From assembly GCA_018696395.1 (NCBI GenBank), contig JABHQR010000011.1:62001-126000 (forward strand): 64,000 nucleotides of DNA, given 5' to 3'. The notes beneath the pieces are model-generated. The model saw only the letters and a list, made by a program, of their open reading frames with translations. It searched no databases and had not been told where the DNA came from. Below, piece by piece: positions 1 through 64,000 of the stretch; the stretch's first letter is position 1; each line of letters opens with the position of its first letter. The stretch comes from an archaeon (GTDB lineage Archaea > Nanobdellota > Nanobdellia > Woesearchaeales > GW2011-AR9). The translations under genes and the position numbers were made by a program.

Positions 1-7
1 TAAAACT

Positions 8-736
8 TTGAGAAAGGAATATGAGTTAAATCGTGGCGAGTCAATGTGTCTTGCAAAATATGTTGGTTTCAACGATAAGATGGAATTATGTGCTTCAGAT
101 TTGGATAGGGATGATTTTTTAGATCTTGTTGAATTGGCTGATTCTAATTTAGGAAATATAATTAAAAATACTAATCTAAAAACTTTGTTTCCAGATGTAA
201 TTAATGTAGAAATAGGCGAACCAATTCCACCAGATAATAGATTTTATCATAAAGCTGTAAATGCATACAAAGAAAAGTTTGGAAATGTATTAAAAAGATC
301 TAAAGGTAGTTTAATCATTCCAGATATGTACTGTGTCCCTCTATTTTTTCCTGATGGTATGGGTCAATTATTTATAGAATATCTTGGGTATATGGGGACT
401 GATAAACCAAAAACTTACAATGGTGGAGACCCCATGTTTTTTGTTGCAAGTGATTTTCATGGAAATAAATACTTAGGATCAAATAATTTTTGGAGTGGCG
501 TAAGTTTATTTTGCCCTGATAAGGTTTTAAACTTAATAAGTCAGTTAGATTCTAAATCAGAAGAGTTTGATTTAGTTGGTTTAATGGAGAAGTATGGTCA
601 GTTCGAATCAACTTATCAGAAAGAGATTAAACAAAAAGATGGTACTGGGTTACAATTTGTTGACCTCACTAATTTAACTCAAAATTTACATGTAATGTAT
701 CAATCTAGGGTAGAGAGTCTTACAAAGAAAAGCTAA
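8..736 (+). CDS. Uncharacterised protein; may be 5'-truncated by the window edge or start at the ATG near 44
   Basis: Long ORF with TTG start in track; frame open to window start; no family recognised. Confidence 0.6.
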   Translation: MRKEYELNRGESMCLAKYVGFNDKMELCASDLDRDDFLDLVELADSNLGNIIKNTNLKTLFPDVINVEIGEPIPPDNRFYHKAVNAYKEKFGNVLKRSKGSLIIPDMYCVPLFFPDGMGQLFIEYLGYMGTDKPKTYNGGDPMFFVASDFHGNKYLGSNNFWSGVSLFCPDKVLNLISQLDSKSEEFDLVGLMEKYGQFESTYQKEIKQKDGTGLQFVDLTNLTQNLHVMYQSRVESLTKKS

Positions 737-845
737 ACATTTTCTTTTTAATTTTTATAACTCAAATTAAAATAAATTGGAAATAAAGTAAACAAAATAA
801 AAACAATAAAAATACAATCTTGAGAAAATAAGCAAAACCAAAAAA

Positions 846-3101
846 ATGACTGCAATCGTAACAACTACATTGGAAGATGCCATCAGAGGATGGGAAAGGA
901 TAGTCAAAGTAGAATGTCCACTGTTTCAAATGCCAGTAGTTACTGTTGATCCTGATCCAAACTCAAAATCGTTATGGTCATTTGCAACAGATTGTAGTCA
1001 AGTGATGGCTAATTTGTATAAACCAGTAGAAATTGATAAAAAATTTGAAACTATTGTTGCTAAATTGTACCAAACTGCGTATGGTAATCAAGCTAATACT
1101 ACTGCTCAATCTTTAATAAGTTCAATATTTTCTAAAAAGAAAAACAATGATGATGAATTTAAAAGAACTTTATCTTTTCATAACAGTTTATCTTTGTTAA
1201 TCCATGAACTGTTTCATCCAAGATATATGCCTGATAGTACTAAAAGAATTGATGAAGAAACTAATGAAGTAATTTTAGGTGATAAAGAGCTAATTCATAA
1301 AGCGATTTATGAAGGTATTAAAGAAGCTTTACCAACGGATTCTGAAAAAGATTTACTTACTAAAACCCGAAATGTAGAAAATGCTGTATGGGATTTTTGT
1401 ATTGACACATTTCAATATTATTTTATATCTCAAAATAAAGATTTGGCAAGAACTTTGTCTAGGGAATTGAAAAAGTCAGGTTACCAAATTGATGGGAAAG
1501 AAATCGGACATTTTCCAGAAGGAGTAATACCTATTTTTGATGTAGTAAGTTATTCAGATCAAGATAAGCTTGATAAAAGTGTAATTGGATTAAATAGATA
1601 TACATATTCATTATTGTTTTGTGGAGATTTAGATACAAGAAAAAACTTGTTAAATTATTTCGGTGATAAAATTAGAAAAGGTGGAGTGCACAATATTGAA
1701 AATTTAGTTTCCAGTTCATTAAAAGGAATAATCTCTAAAATTGATAACGATACTTTACTAGAAAAAGGAATTGTTATGAAAAAGTATCAATATTCAGTTG
1801 ATCAAATTTTAGCTGACCAATTATCTCAAAATTATGATAATCAATATCTTGTTGAAACCATGACTTCTTTGTTTATGGACAAAAAAACAAGGTATGATGC
1901 TATTAAAGGTTTTATCAAACCATTAGCACATTTAATTACAGTACAAAATTATGAACAAAGGGGTGGCGGTTCTGGTCAAGGACAGGGTCAAGGTCAACCC
2001 GGACAACAACAACCTGGACAAGGTCAGGGACAGGGTCAAGGGCAGCAAGGTGATCAACCAGGACAACAACCAAGTCAAGGTGATGGTGGAAACAGTTCAG
2101 GTCCATCAGATTTAGGTGATGTACTTGATGCGATTATGAATGGAATGGATCAGAATCAGCAAAATCAGTTATTGAATGGTTTAGCAGCAGGTGGTGGCCA
2201 AGGTGGTAATCCTAATTCAGTAGAATTGCAAATGTTGGGCAGAGATAAGTATTACAAATTAAACTCTCCTGATGTTTCAATATCTTCACCTGATGAAGAA
2301 CTGAAAACTTTTGATCAAGGTAAAATTAAGACTTGGGAAAAGCACAGATCTATCAGGGTGCCTGCAAACGAACTTCACAAACATCATAAAATGATAGAAG
2401 TTGGATTAAGAAATGGTTTACCTGTACTAATACCTTTAGTAAAAGGAAAAGTTTTTGTTGTAAACTATTTCAAAAAGGTTGAAACTCACTTAGAATCATA
2501 CTGTTTTCAAAGTAGAGGGATGGACATTGCAGATAATTTAATTTTTATCAATGACTCTTCTGGAAGTATGGGTGGTGGTAAACCTGGAGGTGGTTCAAGT
2601 TGGGACGGTTTAATGCATGTTGAGTATGGTGTTATGAAAACTTTGTATCAAGCATTACAACAAAATCCTAAACCAGTTAGCGCTTGGGTTGGAAATTTTT
2701 CTAATAGTACATATTTAACTGGCCCACACGATTTTAAACAGTTTTATGAATCAGCAAAAAGTGATGGCAAAAGAAATTTATTAATTCCTCAAGGTGGTGT
2801 GACCAATCTTAATACTAGAATATTTGATATGATTAAACCAAAATTAAGAGATGGTAGAACTGTTTGGAATTTTATCACTGATGGTGGAATCTCTAATTCA
2901 GGTGCAGTTTATCAGGCAATTGAAAGTTTGACTAGGCAAGAAAATCATTGTTTCTTATACTTTGATATGTTTTGTAGTAGTTCATTAGGTGGACAATTGA
3001 AACAATTAAGTTCACAAAGAGAAAATGTAAGATACTTTTCAGTTAGAAACATGCAAGAAATTCTTAAAGGTAACATTGATGTTTTGATTAAGTATAAATA
3101 G
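846..3101 (+). CDS. Putative metallopeptidase-like plus VWA (MIDAS) domain protein with Gln/Gly-rich linker
   Basis: HELFH (HExxH) motif in N-terminal half; GQGQGQ/PGQQQ linker; C-terminal INDSSGSMGGG (DxSxS MIDAS). Confidence 0.75.
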   Translation: MTAIVTTTLEDAIRGWERIVKVECPLFQMPVVTVDPDPNSKSLWSFATDCSQVMANLYKPVEIDKKFETIVAKLYQTAYGNQANTTAQSLISSIFSKKKNNDDEFKRTLSFHNSLSLLIHELFHPRYMPDSTKRIDEETNEVILGDKELIHKAIYEGIKEALPTDSEKDLLTKTRNVENAVWDFCIDTFQYYFISQNKDLARTLSRELKKSGYQIDGKEIGHFPEGVIPIFDVVSYSDQDKLDKSVIGLNRYTYSLLFCGDLDTRKNLLNYFGDKIRKGGVHNIENLVSSSLKGIISKIDNDTLLEKGIVMKKYQYSVDQILADQLSQNYDNQYLVETMTSLFMDKKTRYDAIKGFIKPLAHLITVQNYEQRGGGSGQGQGQGQPGQQQPGQGQGQGQGQQGDQPGQQPSQGDGGNSSGPSDLGDVLDAIMNGMDQNQQNQLLNGLAAGGGQGGNPNSVELQMLGRDKYYKLNSPDVSISSPDEELKTFDQGKIKTWEKHRSIRVPANELHKHHKMIEVGLRNGLPVLIPLVKGKVFVVNYFKKVETHLESYCFQSRGMDIADNLIFINDSSGSMGGGKPGGGSSWDGLMHVEYGVMKTLYQALQQNPKPVSAWVGNFSNSTYLTGPHDFKQFYESAKSDGKRNLLIPQGGVTNLNTRIFDMIKPKLRDGRTVWNFITDGGISNSGAVYQAIESLTRQENHCFLYFDMFCSSSLGGQLKQLSSQRENVRYFSVRNMQEILKGNIDVLIKYK

Positions 3102-3142
3102 TTTTTAATGATTAAATTTTTAATCAGTTCTAAAAAAGAAAA

Positions 3143-3258
3143 TGTGGGCGGCAGGGCTCGAACCTGCGTAGGCACTAAGCCAATAGGTATCTTCAAGTTG
3201 ATAATGATTTATCAGTCTTGCCTAAGCCTATCCCGTTTGACCACTCCGGCACGCCCAC
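3143..3258 (-). tRNA. tRNA-Leu(UAG) with an intron of about 32 nt in the anticodon loop (about 3189-3220)
   Basis: On minus strand: acceptor GTGGGCG/CGCCCAC, T arm GCAGG-TTCGAGC-CCTGC, D stem CCG/CGG with GGTCAAA loop, anticodon stem ATAGG/CCTAT around C-T-TAG-G, long variable arm (class II), discriminator A, no encoded CCA; intron folds as CAAG..TGATAA-ATCA-TTATCA..CTTG. Confidence 0.88.
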
Positions 3259-3407
3259 ATTAATTATTCTGAATTTCATCACTTATTTTTATATCTTTTG
3301 TTTTAAATTAAGTTAATTTGAACAATTTTATGTTTAAGATAAACAATACCCAAATCTTCACTCTAACCCCATAATATTTATAAATTGGATTGTGTGTGAG
3401 AAATTCT

Positions 3408-4211
3408 ATGATAAACAAAAAAGTTAGTTTAGCATTAATCTTAACAGTTGTGTTAAGTTTGACTTTACTGTTAGTTGCTTGTAATGATACAGAAAGTATT
3501 GAAATCCCAACTTTTGATTACAGTGATTGTTCAGTATTAGAAGGTTCTGTAAAGGATGATTGTTACTTGACAAAATTACAATGTAGTGAAATCAATTCAA
3601 GTTCAATTAAAGATTCATGTATCATTGAATTAGCATTTGAAGCTAAAAATATAGAAGTTTGCGAATTGGTACAGAGTGATTCTTCTGTAGATTATTGTTA
3701 TTATAAATTTGCAATTGAAGATAATAATGCAGAGTTATGTGGAAATATTGATAGTGAATATTGGTTAAATAATTGTTATAACACTTATGCATTAAACAAT
3801 TCTGATGCGGATTATTGTAGTCTAGTAGTAAGGGGCGATCAGCAAACTGACTGTTATTATGATGTTGCAACTGATTCAAATGAGGTAGGAGTTTGTACTT
3901 ATTTGACTAACACAACAGATTTAGACAGATGTTTAATGATCATTTCAAAAGAGATTGCAGAAACTGATGGTTGTTATATGATGAACTCTGGGCTTAATAA
4001 AGATGTATGTTTACTAAAAGTTGCTAAATTGGCTGATGACCAAGAAATTTGTGATGATATCTATATTGATGTAATTGAAGAAGATTGTAACAATTATTTT
4101 GATAGTATGGGTCAAGAAGAAGTTGTGGACGAAACAGAAACTGTAGAAGATGCTACTGAAGAAACTGACAGTGAACAAGAACCAGAATTAACAGTTGAAG
4201 AAGAATTATAA
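3408..4211 (+). CDS. Lipoprotein with repeated paired-cysteine units
   Basis: Signal peptide with lipobox LLVAC; recurring DxCYyk.A...(D/N)...C units; acidic C-terminal tail. Confidence 0.7.
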   Translation: MINKKVSLALILTVVLSLTLLLVACNDTESIEIPTFDYSDCSVLEGSVKDDCYLTKLQCSEINSSSIKDSCIIELAFEAKNIEVCELVQSDSSVDYCYYKFAIEDNNAELCGNIDSEYWLNNCYNTYALNNSDADYCSLVVRGDQQTDCYYDVATDSNEVGVCTYLTNTTDLDRCLMIISKEIAETDGCYMMNSGLNKDVCLLKVAKLADDQEICDDIYIDVIEEDCNNYFDSMGQEEVVDETETVEDATEETDSEQEPELTVEEEL

Positions 4212-4302
4212 TTGATTTATTCTTATTCATTTTTCATTTTATTTTTCTTATCTCTAATTTAATATTTTTTCACATAAACTTATATATTCTAACCTTTGTT
4301 TT

Positions 4303-5457
4303 ATGATTATCATGAAAAATTTAATCAATTTAAAGGATAAGGATAATAAAGATTTTAACAAGTTAGGTTTGAAAAAAAATATTCTTCAAGTTTTATCTAG
4401 ATTGAATTATAAAAAACCCCTTGATGTGCAGGACATTATTGTACCATTAGCATTAAAAGGGAAGAATGTGGTATTTACTTCTAAAACTGGAAGTGGAAAA
4501 ACTTTAGCGTATATGTTAGGTTATTTAGGAAAAATCAATAAGAAACAATCTCTTCAGATGATTGTTCTTGTACCAACAAGAGAACTTTGTGTTCAAGTAG
4601 GTAAGGAGGTTAAAACAGTTTGTGATCCTCTTGATATTAATGTTGGGATGCTTTATGGTGGAAGAAATGTTGCTGGTGATTATCGAACATTAATGAAAAA
4701 GAATCAAATACTTGTTGGGACCCCTGGAAGACTTTTATTGCATGTAAATGAAAAGAAAATTCGGGTTGGTGAAGTAAAATATTTAGTATATGATGAGTCT
4801 GACCAAATGTTTGATCATGGTTTTTATCGGTCCTGTGCTTACTTAAAACAAAGGGTGAGTAAAGATGCACAAATAATATTATCTTCAGCTACAATAACTG
4901 AAAAAGTTAAAGATTTTATTAACCAGGAAATTGTTGATTATGAATTATTAGAAATTGGGTATTTAATTCCAAAAAATATTTTACAAGAAAAAATATATTG
5001 TGATAAATTAGAAAAAAATTCTATCTTGTTAAATCTATTTTCAAAAACTAAATTTAAACGTGCAATGATTTTTTGTAATACTAAACTTAAATCGTACAAT
5101 ATTTCAGAATTTTTTCAAACTAACGGTTTTAATGCTAAATCTCTTAGTAGTGATCTTAACCAAGATGAAAGGTTGAAACATTTAAATTTATTCAAAGAGG
5201 GTAAAATTAAACTTTTAGTTACAACTGATGTTGCAGCTCGTGGGATTCATATTGAAGATGTTGATCTTGTAATTAATTATGATGTCCCTACTAAAAATGA
5301 GTTTTATATTCATCGTGTTGGGAGGACTGGTAGAGTTGATAAGAACGGTTATTCATTAACATTAATTTGTCCTGAAGATGTCAAAAGGTTCTATAGGATT
5401 GAATATTTGTATGATCTAGAAATTGTTGAAATTGATAAAGGTGATTTTGAAGATTAA
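4303..5457 (+). CDS. DEAD-box family ATP-dependent RNA helicase (motif II DESD)
   Basis: SKTGSGKT, PTREL, DESD, SAT, TDVAARGIH, HRVGRTGR motifs; TATA-like AAACTTATATA upstream. Confidence 0.92.
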   Translation: MIIMKNLINLKDKDNKDFNKLGLKKNILQVLSRLNYKKPLDVQDIIVPLALKGKNVVFTSKTGSGKTLAYMLGYLGKINKKQSLQMIVLVPTRELCVQVGKEVKTVCDPLDINVGMLYGGRNVAGDYRTLMKKNQILVGTPGRLLLHVNEKKIRVGEVKYLVYDESDQMFDHGFYRSCAYLKQRVSKDAQIILSSATITEKVKDFINQEIVDYELLEIGYLIPKNILQEKIYCDKLEKNSILLNLFSKTKFKRAMIFCNTKLKSYNISEFFQTNGFNAKSLSSDLNQDERLKHLNLFKEGKIKLLVTTDVAARGIHIEDVDLVINYDVPTKNEFYIHRVGRTGRVDKNGYSLTLICPEDVKRFYRIEYLYDLEIVEIDKGDFED

Positions 5458-5467
5458 AAAATATTTT

Positions 5468-6436
5468 TTAATCTTTGAATCCATAAGGATAAAATTTCTT
5501 TACAAATTCATCTGAAAATGCTAATTCAGTTAATTCTTCCATCTTTTCATTTAATGGTAAAATATAATTTTCTCCTCTTATAACTCCTTGATTTATTTTA
5601 ATAAATCCTAATGTTCTTCTTGGATGTGATAGCTCTTTAATTAAATAATCTTTTTCATCTACAGGGAATTTTTGTTCTCTGAATCTTTTTACACCTTCAT
5701 TGAAATAACCTATCTGTGAAGCAGTAATAGCATCCCAATAATCATTAATCTCTTTGTTAGCTTTTTTGATTAAATTCATACATGCAGTTAAGTTAACACC
5801 TCTAGTTGCGATATCTTTTCTTTTTTCCTCTCCATTTTGATTAATATCCTTTTCTGTAACTAAATAAAACGGTTGTCCATAAAAAGGGTTGAGGTTAAAT
5901 TTAATGGCATCTCTAGAAAACATTAATGAAAAAAGTGCATCTGAATATTGTTCAATCAGTTGATCTCCAATGATTAATTTCTCTGTTCCAGCTTTGTGAC
6001 TAGATTTCCAATTTTGGGGTGGGGCTGGTGAAAATGTACCTTCGTTATGTTGATCCCTAGTCCAAGAGTGAGGTATTTTTAATTTATGTTGATCGAGGGA
6101 TCCATGATTATGGCATTTTACTATTCTGTAATCTTCTTGATTGTTACTATTAATATTAATATTAATATTAATATAAATATGGTGTTTTTTACCTTTTTCT
6201 AAATTGAATACTCCTTGAGAAGATAAATGTCCACCTGAAAGAAACAAGATTTTTTTGGTTATTTTTCCAGGTATGCCTGAACCCATACCACTCCAAGAAA
6301 AGTTTTGTAACAATACTGGTGTTCCTGGTTCAATGATGTTATCAATAGTTTGCATAACTTCAGAATAATTCTTTCCATTAATATCTATTTTTTTATTTTG
6401 AAGTTCTAGTTCAATATTGTGTGGTATGATATCCAT
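5468..6436 (-). CDS. Uncharacterised protein, third gene of radical SAM cluster
   Basis: Intact ORF downstream of rSAM gene on same strand; contains (IN)n tract. Confidence 0.6.
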   Translation of the reverse strand: MDIIPHNIELELQNKKIDINGKNYSEVMQTIDNIIEPGTPVLLQNFSWSGMGSGIPGKITKKILFLSGGHLSSQGVFNLEKGKKHHIYININININSNNQEDYRIVKCHNHGSLDQHKLKIPHSWTRDQHNEGTFSPAPPQNWKSSHKAGTEKLIIGDQLIEQYSDALFSLMFSRDAIKFNLNPFYGQPFYLVTEKDINQNGEEKRKDIATRGVNLTACMNLIKKANKEINDYWDAITASQIGYFNEGVKRFREQKFPVDEKDYLIKELSHPRRTLGFIKINQGVIRGENYILPLNEKMEELTELAFSDEFVKKFYPYGFKD

Positions 6437-6465
6437 ATTTTAACCTCTGATTTTATGTGTGTTAA

Positions 6466-7308
6466 TTATAAATCTAACGTGTACCTACTTAAATTTCTAT
6501 ATTTTGGTTTTTGATTTAAAATTGTAATTAACTTTAATTCTTCAGTTCTAAATTCTACAAACACTGGCCTATCACGAGATTTAGCAACTATTAATTCATT
6601 TTCATAACTACGTTCTTGATTTTTAAAATTATATTTATTTACAACTTCAAAAGTTTCATCAAAACCACTGTGATAAAATACTGTTTGATCAAAAGGATCT
6701 AAATTATGCCATTTGGGTGTAAAAGCTGCCTTTTCACCACACCTTCTATCAATATCTTCATTGAATTTGATTAAACCTCTTTCAAGAGGGGAACAATCAT
6801 TATACATTGAAATTACTTTATCTTCATTTGAAACTTTTACTAAATTTGTAACTCTTCTATTATCCATGTCATTGATTTTATTAGTTCCTTGAACTCTGAA
6901 TAAAATGTATGAACTAGGACCACTAGTTCCATATCTAGGTAAATATGATCCAATTGTTTCAAGTAATTTTTGATTGGTTGAACTTTTAAATTTGAAAACA
7001 GTTCCAATCTCAGAAAATTCATTCCATTGATTTTCCCAAATCTGATCTTGTTTTTTGACTTGACTCATTACATAATCAGAAAGAGCTTTGTGTTCTGTAA
7101 TTCTTGTTCTTTGTTTTAAAATTTCAGCAGCTTGATCTCTAGTGGAATATAATTGTGCTGTGGATTTTTTAACAACATCTTTAGGGATTCTTCCATGTGA
7201 TGCATCATGTCCAATTCTCCACGCTAATCCTTCAGTTTCATAAATTAAATTAGCTAAATTCATATTGTTAAGTTCTTCTAAGTTAGTTTTATCGGTTATG
7301 CTTGTCAT
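6466..7308 (-). CDS. Uncharacterised protein, second gene of radical SAM cluster
   Basis: Intact ORF starting about 5 nt after the rSAM ORF end. Confidence 0.6.
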   Translation of the reverse strand: MTSITDKTNLEELNNMNLANLIYETEGLAWRIGHDASHGRIPKDVVKKSTAQLYSTRDQAAEILKQRTRITEHKALSDYVMSQVKKQDQIWENQWNEFSEIGTVFKFKSSTNQKLLETIGSYLPRYGTSGPSSYILFRVQGTNKINDMDNRRVTNLVKVSNEDKVISMYNDCSPLERGLIKFNEDIDRRCGEKAAFTPKWHNLDPFDQTVFYHSGFDETFEVVNKYNFKNQERSYENELIVAKSRDRPVFVEFRTEELKLITILNQKPKYRNLSRYTLDL

Positions 7309-7313
7309 TTTTT

Positions 7314-8507
7314 TTATTTCACCTTTAATTTAACATCTGATCTAGTTACTTCTTTGTAACTTACACCATACTTTTCCTTCAAATAATTGTTTATTATTTC
7401 ACAACTTTGTATGTAATTAGAGTTCCATGAAATTTGACGGTCAACAATGAACTTTACTTCATCAACACCTTTTCTTTGGGCTTCAAAAGTTAATCTTTTT
7501 GAATTTGGACCATACAATTTTAAAGGACCTATATGAATTCTTAATGAAATATTATCAATTATGTTATCTACATTTTCTAGGTAGTTTCTTAATTTTTTTG
7601 GGTCAGGATTATACATCTGTGGGAATATATCAAATCCAGAGTTAACAAATCTTTTAAGGGAATACATCTGATCTTCAATACTAGTTACTGATTGTACATT
7701 CTGTTGTAAATTACAATCATCAACTCCTTTTAAGGCGGTAAGAACTTTGATTGGATATTCTGCTAATTTTTCTAATGTGAACTTTTCAAATATCCTTTCA
7801 CTTTCAAAATAATCTACTAAAGTTGCGGTTGAAAGGTTACTATCTAATTGCCCTACAAAATCTAAATTTCTCTTTTTAATTTCTCGCCATAAATTTAAAA
7901 TCCAGTCTAGGACAATTGTGGGTTCTCCACCAGAAGTTCTTAATACCTTTAAATTAGTATCATGACCTAATCTTTGGTATTGGCTAACTATCTTTTTTCT
8001 AGCACTTAGCATACTATCAATAGTTTCATTAATCCCTAAGTTAACTTTACCTTGTCCTGGTAATCCATTATTATTTTTGTCATCAACAAAACAATACCAA
8101 CATCCACCTGATGAATTTCCTGTATGAAAATTACATCCTGCTATCTGTAATGTGAAAGGTGCATTATAAAAATTAACTTTTTTCATATTAAACTGACGTT
8201 CATGTTTGTACCATAAAGGGAAATCAAATTCTTGTTTTCTTAAAAATTTTTCAATTTCATTTTCTGTTTTTTTTGTAATGTCAAAAAATGGTGTTTCATA
8301 CTTTTCAGAAGCTAATGGGTCAATTTCTTTAACATTTACCTTTGTTCTAAAAGGATAGTCTGTAGTACCAACTATTGGCATTAAATCAATTACCTTTGAT
8401 GTGTCTTCACCTTGTAATGTTCCTCTAAAATCTGCAACAAGAATTTTATCATTTTGAATTAAACTTTCTCTTAACATTAATGCTCTGTCAATAGGATCAG
8501 TTTTCAT
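7314..8507 (-). CDS. Radical SAM-like protein with atypical CX10CX2C cluster motif
   Basis: AGCNFHTGNSSGGCWYCFVDD followed by TSGGEPT (GGEP motif). Confidence 0.8.
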   Translation of the reverse strand: MKTDPIDRALMLRESLIQNDKILVADFRGTLQGEDTSKVIDLMPIVGTTDYPFRTKVNVKEIDPLASEKYETPFFDITKKTENEIEKFLRKQEFDFPLWYKHERQFNMKKVNFYNAPFTLQIAGCNFHTGNSSGGCWYCFVDDKNNNGLPGQGKVNLGINETIDSMLSARKKIVSQYQRLGHDTNLKVLRTSGGEPTIVLDWILNLWREIKKRNLDFVGQLDSNLSTATLVDYFESERIFEKFTLEKLAEYPIKVLTALKGVDDCNLQQNVQSVTSIEDQMYSLKRFVNSGFDIFPQMYNPDPKKLRNYLENVDNIIDNISLRIHIGPLKLYGPNSKRLTFEAQRKGVDEVKFIVDRQISWNSNYIQSCEIINNYLKEKYGVSYKEVTRSDVKLKVK

Positions 8508-8749
8508 TAATTAAAATTAGTGAGTGATTATTTAATAACATTTACCTATGACTATATGTGTTTCATAATAGTTATTAGGGATCATATTAAGAAAAATATT
8601 TTTCACAAAAAAAAACAATGCGCTTTGAACAATTAAACATTATGTTCATGTATATTAAATATGATGGTCTCCAATCATCTTTCAGTTTTCTTAACCCTAC
8701 TCATTAATTACAATAAGCTTAAATAGAATTCACTTTCCCTAATGAATTA

Positions 8750-9094
8750 ATGGTACCTAGTCCAAGTTGGAAATTAGAAGATACTGGATACAGTTTAGGA
8801 AGAATTGGGTCAGTATTTAGGAGATCTCTTCAAAGTAATGGTTTATCTTTAAGTGAAGGGGAAGTAAGTTTAGAAAAACAAGATTTGATCGGTTGCATTA
8901 AATGTTGTTATCACTCTGTTGATGATCAAATCTATTTTGCTGCTACAATGGATTTATCTTCAAGGGAATGTTATGATCTTGTACAAGAAGGTTGTTGTGA
9001 TAATACTTTGTTTAGATTAAATTATTCTTTAGAAAAAACATGTGACCAATTAGGTTTGAAGTATTCTACAGCTTACAAGAAAGTACCTAATTGA
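8750..9094 (+). CDS. Small uncharacterised protein
   Basis: Intact ORF with AT-rich upstream region (AAGCTTAAATAG). Confidence 0.5.
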   Translation: MVPSPSWKLEDTGYSLGRIGSVFRRSLQSNGLSLSEGEVSLEKQDLIGCIKCCYHSVDDQIYFAATMDLSSRECYDLVQEGCCDNTLFRLNYSLEKTCDQLGLKYSTAYKKVPN

Positions 9095-10226
9095 TTTTAT
9101 TTCTTGTAACTTTTTTTGTTTTATGATAAGCACCAATTGCTTCACTTAAAGAATTGTAACCTTCTTTCTTAAGGAGTTTAACTAACCCTCTGTTAATTTC
9201 CTCAATAACTCCTGGCCCTTCATAAATCATTCCTGTAATCAGTTGTACTAAACTAGCACCACTTTTGATCATTTCATAAGCATCTTTAGCTGAGAAAATT
9301 CCTCCAACTCCCATGATTATATATCTTCCTTCAGTTTTGGTATAAACTTTGTTTATCATGTCAATTGATTTTCTTCTAACTAAATTTCCACTTAATCCAC
9401 CTGGTCCAACTTTACTAAACTCTGCTTTAAATTCTTTTTCTGGTATGTTAAGGTCTTCTCTTTTTTTTGATAAATTAGATATCACAAACCCATCTACACG
9501 ATGACTGTCACATACTTTAATTATATCATTAAGTTCTTTATCTGTCAAGTCAGGTGACATCTTGATAAATATCGGTTTATCGGTATGGACAGTTTCTAAT
9601 TTTGTTAATAGTTCATTGAAACTTTTTTTGTCAGTAAATGGAAGCCCACCGAATGCGTTTGGGCAACTGATATTTATTGTGAAATAATCTCCAAATGGTT
9701 CTAACAATCTAAAACTTTTATAATAATCTTCAATTCCAACATTTAAATCAGCAGTTTCTTTACAATTAGTTTTGGCAATACTAATCCCTAAAGTTAATTT
9801 AAACTTTTTTCCATATAACTTTTTAGCGATAGCTTGACACCCCGGATTTTTTAAACCATAATAAACTACTATTGATTTATATCTCGGTAAACGCCACATC
9901 CTCGGTTTTTTGTTTCCTTTACATGGTTTAGCTGTAACTGATCCAATTTCTTGATGACCAAATCCTACATGTGGTAAAATATTCATTAACCTTGCATCTT
10001 TATCAAAACCAGCAGCTAATCCTACCGGATTATTGAATCGTATTCCTTTAATATCTTGAACTAACATTGGATGTTGATAATTGAACCAAAAATCTAACAT
10101 ATCTTTCAATAAAGGGGTTTTACCTAATAAATCTCCAACTTCAGTAATCAAATCATGAACAAATTCAGGATCAAATTTGAAAAAAATTGGTCTTAAAATT
10201 TTTGTATAAATTTTTGTATGAACCAT
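9087..10226 (-). CDS. pyrD: Dihydroorotate dehydrogenase, class 2-like
   Basis: NPVGLAAGFDKDA, FGHQEIGSVTAKPCKGNKKPRMWRL, NISCPNA, GVGGIFSAKDAYEMIKSGASLVQLITGMIYEGP; start reassigned to MVHTKIY at 10226 because the longer ORF overlaps divergent nth. Confidence 0.9.
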   Translation of the reverse strand: MVHTKIYTKILRPIFFKFDPEFVHDLITEVGDLLGKTPLLKDMLDFWFNYQHPMLVQDIKGIRFNNPVGLAAGFDKDARLMNILPHVGFGHQEIGSVTAKPCKGNKKPRMWRLPRYKSIVVYYGLKNPGCQAIAKKLYGKKFKLTLGISIAKTNCKETADLNVGIEDYYKSFRLLEPFGDYFTINISCPNAFGGLPFTDKKSFNELLTKLETVHTDKPIFIKMSPDLTDKELNDIIKVCDSHRVDGFVISNLSKKREDLNIPEKEFKAEFSKVGPGGLSGNLVRRKSIDMINKVYTKTEGRYIIMGVGGIFSAKDAYEMIKSGASLVQLITGMIYEGPGVIEEINRGLVKLLKKEGYNSLSEAIGAYHKTKKVTRNKIN

Positions 10227-10263
10227 TATAAACATCTTTTTTAGGAATATATTTAAAAATATT

Positions 10264-10941
10264 TTGATGTTAGAAGATGTAATGGTGAAAAATAAGGTGA
10301 GTGCTGAAACTAGCAATAAAATTATTTTAGTGTTAAAAATTCTTGAAAAAACTCATCAACCAACTATGTTAGAACAGTTAAGTAATTATACCTCATTTCA
10401 ATTATTAGTGGCAACTTTGTTGAGTGCAAGATCAAAAGATTCTACTGTGATTCCAATTGTGAGAAAATTGTTTAAAGAATATCCGTCTCCAGAAGATTTT
10501 ATTAATATTGATGTGACTTTTTTAGAAAAAAAGTTATATCAAATTGGTTTTTATCGGGTTAAAGCAAGAAATGTCATTGAGCTTAGTAAAATTCTTATCG
10601 AAAAATTTAATGGTCAAGTTCCAGACAATATTCATAATTTAATCTCTTTACCTGGGGTTGGAAGAAAAACTGCTAATTGTATCCTTTGTTATGTTTTTAA
10701 CAAACCAGCAATTGCAGTAGATATTCATGTACATAGAATAACAAATTCTGGTAGGTTAAATTGGGTAAATACAAAAATCCCTGAATCAACAGAACAAGAA
10801 TTAATGAAAATTGTTCCAAAACAAAATTGGAATGATATCAATCGTTTAATTGTAGATCATGGTCAAAGAATATGCTCTCCTGTGAAACCAAAATGTGAAA
10901 TGTGTACTATCAAAGAATTTTGTAAATTTAATAAGAATTAA
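10264..10941 (+). CDS. nth: Endonuclease III (HhH-GPD with 4Fe-4S cluster)
   Basis: LLSARSKD, LPGVGRKTANCIL, VDIHVHRI, C-terminal CX6CX2CX5C. Confidence 0.92.
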   Translation: MMLEDVMVKNKVSAETSNKIILVLKILEKTHQPTMLEQLSNYTSFQLLVATLLSARSKDSTVIPIVRKLFKEYPSPEDFINIDVTFLEKKLYQIGFYRVKARNVIELSKILIEKFNGQVPDNIHNLISLPGVGRKTANCILCYVFNKPAIAVDIHVHRITNSGRLNWVNTKIPESTEQELMKIVPKQNWNDINRLIVDHGQRICSPVKPKCEMCTIKEFCKFNKN

Positions 10942-11084
10942 TCATTTAAAGGATTTCTGTTTTATTTTTTCAAATATAAATTATTCATTTACCCCCTTTA
11001 ATTGACTGTTCCAATATCTGTGTCAGATACGTAGTATGCCTTCTTTAATTATATGATGTATATGTTAACCACTTAAAAATTACA

Positions 11085-11238
11085 AAAAACTTTATAAATG
11101 GAGCTTGTTATTAGGTATAGGTAGGTATTATTATACATATTAATGTTCGAGAATTGGTGTGATATAAGAGTTTTAGATGTTCTAAAGAGTGATAGGTAAA
11201 TTATGTTAAAATTAATGTAAACATGTGAGGAAATTAAA
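11085..11238 (+). promoter_or_regulatory. Candidate promoter/leader of five-gene operon
   Basis: Long intergenic region with archaeal TATA-like CTTTATAAATGG near 11090 and GTGAGG SD-like site before the ATG at 11239. Confidence 0.4.
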
Positions 11239-12117
11239 ATGCAAAATTTAAAAGATTTTTTTGATGGGTTAAGCTATGAAGTGGCTAGATTGTCAATGGG
11301 TGATAGTTATGGTATACTTAATGGGGTAATTCAAGATACTGAAATACCTGAAAAATATTCAACTGTATTAGATTTAGCTAAGGGTTTAGTTGGTGCATTA
11401 GGTGGTGTTGGTGATGAAGATAGTAATGATCTTATGACTCAAATCCAAACTTATTGTACTGATAAAGAGGATGCATTAGGAAATAGAAGATCCATAAAAA
11501 ATAGGGAAGTTAATATCATTATTAATCAGTATAATGGTACATTAGATGTGATAATGCCTGTTAAAGAAGATGATTTAGAAAGTAATGGTTTGCCAAATAA
11601 ACTTTATGAGTCTGTTGAAAAAGTTTGTACAAAATTAGAAGCTGAATATCAATGTGTATGTGACCATAAAATTTGGGAGGGATATGTTCTATTTTCAGTG
11701 CCAAATGTTGTTGATAGAAGTGATTTAGCTAAGAGAATTATGGATAATGCACCTAAACAATTAGGTGGAACAAATGGGGACGGTCGAAGAATTGCTTATT
11801 TAAGAATTGCAGACAATTTTGCGTTTAAATATAAAGGAAATTCTGTAAATGAACTACAAGATTTAGGGTCAGTTGTTGAAATAGAACCTGTTGGTAGGTC
11901 AAGGAATGATCTAAATGAGAAAAACATTAGTCAATCTTATAGTTCTTTGCCTAAAAAAGAAAAAATTAGGTTAAGAAAAGAGATTAAAGTTTTGTTTGAA
12001 AATGGTATTGACAAAAATGTTATCAGACAAACATATTCACAAGTTCCAATACAAGCAATTGCTGGTGTAGAAGCTGCAATGACTCTCGCAAATAAGAAAA
12101 AAGATCAATCAAGTTAA
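11239..12117 (+). CDS. Uncharacterised operon protein 1
   Basis: Intact ORF with SD-like GAGG; internal TLDVIMPV strand resembles those of genes 2 and 3. Confidence 0.7.
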   Translation: MQNLKDFFDGLSYEVARLSMGDSYGILNGVIQDTEIPEKYSTVLDLAKGLVGALGGVGDEDSNDLMTQIQTYCTDKEDALGNRRSIKNREVNIIINQYNGTLDVIMPVKEDDLESNGLPNKLYESVEKVCTKLEAEYQCVCDHKIWEGYVLFSVPNVVDRSDLAKRIMDNAPKQLGGTNGDGRRIAYLRIADNFAFKYKGNSVNELQDLGSVVEIEPVGRSRNDLNEKNISQSYSSLPKKEKIRLRKEIKVLFENGIDKNVIRQTYSQVPIQAIAGVEAAMTLANKKKDQSS

Positions 12118-12189
12118 TATTTTTTATTTTTTATTATCTTAACTAATCTATTAAAAAAATTAATTATATGATTTTTCATGAGGATAAAA

Positions 12190-13056
12190 ATGTCCAGATT
12201 AGAACAACTATTAAGAAAAAATTTAGAAGCAAGAAGAGATTTGCAGTTAGATTTATCTCAAATGAATTCTCAATTAGAATCTAGTCAAGGTACATATTCT
12301 CAATTAATTGAAGAAAAAACAATATTGCAAAAGGATTCTGATCCTAAACCTTTGAAAGAAATTATGCTTGAAAATCTAGAAATAATGACTTCAAAGTTTG
12401 AAGAAAGGGCAAGGATTAGTTATGAAATGACTCAGCAGGATAAAGGGATGGATCTATTTGGTTACCATATTATTCTTAACGATTTGATGTTAGAAATAGC
12501 TGAGGAGAAATGTATTGAAAAAAATCAAGATATCCCCATCCCATTTCAAAAGATGATTGAATTATCTAAAGAAAGAAACAGAATCAGGAATGAATTATAT
12601 GACAGTATGCTTGAAACTTTATATCTTGGTCCGATAATTTATCCTGTAAGTAGAACCGAAATTAATATCTATTTGCCAATTAAGTCAACAACCGACCCAT
12701 TTAATTTTCCTTTATTGAATGTATTGATGGAAAGAGTTGGAAGAAAAGTTATTGATAATAATGGTAATTTGGATTATGATCATTCCGATGGGTTTATTTC
12801 TTTAGTCTATATAGGTGGGAGAAATAAAATTAACAATATGGTGAATTCTCTTTACCCAAGTATTTCAAATCTCAACCCATCAGAATATTTTACATCTGCA
12901 AATGTAGTTTATTCAGTACTGGATTTAAGAAAAAATGTTCAAATTAAAACTGCTCAAGATTTTTTTGATAAAGTTGGTGGTTCAAGACATTTAAGAAGAA
13001 TTAGTAGGACTTATGATCAAATTGAGCGTGCATTTAGTGATAGGAATAATAATTAA
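12190..13056 (+). CDS. Uncharacterised operon protein 2, coiled-coil N-terminus
   Basis: Start reassigned to MSRLEQLL after GAGGATAAAA; motifs EINIYLPI and NPSEYFTSANVVYSVLDL. Confidence 0.7.
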   Translation: MSRLEQLLRKNLEARRDLQLDLSQMNSQLESSQGTYSQLIEEKTILQKDSDPKPLKEIMLENLEIMTSKFEERARISYEMTQQDKGMDLFGYHIILNDLMLEIAEEKCIEKNQDIPIPFQKMIELSKERNRIRNELYDSMLETLYLGPIIYPVSRTEINIYLPIKSTTDPFNFPLLNVLMERVGRKVIDNNGNLDYDHSDGFISLVYIGGRNKINNMVNSLYPSISNLNPSEYFTSANVVYSVLDLRKNVQIKTAQDFFDKVGGSRHLRRISRTYDQIERAFSDRNNN

Positions 13057-13082
13057 AATTAATACCAAGGAGAAAATTCAAA

Positions 13083-14642
13083 ATGAAAGATTTGGCTGAA
13101 AGGTTAAGAAATAACCAACAAAAGAGGGTAGGTGCTAAAGTAGAATTGTCTGAGTTAGATCAAAGAATAAAAAAATTAGAACAAGAGATTAATCAATATC
13201 AAATTAGAAAAGAAGATCTTACTCAAAATCTTAATCAGTTAGGTAGTTCATTGATCGATGACCTAGTTGATGAAGTTAGATCTTATACTGTTCAATTACA
13301 AGAAAGGGTAAGTGATTATGATTCAGTTGTAATCAAAAAGGATCTTCTTTGGGTTAATGTTGGACTTAAAAGAGATAAACTTGAAATTTCAACACAAAAT
13401 TTTGAAAAAGATGATTTTGGAAAATTAATTTCAGTTTATGAACAAAATAAACATATTAAAATTATTGCAGATCAATTACAACCTCAATATGATTTGGCAT
13501 TAGAATTAAAAAATAGTATTGAAACATTAACAACAGATATTTCTAGCTTTGAACAAGAATTAGAACAAATCCAAAATTTACCTGAACTAGAAGTGGGTAG
13601 TGTTGTATATCAAAAAGAAGATGGTTCTGTTGATGTATATCTTCCTGTAATGTTTATTATTGAAGAAGATCAAATAAAAAATAATTTATTAGTTGATTCT
13701 TTAAATCATCATTTTTTGAATGCATTAACTGATATTGAATTTGGTGATGTTGATGAATTAGAAATTGAAGGTGTTACTAGGTATAATATTGATAATGTAA
13801 ATAAATCTCAATTGATTAAAGAATTAAGAGAAAGAAATCCATCGCATTTTATTGAACATAATGTGAAATATCATATTATTGATTTGAATGAATTAGAACA
13901 AGAGATATTAGGAATTAAGGATGTAAAAGATAATTTTGACCCTGCAAAGTTTGATGCAGAATTAGGAACTAACTTTTATTCGGTTACTAGGCTCAAACCA
14001 GGTGATTTTATTCCTATAACTGATACTGAAAAATTTACTGGAATGAAATATACCTCTCTCTATAGGTTTTTGGATCATGCAGGTGGTAATATGATCTCAA
14101 AGACTAATGGTGGTGTAGGGAGGAAAAGTGCAACCTTAATTGAAGTAAATTCTTTGTATGTTTCGTTTACTCAACATTATGATACTAAATTAAACTTTAT
14201 CTTTGCTGAGCAAGTTAAGTCTTTGTTTGATGAAAAATCAAGGGGGTTTAAGTATGAAATTAATGAGTCTAGGGACATTGTTAAAGAAATGGAAGAAAGA
14301 GGTTATTTAGCAGCAATAAAAACTTCAAAGGGTGATGTTGAAATTAATGCTTATTCAGAAAGATTAGTTCAGATTGGTATGGGTAATTATTTTATAGAAG
14401 TTTATTTTGAAGACCATAAAGCTGATTCTTTTAATTTTGACCAATTGAAAGATTTATTAGGTTATACAAACGATAAATCTTTAGTGTCTAAACTAGAAAA
14501 ATTAGATGGATATCAAATTAATAAAAATAATACTGTGTCTGGTGAAATTATGTGTGATTTTATTAGGAAATTTAAATATTCTAGTAATGGGAAATGGATG
14601 AATCGTTCTTCATCCGATAGATATCAAAAAGTTAAATCATAA
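13083..14642 (+). CDS. Uncharacterised operon protein 3, coiled-coil N-terminus and possible HTH C-terminus
   Basis: AAGGAG SD; motifs SVDVYLPV and NPSHFIEHNVKYHIIDL parallel operon protein 2. Confidence 0.7.
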   Translation: MKDLAERLRNNQQKRVGAKVELSELDQRIKKLEQEINQYQIRKEDLTQNLNQLGSSLIDDLVDEVRSYTVQLQERVSDYDSVVIKKDLLWVNVGLKRDKLEISTQNFEKDDFGKLISVYEQNKHIKIIADQLQPQYDLALELKNSIETLTTDISSFEQELEQIQNLPELEVGSVVYQKEDGSVDVYLPVMFIIEEDQIKNNLLVDSLNHHFLNALTDIEFGDVDELEIEGVTRYNIDNVNKSQLIKELRERNPSHFIEHNVKYHIIDLNELEQEILGIKDVKDNFDPAKFDAELGTNFYSVTRLKPGDFIPITDTEKFTGMKYTSLYRFLDHAGGNMISKTNGGVGRKSATLIEVNSLYVSFTQHYDTKLNFIFAEQVKSLFDEKSRGFKYEINESRDIVKEMEERGYLAAIKTSKGDVEINAYSERLVQIGMGNYFIEVYFEDHKADSFNFDQLKDLLGYTNDKSLVSKLEKLDGYQINKNNTVSGEIMCDFIRKFKYSSNGKWMNRSSSDRYQKVKS

Positions 14643-14660
14643 ATAAAATAAGGATATAAA

Positions 14661-15902
14661 ATGACAACTGGAAATCAAGACAAAAACTTAACTTATGTTG
14701 AAGCAGCAAGATTACTAGAAGTTAAACCATTAGATATATTTAAAGAAGTTAGGCCAGGAAATTTAGAAACTGTAATGTTATCTGATGGGATGTCTTATGT
14801 TTCAGAATCTGTAATTACCAATATGTTATTGGAAAGAGTTAAAGAAAATGTTTCTTATATCGTTGAAGAACCAGGAGTACAAAAATTAACTGAAGAAGAA
14901 CATGTAGGCGCAGAAATTATTGGAGCTGGATCTATTTTTGAAGAAATTGATAGTTCTAGTTCTGTAGATAATGACCCTGTTATACCTATATCTGAAAAGA
15001 CCACCACCTTGTTATCTGATTCTTCAACTGTTATCAATAAACAAGGTTATAAAAAAATCGGTTCAACTAATGTTAATCCTGTTGTTGATTTAGAAAAAAC
15101 ACTTTTAGGAAGTAAAGTATTGGAATATAAAAAAGAACATGGTGAAATGAATGTTGGAAATTTAATTCCTTGTTTAGGACAATATTTTGGTATTGTGGGT
15201 TTAAGTAAGTTGAAACAAATTTGTGATAAAAATAATGATTATTCTTTAATTAAATCATTTTTTGATGAAATTAAAAATGATACCTTTTGGTCAGGATATA
15301 TTGTTGATCTTGATAAAGTATACAACTTGATTGTTAACAATTATCTTGAGATTGGTATTCCTGAAAAATATGATATTGAACTAAACCCTCAAATATTTTC
15401 TCCTGAAAATATTAAAAAATTAGAATCTCAATTACAACAAGATTTAGTATCTATTACCAATAATGGAAATGGTGTAAGTGATGGAAATAAGTTGCAATCT
15501 GAACTTGAGATTGGGAAAATATCTCAAGAAATTGGTTGCCCAATTGAAATAGTAAAGAATTTAATTAGTGAACAATATGACCCAATATATCTATATGCTG
15601 GAATAATTAAAGCCTTGGATTTAGATAAAAGTAGTAGTAATCCGAGAATTGGCAATAATACATTAAGTGTGACTAATGTAAATAAAAATTTTAGAAGAGC
15701 ATTAAATACTGGTGGCGTTCATTGTATAAAAACCCCATTTGAATCGATATTTAAGTCTTTACCAAATGAGTTATTATTCACTAAACGTAATAGGGCTAAG
15801 GAGACTTGTTATTCATTAAATCCTGCTTGGGGAGTAATCACTGAAGGAACTGTTCTTTACGATTTTTTAAATCATTATTTAGAAGGAAGAAATGAAAACT
15901 GA
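14661..15902 (+). CDS. Uncharacterised operon protein 4, N-terminal HTH-like domain
   Basis: LTYVEAARLLEVKPLDIFKEVRPGNLETVMLSDGMSYV matches N-terminus of operon protein 5. Confidence 0.7.
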   Translation: MTTGNQDKNLTYVEAARLLEVKPLDIFKEVRPGNLETVMLSDGMSYVSESVITNMLLERVKENVSYIVEEPGVQKLTEEEHVGAEIIGAGSIFEEIDSSSSVDNDPVIPISEKTTTLLSDSSTVINKQGYKKIGSTNVNPVVDLEKTLLGSKVLEYKKEHGEMNVGNLIPCLGQYFGIVGLSKLKQICDKNNDYSLIKSFFDEIKNDTFWSGYIVDLDKVYNLIVNNYLEIGIPEKYDIELNPQIFSPENIKKLESQLQQDLVSITNNGNGVSDGNKLQSELEIGKISQEIGCPIEIVKNLISEQYDPIYLYAGIIKALDLDKSSSNPRIGNNTLSVTNVNKNFRRALNTGGVHCIKTPFESIFKSLPNELLFTKRNRAKETCYSLNPAWGVITEGTVLYDFLNHYLEGRNEN

Positions 15903-17895
15903 AATCTTTAATTATATCAGTGCAGCAAGAAGGTTAGGGTTAAGACCACTAGAAGTTATTTCTAAAGTGAAATCTGGTGATTTAGAAGTTATTGTTGGTG
16001 ATGATGGGATTAATTATATCGTTGGAAGTTCTATCCATAATTATCTTAATCCAATTGAAGAATCTCCTTTAATAGAAGTTACTCCTGTTGTTGGCATGCA
16101 AAAATTGATTGAAGATGTTGTTGAAAATAGTAAACAAAAATCAAAAAATCTTTTTAACAGGCGAAACTTTTCATCAGAAATATCTGAACCTAAAGTTGAT
16201 TCTAGAATCTCTGTTCCTCGAAAAATTTATGATGAAAGTGAAATGGAAGAAAAAGTATTAGGTACACTACATAAATTATTGTTAAGAAAAGGTAAAAGTG
16301 TCCATTCAGTTTACAGTAATTTTAATAGTTGGTTTAGAAAAAACTTTCCAGATTATGATCCGGTTGAGTATACTACTAAATTGCAAAGTGAAAGTAAATT
16401 AATATCTAAGCCTAGGAAAGGGGGTGTTGCTATATTTCCCCCAGTTGATGAATTATCTTTTATTGAAGTTACTGATCATGAGGAATTAGAATTATTAATT
16501 AATAGATATTTGGAGGGGGATGATATCACCAGGTATGATTATCCAAATAAAAAATTAAATCGTGAAAGGGAAATCTCTTTTTTAGAAAATAATATATTAA
16601 TTACTCCTAAAACTTCGTTAGTTTATTTGTCTGGCCCACAAGCTTTAGAACAACCTTATTTTGACGGATTAAATATTCGTAGAGAAAATGTAACTAGTGT
16701 AGAAAGAAAAATTGCCTATGCTGAATTGATTAAAAGAGATGTTCCTGGCATAAATTTATTTAAAGGAGAATTGTCGCACTTTGTATCTATTGATAACAAT
16801 CAGAAAGATGCTTATTTGATTGATTATGATGGTTATGTTAAAGAAGATACTGTAAGGATTCTTGAAAAAATAGTTAGAAGACAATTATTAAAAGATAAAT
16901 CTGTATTAATGACAAACTATTTTGGAAATAGGGAACAAGAAGAACAAAAATTTTTTTATCTTGAACCTTTAGTTTGTTCTGACTTAGACTCTTTTAAATT
17001 AGTTGGTGGGGATTCAGTAACTGACCATTTTGAAGATGACATTATTGATCAAAAGAAAGAAAATGGTTATCATGATTTAAGAGATAATGGGATTACCGCA
17101 TTATCCATGAAAATTTTAATGGGTAAAGATACATTTCAATTAAATGAAAGAGTTCTTCGTATTATGCCTGATGAAATGAAAGAAAAATTTGGTAATTATC
17201 ATGATTCTCATCATGATTGTAATAAAGATTATGCATGGTATATTGGAACTAATGATCTTATGAGAAAAGGGTTAATGGAATATTTTATAGGTGAAGAGCA
17301 AGAAACATTAGCTAAACTGGTTTTTTTAGTTGGTGTTGCAGAATCTCAACCTTATTTTATTACTAATCTTGAAAGAAATTGTTATTATACAAAAGATGGC
17401 CATAATCTATTTTATACTGATATGTTTGCTCTTGACAGGAAGGCTGAAACATTGAATATGTTAATTCAAGAAGAAAAAATAAGGCCTTTATATTTTGGAG
17501 AAAAAAATGTTGAGGAGTATAATGATTTTTTTAATACTTTAAAATTGAGGGAGCAAAATAGATTAACAAAAATTATTGATAATGCTTATGATGAAATTTC
17601 TAATTTATATCGTAATTTCTTTTTAGTTAAGGATTTATCTGAACGAAGATTGTTAGGCGATGGGAAGAAAAAGAGAAGTAAAGTTGTTGAAGTTGAAGGA
17701 CTAGGAACAATTAATCCTAGAGTTAAAAAGAAAAGAAAATTATCTAAAGATGATAAGGTTGAATTATACCACATGTTTAGTGAGGGATCTGGTAATTATG
17801 AAGCAGTAAAAGAAAGGTTTAATATCTCTTCTCAGCAATATGCTGCATTTAAACAGAGTTGGTATAGGAAACATAGTTCTGGAATAGAAAATTAA
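15892..17895 (+). CDS. Uncharacterised operon protein 5, N-terminal HTH-like domain, possible Rossmann/methyltransferase-like core
   Basis: FNYISAARRLGLRPLEVISKVKSGDLEVIVGDDGINYI; YLSGPQA...ENVTSVERK...DAYLIDYDGY; overlaps preceding gene by 11 nt. Confidence 0.7.
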   Translation: MKTEIFNYISAARRLGLRPLEVISKVKSGDLEVIVGDDGINYIVGSSIHNYLNPIEESPLIEVTPVVGMQKLIEDVVENSKQKSKNLFNRRNFSSEISEPKVDSRISVPRKIYDESEMEEKVLGTLHKLLLRKGKSVHSVYSNFNSWFRKNFPDYDPVEYTTKLQSESKLISKPRKGGVAIFPPVDELSFIEVTDHEELELLINRYLEGDDITRYDYPNKKLNREREISFLENNILITPKTSLVYLSGPQALEQPYFDGLNIRRENVTSVERKIAYAELIKRDVPGINLFKGELSHFVSIDNNQKDAYLIDYDGYVKEDTVRILEKIVRRQLLKDKSVLMTNYFGNREQEEQKFFYLEPLVCSDLDSFKLVGGDSVTDHFEDDIIDQKKENGYHDLRDNGITALSMKILMGKDTFQLNERVLRIMPDEMKEKFGNYHDSHHDCNKDYAWYIGTNDLMRKGLMEYFIGEEQETLAKLVFLVGVAESQPYFITNLERNCYYTKDGHNLFYTDMFALDRKAETLNMLIQEEKIRPLYFGEKNVEEYNDFFNTLKLREQNRLTKIIDNAYDEISNLYRNFFLVKDLSERRLLGDGKKKRSKVVEVEGLGTINPRVKKKRKLSKDDKVELYHMFSEGSGNYEAVKERFNISSQQYAAFKQSWYRKHSSGIEN

Positions 17896-17901
17896 TTTAA
17901 A

Positions 17902-18141
17902 TTAATCTGTTCTCAAAATCTTAACTAACTTAACTACTGCAACTATTAACCAAATCGCATTTAATATGATGAATGGCCATGACATAATCATGAAAGAATA
18001 TAATGTTAATAATCCTGCTCCAATGATGTTGATAAGATTATAATTTTTATTTTCTTGATTAAAATTTTCATAAAATTCATTTAATAAAAATGCTAGAAGA
18101 ATTAATATCATACCAATTAATCCAATTATTGTGTTTATCAT
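17902..18141 (-). CDS. Small membrane protein (CBU_0592-like family suspected)
   Basis: Three hydrophobic segments with LIGMILILLAFLLN...SWPFIILNAIW. Confidence 0.55.
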   Translation of the reverse strand: MINTIIGLIGMILILLAFLLNEFYENFNQENKNYNLINIIGAGLLTLYSFMIMSWPFIILNAIWLIVAVVKLVKILRTD

Positions 18142-18174
18142 CTTGTTATAGTTTATATTTATTTTATCAGTTAA

Positions 18175-18882
18175 TTATATCACTCTTGACCTAGAATAAC
18201 TTTCTGCTTTTTGAAATGCTTGTTCTCTTCTATTGAATAAACCTTGTAATTCTAAAAAGTGGTCTCCTAAATTTTTGATAATATCTTTTCTTTGTTCTGA
18301 TGTTTTCTTTAAACTAGCCAAATATTTTCTATGTGGCATTTCTAACAGTGCCACTGAATGTTCTAATGAAAGTTTTTGACTTAAGAACAAATTTATTTCA
18401 TCATAAATTGATGCCAATTTTGTTAAATGATTATCAAATCCTTTAACCTCTTCTATTGTTGTTTGAAATCCATGGAAATCATCTTTTAAGATTTTATTAC
18501 TTAAATAGTCTACTTTTCCTTGCATTACAACTGAATCTTTAATTTGTGATCCATTATTTTTTGATTGAAAATTAAGAAGTTTTATTTCAGTAATAGCATT
18601 ACTAATACCTCTCATTTTTTGGTGGGTAGAATTTCCATTTTTTAGATTTTCAAATGAATTATAACATTTAACTAGTTTATCATGAAGTTGTTTTTGTTCT
18701 TCGGCATTAAGATGTTCTAAAATTTGGTGAGCTTTACTTTTAGATAATTTTTTATTTATGCTACCAGATTGAGTTAAAAATGGTTGTAACCAATTTTCTT
18801 TAAAAGAATTTAAGTTGGTATCTACGCAGCTTAAGCTATCTATCTCTCTTTTTATGTCCTTGATGCACATGGTAGTTAGCAA
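18175..18882 (-). CDS. Uncharacterised helical protein
   Basis: Intact ORF. Confidence 0.55.
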   Translation of the reverse strand: MLTTMCIKDIKREIDSLSCVDTNLNSFKENWLQPFLTQSGSINKKLSKSKAHQILEHLNAEEQKQLHDKLVKCYNSFENLKNGNSTHQKMRGISNAITEIKLLNFQSKNNGSQIKDSVVMQGKVDYLSNKILKDDFHGFQTTIEEVKGFDNHLTKLASIYDEINLFLSQKLSLEHSVALLEMPHRKYLASLKKTSEQRKDIIKNLGDHFLELQGLFNRREQAFQKAESYSRSRVI

Positions 18883-18996
18883 AAAGTAAGGTTATTTAAA
18901 GGTTGTGATTAAGATCACTTTTTTGTTAAACGCAAACATATATAAATGAAAACATCTTTTCTAAAATTATTATAATTAAGTAAATTTAAGTGGTGG

Positions 18997-19536
18997 GTGA
19001 AAATAGTACAAAACAAAAAGAAGTCTAAAAAAAATAATGTTGTATCTAAAAATGCACCATCTTTAGACTTTAGAGGGAAATTATCTTATCTATTCAAATT
19101 AAAAAATAATAACAATAGTAAAATTAATTCTAATTCTAAAAAAAATGGTAAACATCCATTATTCAAACAGAAACTTGAATTTGGTCAAAGAGCGGCTGAT
19201 TTTATTGCATATTGGGGAGGTTCATGGCATTTTATCATTTCATTGATTTTAATACTGATTATTTGGATGATACTTAATACTTGTATTGTGATATTTAAAT
19301 GGGATCCTTATCCTTTTATTTTAATGAACTTATTTTTATCATGCTTAGCGGCATTACAAGCACCAATTATCTTGATGAGTCAGAATAGACAAACAGAACG
19401 AGATAGGTTAGATGCTAAATATGATTATATAGTTAATCGAAAAGCAGAACGTGAAATCCAAGCAGTTCAAAAAGATCTAGAGGAAATAAAAAGAATATTG
19501 AAAAGAGTTGATAAAGGTGGAAAACGTTGGTGGTAA
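18997..19536 (+). CDS. DUF1003 family membrane protein
   Basis: FGQRAADFIAYWGGSWHFI...AALQAPIILMSQNRQTERDRLDAKYDYIVNRKAE; GTG start. Confidence 0.85.
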   Translation: MKIVQNKKKSKKNNVVSKNAPSLDFRGKLSYLFKLKNNNNSKINSNSKKNGKHPLFKQKLEFGQRAADFIAYWGGSWHFIISLILILIIWMILNTCIVIFKWDPYPFILMNLFLSCLAALQAPIILMSQNRQTERDRLDAKYDYIVNRKAEREIQAVQKDLEEIKRILKRVDKGGKRWW

Positions 19537-19544
19537 GGTTTATC

Positions 19545-20123
19545 TTAACTTGTATACTCCTCTTTTAAATTAGTTAAATGTGTGAAATAAGCGCCAATAC
19601 CATTATTAACAATATCTAACATCATATCTATAAGGGATTTTTTTTCATAATGTTCTTCTGTTAAGTTGTTCCTGATTTCTGTTAATTTGTCTCTACCACT
19701 TTTTTGATAATCTAAGTATAATTTTTTCTCAACTTCAATTAAATCTTTAGTTAAAGATTCTTTACCATAATCTGTTTTGTATAAATTAGCTAAAATTTCT
19801 AAATCTTGATCTTCATAATCAATTTCAATATTAACAAAGTTTCTTAATGATTCTCTTCTTGTTTTATCTGGGATTGCTCTTAATGCTTTTTCGATAAAGG
19901 TCGTTCTAATGAGGTTGAAACAATCATATCTTTTATTAAAATCATCAGCATAATTTCTGACATTTCTATCAAAATAATTTATAACAATTTGTTTTCCAAA
20001 TTGAATAACATCTTCTTTTTTAAAATTAGGATCATAATCTAATGATTGTAATTGTTTTCTATATTCATTCACTGTACTATATTCTGCTAGAATTTGTGCA
20101 AGTGTTAATTGTTTGTTTGTCAT
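19545..20123 (-). CDS. Uncharacterised protein
   Basis: Intact ORF. Confidence 0.55.
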   Translation of the reverse strand: MTNKQLTLAQILAEYSTVNEYRKQLQSLDYDPNFKKEDVIQFGKQIVINYFDRNVRNYADDFNKRYDCFNLIRTTFIEKALRAIPDKTRRESLRNFVNIEIDYEDQDLEILANLYKTDYGKESLTKDLIEVEKKLYLDYQKSGRDKLTEIRNNLTEEHYEKKSLIDMMLDIVNNGIGAYFTHLTNLKEEYTS

Positions 20124-20235
20124 ATTATTTATTATTGTAACCTTATTTATTTACTTATCTGCTGATTTCTCTGTTTATCTATTTTAAATGAAGTATAATT
20201 GTTAATATTAGAATTAAAGAAAAAAAGAAAAAAAA

Positions 20236-22239
20236 TTAAAATAATGTTAATCCATAAACCACTAACAATGGTGCGAAAACTATCGCGAATGTGTTAATTA
20301 CTTTGATTAACGCGTTTAATGCAGGTCCAGCAGTATCTTTGAATGGGTCACCTACAGTGTCACCAACTACGGCAGCTTTGTGTGCTTCACTACCTTTACC
20401 GCCAAAGTTCCCATCTTCAATGTACTTCTTAGCATTATCCCAGATTGCTCCAGCATTTGCCATGAATAAAGCCATTAACAAACCTGATAAAATTACACCA
20501 ATTAGTAATGCTCCTAACGCTTTTACTCCAAGGAAATATCCCACTAATAATGGTGCTAAGATTGCTAATACAGCTGGTAATATCATACTTTTTAATGCTG
20601 CACTTGTTACGATATCAACACATTTAGCATATTCTGGTTTGCCGCTACCATCCATGATACCTTTAATTTCTTTAAACTGTCTTCTAACTTCTACAACAAT
20701 TTTCTGAGCAGTGTTTCCTACTGCAGTCATACATAATGCTGAAAAGATAAAAGGTAACATACTACCAATGAATAAACCTACCAGAACAATTGGGTCAGTT
20801 AATCTGAAAACTAGTTCTTCAGTTAATACGTGACTAATCTCTTCAGTAAATGCTACGAATAATGCTAGTGCTGCTAATGCTGCAGAACCAATTGCGTAAC
20901 CTTTAGTAACAGCTTTTGTGGTGTTACCTACTGCATCTAACTCATCAGTAATATTTCTTACAGATTTATCTAAACCACTCATTTCAGCAATACCACCAGC
21001 ATTGTCGGTAATTGGACCATAACTATCTAATGCAATGATCATTCCTGTTAATGATAACATTGATACTGCTGCGATAGCGATACCATAAACACCTGCAAAT
21101 TGGTAAGATGCTAAAATTCCTGCACAGATAACTAATACCGGTAATAGGGTTGACTGTAAGCCAAAAGCTAAACCTGTAATCAAGTTTGTACCCGCTCCAG
21201 TAGTTGAAGCTTCAGCAGTTTTTCTAACTGGTGCATATTTTGTACTGGTATAATACTCAGTAATAACATTGATTAATAATGTGATTACTAAACCAACAAT
21301 TGCTGCTAAGAACAAATTTAATGGGTTATTAGTGTACATAGTTGCAAAGTAAAATCCTACTGCTGCAATAACACCAGAAGCAATTAAACCTTTATACATA
21401 GCTCCCATAATATTTTTAGATTTACCTAACTTAACAAACCAACTTCCAATAATGGACGAAATTATTGCAATTCCCCCTAAGATTAAAGGATATTCAATTG
21501 CCATATTATAAGTTGCTGATACGCTTGGAATTGTTGCTAATAACATTGCTGCAAGTAAAGTTACAACATAAGTTTCGTAAAGGTCTGCACCCATACCTGC
21601 ACAATCACCTACGTTATCGCCAACATTATCTGCGATAGTTGCTGGATTTCTAGGATCATCTTCAGGGATGCCTGCTTCAATTTTACCAACTAAGTCTGCG
21701 CCAACATCAGCGGCTTTAGTAAAAATTCCACCACCTACTCTTGCGAATAAGGAAATCAATGATGCTCCAAATCCAAGACCTACAAGTAATGCTGGTTCTG
21801 GATATATTGCATAAAATAAACTTACTGCGAATAAAGCAAGACCAACTACTGCCATTCCTGTTACTGCTCCGCCTTGGAACGCTACAGATAAAGCTTCTTT
21901 AAGTCCTGTCTTTGCAGTTTCTGCGGTTCTTACGTTAGCTCTTACCGAAATATTCATTCCAATATAACCTGATGCTGCGGATAATAATGCACCAAGTACG
22001 AAACCTGCTGCGATAGGAAATCCAAATAAAACCCATAAGATTGCTGTAATAATTACTGCGAAAATTGAAATAGTTTTGTATTGTCTAGCCATGTAAGCCA
22101 TAGCTCCTTCTTTAATAGCGTTAGAAATTTCTTGCATCTTTTCTGATCCCGCTGGAATTTTTAGGATCTTGAAAGAAAGGTATGCAGAATATAGTAATGC
22201 TATTAAACTCATTATAATTGCAAAAATTGCTACTGACAT
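20236..22239 (-). CDS. hppA: Membrane-bound proton-translocating pyrophosphatase, K+-independent type
   Basis: Multi-[62 protein letters not shown] carries the Lys/Thr signature of K+-independent enzymes. Confidence 0.95.
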
Positions 22240-22469
22240 TTTCAGTATACCCCCTAAGTTATCTTATTTTTTGATTATTATTCTTAACGTTGTTTAATAT
22301 AATTTTTCATAATATTTTATTCTCGGTTAAGTAGTAAGAATTGCGAACTCCTATTATTTATATATTTTACTATAGAGGGGGCACTTATTCGTAACTAAGT
22401 GGTGTGGAAAAAAGGGTTATTTTTAAATGTGTGTGTGTTAAGAATTAAATTAATAATAAAAAAATAAAT

Positions 22470-22775
22470 CTATTCATCATCGTCTCCTTCATCAGTGCCA
22501 TCTTTGATTTTTTTAGCAGCTTCTTTGAAGGTTTCAATTTGTTTTTCAGTAAGTTCTTCATACATTAAGTATGCTTGCCTAATGTTTCTTAGAAATCGAG
22601 ATTTTTCATAAACATCTTTATCAATGTTTAAGAAGATATATTTTTTATCTGTAACTTCTTGTCTAAATATTTGTTTCATGTGACAATCAACACAAATGGG
22701 ATAATCTCTTCTAGTTTTAAGAACCCAATTAGTTTTACATATTCTACATTTTTCTTTAAATTTTAGTCTTGCCAT
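22470..22775 (-). CDS. Small zinc-ribbon-like protein
   Basis: CRIC...CVDC pair and acidic C-terminus. Confidence 0.55.
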   Translation of the reverse strand: MARLKFKEKCRICKTNWVLKTRRDYPICVDCHMKQIFRQEVTDKKYIFLNIDKDVYEKSRFLRNIRQAYLMYEELTEKQIETFKEAAKKIKDGTDEGDDDE

Positions 22776-22886
22776 GTATATCGGTTTCTATAAAATGCAA
22801 CAGAATTAATCAAAAACTATCGCTATAATAACTTAAAATAGAGGTTTAGTTATATATCTTTCGGGGAGATGGTTGTTTTTAGAGGA

Positions 22887-23255
22887 TTATTTGTTTTTTT
22901 TGATTAAATTTAAAAAATATTTTTTACTTTTGTTTTCTCCATAATATTTATAATAATCTGGTTTGAGGTTTATTTTTTCAATTAATCTTTCTTTTATAAT
23001 TTTGAAATCTCTTTGGTTAGGTTTGTAATCTCTTTTAATCATTTCTTTTTTGAGAAGTTCAAACTTTTTTTTGTAAATATTTTAACTTGTTTTTGAAGAA
23101 TTTAATATGTCCTGGTCCAAGGAGTAATTTTCTGGTTGGTTTTTGATCTTTGGATGCTTTTTCACATGTTTAAGAAGCATTAGTATTTCATTATATTCTG
23201 CAATGAGATGTTGGTCTGCTAAGTATTTTGGTTGGATTAAATTAATTCGTACCAT
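22887..23255 (-). pseudogene. Pyrimidine dimer DNA glycosylase (T4 endonuclease V/DenV-like), two frameshifts
   Basis: Conceptual translation across frames: MVRINLIQPKYLADQHLIAEYNEILMLLKHVKKHPKI / KPTRKLLLGPGHIKFFKNKLKYLQKK / FELLKKEMIKRDYKPNQRDFKIIKERLIEKINLKPDYYKYYGENKSKKYFLNLIKKNK; shifts at homopolymers 23140-23144 and 23065-23072. Confidence 0.85.
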
Positions 23256-23355
23256 TGTTTATAAGATAAATTAATTTGTATAAATAGTTCTTGAAACTAC
23301 TTAATGGGAGCAACATTACAAAAAATTTATAAAAGAACTTAATTATTATACTAAT

Positions 23356-23838
23356 ATGAAGATTAATTTTGAATATAATGGTGAGTTAAAAGATAGATTA
23401 ACAAGATTCTCCCCTGAAACAGATAAATCTCTAAATCAATATTGTAGTTCTTCTGAAATGCATAGTTTATTTGATCAAAATAAAGTCCATAGGGAATTAT
23501 ATGATTTAGTAAGCGGATTGCCTGATATTTGTGATGAAAAATTAAAAACTTATGGTGGGATTGTTAGAAATGTTGTGTTACCTCTTCAATTAGGAATTAA
23601 TACCAGGTCATTTTCTGTTGATAGAACATTAAAATCTCACTTTAGAAAATCAAGATATTCTTTAAATAAAAAATTAATTGATGATTTTTCAATTGTATTG
23701 GCAAGAAGTATTCCTTCTTTTGTTTTAGAATTATTATCTAATGAACCAAGGTATGATCTTTTTAGTATGAAGACAGGGGAAGTGTATCATTTCTTAAAAA
23801 TCCCTAGAATTAATGAATATAAATCAATCTTTAATTAA
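23356..23838 (+). CDS. Uncharacterised protein
   Basis: Intact ORF. Confidence 0.5.
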   Translation: MKINFEYNGELKDRLTRFSPETDKSLNQYCSSSEMHSLFDQNKVHRELYDLVSGLPDICDEKLKTYGGIVRNVVLPLQLGINTRSFSVDRTLKSHFRKSRYSLNKKLIDDFSIVLARSIPSFVLELLSNEPRYDLFSMKTGEVYHFLKIPRINEYKSIFN

Positions 23839-25058
23839 GCAACATTTTTCATAATTTCAGTATATTCAACTTGAATGCCATTTGGATATGTTTCAGAACG
23901 TACTTTTTCTAATTTTTTCATGATGTTTTTGAATGCTTTCTTAATGTTTTTAATGTCTTTTATGTTAAATGCTTGGCCACTTTTTGACATTTTTTCACCT
24001 TTGATTGTAATCAAGGGTCCTCCAAATAAGAATTTTTGTTGTCCTGTTTTTTCTTCAAGATAATCAAACATAATTTTAATTTTTTGAGCTCCAGTGATTC
24101 CTTTAATATTTGGAAGTTGAAAATAATCTCCTCCATAAATATGGCAATCTGCTTTAAATGGGTCATAAAAATCTCGCATTGGATCTAGCATAAAATGGAA
24201 TTCGGTCATATCTAACTCTTGTTTTAAATTTCTATAAACATACCCATCATATCCTACTGTTTTAAGTGCCCTAGGGCAATTACCTCTTGTATTTTTACAA
24301 GGTGCTGCTAATGTGGGTCCATGGTGGTATGGGTGTCCAAATACCATTACTGCCCAATCTCTACATAATTGATGACAATTTGGACAATATAATCTAACTG
24401 GGATCTGAAAACAATTTGCTTGATAGATTTTAGTACCTATCTTAACTTGACTAGCAAATCTTTTCCATCTTGGTTTAATTCCACACATCGGTGCAACTTG
24501 TTTTGCAAATTCAAAATCAGTTAAGTTTTTAATCATCTTTCTTCTAAATGCTCGATCTTTTTCTAACATTCTCATGAAACTATAAACATAAATTTGTGTT
24601 CCAAAAACATGAAATACTTTATTTTCTTTTAGTTCTAGAAATCTTTTGTGTTTTGGAGGTATGAAACTTTTTTTAATTTTTCTTTTTTCATCTTCTGTAG
24701 TTTCATCAAACATTGCTGCAAGTTTCCAAATTAAACTTGTAATCTCTCCTTGTACTCTTCTACCCGCACTATTTCTAGAAATTAATTGGTTATAATCTTT
24801 TGGAATAAGTAAATCTCCCTCTTCTAAATATTGAAAACGTAAAGGTACTCCATTATATTTTTCTACACTTGATGACAACGAATTTTCAATATTTGTAATC
24901 GTTAAATGTGTGTGAGGATGTTCTCTTAGATACATAAATGCACATGCTAATGTTGAAAGAAAGCCTAAATGTATGTGGCCAGAAGGTGTTAATCCCATTG
25001 CTAATGATTTGAAATTTCTTGTCATAAATTCGTTAAAATCCCAAATTAAACTTGCCAT
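23835..25058 (-). CDS. Class I aminoacyl-tRNA synthetase-like, most like class I LysRS
   Basis: GLTPSGHIHLG (HIGH), CPNCHQLC zinc motif, LDPMRDFYDPFKADCHIYGGDY, KMSKS. Confidence 0.65.
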   Translation of the reverse strand: MASLIWDFNEFMTRNFKSLAMGLTPSGHIHLGFLSTLACAFMYLREHPHTHLTITNIENSLSSSVEKYNGVPLRFQYLEEGDLLIPKDYNQLISRNSAGRRVQGEITSLIWKLAAMFDETTEDEKRKIKKSFIPPKHKRFLELKENKVFHVFGTQIYVYSFMRMLEKDRAFRRKMIKNLTDFEFAKQVAPMCGIKPRWKRFASQVKIGTKIYQANCFQIPVRLYCPNCHQLCRDWAVMVFGHPYHHGPTLAAPCKNTRGNCPRALKTVGYDGYVYRNLKQELDMTEFHFMLDPMRDFYDPFKADCHIYGGDYFQLPNIKGITGAQKIKIMFDYLEEKTGQQKFLFGGPLITIKGEKMSKSGQAFNIKDIKNIKKAFKNIMKKLEKVRSETYPNGIQVEYTEIMKNVA

Positions 25059-25136
25059 TGATTATTAATTAATATCAATATGTTTATATATTTTTCTAAA
25101 TTAATAAAATTGTAATTATAATTTTAAACAACTGAG

Positions 25137-25541
25137 GTGAATAAAATGATAAGACATCATGTAACATTAGAAAATTTAATGCATCATATTTTTATGGGAG
25201 ATTTTAGTGGTGATGAAGGTACAATAAGGGTCATGTTAGGTATGTTAATTAGTGATGCAAGACGTTTAATAAATCAATATAAAAAATTAGGTTTAAAGTA
25301 TAATAATAATGATTTCAATTTTGAGAAATACTTAACATTATTATTAAATGCCAAGAAATTATATGAATCAAAAGACGAAGCTGATTTTATTGATGCAAAT
25401 CAATTACTAGCTGAAGCAAGTGAAGTATTTATTAAATTGGTTAACCAGAACAGAGAGTTATTACATGGGAAAGGAATCATGCATAAGGATATGAAATTAT
25501 TTAATCATATTGAATTATGTGAACATTACAATAAACAATGA
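25137..25541 (+). CDS. Uncharacterised protein
   Basis: Intact ORF with GAGGTG upstream. Confidence 0.5.
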   Translation: MNKMIRHHVTLENLMHHIFMGDFSGDEGTIRVMLGMLISDARRLINQYKKLGLKYNNNDFNFEKYLTLLLNAKKLYESKDEADFIDANQLLAEASEVFIKLVNQNRELLHGKGIMHKDMKLFNHIELCEHYNKQ

Positions 25542-25558
25542 TTTTTTTATTTTTTCTT

Positions 25559-28087
25559 TCAAAACCCATCCAAACTTAACTGCTCTTTCTCCTTCTTAGC
25601 TTTGATTTTCTTGACCATTTCGTCTTCTGCTTCTAAAACTGATTGAATTTCTTTAGCTCTATCTACAACAGAACTTGGCATCCCCGCAAGTTTAGCTACA
25701 TGGATTCCATGACTTTGGTCAGTTCCACCTTCTATTAATTTTCTTAAATAAATGATCTCATGACCTTTTTCTTTTACTGCAACATTGAAATTTTTGATTT
25801 TGTCAAATTTATCTGAAATTTTGTTAAGAACATGATAATGTGTCGCGAACATAGTTTTTGCTTTAATGTTTTTGTAAATATGTTCTACTGTACTCCACGC
25901 AATAGCAACACCATCAAATGTTGATGTGCCTCGGCCAATTTCGTCTAGGATTATTAAACTTTTATCAGTAGCATTGTTAAGAATGTTAGCTGTTTCCAAC
26001 ATCTCTACCATAAATGTTGATTGGCCAAAACTTAAATCATCTTGGGCACCAACCCGAGTAAATATTTGATCAACAATATGTGATGAAGTATTATCTGCTG
26101 GGACAAAACTTCCAACTTGTGCCATTAAAATAATTAGCGCAGTTTGTCGCATGATAGTACTTTTACCTGATGTGTTTGGTCCGGTAATTATCATGATCTC
26201 ATTATTTTCTAGTTTAACATTATTAGAAATAAATTTTTGTTCAATAGTTTCAATTACTGGATGTCTTCCATTAGTAATTTCAATCATATTTAATTCGTTA
26301 AAATGTGGTTTACAATAATTGTTGTCCATTGAAACTTTACTGAAAGAAGATAGTACATCTAGTAAAGCTAATTTTTGTGATGCTTCTTGAACAATTTCTG
26401 TAGACCTTTTTAGTTCTTCACAAATTGCTTGAAATAATTTAAATTCTAATTCATAAATTTTTTCTTCTGCTCCTAAGATTTTTTCTTCTTCTAATTTTAA
26501 TTCTTCTGTGATGTAACGTTCGGCATTAGCAGTAGTTTGTTTTCTAATGTAACTTTTTGGAACTAAATGTACATTTTTTTTCGTAACTTCAATAAAATAT
26601 CCAAACACTCGGTTGAAAGAAACTTTTAATGCATTAATCCCAGTTTTGGCTTTTTCTCGATCTTCAATTTCTCTTAAGAACTTTTTAGAATTTGTTTTAA
26701 TTTCAACCAGTTCTTTTAATTCTTGATTAAAACTACTTTTAATAATTCCGCCTTCTCTAATTGTTGTAGGTGCATCATCTTTGATTGATCTTTCTAAAAG
26801 TAAAAATTGTTCTTGCATTGATCCAATCAAACTAACCTCTTTTAGTAAATTAGAATTAAAACTAGAAATTATTTTTTTAATTAAAGGAATCTTTTGTAAT
26901 GTGTTTTTTAATGAAAGTAAATCTTTTGGATTGGCATTACCATAATTAACCCTGCCAATTAACCTTTCTAAATCATAAACTTCTTTTAATAAATCTCTTA
27001 ATTCTTCTCTTTCAATAACTTTTTCATTTAATTCTTCTACTGAGTTAAGTCTTTGAACTATTTTTTGTTTGTTTAGTAAGGGTTCTTTGATAATCTTTTT
27101 CAACATTCGTGAACCAATAGAACTTACTGTGTGATCAAGAACTGATAATAAGGTTCCTTCTTTACCTTGATTACGAATATTTTGACTAATCTCTAAATTG
27201 ATTAATGTTCTTCTATCAAGTAACATTATTTCAGTATCATTAATAGAATTAATTGATTTGAAATGTGCTAAAGAGTTTTTTTGTGTGTCTTGTAAATATT
27301 TCATTAATGCTCCAGCTACACTAATTTCATTTTTTTTATTTATGTTAATTTCATCCAAACCAAATCCCGTTAAACTTTTAACATCAAAATGTTCTAGTAA
27401 AATTGCTTTGGCATTATCAAACTGAAAATAATAATCTGGGAATTTGTTTACAAAAGAGCCTAACTTTCTAATTGTGGAAATTAATTCAGTATTAACCATC
27501 ATTGATTCAGGTACAATGCATTCAGAAATATTTCTTCTTTGAATCTCTGCTAAAATTGATTCTGTGGATCTTGCTTGTCCACATAACAATTCTCCTGTTG
27601 ATAAATCAGCGATTGAGTAAACATAAGATTCTCCATAAGATTTAATTGTTATAATATAATTATTTTCGTTAGCATTAAGAAGTGTTGATTCAATTAAAGT
27701 TCCTGGGGTAACTATTCTTACTAATCCTCTTTTAACAAGACCTTTAGCTAATTTTGGGTTTTCTAATTGTTCAACAATAGCCACTTTGTGACCTTTCTTA
27801 ACTAACTTTCCAAGATAAGTTTCTAGAGCATGATATGGTAATCCAGATAATGGGGCGGCTTTTTCTCCTTTACCTCTGGAAGTTAATGTGATCTCTAAAT
27901 CTCTGGCTGCAGCAATGGCATCTTCATAAAACATTTCATAGAAATCCCCCATTCGAAGCATGATCAGACAATCAGGATTTTCTTTTTTAGCATCCCTGTA
28001 TTGTTTCATACCTGGAGTTAACAAATGTTCAGGTATATCTAATACACTTACTATCTTTTTTGTTTGCCCTGCTGCTGGTTCAGTCAT
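25559..28087 (-). CDS. mutS: DNA mismatch repair protein MutS
   Basis: TPGMKQYRDAKKENPDCLIMLRMGDFYEMFYEDA; ITGPNTSGKST Walker A; LDEIGRGTSTFDG Walker B; THYH. Confidence 0.97.
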   Translation of the reverse strand: MTEPAAGQTKKIVSVLDIPEHLLTPGMKQYRDAKKENPDCLIMLRMGDFYEMFYEDAIAAARDLEITLTSRGKGEKAAPLSGLPYHALETYLGKLVKKGHKVAIVEQLENPKLAKGLVKRGLVRIVTPGTLIESTLLNANENNYIITIKSYGESYVYSIADLSTGELLCGQARSTESILAEIQRRNISECIVPESMMVNTELISTIRKLGSFVNKFPDYYFQFDNAKAILLEHFDVKSLTGFGLDEININKKNEISVAGALMKYLQDTQKNSLAHFKSINSINDTEIMLLDRRTLINLEISQNIRNQGKEGTLLSVLDHTVSSIGSRMLKKIIKEPLLNKQKIVQRLNSVEELNEKVIEREELRDLLKEVYDLERLIGRVNYGNANPKDLLSLKNTLQKIPLIKKIISSFNSNLLKEVSLIGSMQEQFLLLERSIKDDAPTTIREGGIIKSSFNQELKELVEIKTNSKKFLREIEDREKAKTGINALKVSFNRVFGYFIEVTKKNVHLVPKSYIRKQTTANAERYITEELKLEEEKILGAEEKIYELEFKLFQAICEELKRSTEIVQEASQKLALLDVLSSFSKVSMDNNYCKPHFNELNMIEITNGRHPVIETIEQKFISNNVKLENNEIMIITGPNTSGKSTIMRQTALIILMAQVGSFVPADNTSSHIVDQIFTRVGAQDDLSFGQSTFMVEMLETANILNNATDKSLIILDEIGRGTSTFDGVAIAWSTVEHIYKNIKAKTMFATHYHVLNKISDKFDKIKNFNVAVKEKGHEIIYLRKLIEGGTDQSHGIHVAKLAGMPSSVVDRAKEIQSVLEAEDEMVKKIKAKKEKEQLSLDGF

Positions 28088-28212
28088 AGTGATTAAGGCA
28101 AAAGTTAGCTTTTATTAATTTTCTTATTATTTAATACAACAATAATACTATCCTCTAAACGATAAATTTAAAACATTATAACATATTACTCTTATTAAAA
28201 GAGGCATACTGT

Positions 28213-29373
28213 ATGAAAGGTGATTTAGAATTATTCAAGATATTTGGGATTGAAGTAAAGGTACATTTCTCATGGTGGATAATTCTTGTTCTTTTAGCAT
28301 GGGGATTAGCTTCAAGTTTCTTTCCAATATATTATCCCGGTTTATCTTTAATGCAATATTGGATAATTGGGTTAGTATCAGCTTTCTTGTTGTTTGTTTC
28401 AGTATTATTACACGAATTTGCACATTCATTAGTTGCAAAGTCAAGAAAAGTTGTAGTTAATAGTATAACTTTATTTTTTTTTGGTGGTGTGGCAGAAATT
28501 AATACTGAAGATTTGAAACCTTGGGACGAGATTTTAATTGCTTCAGCAGGTCCAATATTTTCCCTCTTACTTGGAATTATTTTAATGTTTTTTTACTTTA
28601 ATATTTCAAATGCTTACTTTAACGCTATCACATTTTATCTTTACCAAATAAATTTTGTATTAGCAATATTTAACATGATTCCTGCATATCCTTTGGATGG
28701 TGGAAGGGTATTACGGGCTATCTTACATTATTTTACTAAAAGTTTGAAAAAATCAACATATTTTGCTTCATTGTTAGGAAAAGGTTTTGCTTGGTTTTTA
28801 GGATCAGTAGGTTTTTTTAGGATTCTAAGTGGTGATTATGGTGGGATTTGGTTAATGTTTTTAGGTATATTTTTACATTTCTTGGCTGGGATGAGTTTTG
28901 AACAAGTACTTTATTCTGAAATTTTAAAGAAATGGAAAGTTAAAGATTTGATGGAAAAAAAGTTTCCAGTAGCGTATGGTGATGAAGATTTAGCACATTT
29001 CTTAACAAGAAATTTTTCTTCTAAATATGATTCATTTTTAGTTGTTAAAGGAAAAAAGTCAACTAAAAAAGAAATTTCTTCATTTTCAAAAAAGAATTTA
29101 TTAGGTGTTCTTGATTTAAAGAAAATGGGTGAAATGACCATAGAGGTTGAAGAGAGAATTAAAGTAAAACAGGTTGCATACCCATTAAAGTATTTGAAAA
29201 CATTGAGTTCTAACCAAAAGTCAGATGTTGCATTAAGAACTTTACTTAAGCAAGGATTGAATATCTTACCAGTAATTGATAAAAGTAAAGTTGTTGGTTT
29301 AATGTGGAAAGAAAGATTAATCAGAAGTTTAGTCTGGGAAAGGAAGTATGGGGTTGTAATGAAGAAAAAGTGA
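28213..29373 (+). CDS. Site-2 protease family (M50) membrane metalloprotease with CBS-like C-terminus
   Basis: LLHEFAHSLVA; FNMIPAYPLDGGRVLRA; C-terminal CBS-like repeat. Confidence 0.9.
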   Translation: MKGDLELFKIFGIEVKVHFSWWIILVLLAWGLASSFFPIYYPGLSLMQYWIIGLVSAFLLFVSVLLHEFAHSLVAKSRKVVVNSITLFFFGGVAEINTEDLKPWDEILIASAGPIFSLLLGIILMFFYFNISNAYFNAITFYLYQINFVLAIFNMIPAYPLDGGRVLRAILHYFTKSLKKSTYFASLLGKGFAWFLGSVGFFRILSGDYGGIWLMFLGIFLHFLAGMSFEQVLYSEILKKWKVKDLMEKKFPVAYGDEDLAHFLTRNFSSKYDSFLVVKGKKSTKKEISSFSKKNLLGVLDLKKMGEMTIEVEERIKVKQVAYPLKYLKTLSSNQKSDVALRTLLKQGLNILPVIDKSKVVGLMWKERLIRSLVWERKYGVVMKKK

Positions 29374-29445
29374 CTTGTAATGTGGCCACTCTTAAGTGAC
29401 AAATTATTAAAAACATTTAAATAAAACCTTTCTTTTTAAAGTATT

Positions 29446-30216
29446 ATGAGTAATACATTACCTAATTTATTTGATTCAGAAGTTTATGTTAAGAGAGAAT
29501 TTGATAGATTGAAATCTGAAGGTAAATTCCCCGAAAAAATAGTGGAACCAATTGATACTAGGTTATTGGGTGGTTTTAAAGAATGGGTTGCATGGCTTCC
29601 TTTTGGAGCATTAAGTCCAGGGACTCGTTTTCCACATAGGGGTTATGACTTTGCTGCATATTTAACAAAAAATGGTGTGTGTAGATTTAGTTTACCAAAA
29701 GAGCTTCCTGTAAGAGCAATTGCTGATGGGAAAGTATTGTTTACTGTTGAAAAAGGATACGCTTCTTCAATATATATTGATCATACCATTAGAAATTCTG
29801 AAAATCTTAAAAAAAGAAGAAAGTATGAGGGTTTAGTCTGTAATTATGGGCATGTTGAAACTTGTATTGATGAGGGTGATTATATTAAGCAAGGTCAAGT
29901 AATTGGCCATTTATATGGTGATGATGATTCTGAATTATTTTCAAGGTTAGTTCATTTACATTTTGATATTGAAATTATTAATAGTAATATGTCATTAAAT
30001 ACGTCATGCTTATTTCCTAACTTAGAAAAAAATAATGTTGATTCTAGGGGTAATCCTTATTTTAAATTAATCAAATCAGATGCCGAAATTTTACCTTCAA
30101 AAAGAAGGATTTTTGCAAATACAATCAATGCAACTTATTTTAAGCATGAACCTTATCAAGATATATCTCAACATTATGCTGAAACACATTTGGGTAAATG
30201 GGGGAAACTTTTTTAA
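29446..30216 (+). CDS. M23/LytM-like peptidase family protein
   Basis: PHRGYDFAA, ADGKV, NYGHVE, GQVIGHLYG, VHLHFDIE. Confidence 0.75.
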   Translation: MSNTLPNLFDSEVYVKREFDRLKSEGKFPEKIVEPIDTRLLGGFKEWVAWLPFGALSPGTRFPHRGYDFAAYLTKNGVCRFSLPKELPVRAIADGKVLFTVEKGYASSIYIDHTIRNSENLKKRRKYEGLVCNYGHVETCIDEGDYIKQGQVIGHLYGDDDSELFSRLVHLHFDIEIINSNMSLNTSCLFPNLEKNNVDSRGNPYFKLIKSDAEILPSKRRIFANTINATYFKHEPYQDISQHYAETHLGKWGKLF

Positions 30217-30252
30217 TATATTAATCACATTATTGAATTATAACTTAATATC

Positions 30253-31083
30253 ATGACCTCATTAAAAATGAATTTGTCACAAATAAAAGAGTCTGTACTG
30301 AAAGAAATTAAACAAAGAACAAATTATGAATATGTGGAAGTTCTTAATAGGGCTAATTCTGCAATCTTATTATCTTTATCTGTATTAGGTCAGAAAGTGT
30401 TTTATCCAGAAGAAGGTGGGTGGATGACTTATCATAAATATGCCAAGAATCTTGGGAAAGAAGTTGTTTCTATCAAATGTCATGATGCTAGAATTGATTT
30501 AAATGATTTGAAAAATAGATTGGAAGAAAAATGTGTTTTTATTTATCATCCTTTAGGTGGTTATTTTGCCGAGCAGGATATTGAACAAATTTATAAAATC
30601 TGTAAAGAAAAAAATTGTTTAGTAATTATGGACGTTTCTGGAACAATCGGAACAAGATTATGTGATGGGAAATATGCTGATATCTGTTTAGGAAGTTTTG
30701 GTGATTGGAAATTAATTGATTATGGGCAAGGTGGGTTTATTTCGTTTCAAAATCCTAAATTGTTTAATCATTTTAAACCTTTATTTTCAGCAATGACTTT
30801 TCGAGGAGATTATGAAAAATTATTACATCATTTTAATATTCTTGATGGCCGGATCAAGTTTTTATTAGATAAGAGGACAGAGATTATTAATGATCTAAAA
30901 GAATTTGAAATTATTGGCAAAGATAATGAACTTGGATTTGTTGTTATAGTAGTGCCAAAAAGTGAAACAGATAGGTTAAAGATTGTGGCTTATTGTACGA
31001 AAAATAATCTTGAATATACGATGTGTCCAAGGGAAATTAGAATTAATAGGGATGCAGTTTCTATTGAATTGAAAAGGTTGTAA
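30253..31083 (+). CDS. PLP-dependent aminotransferase-like protein, short DegT/DnrJ/EryC1-like
   Basis: VIMDVSGTIGTR and GSFGDWKLIDYGQGGFISF (candidate PLP Lys). Confidence 0.65.
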   Translation: MTSLKMNLSQIKESVLKEIKQRTNYEYVEVLNRANSAILLSLSVLGQKVFYPEEGGWMTYHKYAKNLGKEVVSIKCHDARIDLNDLKNRLEEKCVFIYHPLGGYFAEQDIEQIYKICKEKNCLVIMDVSGTIGTRLCDGKYADICLGSFGDWKLIDYGQGGFISFQNPKLFNHFKPLFSAMTFRGDYEKLLHHFNILDGRIKFLLDKRTEIINDLKEFEIIGKDNELGFVVIVVPKSETDRLKIVAYCTKNNLEYTMCPREIRINRDAVSIELKRL

Positions 31084-31200
31084 TGTTGTTAATATTTTGT
31101 TATATTTTATGCAATTTTAACATGCTTCACAATCTTTTGTGCCACTAATCAGTGACAAATAACCAAAAGGTTTAAATATTCTGATATATTATAATAAATA

Positions 31201-31686
31201 ATGTTACAAGGAAATTTAAATGAAGCAAATAAATATTTTAACAAGGTTATTGATGATTCAAGTATATTCTCATGTATATGGGATTTGGGAAAAGCTATGA
31301 AATATGTTGGTGTTGAAAATTCTGGGGAAGATCAAAGATTAAAAGATCTAAGGTCAAAAATTTTGACAAAAGGAATTGAAACTGCAATTAGAAAAGAAGT
31401 TGTTCTTTTTGGAAATGCTATCGCTAGAAATGATATAAATACGGCAATGTTAATAATCAAAAATACTGAATATTGTAGGGATACTAACCTGGCAGAAGAT
31501 GGGAGATCTGATATTAATCGAAGATTAATGAACGGTGGATTAGGTGTTAATATCAATGTTGCAAGTGTTTACCAAAGAATGTTAGATAAAATGTATCAAA
31601 GAATTAATTTGCCTGCTTTAGCTAATCCTGAACATATGAAAGATCCAACCATGGGCACATATGTCTTAGAGTTAATTTTTGAATAA
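31201..31686 (+). CDS. Uncharacterised protein
   Basis: Intact ORF. Confidence 0.5.
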   Translation: MLQGNLNEANKYFNKVIDDSSIFSCIWDLGKAMKYVGVENSGEDQRLKDLRSKILTKGIETAIRKEVVLFGNAIARNDINTAMLIIKNTEYCRDTNLAEDGRSDINRRLMNGGLGVNINVASVYQRMLDKMYQRINLPALANPEHMKDPTMGTYVLELIFE

Positions 31687-31687
31687 T

Positions 31688-32905
31688 TCAATATCTATTA
31701 ATTGTTTTACCTAGTGTGATAAAATGGATATTACCTTGGAAACCTTTTTCTCTAGCAATTATACCTAAAGCCTTTGCTTGGGTTCCAGTAGTATATATGT
31801 CATCAAAAATGATCAAATTATTTGCATGAGATAAATAATCTAAATCTTCTTCTATGCCAATTGTTTCAAGATGATCATAGATAGTATTTCTGTTGTTTGA
31901 AGAATGTGATTCTCGGCAAGGGTGGACTCTTTCGAATATTCTGTCTGGGTAAAATTCATAATTTTGTTCTTCAGCAATAATTCCTGCTACTAAATTGTTA
32001 ACATCAGTTTTGTAACAGTAATGGGGGCAAGAGTTTGGAGATGCCATTACTTCTGTTTTTCCTTTTAAATTTAAATTGTTAACTAAATGATTTAGTCTAT
32101 GTTGAAATTTTGCCAAGTTAGTTTTTAAAGCGTACCTTTCATTTATGATTTTTCCATTATAAAAAAATTCTTCTTTAGCCCAACTTTCAATTTGGTCATG
32201 GGTGAAATTTTTTGTTTTCTTAAAACTTAGAACCCAGTTAGTAAACGGGTTTCTATTACCACCATTCCAAGGGAAATATTCTTCTAAAAAGTGATGTTCT
32301 ATTCCCGGATCATAATTTCCATCCATAAAAAAATCTTTATCAAATGGTACTGTTCTAGGTTGGTATTCTAATATGCCATTTGAAATATAACTTAATAAAT
32401 TTAAAAATTCATCTTGGGTATTAACAATCTTTCTTGCTTCTGCGTTAGCTAATTGTTGTTGCGATGAATAACCCCAAGTTACACCGATTGGTACTATTGA
32501 TACTTGATGTGCGTTAAGAATATCTTTTGCTGAATCACCAATTAAGTATGTTCTTTGTTTATGGATTCCAGATCCTTCAATAATCTTTTCTAATAATTCT
32601 TTGTTAGGTTTTTTAGCATTTCCAATAATTTGAACTTCGGGTAAGCTATGTTTTTTAATAATTGCTCTAGCGTAAGCTTCGGGAGAATTAGTATAAATAG
32701 TTAACTTGTGGTGTTTAGCAATTCTGTGGAGCATTATTTCTATTCTTCTGGAATAGGTGTCAGACCTAATCATATTAAGATTATTTTTTAAGTAATTTCT
32801 TCCAGCAGGATTTGTCAAGTAAGGTTGAAGGTTTTTTGTATCAACAATAGTTTCATCTAAATCAAGTATGAAATGTTTTTTTGGCATAGCAAATCTTTTT
32901 ACCAT
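31688..32905 (-). CDS. HAD-like hydrolase fused to phosphoribosyltransferase (ComF/ShosT-like)
   Basis: HAD motifs FILDLDETI, YTNSPE, KKPNKELLEK, LIGDSAKD; C-terminal PRTase loop LIIFDDIYTTGTQAKAL. Confidence 0.85.
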   Translation of the reverse strand: MVKRFAMPKKHFILDLDETIVDTKNLQPYLTNPAGRNYLKNNLNMIRSDTYSRRIEIMLHRIAKHHKLTIYTNSPEAYARAIIKKHSLPEVQIIGNAKKPNKELLEKIIEGSGIHKQRTYLIGDSAKDILNAHQVSIVPIGVTWGYSSQQQLANAEARKIVNTQDEFLNLLSYISNGILEYQPRTVPFDKDFFMDGNYDPGIEHHFLEEYFPWNGGNRNPFTNWVLSFKKTKNFTHDQIESWAKEEFFYNGKIINERYALKTNLAKFQHRLNHLVNNLNLKGKTEVMASPNSCPHYCYKTDVNNLVAGIIAEEQNYEFYPDRIFERVHPCRESHSSNNRNTIYDHLETIGIEEDLDYLSHANNLIIFDDIYTTGTQAKALGIIAREKGFQGNIHFITLGKTINRY

Positions 32906-33853
32906 TTAATCTATTTTCCCCGACATTTGATTTTTAATCACGTTAATTTTATTTTTATGTGTCTTGATCCAATTATAATCCTGACACATATTATTTTCTA
33001 AAACGTACAATGGTTTTTCTTGATCAATGCAATGTCTTACTGCATGTAAGGTGCCGCTACTATCACTTGCACGAATTACAACCACTCCGTGTGTTGATAA
33101 ACAAGATACAGTATAATTTCTTTCAACAAAACCTGTGCCTTTAAAAGGATTAAATCCAATTGGATATTGGGATAGAACTAAATGGTTGGTAGAGATATAC
33201 TCTTGAAGTGTTTGATTTTCTGCTGGAAAATATCTGTCTAAAGCAGTTCCAATAACAGCAATGGTTGACCCATGATCTTTGATGGCAGTTTTATGTGCCA
33301 ATGTGTCACAACCTTTTGCAAGACCACTTACAATACAATAACCTGTTCCTTCTGTGTTGAACTTTGCTTTTTCACCATAAATTAATCTCTCTAAGACAGA
33401 TTTACCGTGGATTATGTCTTTTTGTTCTTCTAATTTTCGTGTGCCTATAACTACCATTGATGGTCTTTTAAGTAATTCTAAATCTCCTCTATAATATAAA
33501 ACCGGTGGGGAGTCATCATATTTTTTTAATGTTTCTGGATATTCTTTATCTTTGATTGTAATGGTGCCAAAATTGAAACTTGTTTGGTCTAATCTTTTCA
33601 TGATTGTTTCAAATCCTGGAAATTGTGTTATTGGATCAGCAAATTGTCCAAACATATCTTTTGGTTTGTGTGCATAGAATGTATTTTCAAGATTACCGTA
33701 AGTTTCTAGCAAATTTCTTAAATGTTTATTTGATTTACGACTGATTCCTATCTTTTTAAGTTTAGGATTGTCTTTGCTAAGAATTAGGGCACAATGGTAT
33801 AACGATTCCCTTCTTGATTTATCATTGAACATAAAAATGTTTGTGCGCGTCAT
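32906..33853 (-). CDS. DprA/Smf-like protein
   Basis: YPETLKKYDDSPPVLYYRG, VVIGTRK, IVSGLAKGCDTLAHKTAI, TIAVIGTALDRYFPAENQTL, LSQYP; stop codon abuts next ATG. Confidence 0.9.
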   Translation of the reverse strand: MTRTNIFMFNDKSRRESLYHCALILSKDNPKLKKIGISRKSNKHLRNLLETYGNLENTFYAHKPKDMFGQFADPITQFPGFETIMKRLDQTSFNFGTITIKDKEYPETLKKYDDSPPVLYYRGDLELLKRPSMVVIGTRKLEEQKDIIHGKSVLERLIYGEKAKFNTEGTGYCIVSGLAKGCDTLAHKTAIKDHGSTIAVIGTALDRYFPAENQTLQEYISTNHLVLSQYPIGFNPFKGTGFVERNYTVSCLSTHGVVVIRASDSSGTLHAVRHCIDQEKPLYVLENNMCQDYNWIKTHKNKINVIKNQMSGKID

Positions 33854-33972
33854 ATTTTTAAGCTTTTATATTATATTTGATATAATCATGCTTGTGTGTT
33901 TGTATTTTAATATCTCCCGATATATCCACCACAATGAAAATTCTTATATAATCAGTTTGAAAATAGTTTAAT

Positions 33973-34284
33973 ATGGCAATATTTGAAGGGATGTATGGGC
34001 TTTTTACTTTATTCAATTATGGGCACACTATTAGTGGTAAAATAAAAAAAGAGCATTTTAAAAATGAAGTTAATTTCTCTAATTTAGAAAAATTGACTCT
34101 AGGTGGTTCTGTTTTGATTGGTATTGATGCGGTAATCACACCTTTATTTATTGGTGAATCTTTACATAATCTGTTGGGTGTCAATTTGGATTACAGTCAT
34201 GAACAAGGAATTATGTCATTAGAATTTTTAGGTGCTTATTCTGGTATGTTTTATCATGCTGCAAAAAATTTTAAACAAGTTTGA
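33973..34284 (+). CDS. Small uncharacterised protein, possible membrane protein
   Basis: Intact ORF. Confidence 0.45.
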   Translation: MAIFEGMYGLFTLFNYGHTISGKIKKEHFKNEVNFSNLEKLTLGGSVLIGIDAVITPLFIGESLHNLLGVNLDYSHEQGIMSLEFLGAYSGMFYHAAKNFKQV

Positions 34285-34378
34285 AATTAAATTATTTTTA
34301 ATAAATTAATAATGTGTTAGTTTTTTTCCAATATAACTTAAATAGTAATCTTTAAATACCTGACAAATTTAATTTTAC

Positions 34379-35728
34379 ATGATGGCAAACAAAATAATCC
34401 CAAATCAAAATAAGCAATTTGAAAAATCAATTAAAAATGTCAAAGTATTACATGATTTTTTAATGAGGGAATTTTATCAATCAAGAAAATTATTACATCT
34501 AATCTCTCATGCTAAGAAAGGTAATAAAAAATTAGCAAAAAAATGTTTAAAAGAATTAAGGGGTATGTTTGGTATCGAGAGGGTTGAAAGGCGTGAAGGA
34601 AGAGTTTTTAATTCAATGGTTACTACGGTAAAATCTTTACAAACTAAATATAAAAAAAAGTTCCCTGGTGAAGTAGAAAAAACTTTAAAATTATTAGAAC
34701 AAGCAAAGATATATCACAATTTTTTTGTTAAAACTCTTTCTCGTGGTGGTAAAATTGAGGTCATGTTAAAAGAGGCAGAAAAAGACGATTCTAAATTATC
34801 TGATGTTGTTAAAGTAATTGAGGATGAACTTAAAAAGTTTCCTTCTTTTGAAGGTGTATTAGGATCAATTGAATCTAGTTTAAACTCAGAATTAAAACAT
34901 TCTATGGTGGGCGAAGTTGATTTAGAACTAGAATTAGAAGTTAAGATTAAAGAGTTAGATGCTAAAATTGGCATATTACAAAAAGAATTAAAACAGGTCA
35001 GGTCAAGGTTTGGGTTTACTGAAACTTTTTTAGGTGGTATTTTCAGTAGTGATAAGGCGTCAGTTAAAAGAGAAAAAGAAATTATAAGTACGCTTTGGGG
35101 AACTTCTATTTTTCGTGTTGGTGAGGGGATAGAAGGGGAGATTAGTAAGCTTAGAAATAAGTTGAACAAAATTAAAATTGCAAATGGTGAGAAAATTCAT
35201 AATGGCCTAGTTCAGTTTGACGATATGTACATTGAAATTACTGATGCTAAGAAAAAAGCTGATTGGACTTTAAAATATGTCACTAATTATTTGAAATTGT
35301 TAGAAGGTACGCTTAGTTCTTTAAGTTTTTCAGAAGGTTTAGAAGTGGGTGATTTATTTAGTAAAAATAAATCTATTTCTATGGCTTCTTCTATGTCCAA
35401 TCTTAGTTCTCAGTCAATGTTAAACAATGTGGCTAAAGAAACTAAACAATTAAAATTAGAATTAAAAAATTTTGATCTATTTTTTGAAAAATCTGATGTT
35501 CCAGTTGTTGGTCTTTATGACAGTTTAGATTTGTGTGCGGATCTTTTAGGTGTTCTTTCATTTGATATTACTAGTATATTTACTTTAGATAATTTAAGTA
35601 AAAACAAGGCTAAAATTAGGAAGCTTAAAAATGCTGCAACGAAATTTAAGTTGCATATGGAAGATGAGTGTAACAGTTTTAATATCTTGGTTACTAAATT
35701 TCATAATTCGATTAAACATGGGTCATAA
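34379..35728 (+). CDS. Uncharacterised coiled-coil protein
   Basis: Long ORF, heptad-rich Lys/Glu composition. Confidence 0.6.
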   Translation: MMANKIIPNQNKQFEKSIKNVKVLHDFLMREFYQSRKLLHLISHAKKGNKKLAKKCLKELRGMFGIERVERREGRVFNSMVTTVKSLQTKYKKKFPGEVEKTLKLLEQAKIYHNFFVKTLSRGGKIEVMLKEAEKDDSKLSDVVKVIEDELKKFPSFEGVLGSIESSLNSELKHSMVGEVDLELELEVKIKELDAKIGILQKELKQVRSRFGFTETFLGGIFSSDKASVKREKEIISTLWGTSIFRVGEGIEGEISKLRNKLNKIKIANGEKIHNGLVQFDDMYIEITDAKKKADWTLKYVTNYLKLLEGTLSSLSFSEGLEVGDLFSKNKSISMASSMSNLSSQSMLNNVAKETKQLKLELKNFDLFFEKSDVPVVGLYDSLDLCADLLGVLSFDITSIFTLDNLSKNKAKIRKLKNAATKFKLHMEDECNSFNILVTKFHNSIKHGS

Positions 35729-35891
35729 TTTTTCATTATTTTTTCTTTTTTAAAAACAGGTGTTCTTTAACTTAAATATTTGATATAATTCAATACTTTT
35801 AATCAATTGAAACATTAATTGTTTATTAACTAACTATCAATACTTTAATTAATCGAAAAGAATATAAACTACTTCTTGCTTTTTCTTTATT

Positions 35892-36614
35892 ATGGAATCT
35901 ACAAATTATATTCAAAAAATAATCGATAAGAAAACAGATGATGCTGTTCATCGAAAATTTATCCGGTTTAGCATTGGCGAATTTCCTCGTGAAAAAATCA
36001 TTATCAAACAAATGGCTAAAAAGTTACAAATTCAAACTGGGTTTGAGTTGGCAATTGATCTTTATTTACTAACTGCAGATTTGTTAGTTAAAGAAGATGT
36101 TACAATTGAAGGTAAGGGCGTTGTGTTTTCTACCACTAAAGGTTTGGAAAAAGATATTGAAAGTGCTGGGTTTGAATTGATAGATAAAAAAGGTAAAAAG
36201 TATAACATTAAATTTGAAATGCCTGTATCTAAATTTAGGGAAGCGGTAGTTTCATTATCTCAATATTTTATGCTATTAAATTATTCTGTGGCAGGTATTA
36301 CTATGAAAGTTAAAGGATCATTACCTAAACCTGGTAAAATTGTGGAAAAATTTGCTACATTTAAAGTTGATAATAAATATGCTACTCCAATACTTGAAAA
36401 CTTTTTGTTTGATATCGATAAAAGTGAATATTCCAAAGCAAAATCAATTGATGTCGACATCACTTTTATTATTGATGGTGCGGAAATACCTAAAGAATAC
36501 CAGGACGATTTTGCTTTAGCAAGATTACATGCTAAGAAAAAAGGTAAGATTAAACGGGTAATCACTGTTGATGCTAATGTTGTAAAAGAGCATGAGTTTG
36601 ATTTCTGTGTTTGA
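35892..36614 (+). CDS. Uncharacterised protein
   Basis: Intact ORF with TATA-like AATATAAA upstream. Confidence 0.6.
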   Translation: MESTNYIQKIIDKKTDDAVHRKFIRFSIGEFPREKIIIKQMAKKLQIQTGFELAIDLYLLTADLLVKEDVTIEGKGVVFSTTKGLEKDIESAGFELIDKKGKKYNIKFEMPVSKFREAVVSLSQYFMLLNYSVAGITMKVKGSLPKPGKIVEKFATFKVDNKYATPILENFLFDIDKSEYSKAKSIDVDITFIIDGAEIPKEYQDDFALARLHAKKKGKIKRVITVDANVVKEHEFDFCV

Positions 36615-36694
36615 TTTTTTTTCTATTTTTTAACTTAATTCAAACTTCTTCCTAGTTAACTTTATAAAATATTGAACTACTATAATTCTTTATC

Positions 36695-38953
36695 ATGGCA
36701 AGTATAAAAAAATTGTTAGAATCAAAAGAGAAAATTGTCGTAACTGCAGCATTACCTTACGCAAATGGAGAAATGCATGTGGGGCATGTCTTAGAACATA
36801 TTCAAGTAGACATCTATACTAGATTTTTAAGATTGATTGGAAAAGATGCAATATTAATTTGTGCTTCTGATATGCATGGTACTCCTATTGAAGTTAATGC
36901 AAAGAAAGTAGGTAAACAACCAGAAGAATATGCTTTACCTTTTTGCAAAAAACATCAAAAAGATTTTGCTAAATATTTAGTGAAATATGATAATTATTAC
37001 AAAACTCATTCTCCTGAAAATAAAGAAATGGCTTACTATTTTTACAAAATTTTGAAAGATAAAGGTTACATTTACATTAAAGAAATTCCTACTGTGTTTT
37101 GTTCTTCTTGTAACCGTCATTTGCCTGATCGGTTTGTGAAAGGTATTTGTCCTCATTGTAATGAAGAAGATCAGTACGGTGATATCTGTGAAAAATGTTC
37201 AACTGCACTGAAAGGGATAGATTTAGTTAACCCTAAATGTACTTTATGTGGTAACGAACCTGAACATAAAAATAGTTCTCATTACTTTTTCAAGTTAAAA
37301 GATTTTTCTTTAGAATTACAAGCATGGTTTAATGATGATAATTCTTTGATACAAAAAGAAATTAAAAATTGGATCACTAACTGGATAAAAGGCGGGTTAG
37401 ATGATTGGTGTATCTCTCGTGATGAACCTTATTTTGGGTTTGAAGTTCCGGACTGTTTAGATGAAATAGGTGAGAAAAAGTATCTATATGTGTGGTTAGA
37501 TGCACCTATTGGATACATTTCTTCAACAGTAAATTATTGTGATAAAATGTCCAGTGAAAATAAAGATCTTAATTGGGAAGATTATTGGAAGTCTGACAAA
37601 GGGCAAGTATTACATTTCATCGGTAAAGATATTGCTTATTTCCATTACTTGTTTTGGCCAGCTGTATTGAAAGGTGCTGGTTTTCCATTACCAGTATTAA
37701 CTACTCATGGTTTTGTTAATTTGAACAGTTCTAAAATGAGCAAATCTCGTGGAAACTATTTTTCTGCTGCAGAATTTTTTGAATTGTTTGGAGCGGAAGG
37801 ATTAAGATTTTATTATGCTAATCGGTTGGATCGTTCAATTGTAGACTTAGATTTAAGTTTAGATGATTTTGAAGCTGTGAACAATAAAGTTTTAATTGCT
37901 AATTTGGGTAATTTTTGTTATCGGAGTTTAAGTTTTGCTGCTAAGAATTACTCTCAGGGGTTTGATAAAGTTGCTAATGGTGACGATGAACAGAAATTGG
38001 TTGAGGAGTTTAATAAGTTAGTTCATAGTCCGAATGGTGTTAAAGATTGTTATTATGGACAAAATTTTAAAGGTGCAGTTAAACTTATTTTACAAATTTC
38101 TGATCTGGGTAATGTTTATTTTCAAAAATTAGAACCTTGGAAGAAAAGGGAAAGTGAGGAAGGTGAAAAACTGGTTTGTGAGAAAATTGCTTTTATATTA
38201 AATCTGGCCCGGAACTTATCAATTTTAATTAAACCAATTTTACCAGAATTTTCTGCTAAAATTGAAAAATCATTCGGTGTAGAATCTGTTGTTGGTAAGG
38301 GTTGTGATGGGTTACAATGGGAAGATATCAATTTTGATTGGACTGGCCATATTGAAATGGTAGATAAATTAGTTGATCGGATTGATGCTAAAATTGCAAA
38401 AGAAAGATTGAATGTTGTAACTGGTGGAGATGTTAAAAGTGATTCTAAAAAAGAGAATTGTTTACCTTTAAGTTTACGAGTGGGTCAAGTTGTAGAAATT
38501 AAAAATCATTCCAATGCAGAAAAATTGTATGTTTTGCAAGTAGATTTTGGTGGGGAGATCGGTAAAAAACAAATAGTTTCAGGGTTACGTGGTCATTTTG
38601 AACCTAACGATCTTTTATTTCACAAATTTTTATTTTGTATCAACTTACAACCCGTTAAACTGCGTGGTGAAATGAGTGAAGGGATGATACTTGTTGCTGA
38701 AGAAAAGGATGAAGGTGGTGAAAAGCTTACCTTGCTTGAATTGAAACCAAGCCAGTTTGAAAATGTTGAATTGGGTGAATTTGCTACTTTTGGTGATTTA
38801 ATTGTTTGTGAAGATGAAATTGATTACAAACAATTCTTGAAAGTTAAAATGAAAATTTTGGGTTGTAAAGTTGTTTGGAAAGAGAAAAGTCTTAATGTTG
38901 CTGGGAAAGAATTAGGATTGCCTGATGTAAGTGATGGTGCTAAGATCAGTTAA
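36695..38953 (+). CDS. metG: Methionyl-tRNA synthetase with C-terminal tRNA-binding (EMAPII-like) domain
   Basis: ALPYANGEMHVGHVLEH, zinc knuckles CSSC/CPHC/CEKC/CTLC, KMSKSRGN, C-terminal LRVGQVVEIKNHSNAEKLYVLQVDFG. Confidence 0.97.
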   Translation: MASIKKLLESKEKIVVTAALPYANGEMHVGHVLEHIQVDIYTRFLRLIGKDAILICASDMHGTPIEVNAKKVGKQPEEYALPFCKKHQKDFAKYLVKYDNYYKTHSPENKEMAYYFYKILKDKGYIYIKEIPTVFCSSCNRHLPDRFVKGICPHCNEEDQYGDICEKCSTALKGIDLVNPKCTLCGNEPEHKNSSHYFFKLKDFSLELQAWFNDDNSLIQKEIKNWITNWIKGGLDDWCISRDEPYFGFEVPDCLDEIGEKKYLYVWLDAPIGYISSTVNYCDKMSSENKDLNWEDYWKSDKGQVLHFIGKDIAYFHYLFWPAVLKGAGFPLPVLTTHGFVNLNSSKMSKSRGNYFSAAEFFELFGAEGLRFYYANRLDRSIVDLDLSLDDFEAVNNKVLIANLGNFCYRSLSFAAKNYSQGFDKVANGDDEQKLVEEFNKLVHSPNGVKDCYYGQNFKGAVKLILQISDLGNVYFQKLEPWKKRESEEGEKLVCEKIAFILNLARNLSILIKPILPEFSAKIEKSFGVESVVGKGCDGLQWEDINFDWTGHIEMVDKLVDRIDAKIAKERLNVVTGGDVKSDSKKENCLPLSLRVGQVVEIKNHSNAEKLYVLQVDFGGEIGKKQIVSGLRGHFEPNDLLFHKFLFCINLQPVKLRGEMSEGMILVAEEKDEGGEKLTLLELKPSQFENVELGEFATFGDLIVCEDEIDYKQFLKVKMKILGCKVVWKEKSLNVAGKELGLPDVSDGAKIS

Positions 38954-39114
38954 TTAAATATAGTTCACTGCAATTATTTTATTTATTTATTATGTTATAT
39001 TCTTCTTTTATTATATACTTTTAATACTTTTATAAAATAAAAACATTTATAAATCTTCAGAGATTGTTTTTAATATAAATTTCGAGATAGATTTTTGGCT
39101 CAAAGGGGTAATGG

Positions 39115-41562
39115 ATGTTGAAAAAGGGGCAAGTTACAGTATTTATGATTATAGGAATTCTAATTCTTGCTATTATGGGTGTTATGTTGTATGTCAGCAA
39201 CACATTTATTACTGAAGAATTTGCAGCTGAAGGTCAACCAATAGTTGATACTGTTACTCAAGAGTTTGTTGCAATTCAAGGATATACTGAAACTTGCTTA
39301 TACAGCACAGCTCAAAATGGTTTGATTCTTCTTGGCCAACAAGGTGGCTACATTTATCCAACTTCATTAGGCGATTTCTCAATAACAAATCCAACAGATT
39401 CAATTGGGATCTCTATTGATCCTTTACTAATCCCATACTGGCATTACAATTCTGAATATAATGGTAATCCTAGCGTTTCATTGGCTAGTTTACAACCTTC
39501 ACTTTATGATTCTGATTTAGATAAAGATTATGCTGGTGGTGAGTATATGAGTATTGAAGCTCAACTTGGTCGTTATATTGAAGAGGAGATTAATGATTGT
39601 TTAAACGATTACGAAGTTTTCAGTGGTCAGGGATTTAATGTTTCAGCAGATTTTTCTGGAATGCAAGCTACTGCTAGGGTTTGGGACAGCGGTTATGTTG
39701 ATTTTATTTTAGAACTTGATTTAAGTGCGGTTAAAGGTGGTGCTCAACAAGAAATGACCACTTTTTATGCGAGCCATGATTTAGATTTAGCACACATTTA
39801 CGATATTGCTAACCAGATAACTGAAGCAGAACAGAACTATACCTTTTTAGAAAATCAAGCTTTGGAGTTGCTGAGTATTTATTCACGTTTAGATTCAGAT
39901 TTTTTAGCGCCAATGTCTTCAATGGATGTTGGTGATACCTCAGATAGTGTTACTTGGTCAGCTACTGAAATTAAATCTAAGGTTATTGGTTTGTTAAGTT
40001 CATATGTTCCTGTGTTAAGATATTATGGGAGTGAAAATTTTATGCGTTATGAATATTCTGATGATGAACTGTTAACTGACTTATATCAACAAATATCTGA
40101 TAATATGGTAGTTCCATTAGGTGGTGCTGAAGATTTAGGTGTAAGTTTTAGTTATTTTTCATGGGAACCTTACTTGAGTATGAATGGTGGCCAAGAAGAA
40201 ATTGAACCGAGTGGGATGGTAGTTACCAGTCCTTTTGATGTTGTTCCATTTAAGTTTGGTTTTTTAAATTATTATAACACTTACGATTTAAGTTATCCTG
40301 TACTTGTAACAATTGAAGATGATGGAGCTTTCAAAGGTGAAGGTTACACTTTTAATCTTGCATTAGAATCAAACATAATTAATAATATCCCTGCTGAATC
40401 TACTGAAAGTTTACCAATTCCAACAGTTTCATCTAACAAGGCAAGTTTGGCTTGTGATGAAGAACAAAGAAATACTGAACTAATTCAAACTATCGTGGTT
40501 GATGCTTATACTAATGAACCTATTGAAATGGTGGATGTAGTATTTGAACTTCCTGGATTTGACAGTTGTTATATGGGTGAAACTGATAATTTAGGAAGTT
40601 TAGAAGATAATTATCCTTCAGCTTATGGTGGGGTACTTGAATTGTCACATGATGATTATTTAACAACTGAATACTTGATAGATACTAATTTCTTTAAAGA
40701 GTCTGGTGGACTTTATGGGTATTCAATTGCTGGATTAGATTATCAAGTATTAATGATGTATCAAGAACAAGAATTAGAAGTTAGTATTGATGGTTTGTTT
40801 TTGAGAAAATGTATCACTCCAAAAGTTTGTATTAGTAAGTGGAATTATAGGCAAGATGATTGTAATGAAGATGCTGACCAAATCTGTTTCAGTAATGGTA
40901 ATGTTTCAATGTTAGGTTCAGCATTCTTTTCAGATTCAGTTTTAACTTTAACAGCTAATGGTAGTATTACCAGAAGTAACGAATATTATGCTAACTCAGG
41001 TTCAATTGAATTTTTACCTGAATATTATCAAGCAACATTAATTTTGGAAAGAGTTAGTCCTCTTGTAGAAGATTATGGTAGTGCTCAATATACTCAGTTT
41101 GTTAATTTAGAGGGAAATGAAACAAACACAATTACATTAGTTCCTGGGATTTACAAAGTAGATTTGAATGTAATGATTAATGACGATGTTTTAATATATG
41201 AGGATGATCGTTGTTTATACGATGATGAAGAAGATGATTATACTTGTAATAATATGACTGGTTTAACATTAGACAATTATGTTGGTGGATCTTATTCATG
41301 GGATACAGAAGATACTTACTGGTATGTTTATCCTGAAGATTTATACAGTTCAGACGAATTAACTTTCCATGCATTATTGTATGATATTAATGATGCACCT
41401 CAATCAACAATAAGTTATGATGACGATAATGATGAAATTGAAATTAATGTTCAAACGCATGAAGATTTGATGGTTTCTGGATATATCTCTGAAATCGCTG
41501 CGATGGAAAATGCTCGAGCAACTCTTGAACCAGAATGGAGTTCAAGTTGGATTGAGGAATAA
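39115..41562 (+). CDS. Large secreted/membrane-anchored protein with KGQVTVF N-terminal signal
   Basis: MLKKGQVTVFMIIGILILAIMGV then ETCLYSTAQNGLILLGQQGGYIY, paralogous to 50789-53278. Confidence 0.75.
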   Translation: MLKKGQVTVFMIIGILILAIMGVMLYVSNTFITEEFAAEGQPIVDTVTQEFVAIQGYTETCLYSTAQNGLILLGQQGGYIYPTSLGDFSITNPTDSIGISIDPLLIPYWHYNSEYNGNPSVSLASLQPSLYDSDLDKDYAGGEYMSIEAQLGRYIEEEINDCLNDYEVFSGQGFNVSADFSGMQATARVWDSGYVDFILELDLSAVKGGAQQEMTTFYASHDLDLAHIYDIANQITEAEQNYTFLENQALELLSIYSRLDSDFLAPMSSMDVGDTSDSVTWSATEIKSKVIGLLSSYVPVLRYYGSENFMRYEYSDDELLTDLYQQISDNMVVPLGGAEDLGVSFSYFSWEPYLSMNGGQEEIEPSGMVVTSPFDVVPFKFGFLNYYNTYDLSYPVLVTIEDDGAFKGEGYTFNLALESNIINNIPAESTESLPIPTVSSNKASLACDEEQRNTELIQTIVVDAYTNEPIEMVDVVFELPGFDSCYMGETDNLGSLEDNYPSAYGGVLELSHDDYLTTEYLIDTNFFKESGGLYGYSIAGLDYQVLMMYQEQELEVSIDGLFLRKCITPKVCISKWNYRQDDCNEDADQICFSNGNVSMLGSAFFSDSVLTLTANGSITRSNEYYANSGSIEFLPEYYQATLILERVSPLVEDYGSAQYTQFVNLEGNETNTITLVPGIYKVDLNVMINDDVLIYEDDRCLYDDEEDDYTCNNMTGLTLDNYVGGSYSWDTEDTYWYVYPEDLYSSDELTFHALLYDINDAPQSTISYDDDNDEIEINVQTHEDLMVSGYISEIAAMENARATLEPEWSSSWIEE

Positions 41563-41625
41563 TGTTAAAAAGACAAGAAATTTATGTTTAAATAAAAAAA
41601 TTAAAATTTTAAAAAAAATGATAAG

Positions 41626-44600
41626 ATGGATTTAGAAAGTTTGAACAGGCCAATTGAAAGGCAAAATGTTATTGAAAATGAATCAACTAATTGGGAATCT
41701 GCTCAAAGTATAAGGTCGAAAAAGATTTGGTCTTTTGTGGGTTTATTTATTATATGTTTAGTTGTAAGTTTACCAATCTATTCTGCTAATGCAATGGCAA
41801 CATCACTTTCAGTTACATCCAATACAGGTAATAGTAATTATGAAGGTTACCTTAATGCTGAAGGTGATACTTGGAATTTAGAAGCTACCATCACTGATTA
41901 TGAATCGGATTTTGGTGAAACTGCGATTAGTCCAGATCAAGTTATTGCTGAAATTGGAAGTTCTCAAGTGGAATTTAATTCTTGTTCAGCAAGTTCTGGA
42001 AATACAGTCTGTAAATTTCAAAGTGTACTTGAAGATGGTATTGCAGAAGGTACTTACAGTTTTGATGTTGTCATTTATGATATGGTTGAAGGTTCTAATA
42101 GTAGTGATTTAGGAGGTATGTTGGCATCAGATTCTGAAACTATTACTGCAGATGGTTCTGAACCAAGTATTTCTATTAGTGACATATATCAAATGGACGG
42201 TAATGTTTATCTTGACTTTACTGTTGAAGATCAACCTGATGGATTATGTTCTGGGTTAAGTGAAATTGAAATTCTTGATTCTGAAACTGGAACCTCACTA
42301 GAAACTATTAGTTTAAGTGAAGAAGATTGGTTAGGTGTTTGTGAATTTGATTATATTAATGATGGAGATAATGCTGGTGTGTTATCTGTTGAACTTGATG
42401 GTGAAGGTACTAGATATATTAAAGTTCAAGCAACAGACTTTTTAGGTCATACAGAAACCAGTTCCGCTTACAGTTTCGCAACAGACTTTGTTGCACCGGT
42501 GATTCAAACTGGAACTTTAGCACTTCTAGATTTTGGCGCTTATGTTGGTGAAGAAATTCAAGCAAGTGATGTTGCAATTAACATTACTGAATGTGACGAA
42601 ATTGCAGATGTTACTGCAACTTCTGACGATATGGAATTTTATAGTCAATCTGCTGATTGTGACGAGATTGATGATGAAGAATGTATCTGGGAATGTATCT
42701 GGGAAGATATTTCAATTAATGCTGATGGCAGTTCAGTTTCTGCTGAAATCACTGCAGTTGACGAAGCTGGCAATTCTGCAAGTTCAACTGTAAGTTCAAC
42801 TTTTGATCTTGATTCAGATGCTCCTGAAGTAATATATTTCGGATCTCAGTATCAATATGATGATTATAGTTACGTTCCTGCTGATGGCGATTCTGTGTTA
42901 TACATGCAAATTTCTGAAAGTGGTTCAGGGATTGACGAAGATAGTATCGCATTAAATTTGTACGCGTTCGGCGAAAGTGATTGGCAAGAACCTGACGTTT
43001 GTGAAAATTCTACTTCAGGAAGTTATGATTATGAATGTCAATGGGAAATTGACGATGCTGGAACTGATGGCATGACTACTACTGAAGAAGTTAATTTAAG
43101 GTATGTTAGTGATAAAGTTGGTAATGATGGAACTTTAACATCTTATGAAATTATTGTTGATGGTGTTCAACCGCAAATTACAGAATTGGAAGTGTATGGT
43201 TTTTCTGCTATCGGTCAGAAAGATTATTTTCAAAGTAATGATGATTTAGTAATTGAAATGACTGTTACTGAAACTTCTGGATTAGCAGTTTATGTTGACG
43301 TTAACGATATTGTTATGGACGCTGAAAATAAGTATCTGTACGACGATTTGAAGTATGGCAAGAACATGACTGGTTGGGTAGAGTTTGATGAAAGTAGTTG
43401 TTCAAGAGATGAAGAAACTATTGATTGGGAATGTTCATTCAGTGTAGATTCTATTAAAAGTGGGTACGATAGTCATGCAAATTTTGAAGTGTTGATTATG
43501 GACACTGCTGGTAATTCTGCTAACTGGGAATATCTTGACAGTAACGATGATGCTCAGAACGTTATCGGTGGAAGTGAAGGAGAATATTCTATCGAGATAT
43601 ATGCTTTGGACGAAGAAACTCAGCCAGACTTTTGGGAACAGTCAAGTGGTTCTTCAACATTGAATAGTGCGTTTGTAGATTTAGATATTGTAGGATTAAC
43701 TTATCCGCAAATTGCTCTTACTACTAGTTTAAGGTCAGACAATGATGCTAAAGCTACTTTAATTGAATTGGATGAATGTTATCCAAGTGAAGATGAAACT
43801 GGATATACCCCTACAATTTCAAGATCATTATTGTTTGGCGGTAGTGCTTCTGGTGAGCCAGATTCTAGTCCTGACTTAACAATCATTTTAGAATTTGAAT
43901 CTTTCGCAGCTTCAGAAGTGGTAGATTTAGGGGCATTAGCTGAAGATGGTGATGATGAGTTTGATGGTATTGATTTAGAGTATACTTGTCAGATGAGGAT
44001 TTATTCTGTGCTTGACGATACTGCATTAAGTTATGCAGAAACTCAAGAAATTGATTTAGTAATACCTTTTGAATATTCAGAAATGGGTGCATTGGACGAA
44101 AATGTTGATTTGTTAATGTACGAAGCTGTAGATAAGGGTTGGTTCAGATTTTTAAACGTTATGGGTAAGATTCAGAAAATAATTAATTGGATCCAGTGGG
44201 GTGGTAAAATTATCACTGCATTTATGACGTTAATAAATGTTATAGATATTATTCAGATTGGATTTGATAAAACTAGGGTATTAAGTAGTGGTGGTTATTT
44301 CTTTGCATCAAATGCTTGTATAGTTTCTAATGTAGGGATTAAAGAAAATTTAATCAATTTTTTTGACGATTTTGGAGTTGTATTTCAAATATTGTCTTGT
44401 AACCCTAGTCCTACTAAAATAGATGGTGGTACTGGAGCTGCAACTGCAGTACATAATTATCAACAAGGTGTACTTGAAATTTGGAAAGTTGCTAAAGGCG
44501 ATTGGATTGGAAATGCTTTCGCTGATAAAATTGGTGATTCTGGAGAAAAAACAGCTTCAGGAGAAGCTTGGAGTGATATTGTTTCAATAACTGCTAACAC

Positions 44601-45231
44601 TGGAAGTGCAAGATTAGATGATAATATAATTACTTCATTTATAGGATTGTGTATCCCTGGGATATTTTATCAATTTGATCAGATGAGACAGATTGAATGT
44701 ACTTATATCAAATGCCTTAAAGAAAATGTAGCTAATGGAATTACTACAGTTGACATATGTCAGAAAACTAAAGGGTACTTATATTGTAAATATATCTTGG
44801 GTGAAGTAATGGAAATGTTACCTTTTGACATATTAACTATGGGAGTTCAATTCTTAATGAATATAGTTAAAAATCCAACAGGAGTATTTTTTGCAGTATT
44901 AAATAAATTGTGTTCTCTAGAAGGTTGTTTGTTACCTGTGGAAGGTGGTCTTTGGGTAAAAATTTGTGGGTTTTTTGGTTATTTTTACAAATTATTAGAT
45001 ATTGCTAATGATGTTGTTGGTGTTGTACAAGGATTTAAAGTTACTCAATATGATGTCTGTGCAGAAGCTGGTGTCCAAGAAATGTTGGATGAAGTTAATG
45101 CAAATAAAGCGGGTGAAGAAGAAGCTGAATCAGTAACTACTGACGATTTGGATAGTAGTTCAAGTGATGGTGATTCAAGTAGTAGTGATAGTTCAGGTGA
45201 AGATGAATCAAGCGATAGTGGGGATGAATAA
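41626..45231 (+). CDS. Giant surface protein with Ig-like repeats and Ser/Asp-rich C-terminal tail
   Basis: N-terminal TM; repeated Ig-like modules (DSDAPEVIY, DEAGNSASS, DTAGNSANW); tail SSSSDGDSSSSDSSGEDESSDSGDE. Confidence 0.7.
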   Translation: MDLESLNRPIERQNVIENESTNWESAQSIRSKKIWSFVGLFIICLVVSLPIYSANAMATSLSVTSNTGNSNYEGYLNAEGDTWNLEATITDYESDFGETAISPDQVIAEIGSSQVEFNSCSASSGNTVCKFQSVLEDGIAEGTYSFDVVIYDMVEGSNSSDLGGMLASDSETITADGSEPSISISDIYQMDGNVYLDFTVEDQPDGLCSGLSEIEILDSETGTSLETISLSEEDWLGVCEFDYINDGDNAGVLSVELDGEGTRYIKVQATDFLGHTETSSAYSFATDFVAPVIQTGTLALLDFGAYVGEEIQASDVAINITECDEIADVTATSDDMEFYSQSADCDEIDDEECIWECIWEDISINADGSSVSAEITAVDEAGNSASSTVSSTFDLDSDAPEVIYFGSQYQYDDYSYVPADGDSVLYMQISESGSGIDEDSIALNLYAFGESDWQEPDVCENSTSGSYDYECQWEIDDAGTDGMTTTEEVNLRYVSDKVGNDGTLTSYEIIVDGVQPQITELEVYGFSAIGQKDYFQSNDDLVIEMTVTETSGLAVYVDVNDIVMDAENKYLYDDLKYGKNMTGWVEFDESSCSRDEETIDWECSFSVDSIKSGYDSHANFEVLIMDTAGNSANWEYLDSNDDAQNVIGGSEGEYSIEIYALDEETQPDFWEQSSGSSTLNSAFVDLDIVGLTYPQIALTTSLRSDNDAKATLIELDECYPSEDETGYTPTISRSLLFGGSASGEPDSSPDLTIILEFESFAASEVVDLGALAEDGDDEFDGIDLEYTCQMRIYSVLDDTALSYAETQEIDLVIPFEYSEMGALDENVDLLMYEAVDKGWFRFLNVMGKIQKIINWIQWGGKIITAFMTLINVIDIIQIGFDKTRVLSSGGYFFASNACIVSNVGIKENLINFFDDFGVVFQILSCNPSPTKIDGGTGAATAVHNYQQGVLEIWKVAKGDWIGNAFADKIGDSGEKTASGEAWSDIVSITANTGSARLDDNIITSFIGLCIPGIFYQFDQMRQIECTYIKCLKENVANGITTVDICQKTKGYLYCKYILGEVMEMLPFDILTMGVQFLMNIVKNPTGVFFAVLNKLCSLEGCLLPVEGGLWVKICGFFGYFYKLLDIANDVVGVVQGFKVTQYDVCAEAGVQEMLDEVNANKAGEEEAESVTTDDLDSSSSDGDSSSSDSSGEDESSDSGDE

Positions 45232-45697
45232 AAAGATGAGTAAAATCAGTTGGTGTTGGAAACAGAAAAATGGGTTTGAAATAATTGAACCTAACACTAA
45301 CCTTAGTAATGCTTATCTAATCGAAGCAAGAACAACATTGAAAAAAATAGTACAAGATGGTAATCGAACTAATTACGATAAATGGGACCTTATCATGTCT
45401 TATTATTCATGTTACAATGCTTTATATTCAATATTGATGAAAGCTGGAATTAAATGTGAATTACATTCTTGTACGATTGAAATGATGAAATTTATTGAGT
45501 CATTTACTGATGAAGATTATGAATTTTTAATGAATTTAAAAGATAAAAGGATTGATGTACAATATTATTTGAAAGATTACAAAATTAATGAAAATCAGAT
45601 TAAAAAAGTTAAATTATTTGTCCATAAGTGTGAAGTTATATTGAACAAAACTGATTTGTCTAAACTAAGAGGTGAACTTGATGGTACAAAAAAATAG
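45224..45697 (+). CDS. HEPN-domain protein, putative toxin of HEPN-MNT pair
   Basis: Helical four-helix-like sequence (NAYLIEARTTLKKIV...MSYYSCYNALYSILMKAGIK); start reassigned to ATG overlapping upstream stop; followed by MNT gene. Confidence 0.7.
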   Translation: MNKKMSKISWCWKQKNGFEIIEPNTNLSNAYLIEARTTLKKIVQDGNRTNYDKWDLIMSYYSCYNALYSILMKAGIKCELHSCTIEMMKFIESFTDEDYEFLMNLKDKRIDVQYYLKDYKINENQIKKVKLFVHKCEVILNKTDLSKLRGELDGTKK

Positions 45698-46274
45698 ACA
45701 TATGTCTAAAAAAATAGACATAACCTCTTTATACTTGTCTGATTATAATTTATATTTTTCAGGGAGAGAAATTGGACGTTTAGTAAAGATTAACCACCAA
45801 ACTGCTATGAACCTCTTAAAACAGTTAGTTAAAGAAAAAGTTTTGACAATAGTTAAGAAAGGTAGAAGTAATTTATATTATTTGAACCTTGACAGTTTTG
45901 AATGTACTTATTATCTTCAAATTGCTGAAATTGTTAAAGCAAGAAATGCTTTAAGTAATGTTGAATTAAAATTAGTTATTGAAAAAATTGTTAGTTTATG
46001 TGAAACTGTAATTGTGTTTGGAAGTTTTTCTTCTGGAAAACAGAAAAACAGTTCAGACATTGACTTGGTTGTAGTATCTCCTAGAAGTAAAGTTAAAATT
46101 CAGGACGAAATAAAGATTTTTCCAAGAGAAATTAATATTGAATATGTTACTTGGAACAGTTTTGCAAAATCGTTAAATAAAAAGAATCATTTAGCTATAG
46201 AGATTAAGAAAAATCATTTGGTGTATGGGAATGTTCATGGACTAGTTGAAATTTATAAGGATTATCAAAAATGA
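45681..46274 (+). CDS. wHTH plus minimal nucleotidyltransferase, putative antitoxin of HEPN-MNT pair
   Basis: VIVFGSFSSGKQKNSSDIDLVVVS (GSx..GxxxxxSDIDL); N-terminal HTH-like IGRLVKINHQTAMNLLKQLVKEKVL. Confidence 0.85.
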   Translation: MVQKNRHMSKKIDITSLYLSDYNLYFSGREIGRLVKINHQTAMNLLKQLVKEKVLTIVKKGRSNLYYLNLDSFECTYYLQIAEIVKARNALSNVELKLVIEKIVSLCETVIVFGSFSSGKQKNSSDIDLVVVSPRSKVKIQDEIKIFPREINIEYVTWNSFAKSLNKKNHLAIEIKKNHLVYGNVHGLVEIYKDYQK

Positions 46275-48718
46275 AACATAAACTATTCGCGATTGGAATT
46301 GTAATGATGTTGGTAATGTCTGGGTTAGTTGTTGGTGCTACTTTTGGGGGAACTACGAGTGGTAGTAGTGGTAATGGTGCTGGTTCAACAGAGGATTGTA
46401 TTTTTTTACCTGGTAATGTTTGTATCCATCCAGGTTTAGAAGATTCTGTTATGAACAATGGTGTTGATGTTGATGATTCTGACCATGGCACTAAATGTGC
46501 TGATGGTGGATATACTGCTTGTTGGTATGTTGATGATCGGACTAAAAAAGTTATGTGGGATGAAGATGGGTTAAGTGGTGATCAAAAAGGAAAAGTTGCT
46601 ACCAGTAGTAATGATATCATGTCAGAAAGTTTGAAAACAGAAGATGGTGCAGTTGTTTTTACTCCTGAAACTGGATTTGTTAGAACTGCAAAGAGAGATA
46701 AAGTAACTTATTATTATACTCCAGATGGGATTGTTATTGGTAGTAATGGTAATGTTTATGTCCAAAGTTCTACTGATGATGCTCAAAACCCAGATGGACA
46801 TAAAAACCAGAAAATAGGATCTGGCGTTGACTTTGGTAATATTAAATCAATAGATTATATAGGTGATATGCCTTACATTGTTACTGGTGAAGGTGATGGT
46901 GCAACGCATTATTTTATGCAATCTGAGTCTAGTAAGACTGATGTAACTCTATCTCAAAGAGAGTACGATGCTGTTGGTGAAACAATACAAGGCGCTGGTG
47001 GATTTAGTGATTATTATGAAAGTAAGGATGGTATTAAATCATTTACTTTTGGTGAACCAGAGGATGGTAGAACTAGAACTTCAGTAGGAGAATCTGATGG
47101 TGTCTTGTCTATATATCATGCTTCAAGTGAAGCTGGAAAAGTTGAGTTCAAACAAACTTCTGGCGAATACCAGTTTACAGATGGTAGTACTATCACTTTT
47201 GATGAAGAATTTGAAGCAATCTTAGATTCAGGTGGAAGTAGAGTGAAGGGAACATTAAAATATGCTTCAAAACTTAAAGAATATACCATAGTAAATGATG
47301 ATGGGGATGTGTTAGCAAGAGTTAGTAATAAAGCTGAAGATGGCACTACCACTGAATATGTTAATGATGGCGTAACATACAAAAAGACAATCGATGATGG
47401 TGAAGGTAATAGAAGGGCTGAGAATTATAATGATGGGCAAATAACTTCTGATTATGGTACAACGAGTGATGGGTTGCAGTATGAAACTGAGTATGAACTT
47501 AAAGGAACTACTGGTGGTTTTGGAGATCAATTGAAAAGTGGAACAAGATATGTATATGATGGTGATGGTAATTTGATTGGTTTTAATTATGATGATGCTG
47601 CTGCAAATGGCATGGGTAATCTTGAGTATGTACAATATTATATTAAAATTGATAATGAAGGTAATGTTCAATTTAGTAGTAATGAAGGAACTAATTGGGG
47701 TGATACTCTATCAACTTGTACTGGTTCATGTTTAGAAGCACTTGAATCAGCAGCACAAAAGAAACAGCATGAAGAAAATATTATCTCATTTGCAGAAGGT
47801 TATGATGAAGTTGCAAATATATTTTCATTATCAAATGATCTGTACTCTATCAATAGCTTAATCTTCTCACAGATTGATGGTTATAATGAATTAGTTAATA
47901 AGATTGATTCTTGGTTTGCAAGTTCAATTTTAGGTAACCCTGAAAAAGCGTTAACTTCACTAATTTGTGATCATATGTTTTTCGATAGTCCACAAGATAT
48001 GGCTTCTGATGGGATTGCTGTGATTGAAAATTCTTATGGTAACAAACAAGCAATTGCAATGATTAATGCAGAAGTTACTGAAAGTAGTGCTTTACTTTGT
48101 TCGTTGGAATTTGATGAAGATGATGAAGGAGAGTACAGTTGTCCTGAAGGATTGGAATGTAACGAAAATGATGGTTTTTGTTATAATGAAAATGATGAAC
48201 GAGCAAATGGTTATTTTTATAAAGTTACTTGGGGTATGAGTGCACCTGCAGATGAAGCTTTAACACCTGAAGTCATGGAAGGAAATTTGGCTGTAGAATA
48301 TAATGTTGTATTAGATAAAGATGATAATGATTATTATAACTTTTATGAATCGGATTCTTCTGAAGATTGTCCTTTAAAATTGTCTAATGGTGAATCTGAT
48401 GGAGCAGTGATTACTTGGTGGAGTGATCAGGACTATACCGGACATGAAGTTTGTATCTTGTGGGAAAGGTGCGGTACTAGAATATATACTTCTGGTGGTG
48501 ATGCGATGCGTACTGATTTCTGGAAATCTCAAAATCCTGGGACTTTGATTACTGGGAATTTAGTTGAAATGTCTGACATATGCAATACCATCGTAAAAGC
48601 TAAAACTGGTATAGTACAACTAACTAACCCTGATGGTTATAGTCTAAGCACGAAAAGTTCAAATAGTGATGACGATGTAGATTCTAATGATGATGATATT
48701 GAAGTAAATTATCCTTAA
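46271..48718 (+). CDS. Large secreted protein with YD-repeat-like segments
   Basis: Signal peptide MKHKLFAIGIVMMLVMSGLVVGA; YVYDGDGNLIGFNYDD; overlaps MNT stop by 4 nt. Confidence 0.65.
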   Translation: MKHKLFAIGIVMMLVMSGLVVGATFGGTTSGSSGNGAGSTEDCIFLPGNVCIHPGLEDSVMNNGVDVDDSDHGTKCADGGYTACWYVDDRTKKVMWDEDGLSGDQKGKVATSSNDIMSESLKTEDGAVVFTPETGFVRTAKRDKVTYYYTPDGIVIGSNGNVYVQSSTDDAQNPDGHKNQKIGSGVDFGNIKSIDYIGDMPYIVTGEGDGATHYFMQSESSKTDVTLSQREYDAVGETIQGAGGFSDYYESKDGIKSFTFGEPEDGRTRTSVGESDGVLSIYHASSEAGKVEFKQTSGEYQFTDGSTITFDEEFEAILDSGGSRVKGTLKYASKLKEYTIVNDDGDVLARVSNKAEDGTTTEYVNDGVTYKKTIDDGEGNRRAENYNDGQITSDYGTTSDGLQYETEYELKGTTGGFGDQLKSGTRYVYDGDGNLIGFNYDDAAANGMGNLEYVQYYIKIDNEGNVQFSSNEGTNWGDTLSTCTGSCLEALESAAQKKQHEENIISFAEGYDEVANIFSLSNDLYSINSLIFSQIDGYNELVNKIDSWFASSILGNPEKALTSLICDHMFFDSPQDMASDGIAVIENSYGNKQAIAMINAEVTESSALLCSLEFDEDDEGEYSCPEGLECNENDGFCYNENDERANGYFYKVTWGMSAPADEALTPEVMEGNLAVEYNVVLDKDDNDYYNFYESDSSEDCPLKLSNGESDGAVITWWSDQDYTGHEVCILWERCGTRIYTSGGDAMRTDFWKSQNPGTLITGNLVEMSDICNTIVKAKTGIVQLTNPDGYSLSTKSSNSDDDVDSNDDDIEVNYP

Positions 48719-48753
48719 CATTATGAATAACTTGTAGATCTTAATTATAAAAA

Positions 48754-49632
48754 ATGAAAAAGTTTAATCTCAGTTTTGTCAAATCAAGTATAAGTAATTA
48801 TTTCAACCTACTCAGAGAACTGAAATCTGATAAGTTCATGAAAACTTTTAGCATAGACTTTATTTCAATTTTATTCTTTTCATTATTAGCAACAATTTAT
48901 GGGTTTTATTTGAACAAAATTTCTGCAAATTTGTTAGAAACATGGGATTTAACTAATCTGAATATTAATATTTTTGAAAAAAGTGCCGAAGAGTTAGAAT
49001 TGTTTTCTAATGATTTACAGTTTTTTTTAATATTTTTTCTAATTGGATTAACAGTAATTATAATCTCTGGATTAGTGATTTACACTTATTCTAGGTATCG
49101 AATTTGGAAAGAATTATCTCCCACTAAAAAACATAAACATTACTTTTTAAAATGGATTGTAATGGTCCTTTCTTTAGGGTTAATTATAATCTCATTCTTA
49201 TTACTTTTATCATCTTTAATTGTAATGATTAGAGAATTTTTATTATTATTCTATTACTCCGAAATATATTATTATGTTGCACAACTAATTTCCAGTTTTA
49301 TAGGATTATATCTAATGGTTATGTTTATCAATGTAATGTTTGCAATCAAGTTCAGTTTTAATCAATCGTATAAAGTGTGGGATTCAATTGGTAAAGGGTT
49401 TGGATTGATTAGAAATAATCTCAAAAAATCTCTTAAAATTTGCTTATTTGAATGGTTAACATTAATTTTGTTAACTGTTATAATTTTTTTACCTTTAAAT
49501 TATTTCTTTACTTTAAGTGAGTTAGTTAGTTATCTAATCAAGTTAATCATTTTTGTACTTATACTTGCTTGGTACAGAATAGTCTTTGTAAAACATATTG
49601 TCAAAAAAGAAATTCATCATAAAAAAGAATAA
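48754..49632 (+). CDS. Multi-pass membrane protein
   Basis: About six hydrophobic segments; downstream of surface-protein operon. Confidence 0.65.
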   Translation: MKKFNLSFVKSSISNYFNLLRELKSDKFMKTFSIDFISILFFSLLATIYGFYLNKISANLLETWDLTNLNINIFEKSAEELELFSNDLQFFLIFFLIGLTVIIISGLVIYTYSRYRIWKELSPTKKHKHYFLKWIVMVLSLGLIIISFLLLLSSLIVMIREFLLLFYYSEIYYYVAQLISSFIGLYLMVMFINVMFAIKFSFNQSYKVWDSIGKGFGLIRNNLKKSLKICLFEWLTLILLTVIIFLPLNYFFTLSELVSYLIKLIIFVLILAWYRIVFVKHIVKKEIHHKKE

Positions 49633-49668
49633 ACTGAAGAATAAAAAATAAAAATTAAAATAATATCA

Positions 49669-50643
49669 TTATTCACCTAAATACTCCTTAACCACATCTT
49701 TCTCTGGACAAACAAGTAATCCAATAGAATAATCTCCCCCTTCAACTTCCAGGCCTTGCGCTTCTAAACTTAACTCTACAGTTTCTCTTTGTGTTTGTGT
49801 TTTGATGTAATTTAATGCACGTTGTCTTTGACTGGAAGGTAACCAACTTAAATTTACATTATCTAAACTCATATCGCTGATACTTTCAGAAATGATGTGA
49901 GGATAACCAATGTTCATATCAATTTCAATTGCACCTTCATTGTCTGAGGTATAAGTTCTATCTAACCCTTCAGGAAACAATATACTAGCTTTTGCACTAA
50001 CAGCTATTTCAATACCTGGTGCTGGTGAGGAAGATAAGATTTTTGGTTCCAGTTCAACTTCCCTAATTTCATTTTCAGTTCTGTCTGGAAGATCTTCTCT
50101 ATTAGTTCTGCTTTTAGTATTATTTAACACATAAGCAAATACTGATGATGTCATTTGGTATGAATTGTTTGGATCTCTACCTACTTGAAAATTGTGTGAG
50201 CTAACTGCTTCACATTCATAAATATAATCTTTATATTCTCTAATCATAATTCTTTCTCTGTCCCAACTAACTTTCTCAGTTCTGACTGTTTTCTCAATAT
50301 CTTGTCCTTGAACCATTACAACTAATTTATCATTATCTAAATCTGCAAAATAATTATTAGAAAAAGCGTACCTAAACCTTTGTGTGATATTATCGCTATG
50401 GTCAGTAACTCTTTCATTACTTCTTCTTTCAACCCATTCATACCTTTCACTGATTAAATCAGTTTCAGTAACACTAGGATACTTTTTTAATGGATTATTA
50501 CAAGCTTCTCCTTCAATTTGGCTTTTGTGTGCTCTGTTTCCTTGAGCATTTGTATTACCTAACGCAGCTCCATCAACATTTCCACTCAACCCCAACACAC
50601 CTACAAAAGTTGATCCTAACAATATTTGATTTAATTTATTCAT
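49669..50643 (-). CDS. Secreted uncharacterised protein
   Basis: Signal peptide-like N-terminus; VNLSWLPSSQRQRALNYIKTQ resembles 57601-58506. Confidence 0.55.
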   Translation of the reverse strand: MNKLNQILLGSTFVGVLGLSGNVDGAALGNTNAQGNRAHKSQIEGEACNNPLKKYPSVTETDLISERYEWVERRSNERVTDHSDNITQRFRYAFSNNYFADLDNDKLVVMVQGQDIEKTVRTEKVSWDRERIMIREYKDYIYECEAVSSHNFQVGRDPNNSYQMTSSVFAYVLNNTKSRTNREDLPDRTENEIREVELEPKILSSSPAPGIEIAVSAKASILFPEGLDRTYTSDNEGAIEIDMNIGYPHIISESISDMSLDNVNLSWLPSSQRQRALNYIKTQTQRETVELSLEAQGLEVEGGDYSIGLLVCPEKDVVKEYLGE

Positions 50644-50788
50644 TTTAATTTTTCCCCAAATTTACATATAATCAGAACATAATTCTTCTAATAACAAGTT
50701 ATAACCAAAATTATATTTAAATATTATTGTAATATCTTATCTAGTCAACAAAAAACATTTATAAGCATTAATAATATCTTATTAATAG

Positions 50789-53278
50789 ATGTTGATAAAA
50801 AGGGGATTAAGTCAAAGTAGATGTAATAATAAAGGTCAAGTGACTGTTTTTATAATACTAGGTATAGTTATACTAGCTTCAGTAATGTTTCTCTTATTTA
50901 TTATTAGTCAAACCAGATTGAATCAATTAGAAACTGGGCAAGAACAAATTATCTCTGACAGTTTTAAAGGTGAAAGTTTAAGATTGTACGTTGAAGATTG
51001 TTTAATGGACAGTTTAGAAGATGGTTTAACTCTTATTGGTCAACAAGGAAGATTATGGGACGGTCAACCTGGAAGTACATTAACTTTTGTTGAAGGGGAA
51101 AATGGTCTCAGTTTTACTTTGGGCGAATTTTCACAAGTTTATTATGGTATTACTTACAATGAACAAGATCCAGAAAACAGTTATCCTTGTGAAGAAAATA
51201 TTACCAACTTACCAGACTTTTGTAGGTACGTGACTGGTGATGATGGGAAGTTTGGTACTAAACAAAAACTTACTAAATCTAACGTTGAAAATGATTTGGA
51301 AGATTATATGATTAACGAAAGTGTATTCTGTGTGCAAGAATTGTTGTATGGTGAAAATTCTTTAGTAACTAATGTTTTAACAGAAGATATTGAATTGGAT
51401 GTTAGTTTTGAACCGGATGGAATTATGATAAAAGTTGAATATCCTATTAATATTTACACTGAAGGTAAAAATTATTTTCATATGGAAGATTTTAGTTTTA
51501 TTTACTTATCAGAAATTAGTGATTTTTTAACTAGGGCTGTAACTACTCCCTTAAATTCTGATCAAGGTGATGTGACTTATGTGATTGATGAAGATACTTT
51601 GCAAGAATCGCACATATATGAAGAATTATCTCCAATACTTGTTAGGGAAGAAACTGGTGAAGGTGATAACGTTTTTATCTTTACTTTAGGTTCAGGCATT
51701 ATTTTACAGAACGATGAATATTTGTTTCAGTATGCTGTTCAAAACAGACCACCCGCGTTAGATTATATCTCTCGTGATAGTTGTGGTGGGTACGATTATT
51801 TGGCAATTAATGGATATGAAACTGAATATGGGTTCATAAACATTACACCTAACGCACTTGATCCAGATGATGATAACGTTAGTTATCGATATGATTATTC
51901 TAATTTGTTAAGTGGATATAATGTTTTCATAAATCCTTATGATCATTTTTATATGGATTTAAGTAATTATAATTTAAATCCTGGCTTGTACAATTTCACA
52001 GTTTACGCTGACGATGAACATGGTTTAATGGATTGGCAAGTTGTACGTGTCTTGCTTGATAGAAATATGGAAGTTAATATTAGTATTGCTACGCCTTACG
52101 AAACTTTTACTTCTGGTCAAGCGATATTATCTATCGAAGATCCAGTGTTCATTAACATTACTGCTCCGGAAAGTTCTGTTGACGAAGAAACTTTCGAAAT
52201 GTTAATTTTGGATTATGAAGGTAACAATGATGAGAATTTTAGTTTAACAATTCCTTACTTTGAACCGGGGGAACAATGTTTAAGTTTGCCTAATGTTGCG
52301 GGGGAAGGCGGTTTAAGTTGCGATTTGGAAGAATACAGTGATGGTGTGGCAGTAGGTTCTAACATAGAAGGTTGGGATACTAATTTTTTACAAACATTAG
52401 ATTTACCTTACTTCCAACAATTAACTGATACTGGTGTGATGGAAATAACATTTACTGCAAATTATTGTTCGCAATATCAACAAGAACGTGATGATTCGAT
52501 TAAAGTTAAAGTGCAGGAATGTATTGATTGGCCTGGTGTACCCCTTCATCCGTATCCATATGTTCCTGGAAAAACTTATCATAATTATGTTTATGTTGAT
52601 TCTAGTACTGATGAACTAAAGTTAGATTCAGTAAATCATGAACCAGTGGAAGAAGAAATAAATCCTTTCCTAGCAAGGCATGAATGTTGTGCAAGTGATG
52701 GAACTTATGAACCAACTTCTACCATCTGTTACCAAAGTGAACCTGGTTGTTATAATAAGTTAGGCAATGGTTATTTTTATTCTGATTATGAAACTGGTTA
52801 TGTTTTAGAAGAACACTACATCAATTGTAGTGGTGATCGAGGTAATATCTGTGATGGTGATTCTAATTATCAATTAGCGGGAGGAGAATTAAGGTGTGGT
52901 CATTATGGTGAAAATCAGTGTGATAAAGTAAGTCCTAAATGTGAAGATGATCTAGCATGGGGTTACAGAGATTCAAATGATGATGGTCAGAATGATTATT
53001 GGTGTCATGGAAAGATGGGATGTGAAATGGCTTGTACGAGTGCTGTTGTATATGTGGGTGATTATTACACAACCCCTGGTCATGATGAAGAAATTAATAA
53101 ATGGGCTATAGAAACATTTGCAACTTCTGATTCTGAGAGTGATTTAGTTCCAGGTAAATTTAATTTTAGATGTGGTTGTTATGATTCAGATGTTGATGTT
53201 GGTGATTATTGTGATTCTAATATGGACGGTTTGTTTAGTGGTTACTGTAATCAAAATGGAGAATGCTCGGAGAGTTAA
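50789..53278 (+). CDS. Large secreted/membrane-anchored protein, paralogue of 39115-41562
   Basis: NNKGQVTVFIILGIVIL; YVEDCLMDSLEDGLTLIGQQGRLW; Cys-rich C-terminus. Confidence 0.75.
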   Translation: MLIKRGLSQSRCNNKGQVTVFIILGIVILASVMFLLFIISQTRLNQLETGQEQIISDSFKGESLRLYVEDCLMDSLEDGLTLIGQQGRLWDGQPGSTLTFVEGENGLSFTLGEFSQVYYGITYNEQDPENSYPCEENITNLPDFCRYVTGDDGKFGTKQKLTKSNVENDLEDYMINESVFCVQELLYGENSLVTNVLTEDIELDVSFEPDGIMIKVEYPINIYTEGKNYFHMEDFSFIYLSEISDFLTRAVTTPLNSDQGDVTYVIDEDTLQESHIYEELSPILVREETGEGDNVFIFTLGSGIILQNDEYLFQYAVQNRPPALDYISRDSCGGYDYLAINGYETEYGFINITPNALDPDDDNVSYRYDYSNLLSGYNVFINPYDHFYMDLSNYNLNPGLYNFTVYADDEHGLMDWQVVRVLLDRNMEVNISIATPYETFTSGQAILSIEDPVFINITAPESSVDEETFEMLILDYEGNNDENFSLTIPYFEPGEQCLSLPNVAGEGGLSCDLEEYSDGVAVGSNIEGWDTNFLQTLDLPYFQQLTDTGVMEITFTANYCSQYQQERDDSIKVKVQECIDWPGVPLHPYPYVPGKTYHNYVYVDSSTDELKLDSVNHEPVEEEINPFLARHECCASDGTYEPTSTICYQSEPGCYNKLGNGYFYSDYETGYVLEEHYINCSGDRGNICDGDSNYQLAGGELRCGHYGENQCDKVSPKCEDDLAWGYRDSNDDGQNDYWCHGKMGCEMACTSAVVYVGDYYTTPGHDEEINKWAIETFATSDSESDLVPGKFNFRCGCYDSDVDVGDYCDSNMDGLFSGYCNQNGECSES

Positions 53279-54492
53279 TTATTATCCAATAAAACATAAT
53301 TTGATTCTAAACCTTCTGAACATTGCAAACCTATTACAACATAACTTACTTCTTGAGGTGTGATATTACAATTAGGTTCATTAAATACTTCTTCTCCATT
53401 TAAGTAGCCTTTAGAACCTGTTTCTCCAATTTGTAATTCTAATTCTTTAAATGAGTCTCCTAAATCAATATCTCCTTCAAAATAATCTTCTTCAGTAGAA
53501 CAAATAATTGAATTGTTATTGTTAATTCCAAAATTAAACGAAGAAGTATAATCTGATTTCAATCCAGTAAATCCTATTTTAGCATTACTATTACTATTAA
53601 CTCTTACTGGGCTTTTAAGATATATTGTTTCCCCGCTAAAATTAATTTCGCCAGTCTGAATTCCGCCTACTTCCAAAAATAGATAACCATCATTAAGATT
53701 GTACTCCCCTGCAACCTGAGGCCATTTCCCGCTATCCAACGCACTTCCATTAAAATCATCACAAAACAATTCATCACCAGTACACACATCCACACTCTCG
53801 CAAGGTTCTTCTCGGCATACTAACAGTTCTGACATTGTCCAGTTGTTAGCTACATAATAATCGAAATAGTCACACTTATCAACCAATTCATAATCTGCTA
53901 AAATGTCGGCAATAAGTTCAAGTTGATCTTTGATACTTTCCATCTTACTAACAAATTCATAACCTGCTTGTCCACTGGTAAGTCCTGCACCGATTTTCAA
54001 AACTTTCATTGCATTATCTGCTTGAGCTTCTAGTTCTTCTTTAGAATAACAACCTAAATATTGATACTCATCAAAACTTCCATCTTCAATAGATTCTGAC
54101 CATTCGTCTAACGCAGAAACATCGTCAGGATTACTTTCGTGGATAGAATCCCAATATACTAAATTGTCAGACTTGGCAAACAATTCTAAGTCTAATCCGG
54201 AATTGTGATCTCTACATTTAAAATTTTCAAAATAATTTCCATTAGGGTCAGAAACAGAAAATGCTTCAAACCTGTTACTGTCAGCAAAAGTTACCAAAAC
54301 TCCTTCGATTGGTTGTTCAGTTTCAGAATCGAAAATGTATACAGGAACATCTTCTTTAGATTGATCATCGTAATGGTTAGCGATACCTTGAGAATTGGTA
54401 GTTGCTTCTTTAACAAGAATTTCAAGATCTTGATTGCTAGGATCTTTACAATTGATTGCAGTTAATGCCAGTAATGGAATGTATTTTTTCAT
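53275..54492 (-). CDS. Secreted protein with LamG/concanavalin-like C-terminal domain
   Basis: Start reassigned to MKKYIPLLALTAINC; DDFNGSALDSGKW...INFSGETIYLKSPVRV...SFNFGINNNNS. Confidence 0.6.
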   Translation of the reverse strand: MKKYIPLLALTAINCKDPSNQDLEILVKEATTNSQGIANHYDDQSKEDVPVYIFDSETEQPIEGVLVTFADSNRFEAFSVSDPNGNYFENFKCRDHNSGLDLELFAKSDNLVYWDSIHESNPDDVSALDEWSESIEDGSFDEYQYLGCYSKEELEAQADNAMKVLKIGAGLTSGQAGYEFVSKMESIKDQLELIADILADYELVDKCDYFDYYVANNWTMSELLVCREEPCESVDVCTGDELFCDDFNGSALDSGKWPQVAGEYNLNDGYLFLEVGGIQTGEINFSGETIYLKSPVRVNSNSNAKIGFTGLKSDYTSSFNFGINNNNSIICSTEEDYFEGDIDLGDSFKELELQIGETGSKGYLNGEEVFNEPNCNITPQEVSYVVIGLQCSEGLESNYVLLDNN

Positions 54493-54554
54493 GAGTTTCA
54501 CCTTTACTACTTGAAAGTGTGAATTTTTATTTAAATATTGTGGTGGGAAATGAA

Positions 54555-54570
54555 TTGAACATATGTTCAA
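54555..54570. promoter_or_regulatory. 16-bp perfect palindrome TTGAACATATGTTCAA in divergent intergenic region
   Basis: Self-complementary sequence followed by another CATATG. Confidence 0.4.
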
Positions 54571-54663
54571 CATATGTGTCGTATAATACTATATGGCTTA
54601 ATTATTTATACCTCTTAGATAGATTTAGATCATTTTAAACAAATGAGGGGTTAAAAAACAAAA

Positions 54664-55005
54664 ATGGTTGAAGCATTAGAAAGAATGTTAGAATTAGTTC
54701 CTAAAATTGGGACAACACGAGAATATAACACTATTGACATTTTAACAAGTGGATATTCTCAAATGGATTGTGGTAAGTGTGGTTTTTTCTGTCATCACGA
54801 TAGGTATCATATGGATCAAAGTGATTTTGGTCAAATTAAACCAACTCCAATTGGTGGTGTAATACCTTATGGGAATTTGACTGAATTAGGGGGAGATGTG
54901 CACGATACATTTAAAAATGATCGTTATGATAATATTTATGGTGGTCATACTACAATTAAATTGCCTGAAGTAAAACCATTAAGAATACCTTGGAAAGATG
55001 ATTAA
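54664..55005 (+). CDS. Small uncharacterised protein with CGKCGFFC motif
   Basis: Intact ORF. Confidence 0.5.
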   Translation: MVEALERMLELVPKIGTTREYNTIDILTSGYSQMDCGKCGFFCHHDRYHMDQSDFGQIKPTPIGGVIPYGNLTELGGDVHDTFKNDRYDNIYGGHTTIKLPEVKPLRIPWKDD

Positions 55006-55324
55006 ACTTAAATTAATTGGATTAGGAAATAATGGGTATTGGAATTATTTTATATTTCAAAAGGATAATCATTTCTTATCTATTTTTCCAACATTATTAG
55101 AAAAGCTAGATCTAAGCAAAACTAGTTCTTTACATGAATTTGTAGAAGAGAAATATGATATTAATGAAAAAGTAGACTTATTAGAACAAACTCAAAACCA
55201 ATCTTATGATTTAGAAATATTTTACGGAAAAGACAAAATAATCGTAGTGATTAGAACTGAAGAAAAAAATAGAGAAGATGTTCTTGATAAAATAAAAGAT
55301 ATCTCTGAATTTAAAGGATTTTAA
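54998..55324 (+). CDS. Small uncharacterised protein
   Basis: ORF overlaps previous stop by 8 nt. Confidence 0.5.
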   Translation: MIKLKLIGLGNNGYWNYFIFQKDNHFLSIFPTLLEKLDLSKTSSLHEFVEEKYDINEKVDLLEQTQNQSYDLEIFYGKDKIIVVIRTEEKNREDVLDKIKDISEFKGF

Positions 55325-55336
55325 ATCTTAAATAAA

Positions 55337-55918
55337 ATGTTAGATCATTACCTGCCAGAAAGTTCTTCATTAATTATTCATAGTTCTGACTCTTGGTTAA
55401 GATTCATTAAACATAGAAAATCTAACAAAAATTTAGATGGGACTTATTTACCAAGAACGTTAACTGCTCACCTAAAAGAAGATACACCTTATTTTGAAAT
55501 TAATAAATTCCATGAGTATTATGGACATGGTGGTTTTTGTGAACATTCTCAAATTGGAGATAGAATTGTTCAGTATGAATTAGAACTTAAAGAAATTGAA
55601 AAACAAATTATTGGGTCTGATAAGTTTCAAGATAATTCATCATTCAAATTATCAAAAAATCATCAACAATTTAATCAATATGTTACATTAAGAAAAGAGT
55701 TTGATAATTATTTTAATCAGCATCATAATTATTATGAAGGTTATGCTTATTGGTTAGAAAAATATTTTTCATTAGAATCTGGTTTGGGTGAATTATATCA
55801 AATAAGGGAAAGAACATTCATTGAACCATTTTATTTACAATTAGTTGCTTCTTTCAATGATTTTGTTAAGAAAAATTCTATCAATGCTTTGTTGGACAAG
55901 ATGGGTTTTTTAGTTTAA
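55337..55918 (+). CDS. Uncharacterised protein
   Basis: Intact ORF in same operon; HEYYGHGGFCEHS. Confidence 0.5.
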   Translation: MLDHYLPESSSLIIHSSDSWLRFIKHRKSNKNLDGTYLPRTLTAHLKEDTPYFEINKFHEYYGHGGFCEHSQIGDRIVQYELELKEIEKQIIGSDKFQDNSSFKLSKNHQQFNQYVTLRKEFDNYFNQHHNYYEGYAYWLEKYFSLESGLGELYQIRERTFIEPFYLQLVASFNDFVKKNSINALLDKMGFLV

Positions 55919-56083
55919 TTCTATCACTAACTTAACCTTTTCCCCAACTTGTAATTTACAATTCACTTCTCTGCCTTCAAAGAATCCTTCTGCATGTCTT
56001 AGGTGTTTGATTAAGTACAAATAAGGCACGCCTTTTTTTACTTGAACTTTCCTAGTAAATTCAAATATAGTTTTATCGATCAA
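55910..56083 (-). CDS. Small protein, 57 aa, TTG start, absent from ORF track
   Basis: SD-like AGGAGG then TTG: (M)IDKTIFEFTRKVQVKKGVPYLYLIKHLRHAEGFFEGREVNCKLQVGEKVKLVIELN. Confidence 0.5.
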   Translation of the reverse strand: MIDKTIFEFTRKVQVKKGVPYLYLIKHLRHAEGFFEGREVNCKLQVGEKVKLVIELN

Positions 56084-56106
56084 ATAGCCCTCCTCTTCTT
56101 AGGCTA

Positions 56107-56236
56107 TCACCCCATTTTTTTTACAAAAGCTCTGATTACAGTATATTTAGCTTCACCATCTTCACTGATTCTTGAAGGAACTTCTTTAAGATAAACAAGA
56201 TAATTTTCATTTGTTAACTTTTTTTACTTGGATTTT
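56107..56236 (-). pseudogene. Degraded relative of adjacent small protein, apparent homopolymer frameshift
   Basis: KIQVKK / LTNENYLVYLKEVPSRISEDGEAKYTVIRAFVKKMG aligns by eye with KVQVKKGVPYLYLIKHL of neighbour; no start in frame. Confidence 0.4.
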
Positions 56237-56237
56237 T

Positions 56238-56564
56238 TTAATTAAACTTAATCTCAAATGGGTCATGGCAAGAGTCGTAAAGTCTAACACCTATAGGGTG
56301 ATCATTATCTAAATGCCAAGTACATACCATATATTCATTTCCATAACTACAATCTACTTGATCAGCTTTACAATCATGATTTTTTGTAATCAAATACATC
56401 CCATAAATTGTTTCTGGTGCAGCAACTGTAACATCATAATTACTTAATGTTGTATGTTCAACATTATAATAAATTTCGTTAATAATTGGATTTTCTGTAT
56501 CGCAAACATTTTCTTTGCATCCAATTGTTAATGCTAATAATCCCATTAATAGTTTTTCTTTCAT
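56238..56564 (-). CDS. Small putative lipoprotein
   Basis: MKEKLLMGLLALTIGC lipobox-like. Confidence 0.55.
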   Translation of the reverse strand: MKEKLLMGLLALTIGCKENVCDTENPIINEIYYNVEHTTLSNYDVTVAAPETIYGMYLITKNHDCKADQVDCSYGNEYMVCTWHLDNDHPIGVRLYDSCHDPFEIKFN

Positions 56565-56587
56565 TTTTATCTCGTTAATTTAATGTT

Positions 56588-57547
56588 TTATAATTGATCT
56601 AATAAAGAAGAAGTTAATTTTCCAGTAACCAATTTGATAGTTCCATTTTTTAAGTTTCTATCAATTTCAGGATAGGAAACATTTTTTAGTCTAGCATGCA
56701 TTAGGTATAATAAATCATGAGCATAAGTTACATTTCCATCCCAACCAAAACCATCTCTTAATTGCCAAGATTCTTTTGTTAATTTTTCATATTCTGATAA
56801 GTGATTATATAAGAATGCTCTAAGGATTTTAGGAGCATTTTCTGAATCAGGAGATTCAAAATGAATTGAAAATAAAGTAAACAGTTCATTAATATATCTT
56901 TTTGCTAAATTAAACTTTTTCCTGAATATTAACCCTTCAACAATATGTTGGTACCAAAGGAAAAGGAAAAGTAAAGCTTCAGGGAGGTGAGGGATTGTAA
57001 GAATTTCATCATATTTTTTTTCAATTACTTTTATGATTGGATATAAACTTGTACTTTTAGGGCCAGAATAGTATGTTTTTATCCATCTACCCATATCATC
57101 TTGGTCCATTTGAAGTAATCTTTGACCTAAATCTTGCCAATCTGTCTTTGGTGAAACTCCTGCTAATTCACAGATTTCAATATAAATAGGAGATTCTGTG
57201 TAATCTCTTTTTTTAATTAGTTCATCTAACTTTTCAGAAATTTGCTCTTCCTCACCAACAAAGATTGATAATTTTTCTAAATGTCTATCTTTTAATTCAG
57301 AAACTTCTTTTTTGTAAATTGCTTGTAATTCAGCAAGTAGAACATAAATTTTTGATTTTTCTTGATGTGATAATTCTTTATTTTTTCTAACTCTTTTGTA
57401 AATGTTTCTTTCTAATTTTCTTAACTGTTCAATTAATTGTTTAATTTGTTCTTCATTTTTTGATTTAATAGCATTCAATAAAGAAATGGAGTTTGCTCTA
57501 ACTGTTTTTATTAAATCAATTATCACTTTTTCTTTATTAGTTACCAT
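56588..57547 (-). CDS. Uncharacterised helical protein
   Basis: Intact ORF. Confidence 0.6.
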   Translation of the reverse strand: MVTNKEKVIIDLIKTVRANSISLLNAIKSKNEEQIKQLIEQLRKLERNIYKRVRKNKELSHQEKSKIYVLLAELQAIYKKEVSELKDRHLEKLSIFVGEEEQISEKLDELIKKRDYTESPIYIEICELAGVSPKTDWQDLGQRLLQMDQDDMGRWIKTYYSGPKSTSLYPIIKVIEKKYDEILTIPHLPEALLFLFLWYQHIVEGLIFRKKFNLAKRYINELFTLFSIHFESPDSENAPKILRAFLYNHLSEYEKLTKESWQLRDGFGWDGNVTYAHDLLYLMHARLKNVSYPEIDRNLKNGTIKLVTGKLTSSLLDQL

Positions 57548-57600
57548 TTTTTTTAATTTTGGTTGATAATAATATAAATAATCTTCTATAATAGCCTAAC

Positions 57601-58506
57601 TTAATCTCCCTTAACTAACTTTTGTTTTGTATTACAATATTTTCTAACTGAGCCCATACTCGGTCCAATGAAAACTGGAATGGTATAAGATTTATGGTCT
57701 AGTTCGGTTAAATAATCTGAGGGGTTATTTAGTTTTGTTCTAACATAAATTTCCATATCGATTTGTTCTGCTTGAGAAATAATCGCTTGTTTAGCTATAT
57801 CTTTACAACTTTCATCTAACCAAGATAAATCAACTTTATTTTCAATACTATCTTTTTCTGAGGTGAATATAACTGGATATTGTGATGGATATTCAAATGT
57901 AACATGTCCTTCCAGGCTTTGATATTGGCCACTGAAGTTCAAACTAGTTTCAATCATAATCTGAACATCAACTTCTTCAGAAGACCTTGATTCTAAAATT
58001 TCCCCATACAAAAAGATTTCTCTTTGAGCTAAATTATGCCATAAGATTTGTTCATCAATAAAATGTGATGGGTTAATTGATTTTAAAAATTCATAACTAA
58101 TGGTGTGTTCTGTATATTTCTCTTCTGATTCTAAAACATTAACATTATCTAAATCTAAGGTGTACATAACAACTTCTTCAATGTTATAAACTTCAACGAC
58201 ATCTTCAATATTAACTCCAAATCTGACTAAATTTAGATCATAATTTACTGCAATAGAATCTGATAATTGATGTCTCGGATGTTCTCTTGTTTCTAAACTG
58301 GTTCTTATTACTTTGGTCCAAGTAGCACGATTATCATAAATTCTAACTTCTGGTGAGTTTTCATCTAACATTTTCAATGTAGGGTAATAAATTACTTCTT
58401 GGTTTGAACCTTTTTGAGTTAAATAATAAGTATAATCAGAATTAAAATTATCAGAATTCATTCCTACTGTAAGTAATAATGTGGTTAAAGTTTTTTGTTT
58501 TAACAT
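57601..58506 (-). CDS. Secreted uncharacterised protein
   Basis: Weak resemblance to 49669-50643 (VDLSWLDESCKDIAKQAIISQ). Confidence 0.55.
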   Translation of the reverse strand: MLKQKTLTTLLLTVGMNSDNFNSDYTYYLTQKGSNQEVIYYPTLKMLDENSPEVRIYDNRATWTKVIRTSLETREHPRHQLSDSIAVNYDLNLVRFGVNIEDVVEVYNIEEVVMYTLDLDNVNVLESEEKYTEHTISYEFLKSINPSHFIDEQILWHNLAQREIFLYGEILESRSSEEVDVQIMIETSLNFSGQYQSLEGHVTFEYPSQYPVIFTSEKDSIENKVDLSWLDESCKDIAKQAIISQAEQIDMEIYVRTKLNNPSDYLTELDHKSYTIPVFIGPSMGSVRKYCNTKQKLVKGD

Positions 58507-58611
58507 TTTAGTTATGTTTTAAATTAATAGCTATTATTAAATACTTTTGAAATTAATGTAATAAGTTGAATTAAGAAAAATAATCTATCACCATAATCAC
58601 CTCTTTTGTGA

Positions 58612-59634
58612 TCATATCACCAATTTTTTTGGTATGGTAAAACAGAAACATGCTCCAGATGGAACTGGTTCTACCCATACTTGGCCTCCTCTCCCTATAA
58701 CTCTATCTTTAATTCCCGATAAACCTAATCCTTCTGATGTGCCAAAATTACATAACATACTATTAGCGTTACTATACTCTGTTTTAACTCCATTTTCAAA
58801 TACTAACTGTAATCTCTGATAATCACTTAATTGAGTTCCATAGGAAATAATCCCCTCTTCAATTGCAGATTGGTAAATTGCGAAGGGGTTAATTCCTTTT
58901 CCATTATCTATAACTGAGACTTTATAATCTTGAAATTGTTTTCTTTCTTCAAATTGAATTCTTATCTTTGATGCTCGAGAATGTTTGATTGCATTACCGA
59001 TTAAACTGTTAAGTGTTGAACCATAACTTAACCGAGTTATTAATTCATTTTTAGTATTATGAAAAGTTATTCCATTATTTTCAAATACTTCATTATTAAG
59101 ACCATAAGTTAAATTTAAAAATTGATGAAAATAAAATCCTTCATTTTCTTGACAATTGAATATTTCACTAAGAGTAAATTTCAAGCAACCTTTAGCAGAT
59201 TTTAGTTTAGAATAATATGAATTTAATTTTGGATGTGAACCATTTATTTGAACTTCAGTAATTGGATATATTGATTTCATAAATAATTCTTCCATTGTAG
59301 TTAAATTTTTTTCAAGTTCATTAGGGCCACTTTTTCTAATTTCATTAATTTGTAAAGAAAGATTATGTATGGTTGTACCTAAGTCTAATGTTTCTTCTAA
59401 AAGTAATTCAATGCCTAAAATATTTTTAGTGTTTTCATTTCCCTTAATGTTTGTTTCAATTAAGTCAGAATATCCTAATAACATATGCATCGGTTGAACT
59501 ATCTCATGTCTTAATTTTCTAAAAAGATCAAATCTACTTTCTTCAGGTAAACTTAGAAAATAATCTTTAATCCCACAATCTTTGTCCATTCTATTTATTT
59601 GATTTTTTAATTTCTTTTTAAATGTTTCTAGCAA
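58612..59634 (-). CDS. Histidine kinase-like protein (HisKA-like plus HATPase_c)
   Basis: RHEIVQPMHMLLGYSDLIE; LNSLIGNAIKHSRASKI; VIDNGKGI; GTSEGLGLSGIK. Confidence 0.85.
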   Translation of the reverse strand: MLETFKKKLKNQINRMDKDCGIKDYFLSLPEESRFDLFRKLRHEIVQPMHMLLGYSDLIETNIKGNENTKNILGIELLLEETLDLGTTIHNLSLQINEIRKSGPNELEKNLTTMEELFMKSIYPITEVQINGSHPKLNSYYSKLKSAKGCLKFTLSEIFNCQENEGFYFHQFLNLTYGLNNEVFENNGITFHNTKNELITRLSYGSTLNSLIGNAIKHSRASKIRIQFEERKQFQDYKVSVIDNGKGINPFAIYQSAIEEGIISYGTQLSDYQRLQLVFENGVKTEYSNANSMLCNFGTSEGLGLSGIKDRVIGRGGQVWVEPVPSGACFCFTIPKKLVI

Positions 59635-59689
59635 TACTACTTTGAAGTTGTCACATTAATTTATTTAGTGATAAAATATTAATCAATAT

Positions 59690-61237
59690 ATGAAACTCAA
59701 AAATGGAACTAAATTTAAGTTAAATGTTGAACTGTCTAAATTAAAAGAGATAGAAAAAGAAATTAGCATGTTGAAAAGTGCTAGTGCGTTACTCTATTGG
59801 GATCGAGCAACGATTTTACCAGCTAAAGCTGTGCCTGAAAGGTCTGAACAAGCAGCTTATCTATCTAAGTTAATTCATGAAAAATTAATTTCTAAAGAAT
59901 TGAAAAGGATTATTAATATTTTGTCTGAACCAAATAATATTAAGAAATTAGATAAAATCTCTCAGTTAATAGTAAAAAAATATCAAAAAGATTTGAAGAA
60001 ATTAACTAAAATTCCAACGTCTCATGTAGAAGAATTTTCTAGGTTATGTATTAAATCATTAGAATCATGGGAAAAAGCTAGGAATAAAAATGATTTTAAA
60101 ATATTTCAACCATATTTACAAAAAGTTCTTGAAATGAAATTGCAAGAAGTAAGTTATATTGATTCTAAATCTCATCCTTACAATGTTTTGTTAGATGACT
60201 ATGAAGAAGGAATGACTGTTGAAAGTGTTAAGAAAGTTTTTGAAAAATTAAAGTATGGATTATTAGAAATCATTTCTAAAGTTAAAACTACAGATAAATA
60301 TCTGAAGTCTAAACGACAAATTAACAAATTATCCCAACTTGATTTCCCATTAGAACAACAAAGAGAAATCATTGAAGAAATTAGGAAAATGATACTTGTA
60401 GATATGGATAGAACAATTATTGCTGAATCAGTGCATCCATTCACTAATACCATCTCTTCTGATGATGTTAGGATTACTACTGCTTATCGTAAAGGGCAGC
60501 CTTTGTTTGCATTTACTTCTACTGCACATGAATGTGGGCATGCATTATATGAACTTGATTTTGATCCTAAGGTTAGGGATACAATCTTATTCAATGCACC
60601 ATCGTATGGTTTACATGAATCTCAGTCTAGAATTTGGGAAAATCAAATAATGAGAAGTGAAGATTTTTGGAAATATTATTTTCCAAGATTTAAGAAAAAG
60701 TTTCCTTCACTCAAAAATATAAAACGAGAAGAGTTTTATGAACTAATGAACCAAGTGAAAGAGTCGTTAGTTCGGATTGAATGCGATGAAGTAACTTATT
60801 GTTTGCATATCATTATTCGTTTTGAAATTGAAGTTGCATTGTTAGAAGGAAAAATTAAAGTTAAAGATTTACCTCAAGAATGGAATAAAAAGTATCAAGA
60901 ATATTTACACATTAAACCTAGGAATGATAAAGTAGGCGTGTTACAAGATATGCACTGGTCAGAAGGATTGTTTGGTTATTTTCCAACTTATGCTATAGGG
61001 ACAATGTATTCTGCAATGTTGTTTAAACAGATGTGTAAAGATAATCCTAAATTGATGCAAGAAATAAAAAAGGGTAAAGTTGATTTTGTTAGAAGTTGGT
61101 TAAAAGAACATGTCCATAAACATGCTGGCAAATATTTAGCTAAAGATGTTGTTAAGAAAGCTACAGGGAAATATCTCTCACCAGACGATTTCTTAGAATA
61201 CCTAAATGAGAAGTATGGTAAAATCTATGGTTTTTGA
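59690..61237 (+). CDS. Carboxypeptidase Taq-like metallopeptidase (M32)
   Basis: LYWDRATILP, HPFTN, RITTAY, HECGHALYE, HESQSRIWENQ, GYFPTYAIGTMYSA. Confidence 0.95.
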   Translation: MKLKNGTKFKLNVELSKLKEIEKEISMLKSASALLYWDRATILPAKAVPERSEQAAYLSKLIHEKLISKELKRIINILSEPNNIKKLDKISQLIVKKYQKDLKKLTKIPTSHVEEFSRLCIKSLESWEKARNKNDFKIFQPYLQKVLEMKLQEVSYIDSKSHPYNVLLDDYEEGMTVESVKKVFEKLKYGLLEIISKVKTTDKYLKSKRQINKLSQLDFPLEQQREIIEEIRKMILVDMDRTIIAESVHPFTNTISSDDVRITTAYRKGQPLFAFTSTAHECGHALYELDFDPKVRDTILFNAPSYGLHESQSRIWENQIMRSEDFWKYYFPRFKKKFPSLKNIKREEFYELMNQVKESLVRIECDEVTYCLHIIIRFEIEVALLEGKIKVKDLPQEWNKKYQEYLHIKPRNDKVGVLQDMHWSEGLFGYFPTYAIGTMYSAMLFKQMCKDNPKLMQEIKKGKVDFVRSWLKEHVHKHAGKYLAKDVVKKATGKYLSPDDFLEYLNEKYGKIYGF

Positions 61238-61277
61238 TCCAGAAAATTATATATAGTTCTATTTTTCTTTTTTAATT

Positions 61278-62057
61278 ATGTTACCAATTAAAAGAATAGA
61301 AATTACTAATCGAAACGGTCAAAAAATAATTGTAGTTCTAAGCAAGAAAGAAAATTAAAAAGGGTTAGCTTTTGTTATGCATGGTTTAGGTGGTTTTAAA
61401 GAACAACCACATATAGAAACATTTGCAGAATCTTTCTTTGAATTGGATTATACAGTAATTAGATTTGATACAACAAACACATTTGGTGAAAGTGAAGGTA
61501 ATTATGAAAATGCAACAGTCACTAATTATCTTGAAGATTTGGAAGATGTAATTGAATGGGCAAAATCTCAACCATTTTATCAAGAACCTTTCTGTTTATG
61601 TGGGCATAGTTTAGGTGGTATCTCAACAACATTATATTCTGAAAAACATCCTGAACAAGTAAAAGCATTAGCTCCAATTTCAACAGTTGTTTCAGGAAAA
61701 TTACATCATGAAGAAATTCCACCAAATAAATTAGATAAATATGAAGAAACAGGTTGGAAAATTGCTGAAAGTAAGTCTAAACCAGGAGTAATTAAAAAAC
61801 TTAACTGGCATAATTTTAGTCCTGATTTACAAAAATATGATATTTTAACTGAAGCACATAAATTAACAATGCCAGTTTTATTAATTGTGGGAAACTTAGA
61901 TATTGGAACTCCATTTAAACATCAAGAAATCCTTTATAATCATTTATCTGGTCTAAAAGAAATACATGTTATTCAAGGAGCAGCTCATACTTTTCGTGAA
62001 AATGAACATTTGAAAGAGATTAAAGTAATCATGTTGAAGTGGATTAGTTCATTTTAA
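61278..62057 (+). CDS. Alpha/beta hydrolase; in-frame TAA at 61356-61358 after the natural N-terminal strand, or start at 61377
   Basis: MLPIKRIEITNRNGQKIIVVLSKKEN*KGLAFVMHGLGGFKEQ in one frame; GHSLGG nucleophile elbow. Confidence 0.75.
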
Positions 62058-62140
62058 TTTATCATAATTCTTTCTTTATATTTTATTTTCATTAATTTTC
62101 AATCCAAAACATTTTTATATTCTGAAAATTATGAAATTAT

Positions 62141-62665
62141 ATGCAAGAGGTAGAAGTTAAAATACTTGAAATTGATCCTAAAAAAGTTCAAGATAAACTG
62201 TATGCTTTAGGTGCAGAAAAAATATTTGATGGTGAAGTTTCTGGTTTTATTTATGACTTTCCGGATGGCAAACTCAATAAGAAAAAACAAGTTTTAAGGT
62301 TAAGGAAAGAAGGTGATCGAGCAATGCTAGCTTTTAAACATAAATTAAGTGTTGAAAATGTTAAAGTTAGTGATGAGTTTGAAGTGGAAGTTGATAATTT
62401 TGAAATTACTCAAAAAATAATTGATTCTTTAGGTTTAATAGAAAGAAAAAAAATAAGTAAACATCGAGTTTCATTTTTATTAAATAATGTTAGGTTTGAA
62501 ATTGATAAGTTCTTAGGTGAATTGGAATATGTCCCTGCTTTTTTAGAAATTGAAGCTGAAGATGCTGAAATTATTTACCAGTATGCTGAGATGTTAGGTT
62601 TCAGTAGGGCTGATTGTAAACCTTGGTCCGGATTTGACATGATGAAATGTTATGGGACTGAATAA
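62141..62665 (+). CDS. CYTH domain protein (class IV adenylate cyclase/thiamine triphosphatase superfamily)
   Basis: EVEVKI (ExExK), VLRLRKEGDRAMLAFKHK, FEVEVDN, EIDKFLGELEYVPAFLEIE. Confidence 0.9.
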   Translation: MQEVEVKILEIDPKKVQDKLYALGAEKIFDGEVSGFIYDFPDGKLNKKKQVLRLRKEGDRAMLAFKHKLSVENVKVSDEFEVEVDNFEITQKIIDSLGLIERKKISKHRVSFLLNNVRFEIDKFLGELEYVPAFLEIEAEDAEIIYQYAEMLGFSRADCKPWSGFDMMKCYGTE

Positions 62666-62683
62666 GAACAAAATAATAATAAA

Positions 62684-63268
62684 TTATTTATATCCACCAT
62701 TATTAACTCTTGCAGAAGTTCTGTTAGGATAAGGATTTCTTCTAATTGCAATCACTTTTGGGGTTGTTGAAAATAAATATTGTCTTTTAAATTCTTGGAG
62801 TTCTTCAATTCTTGTTGCTACTGTTTCAGGTTCTAAATTTTTACTTAAAATGTCTCTTAAATTTTCAATTCCTTCTCTTTGAATTGCTAATCTTGCTTTT
62901 TCTGGAACCTCCTCTTGAAAAGTTTTAGTTCTCATTAATTCATGTGCGTAGGTTATAGCTAAATCTCTATAACTTTGGTTGCCGGAAAGATTAGTTTCTA
63001 TTTTTATCATTGTTTGATATTCATCATAATTATCCATCATTTTATCTTCTAAGATTTTAATTGCATCAATTAATTCATTTGATCCATTTTCAATCATTAT
63101 ATATAATTGACTTACATGATCTCTTAATCTTATGTGTTCATCTATTTCAGTTCCAAATACTCTTTTTCTTCTGACAGTTGAAGATTGTCTTCCTTCAAAT
63201 ATATTTTCAACTTCAGATATAACTTGAGTTTGATATTCATCAATTCTTTCATGTATGTTTGGTATCAT
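62684..63268 (-). CDS. Uncharacterised protein
   Basis: Intact ORF. Confidence 0.5.
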   Translation of the reverse strand: MIPNIHERIDEYQTQVISEVENIFEGRQSSTVRRKRVFGTEIDEHIRLRDHVSQLYIMIENGSNELIDAIKILEDKMMDNYDEYQTMIKIETNLSGNQSYRDLAITYAHELMRTKTFQEEVPEKARLAIQREGIENLRDILSKNLEPETVATRIEELQEFKRQYLFSTTPKVIAIRRNPYPNRTSARVNNGGYK

Positions 63269-63408
63269 TTTTCTTCTCCATTAATTTTTTTACTACTTTT
63301 TGTTGTTTATCTTGTAACTACTTATACTGTTCAACATATATTAATCTTTTAATCTAATTTTGCTTTAAATACGGAAGTTTTAAATATAATCTTCTTATTT
63401 TAAGGGTT

Positions 63409-63900
63409 ATGGGTTCAGAAAATAAAATAAAATTAGATCAAAAGGATAAACAAATTTTAGAATTTATATCTCAAAAAGCAAGGAAATCAGTCGCTGAAAT
63501 TAGTCGTAAAACGGGGATACAAAGAGATAGTGTAATTTATCGAATTAAAAGGATGGAAAGTTCAGGTGTGATCAGATTTTTTCATACAGTTATTGATCCA
63601 GTGGTGTTAGGTTATCCAGTTTACACATTTGTTAATATCACTTTACACAATTTTAATAATCAGGATGAGAAATCATTTAGGGGTTATTTGAAAGAACATT
63701 CTAATGTGGTATATGTTGCAAAAACAACTGGAAAATGGGATTATACAATTGCTATTGCTGCTAGGGATTTAGCTGATTTTGATGAAGTAATGTGGAACAT
63801 AAGAAAAAAATATTCAAAAATAATTAAAGAGTATGATTCTGCTTCAATAATTAAAGAACATAAGTATGATTATATGGTTGATTTGGTTTGTAAGAAATAA
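63409..63900 (+). CDS. Lrp/AsnC family transcriptional regulator
   Basis: LDQKDKQILEFISQKARKSVAEISRKTGIQRDSVIYRIKRMESSGVI plus RAM-like domain. Confidence 0.92.
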   Translation: MGSENKIKLDQKDKQILEFISQKARKSVAEISRKTGIQRDSVIYRIKRMESSGVIRFFHTVIDPVVLGYPVYTFVNITLHNFNNQDEKSFRGYLKEHSNVVYVAKTTGKWDYTIAIAARDLADFDEVMWNIRKKYSKIIKEYDSASIIKEHKYDYMVDLVCKK

Positions 63901-63930
63901 TAAATAAAAAAAATAAAATAATGATTTTAT

Positions 63931-64000
63931 TTACAATCTCTTTCTTTTTAACAACAGAGAGTTACTGATTACACTTACTGAACTTAATGCCATCGCACCA
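63931..64000 (-). CDS. C-terminal end of heavy-metal (Cu-type) P-type ATPase, truncated by window edge
   Basis: Minus-strand reading GAMALSSVSVISNSLLLKRKRL* matches the conserved MALSSVSV(V/I)xNSLRL terminus. Confidence 0.8.
   Translation of the reverse strand, partial: GAMALSSVSVISNSLLLKRKRL

What the first reader, a model, noticed from the sequence alone, without database searches (positions are those of the whole stretch)
31688..33853. ShosTA-like / ComF-DprA-like module: DprA protein directly coupled to a HAD-phosphoribosyltransferase fusion
Seen: DprA-type Rossmann gene whose TAA (32906-32908) abuts the ATG (32905) of a gene with all four HAD motifs and a C-terminal PRPP loop (DDIYTTGTQ). 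Known: ComF PRTases pair with DprA in bacterial competence, and ShosTA anti-phage toxin-antitoxin systems combine a PRTase toxin with a DprA-like antitoxin. Inference: this archaeal locus is a conflict or nucleotide-sensing module; with no other competence gene visible here, defence/TA is at least as plausible as DNA uptake.
Basis: partly seen in the sequence, partly recalled or inferred. Interest (0 to 1): 0.8.

Follow-up and report, generated by a model that had tools for sequence, protein, structure and literature searches.

The report
Archaeal ShosTA-like DprA/HAD-phosphoribosyltransferase operon
A tiny-genome archaeon carries, as an inserted accessory cassette, a DprA-like gene coupled to a phosphatase-phosphoribosyltransferase fusion gene, the same layout as the bacterial ShosTA anti-phage toxin-antitoxin system but with an apparently intact phosphatase domain that the one ShosT of known structure has lost.

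Summary
Window 33853-32906(-) encodes a DprA-like protein; its TAA abuts the ATG of 32905-31688(-), a fusion of a HAD phosphatase (all catalytic motifs intact) and a phosphoribosyltransferase (PRPP loop DDIYTTG). The ShosTA-like reading is largely supported, although I found the PADLOC ShosA and ShosT models too loose to prove it. Better evidence: (i) the solved phage-P2 ShosT has the same HAD-PRTase architecture, but with degenerate HAD motifs; (ii) in this phylum DprA is rare (16/371 genomes), and every checkable copy abuts a PRTase or RecQ-PRTase gene; (iii) the window DprA groups with PRTase-coupled plasmid/phage DprAs, not housekeeping DprA; (iv) the pair sits in a 4.8-kb insertion between genes that adjoin in relatives; (v) ComEC is absent. 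HAD, PRTase and DprA also recur together on bacterial plasmids and prophages as fused, split and permuted genes, including a HAD-DprA fusion. The archaeal DprA lineage differs from the bacterial HAD-linked one, so the archaeal combination was probably assembled separately. Most likely a ShosTA-type toxin-antitoxin/defence module with an added phosphatase step. Toxicity and defence are untested.

The parts
32906..33853 (-). DprA-like protein (ShosA-like), 315 aa: divergent N-terminus of about 95 aa, DprA/SLOG Rossmann domain about residues 97-293, no long C-terminal extension
   Evidence: tree
31688..32905 (-). HAD-PRTase fusion (ShosT-like), 405 aa; start codon directly abuts the DprA stop
32380..32905 (-). 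HAD phosphatase domain (about residues 1-175) with intact motifs I-IV (D15/D17, T72, K99, D124/D128)
   Evidence: AlphaFold pLDDT about 75-86 over residues 50-140
31688..32251 (-). PRTase domain (about residues 219-405) with PRPP loop DDIYTTG at residues 368-374
31084..35891 (.). 4.8-kb accessory insertion between two genes that adjoin (about 4-30 nt) in relatives; also holds ORFs 31201-31686(+), 33973-34284(+), 34379-35728(+)
30253..31083 (+). conserved left flank: DegT/aminotransferase-like gene
35892..36614 (+). conserved right flank: 240-aa protein, followed by MetRS-like ORF 36695-38953

Best explanation
A ShosTA-type toxin-antitoxin/anti-virus module acquired as an accessory cassette by a Woesearchaeota-like archaeon. 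The DprA-like protein (ShosA role) is translated first and holds in check, or repairs the harm done by, the HAD-PRTase effector (ShosT role). When invading DNA or a stalled fork changes the DprA-bound state, the PRTase domain consumes PRPP or modifies nucleotides (as reported for ShosT), damaging the purine pool and DNA synthesis and stopping infected cells. Here the HAD domain is predicted to be a live phosphatase that takes a phosphate off the PRTase product, a nucleotide or a polynucleotide end, giving a two-step effector; in the solved P2 ShosT this step has decayed. Shown: genes, motifs, pairing, insertion, phylogeny. Inferred: toxicity, neutralisation, trigger, HAD substrate.
For: Same architecture and gene order as P2 ShosTA, whose ShosT/ShosA are solved. 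Foldseek: the ShosT entries 8zvc/8zvd/8zvb (E 8e-7 to 4e-6) align over 454-465 columns, i.e. both domains; the other top-50 hits are HAD enzymes, plus MtlD which contains a HAD. Pair conserved in G027. In the phylum DprA occurs in 16/371 genomes, and all checkable copies of that sample lie within -28 to +13 nt of a PRTase or RecQ-PRTase gene. The window DprA falls in a 99/97-supported clade with DprAs of Burkholderia phage Mana, E. coli and Leptolyngbya plasmids, a viral contig and two archaea, most of them PRTase-coupled. Inserted between genes that adjoin in relatives. HAD + PRTase + DprA recur on mobile plasmids and prophages. Published ShosTA: protects against T7 and lambda (PMC9122126); ShosT acts on purine metabolism, ShosA binds DNA (Pu et al. 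2025, read only as cited in PMC12593503).
Against: No functional data. PADLOC ShosA scores housekeeping E. coli Smf as highly as the window protein, and ShosT rings in all 14 control genomes, so those hits prove little. Direct profile comparison of the archaeal HAD-PRTase with P2 ShosT is not significant. The window DprA is outside the P2-ShosA clade. No other defence gene was found among ten large window proteins; flanks are housekeeping. The AlphaFold model is mediocre (pLDDT 59.7).
Confidence: 0.62

Rival explanations
1. A DNA-uptake or recombination pair (ComFC-DprA type): the PRTase hands incoming single-stranded DNA to DprA.
For: ComFC of Campylobacter and S. pneumoniae interacts with DprA and H. 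pylori ComFC has a PRPP loop (PMC9005727); DprA and PRTase are coupled here.
Against: No ComEC (PF03772) in the 98.9%-complete genome, while the same search rings in 11 of 14 controls. No 4-Cys zinc finger in the sequence; extra HAD domain; patchy distribution and insertion.
Confidence: 0.07
2. A PRTase + HAD pair makes a nucleotide-derived signal (as proposed for Ter systems) that the SLOG-type Rossmann domain of the DprA-like protein senses; not a classical toxin.
For: Ter operons pair PRTases and HAD phosphoesterases as signal-making enzymes (PMC7824862). HAD, PRTase and DprA recur in several pairings, including a HAD-DprA fusion.
Against: PF15609 (PRTase_2) hit is far below cut-off (11.9 vs 28.8 bits). 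The characterised relatives ShosT and RqlH are reported toxic on their own.
Confidence: 0.15
3. A metabolic or repair operon (nucleotide salvage with a DprA-like ssDNA protein), not a conflict system.
For: Composition is native to the genome (GC about 0.30-0.32). HAD relatives include phosphoglycolate phosphatases and, among viral structures, polynucleotide 3'-phosphatases and 5'-nucleotidases.
Against: Present in only two sampled genomes; inserted in a conserved gene pair; relatives on plasmids and prophages.
Confidence: 0.13

Closest known systems
ShosTA of P2-like phages (Peduovirus P24C9; PADLOC PDLC03012/PDLC02997; PDB 8zvb-8zvd, 9vzo)
   Same: Two-gene operon, DprA-like first, HAD-PRTase second, 424 vs 405 aa, PRPP loop kept.
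   Different: P2 ShosT HAD is degenerate (motif I FSIAD in place of DxD, motif IV GRSxxD), the archaeal one intact; about 18% identity; DprA from a different lineage.
Burkholderia phage Mana type DprA + PRTase
   Same: Nearest DprA clade (99/97); DprA-then-PRTase order; PRTase matches ShosT (E 1.2e-41).
   Different: PRTase of 225 aa with no HAD domain.
Plasmid/prophage HAD-PRTase-DprA loci (S. fredii, Bradyrhizobium, Psychrobacter, IMG/VR L074-L078; phrog_16932)
   Same: HAD-PRTase fusion with intact HAD motifs beside DprA.
   Different: DprA belongs to another clade that includes P2 ShosA; most carry a C-terminal cysteine-rich zinc-ribbon-like tail that the archaeal protein lacks.
RqlHI / PsyrTA
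   Same: DprA-like antitoxin and toxic PRTase domain.
   Different: PRTase fused to a RecQ-like helicase; no helicase in the window. Two genomes of the phylum have that form (L065, L066).

Membership tests
ShosTA | DprA-like gene coupled to a PRTase gene | tested here: met
   zero-gap pair, conserved in G027
ShosTA | toxin = HAD-like + PRTase with PRPP loop (architecture of solved ShosT) | tested here: met
   HAD intact here, degenerate in P2
ShosTA | discriminating match to ShosT/ShosA models | tested here: inconclusive
   hits E 1.6e-11 and 2.4e-57, but the ShosA model scores E. coli Smf 3.5e-58 and ShosT rings in 14/14 controls; the window gene has 47 bits vs 26 for the genome's other hit
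ShosTA | DprA-like partner outside housekeeping DprA | tested here: met
   p-AU 0.014 against grouping with housekeeping DprA
ShosTA | DprA-like partner in the same clade as P2 ShosA | tested here: not met
   p-AU 0.006 for all HAD-linked DprAs together; 0.044 with long branches removed. It groups with the PRTase-only Mana type, whose PRTase PADLOC also calls ShosT. This fails the narrow P2-type membership, so it is filed as ShosTA-like, not as a P2-type ShosTA
ShosTA | toxicity, antitoxin action, anti-phage activity | not testable with these tools
   needs experiments
ComFC-DprA (competence) | ComEC channel in the genome | tested here: not met
ComFC-DprA (competence) | N-terminal 4-Cys zinc finger on the PRTase | tested here: not met
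   absent from the 405-aa sequence; feature from PMC9005727
RqlHI/PsyrTA | RecQ-like helicase fused to the PRTase | tested here: not met
   no helicase domain
Ter-type PRTase/HAD | PRTase_2 (PF15609) family membership | tested here: not met
   11.9 bits vs cut-off 28.8

The most novel reading that the evidence does not exclude
DprA-coupled PRTase effectors exist in a widespread form with three activities, in which a live HAD phosphatase processes the PRTase product (as a HAD-PRTase, PRTase-HAD or HAD-DprA fusion, or as separate genes). The archaeal locus assembled this independently of the bacterial lineage, and the crystallised ShosT is a decayed member.
Probability: 0.35. Interest if true: 0.7.

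Novelty: new variant of a known kind. Interest (0 to 1): 0.52.

Why it matters
It extends the ShosTA plan to DPANN archaea. It also shows that the HAD domain, whose catalytic residues are lost in the one solved ShosT, is intact in the archaeal protein and in the other DprA-linked HADs compared. That makes a direct question testable: what does a phosphatase do next to a toxic phosphoribosyltransferase and a DprA-like sensor? It further suggests that in this archaeal phylum DprA is a conflict-system part and not a competence protein.

Tried and rejected
PADLOC hits as proof of ShosTA: rejected after controls. Competence: rejected (and sequence). Ter-type PRTase: below cut-off. AlphaFold on a 2-row alignment: pLDDT 48, not used; the 5-row model was used only for fold search. 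HAD-domain tree as proof of independent fusion: win+G027 fell on the side of the generic HADs, but a constrained tree with all DprA-linked HADs together is not rejected (p-AU 0.40), so the independence claim rests on DprA and weakly on the PRTase tree. Close relatives in the GTDB contig collection: only the G027 locus; in viral contigs none with the narrow archaeal queries. hhalign of A1 with P2 ShosT: not significant. The primary ShosTA mechanism paper (Pu et al. 2025) is not held, so its findings are second-hand. A rough binomial figure for chance adjacency used an assumed PRTase frequency and is not relied on.

Full report
OBSERVATION. Both ORFs are real and placed as stated. The DprA-like gene runs 33853-32906(-); its TAA is followed at once by the ATG of the 405-aa gene 32905-31688(-). 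A second in-frame ATG lies at codon 7. The first protein is a DprA family member (PF02481 E 1.6e-49), the only one in the 1.38-Mb genome. The second has HAD families above Pfam cut-offs in its N-terminal half and a PRTase with loop DDIYTTG at its C-terminus. All HAD motifs are intact and are shared with the only close relative.

CONSERVATION OF THE PAIR. Among 96 relatives only G027 (same family) has the full-length fusion, 35% identical. A GTDB contig scan found one locus, in a Candidatus Woesearchaeota MAG, with the same sequence as the G027 locus. There too a DprA-like gene (38% identical) lies just upstream. The G027 copy has one in-frame TGA near the C-terminus with conserved sequence beyond it: a recent nonsense change or a sequencing error. 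In 371 genomes spread over the phylum the fusion was found nowhere else with full length.

DPRA IN THIS PHYLUM IS A PRTASE PARTNER. DprA occurs in 16 of 371 genomes. I read the neighbourhoods. Twelve have a separate ShosT/PsyrT-like PRTase gene, two a RecQ-PRTase gene (RqlH/PsyrT type), one is the window, and one (G291) is cut by the contig end; G027 adds one more. Apart from G027 (84 nt) the distances are -28 to +13 nt. The PRTase assignments come from PADLOC/Pfam and are weak for G296 (E 0.03).

CONTROLS ON THE NAME. The PADLOC hits look decisive (ShosA E 2.4e-57, ShosT E 1.6e-11) but are not. The ShosA model gives E. coli Smf 3.5e-58 and B. velezensis DprA 1.5e-66, and the ShosT model rings in all 14 control genomes. 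The window PRTase does stand out from the genome's other hit (47 vs 26 bits).

COMPARISON WITH THE TESTED ShosTA. The P2-like phage pair (L032) that PADLOC models as ShosA/ShosT is the one with solved structures. Its ShosT is itself HAD + PRTase, in the same gene order. Its HAD catalytic residues are gone (motif I FSIAD, motif IV GRSxxD), while the window keeps them. In Foldseek against the PDB, the ShosT entries are the only top-50 hits of HAD + PRTase make-up; the rest are HAD enzymes, plus MtlD, which contains a HAD. The model is mediocre (pLDDT 59.7), so this supports architecture only; direct profile comparison is not significant.

A WIDER HAD-PRTASE-DPRA ASSOCIATION. From tblastn on plasmids and scans of viral contigs and their annotation or ORFs: HAD-PRTase fusions beside DprA in S. 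fredii, Bradyrhizobium, Psychrobacter and five viral contigs (two with an integrase-sized neighbour gene, not checked by profile); a reversed PRTase-HAD fusion beside DprA in Priestia; a HAD-DprA fusion in Deinococcus; separate PRTase, DprA and HAD genes in S. meliloti, R. leguminosarum, Segatella, Hymenobacter and a viral contig; and DprA with a 1110-aa HAD-PRTase-DUF559-helicase on E. coli/Klebsiella plasmids. The HADs compared keep the catalytic motifs; L078 is cut by its contig end before motif I. Such permutation is strong evidence that the three activities work together.

PHYLOGENY. In the DprA tree the bacterial HAD-linked DprAs, including P2 ShosA, form one clade (95/95; 98/95 with long branches removed). 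The window and G027 are elsewhere, in a 99/97 clade with Burkholderia phage Mana, an E. coli plasmid, a viral contig, a Leptolyngbya plasmid and archaea G260/G212, whose partner PRTases where identified have no HAD. One clade of all HAD-linked DprAs is rejected (p-AU 0.006; 0.044 without long branches); grouping with housekeeping DprA is rejected (0.014); monophyly of the archaeal DprAs is rejected (0.00025), so the genes have probably moved between domains. The HAD tree is inconclusive (p-AU 0.40); the PRTase tree weakly puts the window with the Mana side. Independent assembly of the archaeal combination is therefore likely but not proven.

CONTEXT. In relatives an aminotransferase-like gene and a 240-aa gene adjoin (about 4 nt in G008, 27 nt in G036, 30 nt in G003); in the window 4.8 kb separate them, holding the pair on the opposite strand plus three ORFs of unknown function. 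GC is native. ComEC is absent. No PADLOC hit was found in ten other large window proteins.

MECHANISM. Reported for ShosTA: protection against T7 and lambda (PMC9122126); ShosT as PRTase and pyrophosphatase upsetting the purine pool, with ShosA binding DNA and countering it (Pu et al. 2025 as cited in PMC12593503; not read directly). RqlH toxicity lies in its PRTase domain and RqlI physically interacts with it (PMC4670107). By homology the window pair is most likely an effector (PRTase) restrained or countered by a DprA-like partner that reads DNA state. The intact HAD suggests a second step, dephosphorylation of the product. Its substrate is unknown; family neighbours are phosphoglycolate phosphatases, nucleotidases and polynucleotide 3'-phosphatases. 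Genes, motifs, pairing, insertion and phylogeny are shown; toxicity, trigger and substrate are inferred.

Noticed in passing
L003:1486-2688 (G027): In-frame TGA near the C-terminus of the HAD-PRTase with conserved sequence continuing behind it: recent nonsense mutation of an effector, or sequencing error.
   Followed up: partly
L052-L066: In the sampled genomes of this archaeal phylum every checkable DprA gene abuts a PRTase or RecQ-PRTase gene, so DprA there looks like a conflict-system part.
   Followed up: yes
L070:3007-4425 (Deinococcus wulumuqiensis plasmid pDrdI): Single 472-aa protein fusing an intact HAD phosphatase to a DprA domain.
   Followed up: partly
L026:4054-8348 (E. coli plasmid p1585m1_B): DprA followed by a 1110-aa HAD-PRTase-DUF559-helicase protein; homologues on Klebsiella/Raoultella plasmids are annotated as RecQ helicase.
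   Followed up: no
L072:2983-3504 (Cyanobacterium aponinum plasmid): HAD of the DprA-linked kind directly after csx18-cas1-cas2, without annotated DprA nearby; its motif IV has lost the first Asp (GVQEDD).
   Followed up: no
window 34379-35728: 449-aa protein with weak, sub-threshold PrlF-antitoxin-like hits (E 0.0015), inside the same 4.8-kb insertion.
   Followed up: no
window 29446-30216: M23 peptidase between the M50 peptidase and the aminotransferase gene; not seen at that place in the relatives read.
   Followed up: no
window 39115-53278: Four very long ORFs (815, 1201, 815, 829 aa) without Pfam or PADLOC match.
   Followed up: no
PADLOC models PDLC03961 and PDLC03962 (no window position): ShosA model scores housekeeping DprA as highly as ShosA-like proteins; ShosT model rings in all 14 control genomes: surveys using them without the operon rule may over-call ShosTA.
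   Followed up: partly
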